DNA of 21,951 nucleotides from Myxococcota bacterium (lineage in GTDB: Bacteria; Myxococcota_C; UBA6777), in NCBI GenBank assembly GCA_023150835.1, contig JAKLKB010000121.1:1-21951 (forward strand). The letters run 5' to 3'. Below are positions 1-21,951 of the stretch, piece by piece (positions within the stretch are counted from its first letter, which is position 1; each line of letters starts with the position of its first letter). Made by a program: the position numbers and the translations under genes. A model generated the notes under the pieces. It saw nothing but the letters and a program-made list of their open reading frames with translations, ran no database searches and was not told where the DNA came from.

Positions 1-153
1 AAAGTACGGAAAGTACGGAAAGTACGGAAAGTACGGAAAGTACGGAAAGTACGGAAAGTACGGAAAGTACGGAAAGTACGGAAAGTACGGAAAGTACGGA
101 AAGTACGGAAAGTACGGAAAGTACGGAAAGTACGGAAAGCACGGAAAGCACGG
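1..153. repeat. 9-bp tandem repeat array (AAAGTACGG)n
   Basis: Seventeen contiguous copies of a 9-bp unit fill the left edge. Fifteen are perfect AAAGTACGG and the last two are AAAGCACGG. The array touches the window edge, so its true length is unknown. Each unit contains the palindrome GTAC. The near-perfect identity, with variants only at the right end, suggests recent expansion by slippage. It lies upstream of a glutathione S-transferase gene, and I see no coding role for it. Confidence 0.95.
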
Positions 154-160
154 CGACGGG

Positions 161-256
161 GTTTCTCTGTGCGCTCAGACTTTCTGCCGTCCTCCCATTT
201 GTTCGATGGGATGAGGAAAAGAGAGCGCCAAGTTTCTCTGTGCGCTCAGACTTTCT
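161..256. repeat. 25-bp direct repeat pair upstream of GST gene
   Basis: Two identical 25-bp copies, at 161-185 and 232-256, begin GTTTCTCTGTGCGC and end CAGACTTTCT. They start 71 bp apart and lie between the 9-bp tandem array and the glutathione S-transferase start codon. They could be part of a larger local duplication or binding sites for a regulator; the sequence does not decide between these. Confidence 0.85.
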
Positions 257-331
257 TTGCCCACAGGTGATACCCGCACCGACTCGGCTTTCCATCGGTT
301 CTCGATACATCCCAACACAAGGGGCTTTTGC

Positions 332-1027
332 ATGACACAGATCACCGTTCAGTCCCGCTGGACACCTCGCCATCCCGAGCGGATCCAGCTGTATTCATTC
401 CCCACCCCCAACGGCATCAAAGTATCGCTCGCACTCGAAGAGATGGCGCTTCCTTATGAAGCTCACACCATCCACATCGGCAAGGGCGACCAAGACTCCG
501 AGGCTTACCGCACCATCAGCCCCAACGGAAAGATCCCCACGTTGCTCGATCCCAACGGCCCAAACGGCCAACCCATCGCCATCATGGAGTCTGGCGCGAT
601 CCTGTATTACCTTGCCGAAAAAACCAGTCTGTTCATGCCCTCCGATCCGATCGCAAAAAGCGAAGCCCTCCAATGGCTATTCTTTCAAGTCGGCCACATC
701 GGTCCGATGTTTGGGCAGTTTGGGCATTTTCACAAGTTTGCTCGTGGAAAGTGCGATCATCCCTACCCGCTCGAACGCTACACCCACGAAACGCGACGAT
801 TGCTCGGCGTTTTGGAAGAACGCTTGAAGAAGCATCCGTTTCTTTTACCCTACGGCTACAGCATCGTGGATATGGCGACCTTCCCTTGGGTCGAAGGATT
901 GATCGGATTTTATGATGCAGCCCATGAACTCGGTTTTGATGATTTCCCCACCGTCAAGCATTGGCTGCAATGCTGCATCGAGCGCCCTGCTTTTGCCGTC
1001 GCTCGCAAAGTCGCTGCCCCCGCCTAG
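332..1027 (+). CDS. glutathione S-transferase, YfcG/YghU-like (nu class)
   Basis: A cytosolic protein of 231 aa that probably uses glutathione for disulfide-bond reduction or conjugation. The N-terminal thioredoxin-like domain (about residues 17-98) carries the TPNG motif (T25, N27) typical of nu-class YfcG/YghU enzymes, then ISPNGKIPTLLD (62-73), and the glutathione gamma-glutamyl-binding ES pair in MESGAILYYLAEK (85-97). The rest is the all-alpha C-terminal domain. I chose the ATG at 332 because the family begins shortly before the YSFPTPNG strand; a TTG at 257 would add an unrelated 25-residue extension. The gene converges on the PLP enzyme gene with only about 20 bp between the stop codons. 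The exact substrate cannot be told from sequence. Confidence 0.9.
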   Translation: MTQITVQSRWTPRHPERIQLYSFPTPNGIKVSLALEEMALPYEAHTIHIGKGDQDSEAYRTISPNGKIPTLLDPNGPNGQPIAIMESGAILYYLAEKTSLFMPSDPIAKSEALQWLFFQVGHIGPMFGQFGHFHKFARGKCDHPYPLERYTHETRRLLGVLEERLKKHPFLLPYGYSIVDMATFPWVEGLIGFYDAAHELGFDDFPTVKHWLQCCIERPAFAVARKVAAPA

Positions 1028-1047
1028 CCTTCTTTCTCGCTGATGCC

Positions 1048-2223
1048 TCACGCCCCCAAAGCTTGATCGAGATCCGACCACAGATCCTCGACATCTTCGA
1101 GGCCCACAGAGAGCCGAACCATCCCATCCACGATCCCTCGACGCAGCCGCTCTGCGGGGTCTAGCCCGTGGTGTGTTGTGGTGATCGGCTGGGTCACAAG
1201 GCTCTCGACGCCCCCCAAGCTCGGCGCGATCGAAAAAAGCCGTAATCGGTCAACCGCTACAGCGGTGGTCTGGGCGTCACCTTTGAACACAAAGCTCAAC
1301 ATCCCACCAAATCCCCGCATCTGACGCTTGGCGATCTCATGCTGTGGATGGCTCGACAGCCCCGGATAATTCACATGATCGACACGCGGATGCTTGGCCA
1401 ACCGCTCCGCCAAGATCGCCGCGCTTTGATTTTGCGCACGCACCCTTACCGCCAACGTCCGCAAGCTGCGCGACAACAAAAAAGCCACTTCGGGAGCCAT
1501 CACCTGCCCAAGATTTTTTCGCCACACGACCAACGGTTGCAGCCGTTCAGTCGCCCCGATCACCGCACCGCCCGTCAGATCGCTGTGGCCGCCCATGTAC
1601 TTGGTTGTGCTGTGGATCACAAGATCGGCCCCCAGCGCCAACGGATGCTGATTCACGGGAGTGGCAAAGGTACTATCCACCACCGTCAATATGCCCCGTC
1701 GTTTGGCGATCTCTGCGATCCACGCGATATCGAACACTTCCATATTGGGATTGGTGGGGGTTTCAAAAAACACCAGCCGCGTCTTGTCATGGATCACTTC
1801 TTCCAAACGCCCCAACTCATCGCCCAAAAGAAACGTGGTCGTAATACCCAATTGTGGAAGATTGTAAGACAATAGCTCGAACGTTCCTCCGTACACATCT
1901 CCGATGCAGACGATGTGATCGCCTGTCTTGCAATGCGCAAGAAACGTCGCAGACTCCGCCGCCATCCCCGAACCAAAGACCAATGACCCTTCGGCTCCTT
2001 CGATGCTTGCGAGCTTTTCTTCGACTGACACGATCGTTGGATTCATTCCGTAGCGCGTGTACAGACTTCCTTGCGTCCGCCCTTGCACAACGTCTAGCAA
2101 TGCCTGTGTGCTTGGAAACCCGAAGGTCGAGTGGTTGTACAGCGGGGTGTGGATCGCTCCCTTTGCATCCCGCCGATCTCCCGCATGAATGCACCGTGTG
2201 GATAGACCTGCTTCTTTTTTCAT
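1048..2223 (-). CDS. trans-sulfuration PLP-dependent enzyme (cystathionine gamma-lyase/synthase family)
   Basis: A full-length 391-aa member of the Cys/Met metabolism PLP-dependent family, which interconverts cystathionine, cysteine, homocysteine or methionine in the cytoplasm. Visible landmarks are YTRYGMNPT (55-63, phosphate-binding Tyr/Arg supplied to the partner subunit), the SGMAA loop (85-89), ETPTNPNMEVFDI (154-166), VVDSTFATP with the PLP-ring Asp183, and the Schiff-base lysine K208 in HSTTKYMGGHSD. The C-terminal SLGGVESLVTQP segment is also typical. Cystathionine gamma-lyase, cystathionine gamma-synthase and methionine gamma-lyase cannot be separated reliably by eye. It is divergent from the DUF1653 gene, with 128 bp between the starts. 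Confidence 0.92.
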   Translation of the reverse strand: MKKEAGLSTRCIHAGDRRDAKGAIHTPLYNHSTFGFPSTQALLDVVQGRTQGSLYTRYGMNPTIVSVEEKLASIEGAEGSLVFGSGMAAESATFLAHCKTGDHIVCIGDVYGGTFELLSYNLPQLGITTTFLLGDELGRLEEVIHDKTRLVFFETPTNPNMEVFDIAWIAEIAKRRGILTVVDSTFATPVNQHPLALGADLVIHSTTKYMGGHSDLTGGAVIGATERLQPLVVWRKNLGQVMAPEVAFLLSRSLRTLAVRVRAQNQSAAILAERLAKHPRVDHVNYPGLSSHPQHEIAKRQMRGFGGMLSFVFKGDAQTTAVAVDRLRLFSIAPSLGGVESLVTQPITTTHHGLDPAERLRRGIVDGMVRLSVGLEDVEDLWSDLDQALGA

Positions 2224-2285
2224 CCGTTTTGCCTTTTACGTTTTTTTCCAACCAAGCGGTTCTCTGTCTAAGCACCGCGCATCCT

Positions 2286-2314
2286 ATCCAAGACCTGACT
2301 CAACCGTCTGTCAA
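2286..2314 (-). promoter_or_regulatory. possible promoter for the PLP enzyme gene
   Basis: On the minus strand a perfect TTGACA (-35, 2314-2309) is followed after 17 bp by TTGGAT (2291-2286), which matches only three of six -10 positions. It sits about 65 bp upstream of the start codon in the divergent intergenic gap. The -35 is good and the -10 is poor, so this is tentative. Confidence 0.3.
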
Positions 2315-2351
2315 GCGATTTTTGAGGCTTGTTTTGAAGAAAGGGATCAAG

Positions 2352-3101
2352 ATGGAGACGTTGCGTGGCTTGTATCGCCACTACAAAGGCAAAGAGTACG
2401 AAGTGATCGGTGTCGCCAAGCACTCCGAAACACAAGAAGAACTGGTGGTGTATCGTGCGTTGTATGGAGAACGCGGTTTGTGGGTTCGGCCAAAGGCGAT
2501 GTTCCAAGAGTCGGTCCTACAAGGAAACCAGCCTGTGCCGCGTTTTGCATACATCGGCCCACAAACACAGCAGCCACCGACGGATGATTTGTTTCAAGGC
2601 TGCCAAACGCCCGCAGATTGGAAGCCCAAGGACGGCGCGTACCCTGTGATGGGCGAAGCGTCGATCATGGCGACCAAAGCACACGGAACCTCGCAAACAC
2701 CCGTCCAATCCGAACTACGCTATGGCTGTGATCCAAAACTTGCGGATCGGATCTGCAACTTTAATCGCCATTATGCCGAACACTCGGGCTATTTCTTATC
2801 AACGTCATGGCTTTCCGAGATCGACCGCACCGCACCGGTGATCTATTACGATTCCAATTCAGGCAAGCCGCTGTTCCAAGCCCCGATCGTTCGGAGCTTT
2901 GAAGCTTTTTTGAAAGAGTCCAAAGCACACGGATGGCCGAGCTTTCGGGATGAAGAAGTCAATTGGTCCTACGTCCGCGTTTTGCCCGATGGCGAGTGCG
3001 TTTCCGTCGATGGCACTCATCTCGGCCACAACATCCCCGACTACAAAGGCAACCGTTATTGCATCAATCTGGTCTCGATCGCAGGACATCCTCACAAGTA
3101 A
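2352..3101 (+). CDS. DUF1653 domain fused to MsrB-like (methionine-R-sulfoxide reductase-like) domain
   Basis: A 249-aa two-domain protein. Residues 1-69 are a DUF1653 domain, recognised by YRHYKGKEYEVIGVAKHSET, LVVYRALYGE, GLWVRPKAMF and VPRFAYIG. Residues about 130-245 resemble an MsrB fold: GWPSF (194-198), HLGHNIPD (223-230) and NRYCINLVS (234-242), where C237 sits at the position of the MsrB catalytic cysteine. The zinc-binding CxxC pairs of many MsrB proteins are absent. This suggests a protein-repair or thiol/redox role, but activity is inferred. The ATG at 2352 is chosen because a purine-rich AAGAAAGGG site lies just upstream and because the DUF1653 homology begins at the third or fourth residue. 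A much longer in-frame upstream extension overlaps the divergent gene and has no homology I recognise. Confidence 0.8.
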   Translation: METLRGLYRHYKGKEYEVIGVAKHSETQEELVVYRALYGERGLWVRPKAMFQESVLQGNQPVPRFAYIGPQTQQPPTDDLFQGCQTPADWKPKDGAYPVMGEASIMATKAHGTSQTPVQSELRYGCDPKLADRICNFNRHYAEHSGYFLSTSWLSEIDRTAPVIYYDSNSGKPLFQAPIVRSFEAFLKESKAHGWPSFRDEEVNWSYVRVLPDGECVSVDGTHLGHNIPDYKGNRYCINLVSIAGHPHK

Positions 3102-3158
3102 TACGAAATCTGTCCGTAAAATAAGTGAAAAAGTAGGGGCAGCCCCCCGTGACTGCCC
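3101..3158. repeat. dispersed ~60-bp repeat, copy 1 (left of GH44 gene)
   Basis: Block 3101-3117 (ATACGAAATCTGTCCGT) followed by block 3133-3158, which begins GTAGGGGCAGCCCCCC, reappears in reverse complement at 5403-5462 with the same block order and nearly the same spacing. The second block matches at 24 of 26 positions. The two copies bracket the GH44 gene as an inverted pair. No transposase is present, so it may be a MITE or REP-like element. Confidence 0.75.
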
Positions 3159-3337
3159 AACCACAAGGCACCCATAGCGGATCGCACCAACCCTTTGCTT
3201 CTCTCGAAGATCGTATAAGACCGATACATCGGCCCCACCGCGAAACGAAAACAACGGCCCTTCTTGGCACAACACACCAAGCGAACTATCGTCACGCCTG
3301 CATGATGCTCACAGACAGATCGAGGAAAGGACACACC

Positions 3338-5248
3338 ATGCAGCGCTTTGTTTGGTTGCTTTTGCTATGTGGGGCGTTGGTTTTCGTTCAATGCGATGGC
3401 CGCTCTCCCACCGAAAAAAACGAAGATCCAGAATCCACCCAAGAGATCGCACAACAAGAAGCCCCCAACGACGGCTCTCCACAAGACACCCCACAAGAGC
3501 TCACCTCTTCCGAAGAGCGTCAAGTCGAGACGCTTCCGACAGAATCCCTCCCCACCGACACATCTCCCCAAGATTCACCCACCACCGAAACGACGCCCGA
3601 AACCTCCGAACCTAGGCCCGAATCCACTCCCTCCGAAGGGAGCGCTGAACCAACGCCCGAGAGATCTCCCGAACGGACAGCAGAAACCACGCCTGAGATA
3701 TCCCCCGACCAAAGCATTCTTATCCCGGGCGATCCCGGCCAAGGCGATATCGCCATCGAGATCCACAGCCAACGCGATCGCAAACCGATATCTCCTTACA
3801 TCTACGGCACAAACCAACCCGACTGGCAAGGCAAGTCCCGCAATCTCACCTTGATGCGCCTCGGAGGAAATCGCTGGACCGCGTACAACTGGGAAAACAA
3901 CGCATCCAACGCAGGTTCCGATTACTTTCATCAAAACGACGGATACCTCGGCGGTGGCGATACCCCGGGAGAAGCGGTGCGCAGCCATGTCCAAAAAGCC
4001 CACCAAGCGGGCGCTTCTGCGATCGTCACCATCCCCATCGTCGGCTATGTCTCCGCCGACAAAACTCCCCAAGGCGATGTCCAAAACACCCCCAACTATC
4101 TCCAAAGCCGTTTCCATCCCTCCCTCCCACAAAAAGGGGCCGCTTTTTCCCTTCCTCCCAGCAAAACAGACAACAAAGTCTATCAGGACGAATTTGTCCA
4201 TTGGCTCAACAAGACTTTTCCGAATGCCACGACGGACCCCACGCGCACGCTGTTTTACTCCCTCGACAACGAGCCTGATCTGTGGTCACACACACACGCA
4301 CGCATCCATCCAAACCCCGTATCTTACGCAGAGATCGTGCAAAAGGCCGTAGATTACGCCAAAGGCATCAAGGCTGTTGTTCCCACAGCGCTCGTCTTTG
4401 GGCCTGTCAACTATGGATGGATGGGCTATGTCAATCTCCAAGATGCACCCGATGCCCGTCAACACGGAGATTTTCTCGATTACTATCTCAAAGAGCTACA
4501 AAAAGCCCATCAGCAGGCAGGAAAGCGACTGCTTGATGTCCTTGATGTGCATTGGTATCCCGAAGCACGCGGAACGCAGCGCATCACCGAAGACACCACA
4601 GACACCGCCAACGCCAACGCACGCATCCAAGCCCCCCGCTCTTTGTGGGATCCCAACTACCAAGAACAAAGCTGGATCACCCAAGTCATCCAACAACCCA
4701 TCCGCCTTCTTCCCCGTCTGATGGACAAGATCAACGCCTCTTATCCCGGAACCAAACTCGCCATCACCGAGTATTATTACGGCGGGGGGGCGCACATCTC
4801 AGGGGCGCTCGCGCAAGCCGATGTCCTCGGCATCTTCGGAAAATACGGCCTATTCGCGGCCACTCTCTGGGAGCTTGGTCAAACCGATCACCGCGCCATC
4901 TACGCCGCTTTTGCCTCGTATCGCAACTTCGACGGAAACAACGGGCGTTTCGGCGATATCTCGATCTTTTCGCAAACGTCCAATACAACGGACTCTTCGG
5001 TGTATGCCAGTACCGACGCCAACAACCCCGACCGCATGGTCTTTGTGATCCTCAACAAGACCACCCGCACACTTACCGCAAGCATCAAGATATCCCACAC
5101 CTCGGCCTTCCAAAAAGCCCTTGTCTACAGGCTCGAAGGCACCTTGACCGCCCCCACCGCAAGCCCCACCCTCTCCCTTTCCACCACCAACGCCTTTCTC
5201 TTATCTCTGCCCGCCCGAAGTATCCTCACCGTCCTAATGCAAAAATAA
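3338..5248 (+). CDS. secreted/lipoprotein glycoside hydrolase family 44 (endoglucanase/xyloglucanase-like)
   Basis: A 636-aa extracytoplasmic polysaccharide hydrolase. The N-terminus has a short hydrophobic segment (4-18) ending in VFVQC19, an imperfect lipobox. Residues 20-125 form a Pro/Thr/Ser/Glu-rich linker. The GH44 catalytic region runs from about 138 to 560: ISPYIYGTNQ (151-160), LGGNRWTAYNWENNASNAGSD (176-196), DNEPDLW with probable acid/base E312, VLDVHWYPEA (401-410), and AITEYYYGGG with probable nucleophile E478. A short C-terminal beta-rich tail follows, as in other GH44 enzymes. Expected substrates are beta-1,4-glucans such as carboxymethylcellulose or xyloglucan. The ATG at 3338 follows GAGGAAAGG and starts the signal sequence; an in-frame start at 3149 would place about 60 unrelated residues before it. 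No carbohydrate-binding module is evident. Confidence 0.88.
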   Translation: MQRFVWLLLLCGALVFVQCDGRSPTEKNEDPESTQEIAQQEAPNDGSPQDTPQELTSSEERQVETLPTESLPTDTSPQDSPTTETTPETSEPRPESTPSEGSAEPTPERSPERTAETTPEISPDQSILIPGDPGQGDIAIEIHSQRDRKPISPYIYGTNQPDWQGKSRNLTLMRLGGNRWTAYNWENNASNAGSDYFHQNDGYLGGGDTPGEAVRSHVQKAHQAGASAIVTIPIVGYVSADKTPQGDVQNTPNYLQSRFHPSLPQKGAAFSLPPSKTDNKVYQDEFVHWLNKTFPNATTDPTRTLFYSLDNEPDLWSHTHARIHPNPVSYAEIVQKAVDYAKGIKAVVPTALVFGPVNYGWMGYVNLQDAPDARQHGDFLDYYLKELQKAHQQAGKRLLDVLDVHWYPEARGTQRITEDTTDTANANARIQAPRSLWDPNYQEQSWITQVIQQPIRLLPRLMDKINASYPGTKLAITEYYYGGGAHISGALAQADVLGIFGKYGLFAATLWELGQTDHRAIYAAFASYRNFDGNNGRFGDISIFSQTSNTTDSSVYASTDANNPDRMVFVILNKTTRTLTASIKISHTSAFQKALVYRLEGTLTAPTASPTLSLSTTNAFLLSLPARSILTVLMQK

Positions 5249-5297
5249 CGGCTATCGGGACTTTTTGACGATAGCGGCTATCGGGACTTTTTGACGA
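5249..5297. repeat. two 23-bp direct repeats just after the GH44 stop
   Basis: The 23-bp sequence beginning CGGCTATCGGGACTTTTT occurs at 5249-5271 and again at 5275-5297. A related ATCGGGACTTTTGG appears near 5473. The repeats form the start of a roughly 400-bp gene-free stretch made almost entirely of repeated and inverted segments. Confidence 0.85.
5269..5292 (+). terminator. possible Rho-independent terminator of GH44 gene
   Basis: CGATAG (5269-5274), loop CGG, CTATCG (5278-5283) gives a 6-bp stem with a 3-nt loop, followed by GGAC and five T residues. It lies about 20 bp after the GH44 stop. The stem is short and the T-run is not immediate, so the call is moderate. Confidence 0.4.
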
Positions 5298-5371
5298 CGA
5301 CGGGGGTTGGGATGGTTTTTGTGGGGTGTTGCCCCGTCATACGATCTCCGCGTAAGGTATGATCGCATGAT

Positions 5372-5428
5372 GTAGGGGCGGTTCGCGAACCGCCCGATTC
5401 TTGGGCAGCCACGGGGGGTTGCCCCTAC
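5372..5428. repeat. inverted repeat with palindromic core
   Basis: GTAGGGGC (5372-5379) and GCCCCTAC (5421-5428) are perfect inverted 8-mers bounding a 57-bp segment. That segment also contains the palindrome CGGTTCGCGAACCG (5379-5392). The right half overlaps the dispersed repeat copy at 5403-5462. It could form a cruciform or an RNA hairpin; its function is unknown. Confidence 0.7.
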
Positions 5429-5462
5429 CTTTTTACGATCACACAACGGGCGGATTTCGTAT
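5403..5462. repeat. dispersed ~60-bp repeat, copy 2 (right of GH44 gene, inverted)
   Basis: This is the reverse complement of the repeat at 3101-3158. Block 5403-5428 corresponds to the GTAGGGGC block (24/26 identical) and block 5446-5462 corresponds to ATACGAAATCYGYCCGT. With copy 1 it frames the GH44 gene in inverted orientation. Confidence 0.75.
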
Positions 5463-5507
5463 AACCTACAAATCATCGGGACTTTTGGAGGGTGGGATGG
5501 TTTTTGT

Positions 5508-5554
5508 GGGGTTTTACCCCACGCCCCACAAGGGAGCGCGGCTCCCTTGACCCC
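5508..5554 (-). repeat. two-hairpin repeat, copy A
   Basis: This holds two adjacent hairpins: GGGGT-TTT-ACCCC (5508-5520) and AAGGGAGC-GCG-GCTCCCTT (5530-5548), ending in GACCCC. Read on the minus strand it aligns along its whole length with 20955-21001. The stem positions that differ between the copies are paired in both copies (see findings). It also lies downstream of the membrane-protein gene on that strand, but it has no T-run to make it a standard terminator. Confidence 0.75.
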
Positions 5555-5623
5555 GTATTGGCGGAGCGAATCGTCGTTTTTCAAACCAACGGCGGCTCCG
5601 CTTGAGGCAGCGCGAACACGGGG
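5551..5623. repeat. nested inverted repeat
   Basis: Outer arms CCCCGT (5551-5556) and ACGGGG (5618-5623) enclose inner arms GCGGAGC (5561-5567) and GCTCCGC (5595-5601). The element abuts the two-hairpin repeat and may be part of the same intergenic unit. I see no gene in 5249-5655. Confidence 0.55.
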
Positions 5624-5655
5624 GGTTTTGTCAACAGCGTCGCTCCGAAAAGGGC

Positions 5656-6192
5656 TTAACGAGAAGAGGCGGGTGGATGAGGTGGAGTGGATGGGGTAGA
5701 TGGAGTGGATGGAGTGGATGGAGTGGATGGAGTGGATGACCATCCTACGTACACAGCACCGACCACCAAAAGAACCAGACTCGCGATCCAAACATACACT
5801 GCCGGCCCAAAAGAAACGGGTCCGTAATAGCTTGTGGCTGCTTCATTTTTTGGGATACGTTGGTTCACCAGCGCAAATGTATGAAACGAGATCCCGACGC
5901 CCACCAAGCCCAAGATCGCCGCCAACAACCAGCGGCGGAAAAACAAAGACAGCATCGCAAACCCGTAAAAGACATTTGCAAACCAACCGAACTGCCCCAC
6001 AAAAGAACCCATCCATCCGAACCCCAAGAGCAACCCGCCAAAAAAGACTTCGGGCCGTTTCTCCGCGAACGTGAGGGCGGGAAGCGAACAAGCCAAGACA
6101 AACAACGCAAGGCTCGCCCAGACGACGGTTCGGTGGGGTGTGCTTGGTTTATTTGGGGCGGGGGAATGGCTTTGCATAGGTTGGGTTTGCAT
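5656..6192 (-). CDS. small integral membrane protein with (STP)n C-terminal tail
   Basis: A 178-aa protein of unknown function with four or five hydrophobic segments (about 23-43, 49-66, 70-86, 88-108 and 131-151). A hydrophilic N-terminus precedes them and residues 152-178 form a Ser-Thr-Pro repeat tail ending PPHPPASSR. The ATG at 6192 has GAAAGGA about 8 nt upstream. It lies 60 nt downstream of brxL on the same strand and no clear hairpin terminator separates them, so read-through from the BREX operon is possible. I do not know it as a BREX component. The tail is encoded by a 9-bp tandem repeat, so its length may vary between strains. Confidence 0.7.
   Translation of the reverse strand: MQTQPMQSHSPAPNKPSTPHRTVVWASLALFVLACSLPALTFAEKRPEVFFGGLLLGFGWMGSFVGQFGWFANVFYGFAMLSLFFRRWLLAAILGLVGVGISFHTFALVNQRIPKNEAATSYYGPVSFGPAVYVWIASLVLLVVGAVYVGWSSTPSTPSTPSTPSTPSTPPHPPASSR
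5683..5736. repeat. in-frame 9-bp tandem repeat (TGGAGTGGA)n
   Basis: Six 9-bp units lie within the 3' end of the membrane-protein gene: five perfect TGGAGTGGA and one variant TGGGGTAGA (5692-5700). On the coding strand each unit encodes one Ser-Thr-Pro triplet. Copy-number change would lengthen or shorten the tail without a frameshift. Confidence 0.9.
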
Positions 6193-6252
6193 GACAAGGT
6201 TCCTTTCGCTTTTTGTTTCTTCTTGCTGCTCACAAAATAACAGAATTGCACA

Positions 6253-8298
6253 TCACTCCGCGATGGCTTTTAACAAGGCATCTCTCGCATCCGAATAAAA
6301 CTGGATATCGATCTTTGTCGCCATCTCGTCGGAAAGGTCGAACAGTTGCCGCCGACAGGAGACTGGCATCAATAGGGCTGTGGCTCCTTTCTCCACCGCG
6401 ATCTCCGCGAGCGTCACAGGCTGATGGATCGGCTCCATCGAACCACCCAGATTCATCTCGCCCACGAGGATTAAGCCACCCTTCACACTTTTTTTCAACA
6501 ACGCTGTACACAACGCCAGAAGCGCTGCAACTCCCACCTTGGCACCAGACTTGGACGCGTCAAAAGCCCGAAGCTGTACCGTAAATTCGTGCTGGCGCGG
6601 ATCTTTGTCTCCCACCAATTGTTTTGCGCGGGCATACAGATTCTGCTCTGCGTAGCTTATGCTCTCCTTAAAAGCCGGTGGAATCGGCTTGTTCAAGATC
6701 TTAACACCTGCGCCCGGGCCTTCGTTGACCTCGATGCGGTAGAGTCCGGCATGTTCTTCGCCACCCCCCGGCGAAAGTGTCCACACCTGACCGGGTTCCA
6801 ATGGATCGCTCCCAATACTGTTTTCGCTTTGTAATTCAGGTGTCGAAACAAATTTTTCCACACCATCCGCCCCCATCACATAACTAAAGTGCGTGTTGCG
6901 AAACTCCGCAGCACCGATGCGTTTCTGCTGCTCTTTGACCCTCCGACGAGACTCCATCCCAATACGAACAGCCCATTCGAGATCTTCGTCCTGCACCTCC
7001 CCACCTCCCGGATACAATAGCTTCAACAAACCACTCACCGTTTTGTTCACAGCATTTGTATCACGACCAGAAAGAGCACCTCCAAAAAACACGCGATTTT
7101 GAAGTACACTTACACGACTTTGATTACGAAGTTGGCTCCAACACTCTGATAAAAAATCACTCACCAAACCAAAATGTGACGTCAACAAATCTCTGCTAAT
7201 CTTGGGCACATCCCAGCCCGGCAAAAAGGCATGGATTCGATCCATAAATGCCGTATCGTCCTTCATCTCCGATGGCATCGGGCCGAAAAGATGCCCTATT
7301 CTTTGTTGGTGTTCCACATCCACTTCAAAATTGCCGACAAGCACGATACTTCCATCCGCACGAATGCTTTCTTTCCCTCGGCTAAACTCTCCCGACTCCA
7401 TGTAGCCCTTCATAATATTTACGCCGTCTTTTTGATCGAAAGAAACGCCTGAAACTTCATCAAAACAAACCACGTCGTATTGGCAAACCAAACCACGCTG
7501 GCCTGTTGCATTGTTCACAAACATCCGAGCAACAGTCGCTTTTCCTCCAGATATCAAGTGCGAATAAGGAGATATCTGTTGAAAAAGATGACTTTTCCCT
7601 GTCCCTCTTGGCCCCAATTCAACGAGGTTGTAATTCCGCTCCACAAAAGGAACCATCCGCAAAAGCAACGCATCTCGTTGTCGCTCAGACAATATCGTCG
7701 GCTCTATCCCAACAGATCGCAATAAGAAATCTTTCCATTCCGCTGTGGTAAATGCTTTTCGAGCCTTTTCCAACACATCCAATACATCCCGCCGAGACAG
7801 TTGGATCTCTCTCAAAGATTCGACACCAAAGGGTCTTCCTCGGCTTTCCTGTGCAATCGAAGCATCATAACAAAGTCGGATCTCGGCGTAAAAACCACCC
7901 GTAAGCATCCGCTCGTGTTCATTGACCAACGAGGGAGCGATTCGCACATCGTTCAAACGTAGGCTTGGCAAAGTCGCGATGTACGAATCTGTCCTTGCAT
8001 CCAAACGGGCCGTGATCAGATCAATGACTTTGACCTCGCCATTTTCTCGCGCACGTGCCTTAAAGAGTTCTTCTTCCCCCGCCTTGACGGTTCGCGATTT
8101 GAGCTGCCGTTGAACCACCTCCAAGCCTTCGTCGATCTCGTCTTGTTGAATGCTCGCACAATAACGCCCCAACAAAAATTCGACCACATAGGTTGGCACA
8201 GGAAACTGGCGGCTAAACGTCCGAACAAGATCTTTCCGCACCAAGTACCCCTCCAGAAAGGAGGCCGCTTTTCTGTCGATGTCATCCAGCTCGATCAT
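6253..8298 (-). CDS. brxL: BREX-1 system protein BrxL (AAA+ / Lon-like)
   Basis: The last BREX gene, 681 aa. It has an N-terminal BrxL-specific region (1-200), an AAA+ ATPase core with Walker A GPRGTGKS (229-236) and Walker B VVCFDEV (276-282), and a C-terminal Lon-protease-like domain (about 540-681: LRAFDASKSGAKVGVAALLALCTALLKKSVKGG, GEMNLGGSMEPI, ALLMPVSCRRQL). BrxL of other type 1 systems is a DNA-binding ring ATPase needed for phage restriction but not for host methylation. By visual alignment to Lon, the catalytic Ser position is Lys587 and the Lys position is Val628, so proteolysis looks unlikely. The start overlaps the pglZ stop (ATGA), preceded by an excellent GGAGGTGAGAG ribosome-binding site. 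It is full length with no visible lesion. Confidence 0.95.
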   Translation of the reverse strand: MIELDDIDRKAASFLEGYLVRKDLVRTFSRQFPVPTYVVEFLLGRYCASIQQDEIDEGLEVVQRQLKSRTVKAGEEELFKARARENGEVKVIDLITARLDARTDSYIATLPSLRLNDVRIAPSLVNEHERMLTGGFYAEIRLCYDASIAQESRGRPFGVESLREIQLSRRDVLDVLEKARKAFTTAEWKDFLLRSVGIEPTILSERQRDALLLRMVPFVERNYNLVELGPRGTGKSHLFQQISPYSHLISGGKATVARMFVNNATGQRGLVCQYDVVCFDEVSGVSFDQKDGVNIMKGYMESGEFSRGKESIRADGSIVLVGNFEVDVEHQQRIGHLFGPMPSEMKDDTAFMDRIHAFLPGWDVPKISRDLLTSHFGLVSDFLSECWSQLRNQSRVSVLQNRVFFGGALSGRDTNAVNKTVSGLLKLLYPGGGEVQDEDLEWAVRIGMESRRRVKEQQKRIGAAEFRNTHFSYVMGADGVEKFVSTPELQSENSIGSDPLEPGQVWTLSPGGGEEHAGLYRIEVNEGPGAGVKILNKPIPPAFKESISYAEQNLYARAKQLVGDKDPRQHEFTVQLRAFDASKSGAKVGVAALLALCTALLKKSVKGGLILVGEMNLGGSMEPIHQPVTLAEIAVEKGATALLMPVSCRRQLFDLSDEMATKIDIQFYSDARDALLKAIAE

Positions 8299-10646
8299 CT
8301 CTCACCTCCACCCACGCTCGATGCGACCTGCGCAACAAGCACTCCCTTTGCATCCAATAGAACGACCTCAACGTGTCGCCCTTCCAGATCTTCATCCTCC
8401 ACAACCACAGACGCCTTCCCATCCGCGTTGGGTGGCTTCTTGGCTCCGACGATTACGCTCGACGATGGAGATCCTGCGTGGCTGCGGATATCCAAGAATA
8501 AATCTTTATACTCACCTTCGACAGTGACGTTACATCGTAAGTTTTTCCATTGTACCTCGCGAAATCGAACGAATGTCTTTGTTTGCATAGACGTACCGTG
8601 TGTAACCGTCAAATGCGATAGCAAGCATTCTTGTAAGCTTAAGCCACCATGCGCATATTCTTCACCTTTTTTAAAGCAGCTTACCCCATCCGCAAGCGCA
8701 AAAAACTGGTGCGGATCCCAAAACCAAGGATAAAGCCGCTCTTTTGTTGAACTTCCCGACTTCAAAGAAGCACAGCGCCCCCATTTGTTTTCCGTGAGGA
8801 CGCTCGGTAGCTCTATCTTCGGCAAGCCCCCCGGCAACAAAAGCCACCCGTGATCCGTGACGACTCGAACACGCTTCCAACCCGCAGCCAAAAGCTCGGC
8901 GATGCGCTCCCTGATCTCTTGCACCAGCCCCCCAACGTGCTTGGCGAGTTTCCAACCACGTTCATGTCCCTCGTGATCGATATCCCCCACTTCGCACCAT
9001 GCCATCCCTTGACCATCGCCGCTCGCTGTGCGCGCAATGATCGACCATCCCGCGTCCGTCAACAGCTTTTTGAGAGGCTGACCACCTTTCAATGACTGGC
9101 CTGTCTGCGCGACAACAGGCTCAAAGTCGGGCGTGTTCTCGCGCCCTTGGATCTTGTCCCGAACGGGGCTGACCGCCGCTTTCCCTGTCGCGGTGACGCT
9201 CGGTAAAGCTGCCCAAACCAACTCTTCCGAAACATCGAACCCATCGGCCTGTAATGATTCAACCAAACGTTTTCCTACATCAAAACGCAGCCCATCCACA
9301 AACAACACACAGTCGCCGTCGCAGTATTCAATGGCTCTTTTTGCCTGATCCCCTGCACCTAAATAAGAAGATTGTTCAACGATTTTTTGAAGATAACGAG
9401 CAGACTCTTCCAACCAAGGCAGGTACACAGAGCGAATCGCGGCCTTCACCGCGTCAACGTCAGCAGCGCGCTCGACGTGCGCCAAGGCCCGAAGCATCGC
9501 GTCATCGACCCGCCATCCAAAAGCGCGATAGCCCGCGACGATATCGTCGATGGTTCCTGCTGCAAGGCTTGTTTTTGTCAGCTCAGCGATGGCCGCCAGA
9601 TGTTCCAATGCACAAGCCAACGGCGCTTCCTCAATCTCGGCCCATACCCAAGAGCGCCTGCGTCCGTGGGTGTTCTCCTGATCGAGGATCTGCTGTCGTG
9701 CACGGTGCGGCGGTTCATTCGCAAGCCGCAACAAATCCTGACGCAGACTGTTCTCTTGTTCTTTGTTCCACTGCGGCCAACCTTCGACAACCTTTTCATC
9801 TGAAAAAAGGTCGACTTTCGGCATCAGACAATTTCCAATCAATTTGGGGATATTTAGATAACGCTGGGGTGCTTCGCGGTAGCGTTCCCACACCGCTTGC
9901 CACGGCCCCTCGTGCTTTGCAAGTTGGGTGCATCCAGATAAAATGCCCTTGCTATCGGGATCAAAACCAAAATGGGACTGACAGAGTCCGCCAAAAGCCT
10001 TCCATTCGTTGTCATCGCGGCTTCCTTTCCATGCATCACCGAGATCAAGCCATTGCAGCACGTCACGCATCAAGTCCCCACCTGCCAGCAACGTGTTGAA
10101 ATCGTCCTTGTCAAGGCGCTTTCCTTTCAACCGCGAGATCTCTTCGTCCAAAACTCGGTGAACTGCAAGCCGCATCGCGCTCTTGGTGTCATTGTCTTGG
10201 GCCACGTCCAACCCAAGCCCACCGTCCCCGGATTTGAGATACGCCAAGATCGTCCAGTCTTTCGAATTAATCTGAGACCAGATCACGCCTCGGTATTGAA
10301 GCTCCGCAAGTGGTTTCAAGTGCGCTGGGCAAGTCTCGATGGCTCTAAGATCTTGGCGGCTGACGCCGGGTAGGTAAAAGATCGGAGGCCGTTCTTTGGG
10401 CCAAGATATCTCTGGAATCCGAGCGGCAACAACACAACGCAACCAGATCGCAGGCCCTTTGCGCTGTTCTGGCGCATAGTCCCCCAAAACCATCAATTCG
10501 GGAATTTGGCTCTGTAAGACAGGGATGACAGGCTCCCATTGACGGTCGTGATCCGTCCAAAGAATACAAGCCGGAGCCACCTGCACTTCTGGATTGAAGA
10601 CGGCAGCACCACGAATCGCTTCAACGAGGCTATCCATCACCCTCAC
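8295..10646 (-). CDS. pglZ: BREX-1 system phosphatase PglZ, type B
   Basis: A 783-aa protein with the alkaline-phosphatase-superfamily PglZ core. The N-terminal region reads VAPACILWTDHDRQWEPVIPVL (23-44), as in the shorter type B PglZ proteins. The metal-site motifs are CVLFVDGLRFDVGKRL (446-461), GDIDHEGHERG (554-564) and VRVVTDHGW (593-601). PglZ is essential for BREX methylation and defence, probably with PglX and BrxB; its in vivo substrate is not established. The GTG start overlaps the upstream gene's TGA stop (GTGA) and has GGGGAG 7 nt before it; an ATG three codons later (10637) is the alternative. It overlaps brxL by 4 nt. Confidence 0.94.
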   Translation of the reverse strand: MRVMDSLVEAIRGAAVFNPEVQVAPACILWTDHDRQWEPVIPVLQSQIPELMVLGDYAPEQRKGPAIWLRCVVAARIPEISWPKERPPIFYLPGVSRQDLRAIETCPAHLKPLAELQYRGVIWSQINSKDWTILAYLKSGDGGLGLDVAQDNDTKSAMRLAVHRVLDEEISRLKGKRLDKDDFNTLLAGGDLMRDVLQWLDLGDAWKGSRDDNEWKAFGGLCQSHFGFDPDSKGILSGCTQLAKHEGPWQAVWERYREAPQRYLNIPKLIGNCLMPKVDLFSDEKVVEGWPQWNKEQENSLRQDLLRLANEPPHRARQQILDQENTHGRRRSWVWAEIEEAPLACALEHLAAIAELTKTSLAAGTIDDIVAGYRAFGWRVDDAMLRALAHVERAADVDAVKAAIRSVYLPWLEESARYLQKIVEQSSYLGAGDQAKRAIEYCDGDCVLFVDGLRFDVGKRLVESLQADGFDVSEELVWAALPSVTATGKAAVSPVRDKIQGRENTPDFEPVVAQTGQSLKGGQPLKKLLTDAGWSIIARTASGDGQGMAWCEVGDIDHEGHERGWKLAKHVGGLVQEIRERIAELLAAGWKRVRVVTDHGWLLLPGGLPKIELPSVLTENKWGRCASLKSGSSTKERLYPWFWDPHQFFALADGVSCFKKGEEYAHGGLSLQECLLSHLTVTHGTSMQTKTFVRFREVQWKNLRCNVTVEGEYKDLFLDIRSHAGSPSSSVIVGAKKPPNADGKASVVVEDEDLEGRHVEVVLLDAKGVLVAQVASSVGGGER

Positions 10647-12439
10647 GCGCTCACTCCCCTCAAATGAAACAATTGGATGGCTTGCTCGACGAGCTTTTGT
10701 GTTCTCTCGTCGATCTGCGCTGCGCTCCAGTCTGTCGCATTGGCCAGATCTTCATTGAGCCGAAGCCCGTTTTTGTAGCCGATCGGAAGACCTTGTTTGT
10801 CTGTACGATCACGTTTTTCTTCAAAGTCTTTGTTTCCAAGCGCACTGTTGAAACCAGAAATCGTTAAATTACCTAATTTGTGAACGTGTGTTTGTTGGAT
10901 CTCTTTTGCTTTTTTTTCATCACCATCGGCTATCCGATGAATCCACGACTGGGGTATGTTTTCTCCTTGCGGGAAGATATGTTCGATTGTCCACACAAAC
11001 AACTTTCCGTCCATCCGCCACAGATCCACCCACGTTTCTCGCGTCATGCCTTGCTCTGCCAACGCACACAACACAAAGCGCGCAACCCATGCATTTTCCT
11101 CGTAGATCGGCCCTTCCAATTTTTGCCGAAAGAGTTCGTCCGAGGCGGAAACGGAAGCCAATTGTTGCTCGATAAACGATATCAGCGCGCTTCCTTGCAA
11201 GTCGCCGATCTTGTCCAACATGGACATAAAAAAACGGGTCAGATCCCGTGTTGGCGGTGTATCGGTCAGATTGCGTCGAACAAAAAAACGCACCAAAGCA
11301 TTCGTGATCTCCGCAATCTCTGTACTGCCCACCTGCAACTTTTCTCTGTGAACCAACAAGAACAACAGCAACAAATACGCTGGAGCGGCTTGGATGCGAT
11401 CAAGGTCTTTGAGCGGCTTTTCCAAAACAGCAAGTTCTTCGTCGTGCGTGCGCGTAAGCAACAACGAGTACAAACGACCCGCCGCACAAAGCCGCAACAA
11501 GCTCTCTTTCGCGTTTTCATGAATGAGTTTTTCGTAGATCTGAATCAGGTTTGAGCGCGTTGCAATAGGAACATGGATCACAGATTTGAGTTCATTTTTG
11601 AAAGCGTTGTAGTACTGCCGAAAAAATCGCTCTTGGATTGCGTAATCATCCCCCAAATCCGCAAGCAATTTGCTCCAAAAACCGAAATAATGGTCGACTT
11701 GTCCCGGCTCAACGGACTCCAATCTCGCCAAAAGTTTGTTTTTGATCAAGTCGATGGCGGTCAGCGGCATCCCACGATTGTTCAAAGACTCAAACAGGGT
11801 ATAAGCATCCGAATGGCTAAACACCTCAATCTTTACAAGACAAGCGTGGTTGATCTTTCCCAAAAAGTCGATCACGTTCTTGATCGACGCTCCTTGTTCT
11901 TGAAGCATCTGATGCAGGCGTTCTTGAAAATACCGATATGCACGAAAGAGCTTGCGGCGCGAGGCGTACGCTGGCAGAGCAAAGGGATCCATGACACCGC
12001 TATCGCCCAAGACAGCGCGATAATCGTCGTGGTTGTTATTTTGGATCTGAGGAACCAAACGCATCTGTTGCGGGCTTTCGCGCAAAATCAATTTACGTTT
12101 TAAGTTCATCAATTCCCAACGCTGATAGTCATCCAAAGCAGATTCTTGGCTTTTGAGAACTTGATACAGGGCCGCGAACAACAACGAAAGTGTTGTCATC
12201 CGTTGTTGACCATCCACGATCTCCAGCTTTTGCACAGCGAGTGCGTCCGTTGTTTGATTGATGCAGATGATCGATCCGAGAAAATAACCCGGATCATTTT
12301 CCAACGCATCGTCAAACAACGCTTCCCATTGTGTCTTGCCCCATGTGTATTCGCGTTGGTAGCGCGGGATCGCATACACGATCCTCGCTTCGATGTCGAA
12401 AAGCTGTGAGATCGGATAATTGTTGACGGAGCGGATCAT
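10643..12439 (-). CDS. DUF262/DUF1524 GmrSD-like putative type IV restriction enzyme (BrxU-like)
   Basis: A 598-aa single-chain protein. The N-terminal DUF262 (GmrS-like, ParB-fold NTPase) half shows IPRYQREYTW (24-33), LEIVDGQQRMTTLSLL (72-87) and TLFESLNNRGMPLTAIDLIKNKLL (214-237). The C-terminal DUF1524 HNH-type nuclease half shows TIEHIFPQ (484-491) and HKLGNLTISGFNSALGNKDFEEKRD (520-544), with the expected H487, N531, N536 and K542. GmrSD and BrxU enzymes cleave phage DNA carrying modified cytosines in an NTP-stimulated way. It sits between pglX and pglZ, the position of brxU in the pEFER BREX locus, with 4-nt overlaps on both sides (ATGA and GTGA) and its own GGGAGG site. Assignment to the BrxU subfamily is inference; the DUF262+DUF1524 call is firm. 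Confidence 0.88.
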   Translation of the reverse strand: MIRSVNNYPISQLFDIEARIVYAIPRYQREYTWGKTQWEALFDDALENDPGYFLGSIICINQTTDALAVQKLEIVDGQQRMTTLSLLFAALYQVLKSQESALDDYQRWELMNLKRKLILRESPQQMRLVPQIQNNNHDDYRAVLGDSGVMDPFALPAYASRRKLFRAYRYFQERLHQMLQEQGASIKNVIDFLGKINHACLVKIEVFSHSDAYTLFESLNNRGMPLTAIDLIKNKLLARLESVEPGQVDHYFGFWSKLLADLGDDYAIQERFFRQYYNAFKNELKSVIHVPIATRSNLIQIYEKLIHENAKESLLRLCAAGRLYSLLLTRTHDEELAVLEKPLKDLDRIQAAPAYLLLLFLLVHREKLQVGSTEIAEITNALVRFFVRRNLTDTPPTRDLTRFFMSMLDKIGDLQGSALISFIEQQLASVSASDELFRQKLEGPIYEENAWVARFVLCALAEQGMTRETWVDLWRMDGKLFVWTIEHIFPQGENIPQSWIHRIADGDEKKAKEIQQTHVHKLGNLTISGFNSALGNKDFEEKRDRTDKQGLPIGYKNGLRLNEDLANATDWSAAQIDERTQKLVEQAIQLFHLRGVSA

Positions 12440-15400
12440 CTGTTTGCCTCCCGTGCTGCGCGTTTTTCAGCCAAAGTGAGATGGTGATCGTTGATGCGGT
12501 CGCCGTTGAAGACATGGAACCAAGGGGCTGATTCCACATCTTTTCCTCGGTCTTTGTCCCATTTGATATTGGGTTTGTCGCGTAAGATGCCTGCGCCTTT
12601 TTTACCCACGTCAGGAACCGCCAAGAACGGGCGGATATTGAGCCGAACCCCATCATTGAGATCGGGTTCCCAACCCACAGGCTGTTTTTCCAATGGTTTC
12701 CAGCGCACAAAGATATCGTAGGGGGCTTCTCCCTCCAAGATCCATTCGAGCTTTTTCTTGAGAGATTCTGCCGCAGCAAGGCGCTCTTGCGCACCATCCA
12801 CGCCTCCTGCGATCTCTTGTTTTTGACGGCTGATCCAGTCGCCCAAGTAAGTGTAGATCAAGGTTTCGAGCAGTTTGGTGTCGAGTTTGTGGTAGTTGAC
12901 CAACGCAGCGAAGCCGTCGCGCAGACCGTCCCAGATGTGCCAGACGAAGGGCCGCTGTTGGAACACCTTGCAATGTTGTGTAAAGAATTTTTCCCGCAAC
13001 CACGTATCCAATGTTTTTCCCGCATGCTCGGCGCTTTTCAGCAACGCAGCAAGGGTATCATTAGACCAAGCAGCCCCGTACGCCGCCGCCAAGAGATTGA
13101 GCAAACGATCCGACGCGGACGCTTCGCCACGCAACGCCGGAATGCAGACGATGCCGCTTTTTTCTGCGTAAGACTGCAACGCCTCGCATCGTCTGACCCA
13201 TTCTCGTTGTTCGTCCGCCAATTCCATCTGCGGATCCAACTCGGCAGGCCAACGATAACCAAGCAGACGAGCCACCGCCACTTGCAACACCGTGTCATCG
13301 CTACGCAACGGCCCCTCCACCGTCCACTTCTCCTCTTCGTCCCATACCACCGAGCCGCATGGATGACCGTGAAAAATCCATTGCGTCGGATCATCCGTGT
13401 ACGGCTTCGGAAGACCCTTGGGGTATTTTTCTTCCGCAACTTGCGTCCAGTGTTCGAGATCAAACGGCACTTTGACCAGTGTCGCATTCGTCACATTCAA
13501 CTTTTGATCAATGCGCCGCACCGCTTCGTTGTAGGCGGGCGAAGCACAAAAGCACCAAATGGCAGGAAGATGGGCGAAATTATGAGGTATGATCGGCGTG
13601 CAACTGATATCAAACTTTGAACCAGAGTAAAGGGTCGCTGGCAAAGCTCGCATCATACTTACGACGACACCATGTTTTCCCCAAATACTTTCTCCTTTTA
13701 CATAAGCGTTTGGATTTTCTCGATGACAGATTCCATCATTAGCCCAATAAAAAGTATTTTGCTTACCGCCGAAATGCTCTGTTTGTTCGTGTGTGGCTTG
13801 AAAGAAATGCCAAATCGAGAAATCGATAATTTCCCAAAAATGAAAACGAAAATGAAACGAATCAGCCCCATGCATACCGTTCAAAGCAACAGCATACTTG
13901 CTTAACAATTCGCCCGAGACTTCCTCGAAGGCTATCCGAGCATCAGGGTTTTGTAGTTGGTTTGCTTGGACGACGCTTTGGATATCGGCGTTCCGCAAGA
14001 GTGCGGCTTTTTCGGAGGCGGTGCGTTGTTCGGAGACATCGAGGCCACGGAGTAAGTGATGTGTTTCGGTGCTGCGAAAGAGTGCGCCCAAGTCTTTCGT
14101 TGCGCTGCCTCGGCTGATGGTGAGCAATTGGACATTGAAGTCCCACATGGGGGTTTGAAACGCCTGTGGCCCCAAGCGGGCGATCAGATGCCATGTATGA
14201 TCTTTCAAGAGTATTTCGCGGAATTTTTTATAGGAGGTCAGGAAGAGCCAATTTTGAGGGAGGACGATGCTGGAGGTGCCGCCTTCATCGCAGAGTTGGA
14301 GGCAACGAGCGAGGAAGACGGTGGCGAGGTCGTTCTTTGCGGCGGGATAGCGCCGTTCGGAAAAGTCGCGGAGTCGTTCGCTTTGTTTGCCGCGTGCGAG
14401 ATAGGGTACGTTGGTGAAGATCCAATGATAACGCCCACTAAGCAAGGTGGACGCTTTGGCCAATCCTCGGGCAACAACGGCGGCTTCTTGTTGTTCTTCG
14501 GTGGGTTCTTGTTGTAAGGCTTGTTCTAAGACACGGGCGACTTCGTTCCAACGGATGAATTGCTCGCTCATGCCTTCTTTTTTGGGATCGAGCAAACTGC
14601 CGAGAATCGGGGCATCTTGGAAAGCGTCGTGCAGCCATTCAAGGGCGATGGCGAGGTTTTTTTTATGGAGGCCAAGTTGTTTCCACTCTTCCTTGGCAAC
14701 GCTGATCGAGAGGCCAGAGCAGGCGATGTGCAATTCTGGCAGCGTGCGATAGCCGCCAGCGTTGGGGAAATTCCACGCAGCGAGGGCGAGGGCAAAGGCG
14801 GCGAGTTCGACGCAACGCTGATCGAGTTCGAGGCCGTGAATGTTTTCCCTAAGTACCGCATCGACGGCCTGTTTGGCAGAGAGGCCATCGCAGGCCATAC
14901 GGATCGGAACCAACATCAGAAAAGCCGCGACAAGAAAGTGTCCCGAACCACAGCAAGGATCGAGGGTTTTGAGTTCGGAAAGCTTTGTAGGCCAAGCATC
15001 GAAGGTTCCAGCGGCAGGTGTCCATGTGCCATCTTCTTGTTGCACAAAGCGCAAGAAGTCGAGCGGGACACCCGAGATCGAGGCTTTTTGGCGTAGTTCT
15101 TCTTCACTTTGGGCATTTTTGAGATCTTCTTGGGTCAGTCTTCGTACAGCCCACCAAGCCCCAAGCGAGTTATCGAGCAAGAAGTTGACCATATAAGGTT
15201 CTGTAAAAAGCTGTGTGACGGCGGGTAATTCTCGTGCGCCGATCTTGACTTCGGAGGCATTGACTTCGTCTTTTTTCTTGGCTTGCCAGTATTGATAGAC
15301 CCAACCGAGACTATCGGAGGCGACAAAGACTTCGGAGGGCAGGTCGGCCACGAAGCGTTCTAGTTTTTGCTGGTGTTCTGGCGGCAAGGTGAGCAAGAAG

Positions 15401-15858
15401 ACGGGCGAATCCAGCCGAAAGATCTGCGGCAACATACGAGCGGCAAAGCGAGCAGCCAGTTCCCAACCATTGCTCGCGCCTTCTTCGGGGGCGAGTTCTT
15501 CGCACTCTTCGAGCGTGACGGCCACAGGCCCGTCAGGGTCGGGATACATCAGCAGTCCGTTTTCAGCCAGAAAGCGGGCAAAGAGCATCCGATGCCAATG
15601 TTCGTAGGCGACTTCTTCGATCAAGCGGTCGATCTCTTGGGTGTCGTTTTTGGCGTGGCGCAGATCCCCCAATTGTCGCCCGTGTATCCGCAGTTTACGG
15701 CGAAGATCTCTTTCTTTCTCGTCGAGATGGTCAAAGGGGGCGGCTTCTCCGACACCGATCTGTTCGAGCGCAGCGCGTGCGGCGGCTTCGGCGGTCTCAC
15801 GTGCGCTCTTGACAGTACGTTCCAGTTGGCTTCTCAGGCTCTTGTCTAATGGCTGCAT
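12436..15858 (-). CDS. pglX: BREX-1 adenine-specific DNA methyltransferase PglX
   Basis: A 1140-aa N6-adenine methyltransferase that marks host DNA at a short non-palindromic site. The SAM-binding motif I is LDPCCGSGHFLVAAF (299-313). The catalytic motif IV is TNVPYLARGKQ (NVPY at 483-486), where many family members have NPPY. The long C-terminal part holds the target-recognition and spacer regions, ending in EKPNIKWDKDRG-type sequence near the C-terminus (DKPNIKWDKDRGKD). I chose the ATG at 15858 (MQPLDKSLRSQLERTV), preceded by AAAGGAACGG. An in-frame start at 15957 would overlap the brxC end and add low-complexity residues. It begins 40 nt after brxC stops and overlaps the DUF262 gene by 4 nt. 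Confidence 0.94.
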   Translation of the reverse strand: MQPLDKSLRSQLERTVKSARETAEAAARAALEQIGVGEAAPFDHLDEKERDLRRKLRIHGRQLGDLRHAKNDTQEIDRLIEEVAYEHWHRMLFARFLAENGLLMYPDPDGPVAVTLEECEELAPEEGASNGWELAARFAARMLPQIFRLDSPVFLLTLPPEHQQKLERFVADLPSEVFVASDSLGWVYQYWQAKKKDEVNASEVKIGARELPAVTQLFTEPYMVNFLLDNSLGAWWAVRRLTQEDLKNAQSEEELRQKASISGVPLDFLRFVQQEDGTWTPAAGTFDAWPTKLSELKTLDPCCGSGHFLVAAFLMLVPIRMACDGLSAKQAVDAVLRENIHGLELDQRCVELAAFALALAAWNFPNAGGYRTLPELHIACSGLSISVAKEEWKQLGLHKKNLAIALEWLHDAFQDAPILGSLLDPKKEGMSEQFIRWNEVARVLEQALQQEPTEEQQEAAVVARGLAKASTLLSGRYHWIFTNVPYLARGKQSERLRDFSERRYPAAKNDLATVFLARCLQLCDEGGTSSIVLPQNWLFLTSYKKFREILLKDHTWHLIARLGPQAFQTPMWDFNVQLLTISRGSATKDLGALFRSTETHHLLRGLDVSEQRTASEKAALLRNADIQSVVQANQLQNPDARIAFEEVSGELLSKYAVALNGMHGADSFHFRFHFWEIIDFSIWHFFQATHEQTEHFGGKQNTFYWANDGICHRENPNAYVKGESIWGKHGVVVSMMRALPATLYSGSKFDISCTPIIPHNFAHLPAIWCFCASPAYNEAVRRIDQKLNVTNATLVKVPFDLEHWTQVAEEKYPKGLPKPYTDDPTQWIFHGHPCGSVVWDEEEKWTVEGPLRSDDTVLQVAVARLLGYRWPAELDPQMELADEQREWVRRCEALQSYAEKSGIVCIPALRGEASASDRLLNLLAAAYGAAWSNDTLAALLKSAEHAGKTLDTWLREKFFTQHCKVFQQRPFVWHIWDGLRDGFAALVNYHKLDTKLLETLIYTYLGDWISRQKQEIAGGVDGAQERLAAAESLKKKLEWILEGEAPYDIFVRWKPLEKQPVGWEPDLNDGVRLNIRPFLAVPDVGKKGAGILRDKPNIKWDKDRGKDVESAPWFHVFNGDRINDHHLTLAEKRAAREANR

Positions 15859-15898
15859 CCGTCCGTTCCTTTGGGCTGCTTGGATCGCATGAGGGTTA

Positions 15899-18800
15899 TT
15901 AGATTGCGATAGGCCCCTTCTGTAGGGCGGTTTTAAGCTGTTGTTTGGCTTCATCAAGCCAAGCGTCGATCTCCGCCTCGCTCTTTAAAGTACGACGTGG
16001 AAGCTGGACAAACTGCGTTTGGGGTTCACACATCTTCGCAGCATGTTGAAGAACTTTGTCGAAGCGATCAGAGATGGCTGCGATGCGGTCGGAAAAGATC
16101 GAAAGAGAGCAATGGTCGAGGGTGTGTAGAACATCTTCGGTCGATTGTACGGCGACTTTGGGACGTGCGGATGCTTGGAGGGACTGCGCGGAAAGCAGAT
16201 GTTGTTGTTGTTCGGGTTGTAATTGCGACCAATGAGTGTCGCCCGCCAAGCGTTGGAGGCCCTGCGCGTAACGCTCGCCGTACTCGCCATCAAAGCGATT
16301 GAGTTGTTGGCGTAGCAATTGGGTGAGGTTGGCGACAAGCGGAGCGACGGGGTCGGGTTCATCAAGAAGCTGTCGTTGTTGTTGGATCGTGTGAGATTGG
16401 GCGATCAGTTCCGCTGCATCGGGGAGTGTGGAAGCGTGTTTCGCGAGACGTTGAAGGATGAGCCAGTGGGGCCAGCGTTTGTCGATGCGCTCGGCCAGAT
16501 CGCGCCAGAGATCGAGAAGGTCGGTGAATTCATCACGCCGCTCGTACAGAGCGAAAAGCTGTTCGTTGCCCGAGGTACGGCGGAGGTCGATCAGGGACGA
16601 AGTCTCGGGTTTCGGCGGCTTGGGAGCTTCACCGCCCGCTTGTTCAGCGAGTTCCAACATTTGCTGCAAAAAGATCTTGGCGCACGCGGACTCTTCTCCT
16701 GGCTTGACGGTGACACCGGCTTTTTGCAGCAGTTTGCGGACGTGGAGAAGTTCGCGGGCTGTGATCGTCACAGATTCTGTTTTGAACGTCGCTTTGCCGA
16801 TACTCTTGCGATCAAGGTCTTTTGGGTCAGGGATTTGGCCGCGCTCTTCTTGTGCGCGGATCAACCCCGCGACAAGAAGCACTTGCAAGCCACCATCCAC
16901 AGCGTCACGCGACCATCCGAAGGGCGGAGCTTCAAAGGAAGCGCGGATCTCTGCACCTGTCTTGCCACCTGCAAGAGCGTCGAGAAGGGCCTTGCATACG
17001 GGGTTTTTGTCGGGTTCACCATCATCCCCCACAGCTTTGAGTGCATCGGGTGCGCCTTTGTGGGCTTTTTCATAGACTTTGGCCCAACCGCTGTGATCGG
17101 CGATATGAAATCGCGGATACAGCCGTTGCAAGGCGTTTTCAGAGGCTTCACGTAGAATTTCTTCAAGAGTCTTACCGAAGATCTCGTTGCCACCGCCTTG
17201 AAAGACTTTGGCGTTGGAGAAGGTTTCTTCGAGGAGTTCTTGGATCCTGTGGTCGGCTGTTTGCTGAATGGTTTGCATCGCTGACCGCGCATCGGTGATC
17301 TCTTGTGGGTCGGAGTGAGAAGAGGCGCTACGTTTTTCCAACGTAGCGGAGGCGGCTTTGTACTCGATCAGGTGGTGGCGAAGGTCGTCAGCCGAGCGTT
17401 TGGGGAGAAATACGAAAACAACGGGGGATGTATGTCCAGCCTGTCTTGCGTCTGCTTGGACGGATTTTTCATCTGCTCCCCATCCGTCACGAATCCAGAG
17501 ATGGATCTCGTTTGTGTTGGGGGGTTTGGAGCCATAGAAAGGGGAGATTTTGCGGAGAACTTTGGAATCGCCTTGAAGGAGGGATATCTTGCGTAGAATC
17601 TCAGCGAATTTCTTTTTGATGCGTTCGTCGCGTTCGGCTTCGATGTGGTGGGTATCGTTGGACAACACAGAATACTGATGAAGAAAGTCGTCGTTCCAAG
17701 CCGTGCTTTCTTCGGTTTGGATGCGGTACTCATCTTTGACCTTGATCAATAGATCGCATTTGTCGAGGAGGCTCGGTAGTTTGCTGCGTAAGCTGCTGCT
17801 ACCGCGAGCGAGATCTTTCACCAAGAGATCCGCAAGAGCATCCGTGGTGGCGCGGATACCGAGTTCCTTGTTTTGATGGTTGACTTTGTTGATGAGGAAG
17901 ACCAAGGCACAGGCGCGTGCCATCAGTCGTTCTTCGTCTGTGCCCTGATACCAAGTGAGTGTTTTTTCGTACACTTTTTTCGGAAGAATATGTGATTGGA
18001 GCAGCTTTTCAGCGGAGTCGAAGTAAAGATAATCGGTAGGAACAATATGACCCAACGGTTCGTTCAAGTTGGTTTGGATAGCCTTGTGAACCATACTGAG
18101 TTGATTGCGAAGTTGGCTATCCGTTCCGGTCCGATCAAGAGCGCGAAGGGTGTTTTCCCAAAAACGACGACGAACAGGAAGAAGAGGATAGTCTTGTGGG
18201 AAATGGAGTATATCTTTTTGATGATGTCCGATGGTTGTGTCTGCGAGGTGTCGAGAGATCTCGCCGAGATTTGTTTGTAAGAGCAGATCAATCGGTGCTT
18301 TTGCTTCTGGTTTTTTGGCCAGAATCACTTTACGAATCACAGCATCCACGTCGGCATCGGAGAGTTCGACACGGACAGTAAACCTGCCCATCAGGTGTTT
18401 GAGGTTTGCTGTTCCCGAGATCGCAGATTGGCCGGTTCCAATAAAAATCAATCGCCCCCCCAAACCCTTACAGCAGGCTTCGGTGGCTTCTCGAACAGCA
18501 TCTGCCCGTTCAAAATTGTCTCCGATGAACTGTTGAATCTCGTCAAGGATCACCAAGGTCAAAGGAAATGAACCCATTTTTGTCAAAGCTTGACGAATGA
18601 TTTTAAGCATTTCATCGCTAGAGATATCAGGGACATAAGGAAAAAGATGCGTCATCGTGTCAGTACAGGACGCAGAGGAGGAAAACAGCGTTGGTTTGGC
18701 CTGCGCGAGAGCATCGTGGAGTCTTTCGGCGACGTAGAAGTTGTCGAGTTCCTCTTCCCAAGAGATACCGTCTTGCTCGACAAAGCCGCGAACTTGCTCG

Positions 18801-19336
18801 TAAATACCTTGTTCTTTGAGCCAGAGGACAAAGCGAGCAAGATGATATTGTTCGGGCAGATCGGCAGACTTCAGAATAATACCTACAAGAGCAAGTCGTA
18901 CACTAGCACTCGAACCAGAACCCAACGTGCCCGAGGCTGCGTGCAAGCCGCCGTATCGTTTGGCTCGTGTGTTCAACTCTTTGAAATAGTCGCGTATGGT
19001 TTGGGGTAGGTTGGCGATACCGCGAGCGGTGGCTCCATCCTCAAAGGCCGTATCGAGCCAAAGCGCACGGAGCATCTTGACGAGGTGTGATTTGCCCGAT
19101 CCGTAAAAGCCACTAATCCAAACTCCGGGCTGTTGGGATTGATCGATATTTTTCAAGTAGGTGTCGAGGATGTGCGCCATCCCTTTTTCGTACTGCCCAT
19201 CGCACACAAAGGTTTCAAGCTCATAGCGAAGCACGGAGAGGGCTTGATTTGTTTTTTCATCGTTGACGGTTGCGACACCTTCGTTCACCAATTTTCGAGT
19301 AGACGGGTCTTTTTGGTAAACATCTCGATTCTTCAT
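15899..19336 (-). CDS. brxC: BREX-1 system P-loop ATPase BrxC
   Basis: An 1145-aa ATPase (DUF499/PglY-like, ORC/STAND-related) thought to be a large scaffold or motor that couples the BREX methyltransferase to defence. It begins MKNRDVYQKDPSTRKLVNEGVATV, the usual BrxC N-terminus. Walker A is GFYGSGKSHLVK (76-87) and Walker B is LTLVILDEIQQF (259-270). The C-terminal half is rich in charged helices. The ATG at 19336 has AAAAAGGGGCGAG upstream; an in-frame start at 19399 would run into brxB. It starts 17 nt after the brxB stop. Intact. Confidence 0.95.
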   Translation of the reverse strand: MKNRDVYQKDPSTRKLVNEGVATVNDEKTNQALSVLRYELETFVCDGQYEKGMAHILDTYLKNIDQSQQPGVWISGFYGSGKSHLVKMLRALWLDTAFEDGATARGIANLPQTIRDYFKELNTRAKRYGGLHAASGTLGSGSSASVRLALVGIILKSADLPEQYHLARFVLWLKEQGIYEQVRGFVEQDGISWEEELDNFYVAERLHDALAQAKPTLFSSSASCTDTMTHLFPYVPDISSDEMLKIIRQALTKMGSFPLTLVILDEIQQFIGDNFERADAVREATEACCKGLGGRLIFIGTGQSAISGTANLKHLMGRFTVRVELSDADVDAVIRKVILAKKPEAKAPIDLLLQTNLGEISRHLADTTIGHHQKDILHFPQDYPLLPVRRRFWENTLRALDRTGTDSQLRNQLSMVHKAIQTNLNEPLGHIVPTDYLYFDSAEKLLQSHILPKKVYEKTLTWYQGTDEERLMARACALVFLINKVNHQNKELGIRATTDALADLLVKDLARGSSSLRSKLPSLLDKCDLLIKVKDEYRIQTEESTAWNDDFLHQYSVLSNDTHHIEAERDERIKKKFAEILRKISLLQGDSKVLRKISPFYGSKPPNTNEIHLWIRDGWGADEKSVQADARQAGHTSPVVFVFLPKRSADDLRHHLIEYKAASATLEKRSASSHSDPQEITDARSAMQTIQQTADHRIQELLEETFSNAKVFQGGGNEIFGKTLEEILREASENALQRLYPRFHIADHSGWAKVYEKAHKGAPDALKAVGDDGEPDKNPVCKALLDALAGGKTGAEIRASFEAPPFGWSRDAVDGGLQVLLVAGLIRAQEERGQIPDPKDLDRKSIGKATFKTESVTITARELLHVRKLLQKAGVTVKPGEESACAKIFLQQMLELAEQAGGEAPKPPKPETSSLIDLRRTSGNEQLFALYERRDEFTDLLDLWRDLAERIDKRWPHWLILQRLAKHASTLPDAAELIAQSHTIQQQRQLLDEPDPVAPLVANLTQLLRQQLNRFDGEYGERYAQGLQRLAGDTHWSQLQPEQQQHLLSAQSLQASARPKVAVQSTEDVLHTLDHCSLSIFSDRIAAISDRFDKVLQHAAKMCEPQTQFVQLPRRTLKSEAEIDAWLDEAKQQLKTALQKGPIAI

Positions 19337-19353
19337 GTTCGTCTCGCCCCTTT

Positions 19354-19905
19354 TTAAGCATCGCTGTCTGCAGAGATCGGCACAGCGAGGTAATTCCACC
19401 CGTCGTAGCCGTCTAAAAGTCGATAGTTATTGTTTTCATAGCTTCCCGGGAAAAAGACCGCCAACCGTCCTTTGACCCTTGGGGCGAATTGGTCGACGAC
19501 CTCTTTTACTTTCAACAAGCCAAAAAGGGATCCGACGCCTTTGAGGGCCACGACAGAGTTTGTGTCGATTTCTTTTTCTTGAAGAAATGTAGAGAAGTCT
19601 TCTGTAAGGAAGGAAAGGTATTTCGGCAATAGTGTGGACAGATGATGAGGTTTTTGGAAATAGCTTTTTGCGTACCGCTGCGCGGCCATCCATGCAGCAA
19701 AGGTATCGGTGAGGTCGTAAACAATCCAGCCGTGTCCTGCTTGTTGTGTGGTCAGTTCGAACTCGTCGAGATTGGCTCGCAAGGCTCGTTCATCGTTTTG
19801 GTCGTAGATGCAGAAGATCACCCGTTGGGCGGATGCGATATCATTGCGCCAAGGCACAGAAATAAATTGACCGTAAGAGCGCAACAATCGCTTAATTTTG
19901 CTCAC
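19354..19905 (-). CDS. brxB: BREX protein BrxB (DUF1788)
   Basis: A 183-aa DUF1788 protein, a small core BREX component required for methylation and defence in studied type 1 systems. Typical features are the basic N-terminus with VPWRNDIASAQRVIFCIYDQNDERALRANLDEF (17-49), GHGWIVYDLTDTFAAWMAAQ (57-76), and the C-terminal RLAVFFPGSYENNNYRLLDGYDGWNYLAVPI (147-177). It starts with GTG inside the end of brxA (14-nt overlap), indicating translational coupling. Confidence 0.93.
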   Translation of the reverse strand: MSKIKRLLRSYGQFISVPWRNDIASAQRVIFCIYDQNDERALRANLDEFELTTQQAGHGWIVYDLTDTFAAWMAAQRYAKSYFQKPHHLSTLLPKYLSFLTEDFSTFLQEKEIDTNSVVALKGVGSLFGLLKVKEVVDQFAPRVKGRLAVFFPGSYENNNYRLLDGYDGWNYLAVPISADSDA

Positions 19906-20689
19906 GAAGCCACTCCATTTCTTCTTGGGTGATCAAGTTTGGGAAGAGGACTTCGACAACGTCGCCAAGATGTTTGAGAACGAGCCAGCCTTTGGCTGCG
20001 GCTTGTTGTGCGAGTTCGAGGGCTTGATGGGGTTCGCAATCAAGCAGCTTCATGTATTCTGTTTGGAAAAGAGTTTGTCCACGTGCGCCTGCTAAGTAGC
20101 CGATGAGTAAAGCGTAAGCAACGCTTGCAGACGTTGGATGGACACGCGTTCGAACTTTTCTGGTTTTTCCGCAGAGATGACCGGATTTTGTCCATGTTGC
20201 GGCGATATTCCGAGCTGTGGATTGGAGGGTGACTTTGCTGAATCGACCGGGTTTTTGTTTGTCAACAAATTCTTCAAAGGATTCGGATATAACGATGGTT
20301 CCTTCGGGGATGGCTAACAGAGGCGGTGCGGTGGAACGAAACAAGGGATCTCGGACATAAGTGCAAAGCTGCGCCAACAAAGGTTGTGCAGCGTGATCCC
20401 GTTTCCAAAAGTAGACAAGAGATCGAAAGAGAACCTTGGCAGGATCAAGAGAATAAAGCTCGACGAGATAGCGACGAGAGAGAAAGCGGGTTTTTTCGGA
20501 GCGCTTTCCCAAGCAGTTTTGTTCAGTGATGGCTTGCAAGTAGTGGCATTGTTCAGCATCAGGGCGGTCTACGTAGGCCAGCAAGCAGCGAAGTTCGTCG
20601 AGCATCATCGTACGAGAATTGTGCGGGCCACCCCGTTCAAAGCGGAATCCGAATTGTGTTAGGGGGTGGTTCTTTTCCGTGGTGCTCAC
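19892..20689 (-). CDS. brxA: BREX protein BrxA (DUF1819, putative inner membrane protein family)
   Basis: A 265-aa DUF1819 protein, the first gene of the operon. BrxA proteins are small DNA-binding, NusB-like helical proteins; despite an older membrane annotation there is no clear transmembrane helix here. Recognisable parts are RTMMLDELRCLLAYV, RRYLVELYSLDPAKVLFRSLVYFW, PEGTIVISESFEEFVDKQKPGRFSKVTLQSTARNIAATWTKSGHLCGK (central) and the C-terminal EALVLKHLGDVVEVLFPN-like segment (WLVLKHLGDVVEVLFPN). I prefer the GTG at 20689 (VSTTEKNHPLTQFGFRFERGG) with GGGAGAG 9 nt upstream; a TTG at 20707 is possible but lacks a site. Confidence 0.92.
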   Translation of the reverse strand: MSTTEKNHPLTQFGFRFERGGPHNSRTMMLDELRCLLAYVDRPDAEQCHYLQAITEQNCLGKRSEKTRFLSRRYLVELYSLDPAKVLFRSLVYFWKRDHAAQPLLAQLCTYVRDPLFRSTAPPLLAIPEGTIVISESFEEFVDKQKPGRFSKVTLQSTARNIAATWTKSGHLCGKTRKVRTRVHPTSASVAYALLIGYLAGARGQTLFQTEYMKLLDCEPHQALELAQQAAAKGWLVLKHLGDVVEVLFPNLITQEEMEWLREQN

Positions 20690-20851
20690 TTTGCGAGACT
20701 CTCCCAAAGATGTCTGATCGGTTCGATGAAAACCGAAAAACCAACGCCTTCGCCGAGATCTATTTCATGAACCAAAGTGTAGTTTGTTGTCAAGGTCGAA
20801 TAAGATGATTTGTCAAAGAACACAACAGAGAGTAGAGAAATTTTGATCTTT

Positions 20852-20881
20852 ATTATAGGACAGAAGTGACACAGTAGCCAA
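20852..20881 (-). promoter_or_regulatory. probable promoter of the BREX operon
   Basis: On the minus strand TTGGCT (-35, 20881-20876) is followed after 18 bp by a perfect TATAAT (-10, 20857-20852). Transcription from here would give a leader of roughly 155 nt before brxA. Two TTGACA hexamers (20816-20811 and 20793-20788) lie inside that leader and could be further -35 elements or part of an operator. Confidence 0.55.
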
Positions 20882-20954
20882 CCCCCCTCGTGTTTGGAGT
20901 ATTTCAAGCGACAGAGCCGTCTGTGAAAGAAACCTGTGTTCTCTTCGCCAACAT

Positions 20955-21001
20955 GGGGTCAAGGGGACGCAGTTCCCTTGCGGGGCGTGGGGCAGCGCCC
21001 C
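20955..21001 (+). repeat. two-hairpin repeat, copy B
   Basis: This has hairpin AAGGGGAC-GCA-GTTCCCTT (20961-20979), a GCGGGGCGT-type linker, then hairpin GGGGC-AGC-GCCCC (20989-21001). It aligns with the reverse complement of 5508-5554. The two copies therefore lie on either side of the BREX operon in opposite orientation. Apart from this and the promoter, 20690-21095 holds nothing I recognise as a gene. Confidence 0.75.
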
Positions 21002-21095
21002 ATCAAATCAACGACATCGTGTTGAAACATTGCGGAAGCAAGGGAGTGATTTTTGTGGGAGGATTGTGTGAGGGAGGGGGTGGAAGACAGAAACG

Positions 21096-21134
21096 AAAAA
21101 AGGCCGCAACATCGGGTGTGATGTGCGACCTTTT
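21096..21134 (-). terminator. strong Rho-independent terminator downstream of the tRNA-Asn fragment
   Basis: Read on the minus strand, a 15-bp stem with one bulge (arms 21134-21120 and 21113-21098, 6-nt loop) ends in six T residues. It begins 4 nt after the last base of the tRNA fragment, so it looks like the native terminator of that tRNA. It may also work on the plus strand, where the stem ends in TTTT. Confidence 0.8.
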
Positions 21135-21138
21135 GAAG

Positions 21139-21180
21139 CTCCCCAACGCGGACTCGAACCACGGACCCGGTGATTAACAG
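21139..21180 (-). pseudogene. 3' fragment of a tRNA-Asn(GTT) gene, possible att site
   Basis: On the minus strand the fragment starts with the anticodon loop CTGTTAA (anticodon GTT), then the 3' anticodon stem TCACC, variable loop GGGTC, T arm CGTGG-TTCGAGT-CCGCG (5-bp stem with one wobble), acceptor strand TTGGGGA and discriminator G. CCA is not encoded. The 5' half (acceptor, D arm, GGTGA stem arm) is missing: directly upstream is an unrelated palindrome. It cannot be a functional tRNA. The break at the anticodon loop matches where many tyrosine integrases cross over. Confidence 0.85.
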
Positions 21181-21200
21181 AAATGACATCGATGTCATTT
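21181..21200. repeat. perfect 20-bp palindrome AAATGACATCGATGTCATTT
   Basis: The 20-bp sequence equals its own reverse complement, centred on ATCGAT. It starts at the base next to the tRNA fragment break. It could be a recombinase or dimeric regulator binding site, or an operator left from a toxin-antitoxin locus. It is not a known dif sequence. Confidence 0.9.
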
Positions 21201-21234
21201 ACGAGGGCTGTCTTTGATAGATAGCTATAAAGCA

Positions 21235-21390
21235 ATGATTTTGTTAAACTTTATGGTATTTTATGAATTTAAAAAGTCGCTCAACCCCAACAAAGCTCGT
21301 ATCAACTATCCAAGGAAAGAGGGGTACATTCAGCGCATGATGACCCGCGCTGAGTATGATCAAGGCCATCGGAAGGACGACGATGTTTGA
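21235..21390 (+). pseudogene. higB toxin remnant (RelE/HigB-like C-terminal part)
   Basis: A 51-codon open frame whose end reads ARINYPRKEGYIQRMMTRAEYDQGHRKDDD. This resembles the C-terminus of HigB-type mRNA interferases (INY..., then a THAEYDKG-like motif followed by WK-D). The N-terminal half of the toxin is missing, and a few residues seem lost between NK and INY. Its stop overlaps the start of the antitoxin-like frame (ATGTTTGA), which is the usual higB-higA coupling. It is too short to be an active toxin. Recognition rests on short motifs. Confidence 0.5.
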
Positions 21391-21733
21391 GAGCAAAAAA
21401 CGACGCAGTTACGAGGACGTTGCAAAGACACGCTTGCTTCGCGTGATCCACACAGAAGCGCAATACAAAGCTGTGCAAAAAGAGATCACCCGCTTGTTCC
21501 AACAACAACCTTTAAGCAATCTGGAAGAGGACTACCTCGATACGTTGGCCTTGTTGGTGGAGCGATACGAGGAAGAACATCACCCGATAGACACAACCCA
21601 CATCTCCCCTTTGGAATCCCTCGAAAACTTGCTGAATCGAGAAATTCCAAGCCATCGAATCAAGAAATTCCAAGCAATGCGGCGAGTTTTGCGCGAACAT
21701 CCTCGACGATCTCATCGTCCGCTTTTTCGATAA
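21383..21733 (+). pseudogene. truncated higA-like antitoxin lacking its HTH domain
   Basis: The 116-codon frame begins MFESKKRRSYEDVAKTRLLRVIHTEAQYKAVQKEI, with GGAAGGA upstream of the ATG. Residues about 18-75 match the N-terminus of HigA antitoxins (HTEAQYKAVQKEITRLF, EDYLDTLALLVERYEEEHHPID, PLESLENLLNRE). In intact HigA an XRE-type HTH (RGLTxxDL...) follows at this point. Here the frame instead runs antisense through the end of mazF, giving a basic tail (RRVLREHPRRSHRPLFR). It looks like a fusion junction near 21640-21660 that removed the DNA-binding domain. Confidence 0.65.
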
Positions 21734-21951
21734 AAGAGGCTTGGCGCACTCTCCAGTCGAGACTCTTGACTTGGTCGGAAAGCACGCATCCTGTGGTTTT
21801 CATCCCCGGACTCAGGAGGACAAGGAAATGGCTTCTCGTTTTTTGGCTTGTGATGGGACAAACGATCACAAGGCTGCTGAGTTGGTTGTAGCTGGCGGGA
21901 GACAACACAAGAGCAGGACGACGTTTGGCTTGTTCTCGTCCAGCTTGGGGG
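21660..21951 (-). CDS. mazF: MazF-like type II toxin (endoribonuclease), 5' end outside window
   Basis: Ninety-six codons are visible, entering at the right edge as PQAGREQAKRRPALVLSPASYN, then LVIVCPITSQKTRSHFLVLL, GCVLSDQVKSLDWRVRQASFIEKADDEIVEDVRAKLAALLGIS and a TGA stop. The RRPALVLSP, CPIT and DQVKSLDWR motifs are those of MazF/PemK/ChpB mRNA interferases. About 14 N-terminal residues, and any mazE, lie beyond the window. The gene converges on and overlaps the truncated higA frame. The visible part is intact. Confidence 0.88.
   Translation of the reverse strand, partial: PQAGREQAKRRPALVLSPASYNQLSSLVIVCPITSQKTRSHFLVLLSPGMKTTGCVLSDQVKSLDWRVRQASFIEKADDEIVEDVRAKLAALLGIS

Follow-up and report, generated by a model that had tools for sequence, protein, structure and literature searches.

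Attachment site of a probable integrative element in tRNA-Asn(GTT), beside a BREX operon, in a draft myxococcotal genome

The window analysed here, a stretch of 21,951 bp, is the entire contig C61 of a draft genome (7.56 Mb in 239 contigs). It almost certainly holds the attR of an integrative element, whether genomic island, prophage or ICE, that entered tRNA-Asn(GTT) by a tyrosine-recombinase crossover. Both ends of the insertion were observed, one in the window and the other on contig C59 of the same genome, together with an integrase gene and the empty site in a relative. Features of the window are collected in Table 1.

Table 1. Window features bearing on the tRNA-Asn junction and its surroundings, as interpreted in the text
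Feature	Position	Strand	Evidence or remark
BREX operon: brxA, brxB, brxC, pglX, GmrSD/DUF262 gene, pglZ, brxL	6253..20707	-	
attR core	21088..21180	-	98% identical to attL, C59 6224-6316
Native rho-independent terminator of tRNA-Asn	21095..21134	-	fold; stem base common to G001, unlike C59
tRNA-Asn(GTT) 3' fragment, nt 32-74	21138..21180	-	exact second copy in intact C59 tRNA-Asn
Perfect 20-bp palindrome, first island bases past core	21181..21200	.	unique in genome
higB remnant, C-terminal end only, 45 aa	21253..21390	+	sequence
Candidate integrase arm site, 12-bp AGCTTTGTTGGG	21286..21297	-	inverted copy in other arm, C59 6111-6122
higA-like antitoxin	21383..21733	+	phrog_10398 E 1.9e-11, N-terminal part
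mazF toxin gene, cut by contig end	21660..21951	-	PF02452 E 5.2e-22

Two copies of the tRNA-Asn 3' half and an empty site

The fragment in the window comprises 43 nt of the 74-nt gene; it opens with the first base of the anticodon loop (CTGTTAA) and closes with the 3' end of the acceptor. A prior sequence-only reading had recognized both its identity and the break at the anticodon loop, but had given its size as 42 nt, whereas alignment to the C59 tRNA-Asn gives 43. ARAGORN called no complete tRNA in the window, and an Rfam search of the window returned no match. An intact, 74-nt tRNA-Asn(GTT) was called by ARAGORN on C59 (6274-6347, minus strand). The 36-nt core pattern AACGCG...AACAG, with up to three mismatches allowed, was found at two sites in the 7.56-Mb genome, both of them exact, versus none for the reversed control in the same genome, so that the fragment is not a chance resemblance. 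The genome thus contains an intact tRNA and its cognate 3' fragment, in these two copies only, with no third. The block that the copies have in common extends over 93 bp, and is longer than the fragment because it takes in the terminator, the stem of which begins 3 nt past the 3' end of the fragment (fold z = -5.3; 0 shuffles equally good). Outside this block, window and C59 diverge on both sides.

Four members of the family (G001-G004) were available for comparison, G001 being the one same-genus genome compared. In G001, contig C142 carries the chromosome of C59, an intact tRNA-Asn and the left flank of the window without interruption. The match to C59 runs from 15243 to 6224 at 91-94% identity, barring a 0.24-kb C59 stretch absent from G001, and the match to the window from 21180 to 20636 at 89% over 545 bp; the G001 contig breaks off within the initial codons of brxA. 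Because the site is uninterrupted in G001, the two junctions in the present genome mark where an insertion begins and ends. The first 6223 bp of C59 have no counterpart in G001-G004, two short G001 patches excepted, and the occupied site is known from one genome only. The fragment is in direct-repeat orientation and on the correct side, downstream of the tRNA, the order being deduced from the G001 site; the same G001 contig suggests that C59 and the window lie on one replicon.

Which of the two copies is native can be read from the terminator. The stem has GGTCGC in the window and in G001 versus GGCCGC in C59, and beyond the shared block the G001 match goes on for the window flank only; the window terminator is therefore the host's, and the C59 copy was brought by the element. 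Two positions in the terminator loop vary among the copies, and at one of them the window agrees with C59, not with G001. The sequence-only reading had placed the inserted element to the right of the fragment on the condition that the terminator is the native one, and had anticipated an intact tRNA-Asn(GTT) with the same core near an integrase, as well as empty sites in related genomes. These expectations hold: the left flank of the window is chromosome in G001, where the site is empty, and the tRNA-Asn on C59 has a tyrosine recombinase on its island side.

The crossover falls in the tRNA 3' half, bounded by the stem difference (about 21130) on one side and by 21180 on the other. The anticodon loop is its likely segment, since identity sets in with the first base of that loop; the exact base we infer rather than observe. 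As we picture the event, the attP of the element carried a copy of the tRNA 3' half and terminator, so that integration would have rebuilt a working tRNA-Asn at attL, on C59 by the integrase, and would have displaced the original 3' half, native terminator included, to attR at the far end, in the window.

Could the fragment instead be a decayed tRNA that lost its 5' half by deletion or rearrangement, with no mobile element involved? The side just past the break is indeed a rearranged one, with truncated higB and higA genes and a repeated mazEF. But an intact tRNA-Asn with an adjoining integrase exists, and the flanks that are contiguous in G001 part exactly at the duplicated block, which makes decay a very improbable explanation. 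The simple deletion remnant that the sequence-only reading had named as its refuting case is contradicted by the second core copy together with the G001 empty site.

The two arms of the element

At least 7.0 kb of the island is seen (6.2 kb on C59 and 0.77 kb in the window) and its middle is unassembled; the Islander range is 2-200 kb. C59 and the window would be the two ends of one element across this assembly gap, and a rearrangement may have taken place between them at a later time.

On the C59 arm, a complete tyrosine recombinase of 334 aa (3183-4187, minus strand; PF00589 E 1.5e-22; phrog_216 integrase E 2.7e-26) is encoded 2.0 kb from the intact tRNA-Asn, on the side required for the element. 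Aligned to E. coli XerD (1a0p), it has the catalytic R, K, HxxR, H and Y in register, as would be predicted for an active tyrosine integrase. This enzyme presumably did the integration, and the element may be mobile now or may have been so formerly. Neighbouring genes encode a sigma-like HTH protein, a helicase (phrog_16, E 6.4e-48) and an RHS fragment; C59 begins inside an unrelated gene and has no overlapping contig. XerC/XerD-like integrases of alphaproteobacterial and other plasmids have the same catalytic core and align over nearly the full length at about 28-34% identity, plasmid-borne relatives reaching at most about 34% among the best matches. No close relative of the integrase was found in viral_contigs, in genome_contigs or in the four family members.

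The window arm is short. The higB remnant has a parallel in Pantoea, where a similar short HigB precedes a homologous regulator, and the higA-like gene has a repeated mazEF segment in place of its C-terminal part from 21633 onward. Window 21633-21951 is 98.7% identical to contig C94 1454-1772, where mazEF is complete, and contig C155 (1-264) starts within the same repeat. At least two nearly identical copies of the mazEF segment are present, one of which cuts into higA, and it is evidently here that the window contig broke. We did not take C155 to continue the window, because past the repeat it corresponds to ordinary chromosomal sequence of G001 (93%). C94 itself has a DNA methylase/helicase-like region which, judged from translations, is reminiscent of a plasmid or phage.

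Further repeats were noted in these contigs. Dispersed ones of roughly 60-145 bp occupy window positions 3133-3219, 5338-5466, 5503-5646 and 20905-20992, and also occur on C59 and in G001; the copy at 5338-5466 contains a perfect 20-bp palindrome, GGGCGGTTCGCGAACCGCCC. C155 has repeats of about 125 bp with dozens of matches in G000 and G001, on both strands. There are also 9-bp tandem repeats, which preserve the reading frame and may break assembly: AAAGTACGG x17 at the contig start (window 1-153), TGGAGTGGA x6 at window 5683-5738, and a similar, in-frame array near 1200 on C94.

One 12-bp sequence, AGCTTTGTTGGG, has a single copy in either island arm; the two copies are inverted relative to each other, and each is about 105 bp away from the core. 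Such a match arose in random arms in 1/400 cases under a Markov null and in 7/400 under a real-sequence null, so that the sequence is no more than a candidate arm site.

The palindrome at the break

Directly 5' of the tRNA fragment lies the perfect palindrome AAATGACATCGATGTCATTT, which abuts the first core base and so sits exactly at the break, as the sequence-only reading had said. It is absent from the empty-site locus of G001, and viral_contigs contained no exact copy of it. About 0.02 perfect 20-bp palindromes are expected by chance per window (22,000 x 4^-10); the one other in this window, at 5376-5395, is within a dispersed repeat. The central 18 bp have 36 matches in genome_contigs, several of them in one Chloroflexi MAG and Marinomonas species. 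No tRNA gene was found within 1.5 kb of any of the 36 in the flanking DNA covered, and the matches are probably assorted regulator operators.

One tentative proposal, which we consider rather unlikely, is that the palindrome serves recombination itself, as a site bound by the integrase or an excisionase next to the crossover, rather than being an unrelated operator; this is a sub-reading within the best explanation and not an alternative to the island model. The exact meeting with the core, the single occurrence in the whole genome and a length far beyond chance for one chosen place all speak for it. Against it, core-type integrase sites usually consist of two half-sites flanking a spacer, the half-site of the palindrome is unlike the tRNA side, 0 of the 36 genome_contigs matches are near a tRNA, and the higB remnant has the palindrome 53-72 bp upstream of it, which is the expected place of an autoregulatory operator. 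The narrower notion of a dedicated att-site part that binds a dimer and sets the direction of recombination is more doubtful still. If true, such a palindrome-bearing att site would be a layout unusual for tRNA-targeting tyrosine integrases.

The BREX operon and known islands

The BREX operon is on the chromosomal side of attR, outside this island. In G001, too, brxA adjoins the intact tRNA-Asn, and BREX was therefore there before the island. The converse arrangement, in which BREX came in at tRNA-Asn and has the fragment as its boundary, might be suggested by the distance of about 0.4 kb between BREX and the tRNA fragment and by the absence of brxA homologues from the three other-genus genomes of the family. 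A 3' fragment, however, puts the inserted element on the 5' side of the fragment, which is to the right and away from BREX, and the far end of BREX is without a copy of the tRNA-Asn core. The arrangement in G001, which lacks this island and already has brxA beside an intact tRNA-Asn, led us to reject BREX as the inserted island, a reading to which we give hardly any credence.

Within the operon, the GmrSD/DUF262-type restriction gene (10643-12439) sits between pglX and pglZ. Over 6.4 kb, the BREX region matches G001 contig C46 at 97.8% identity, considerably higher than in the flanks (89-94%). In pglX (12436-15957), a stretch at about 13573-13924 does not align to G001 and is possibly an exchanged target-recognition region.

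The tRNA-Asn island is of a well-known kind and involves no new principle. Among the tRNA/tmRNA islands mapped by Islander, 2083 of 3919 are anticodon-centred (PMC4383910). Like that class, the present element has an intact tDNA and a 3' fragment in direct orientation, a tyrosine integrase, an attP with the tRNA 3' part, and identity from the anticodon loop (PMC4383910). Unlike it, the shared block (93 bp) takes in the tRNA terminator, a perfect 20-bp palindrome abuts the core, and the middle of the island is unassembled. A further parallel is PYG1 of Pyrococcus yayanosii, about 21 kb between a partial and a complete tRNA-Gln, which has likewise a tRNA direct repeat as its borders and complete and partial tRNAs as its ends (PMC9897764); it differs in being archaeal, in its tRNA-Gln target and in its shorter shared block (44 bp versus 93 bp here).

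Insertion into a tRNA gene with a replacement 3' half is a very common integration route of bacterial islands. For a bacterial group that has been poorly sampled, the analysis fixes one end of such an island, the gene that it targeted and a candidate integrase, and it sets the island apart from the adjoining, older BREX defence operon.
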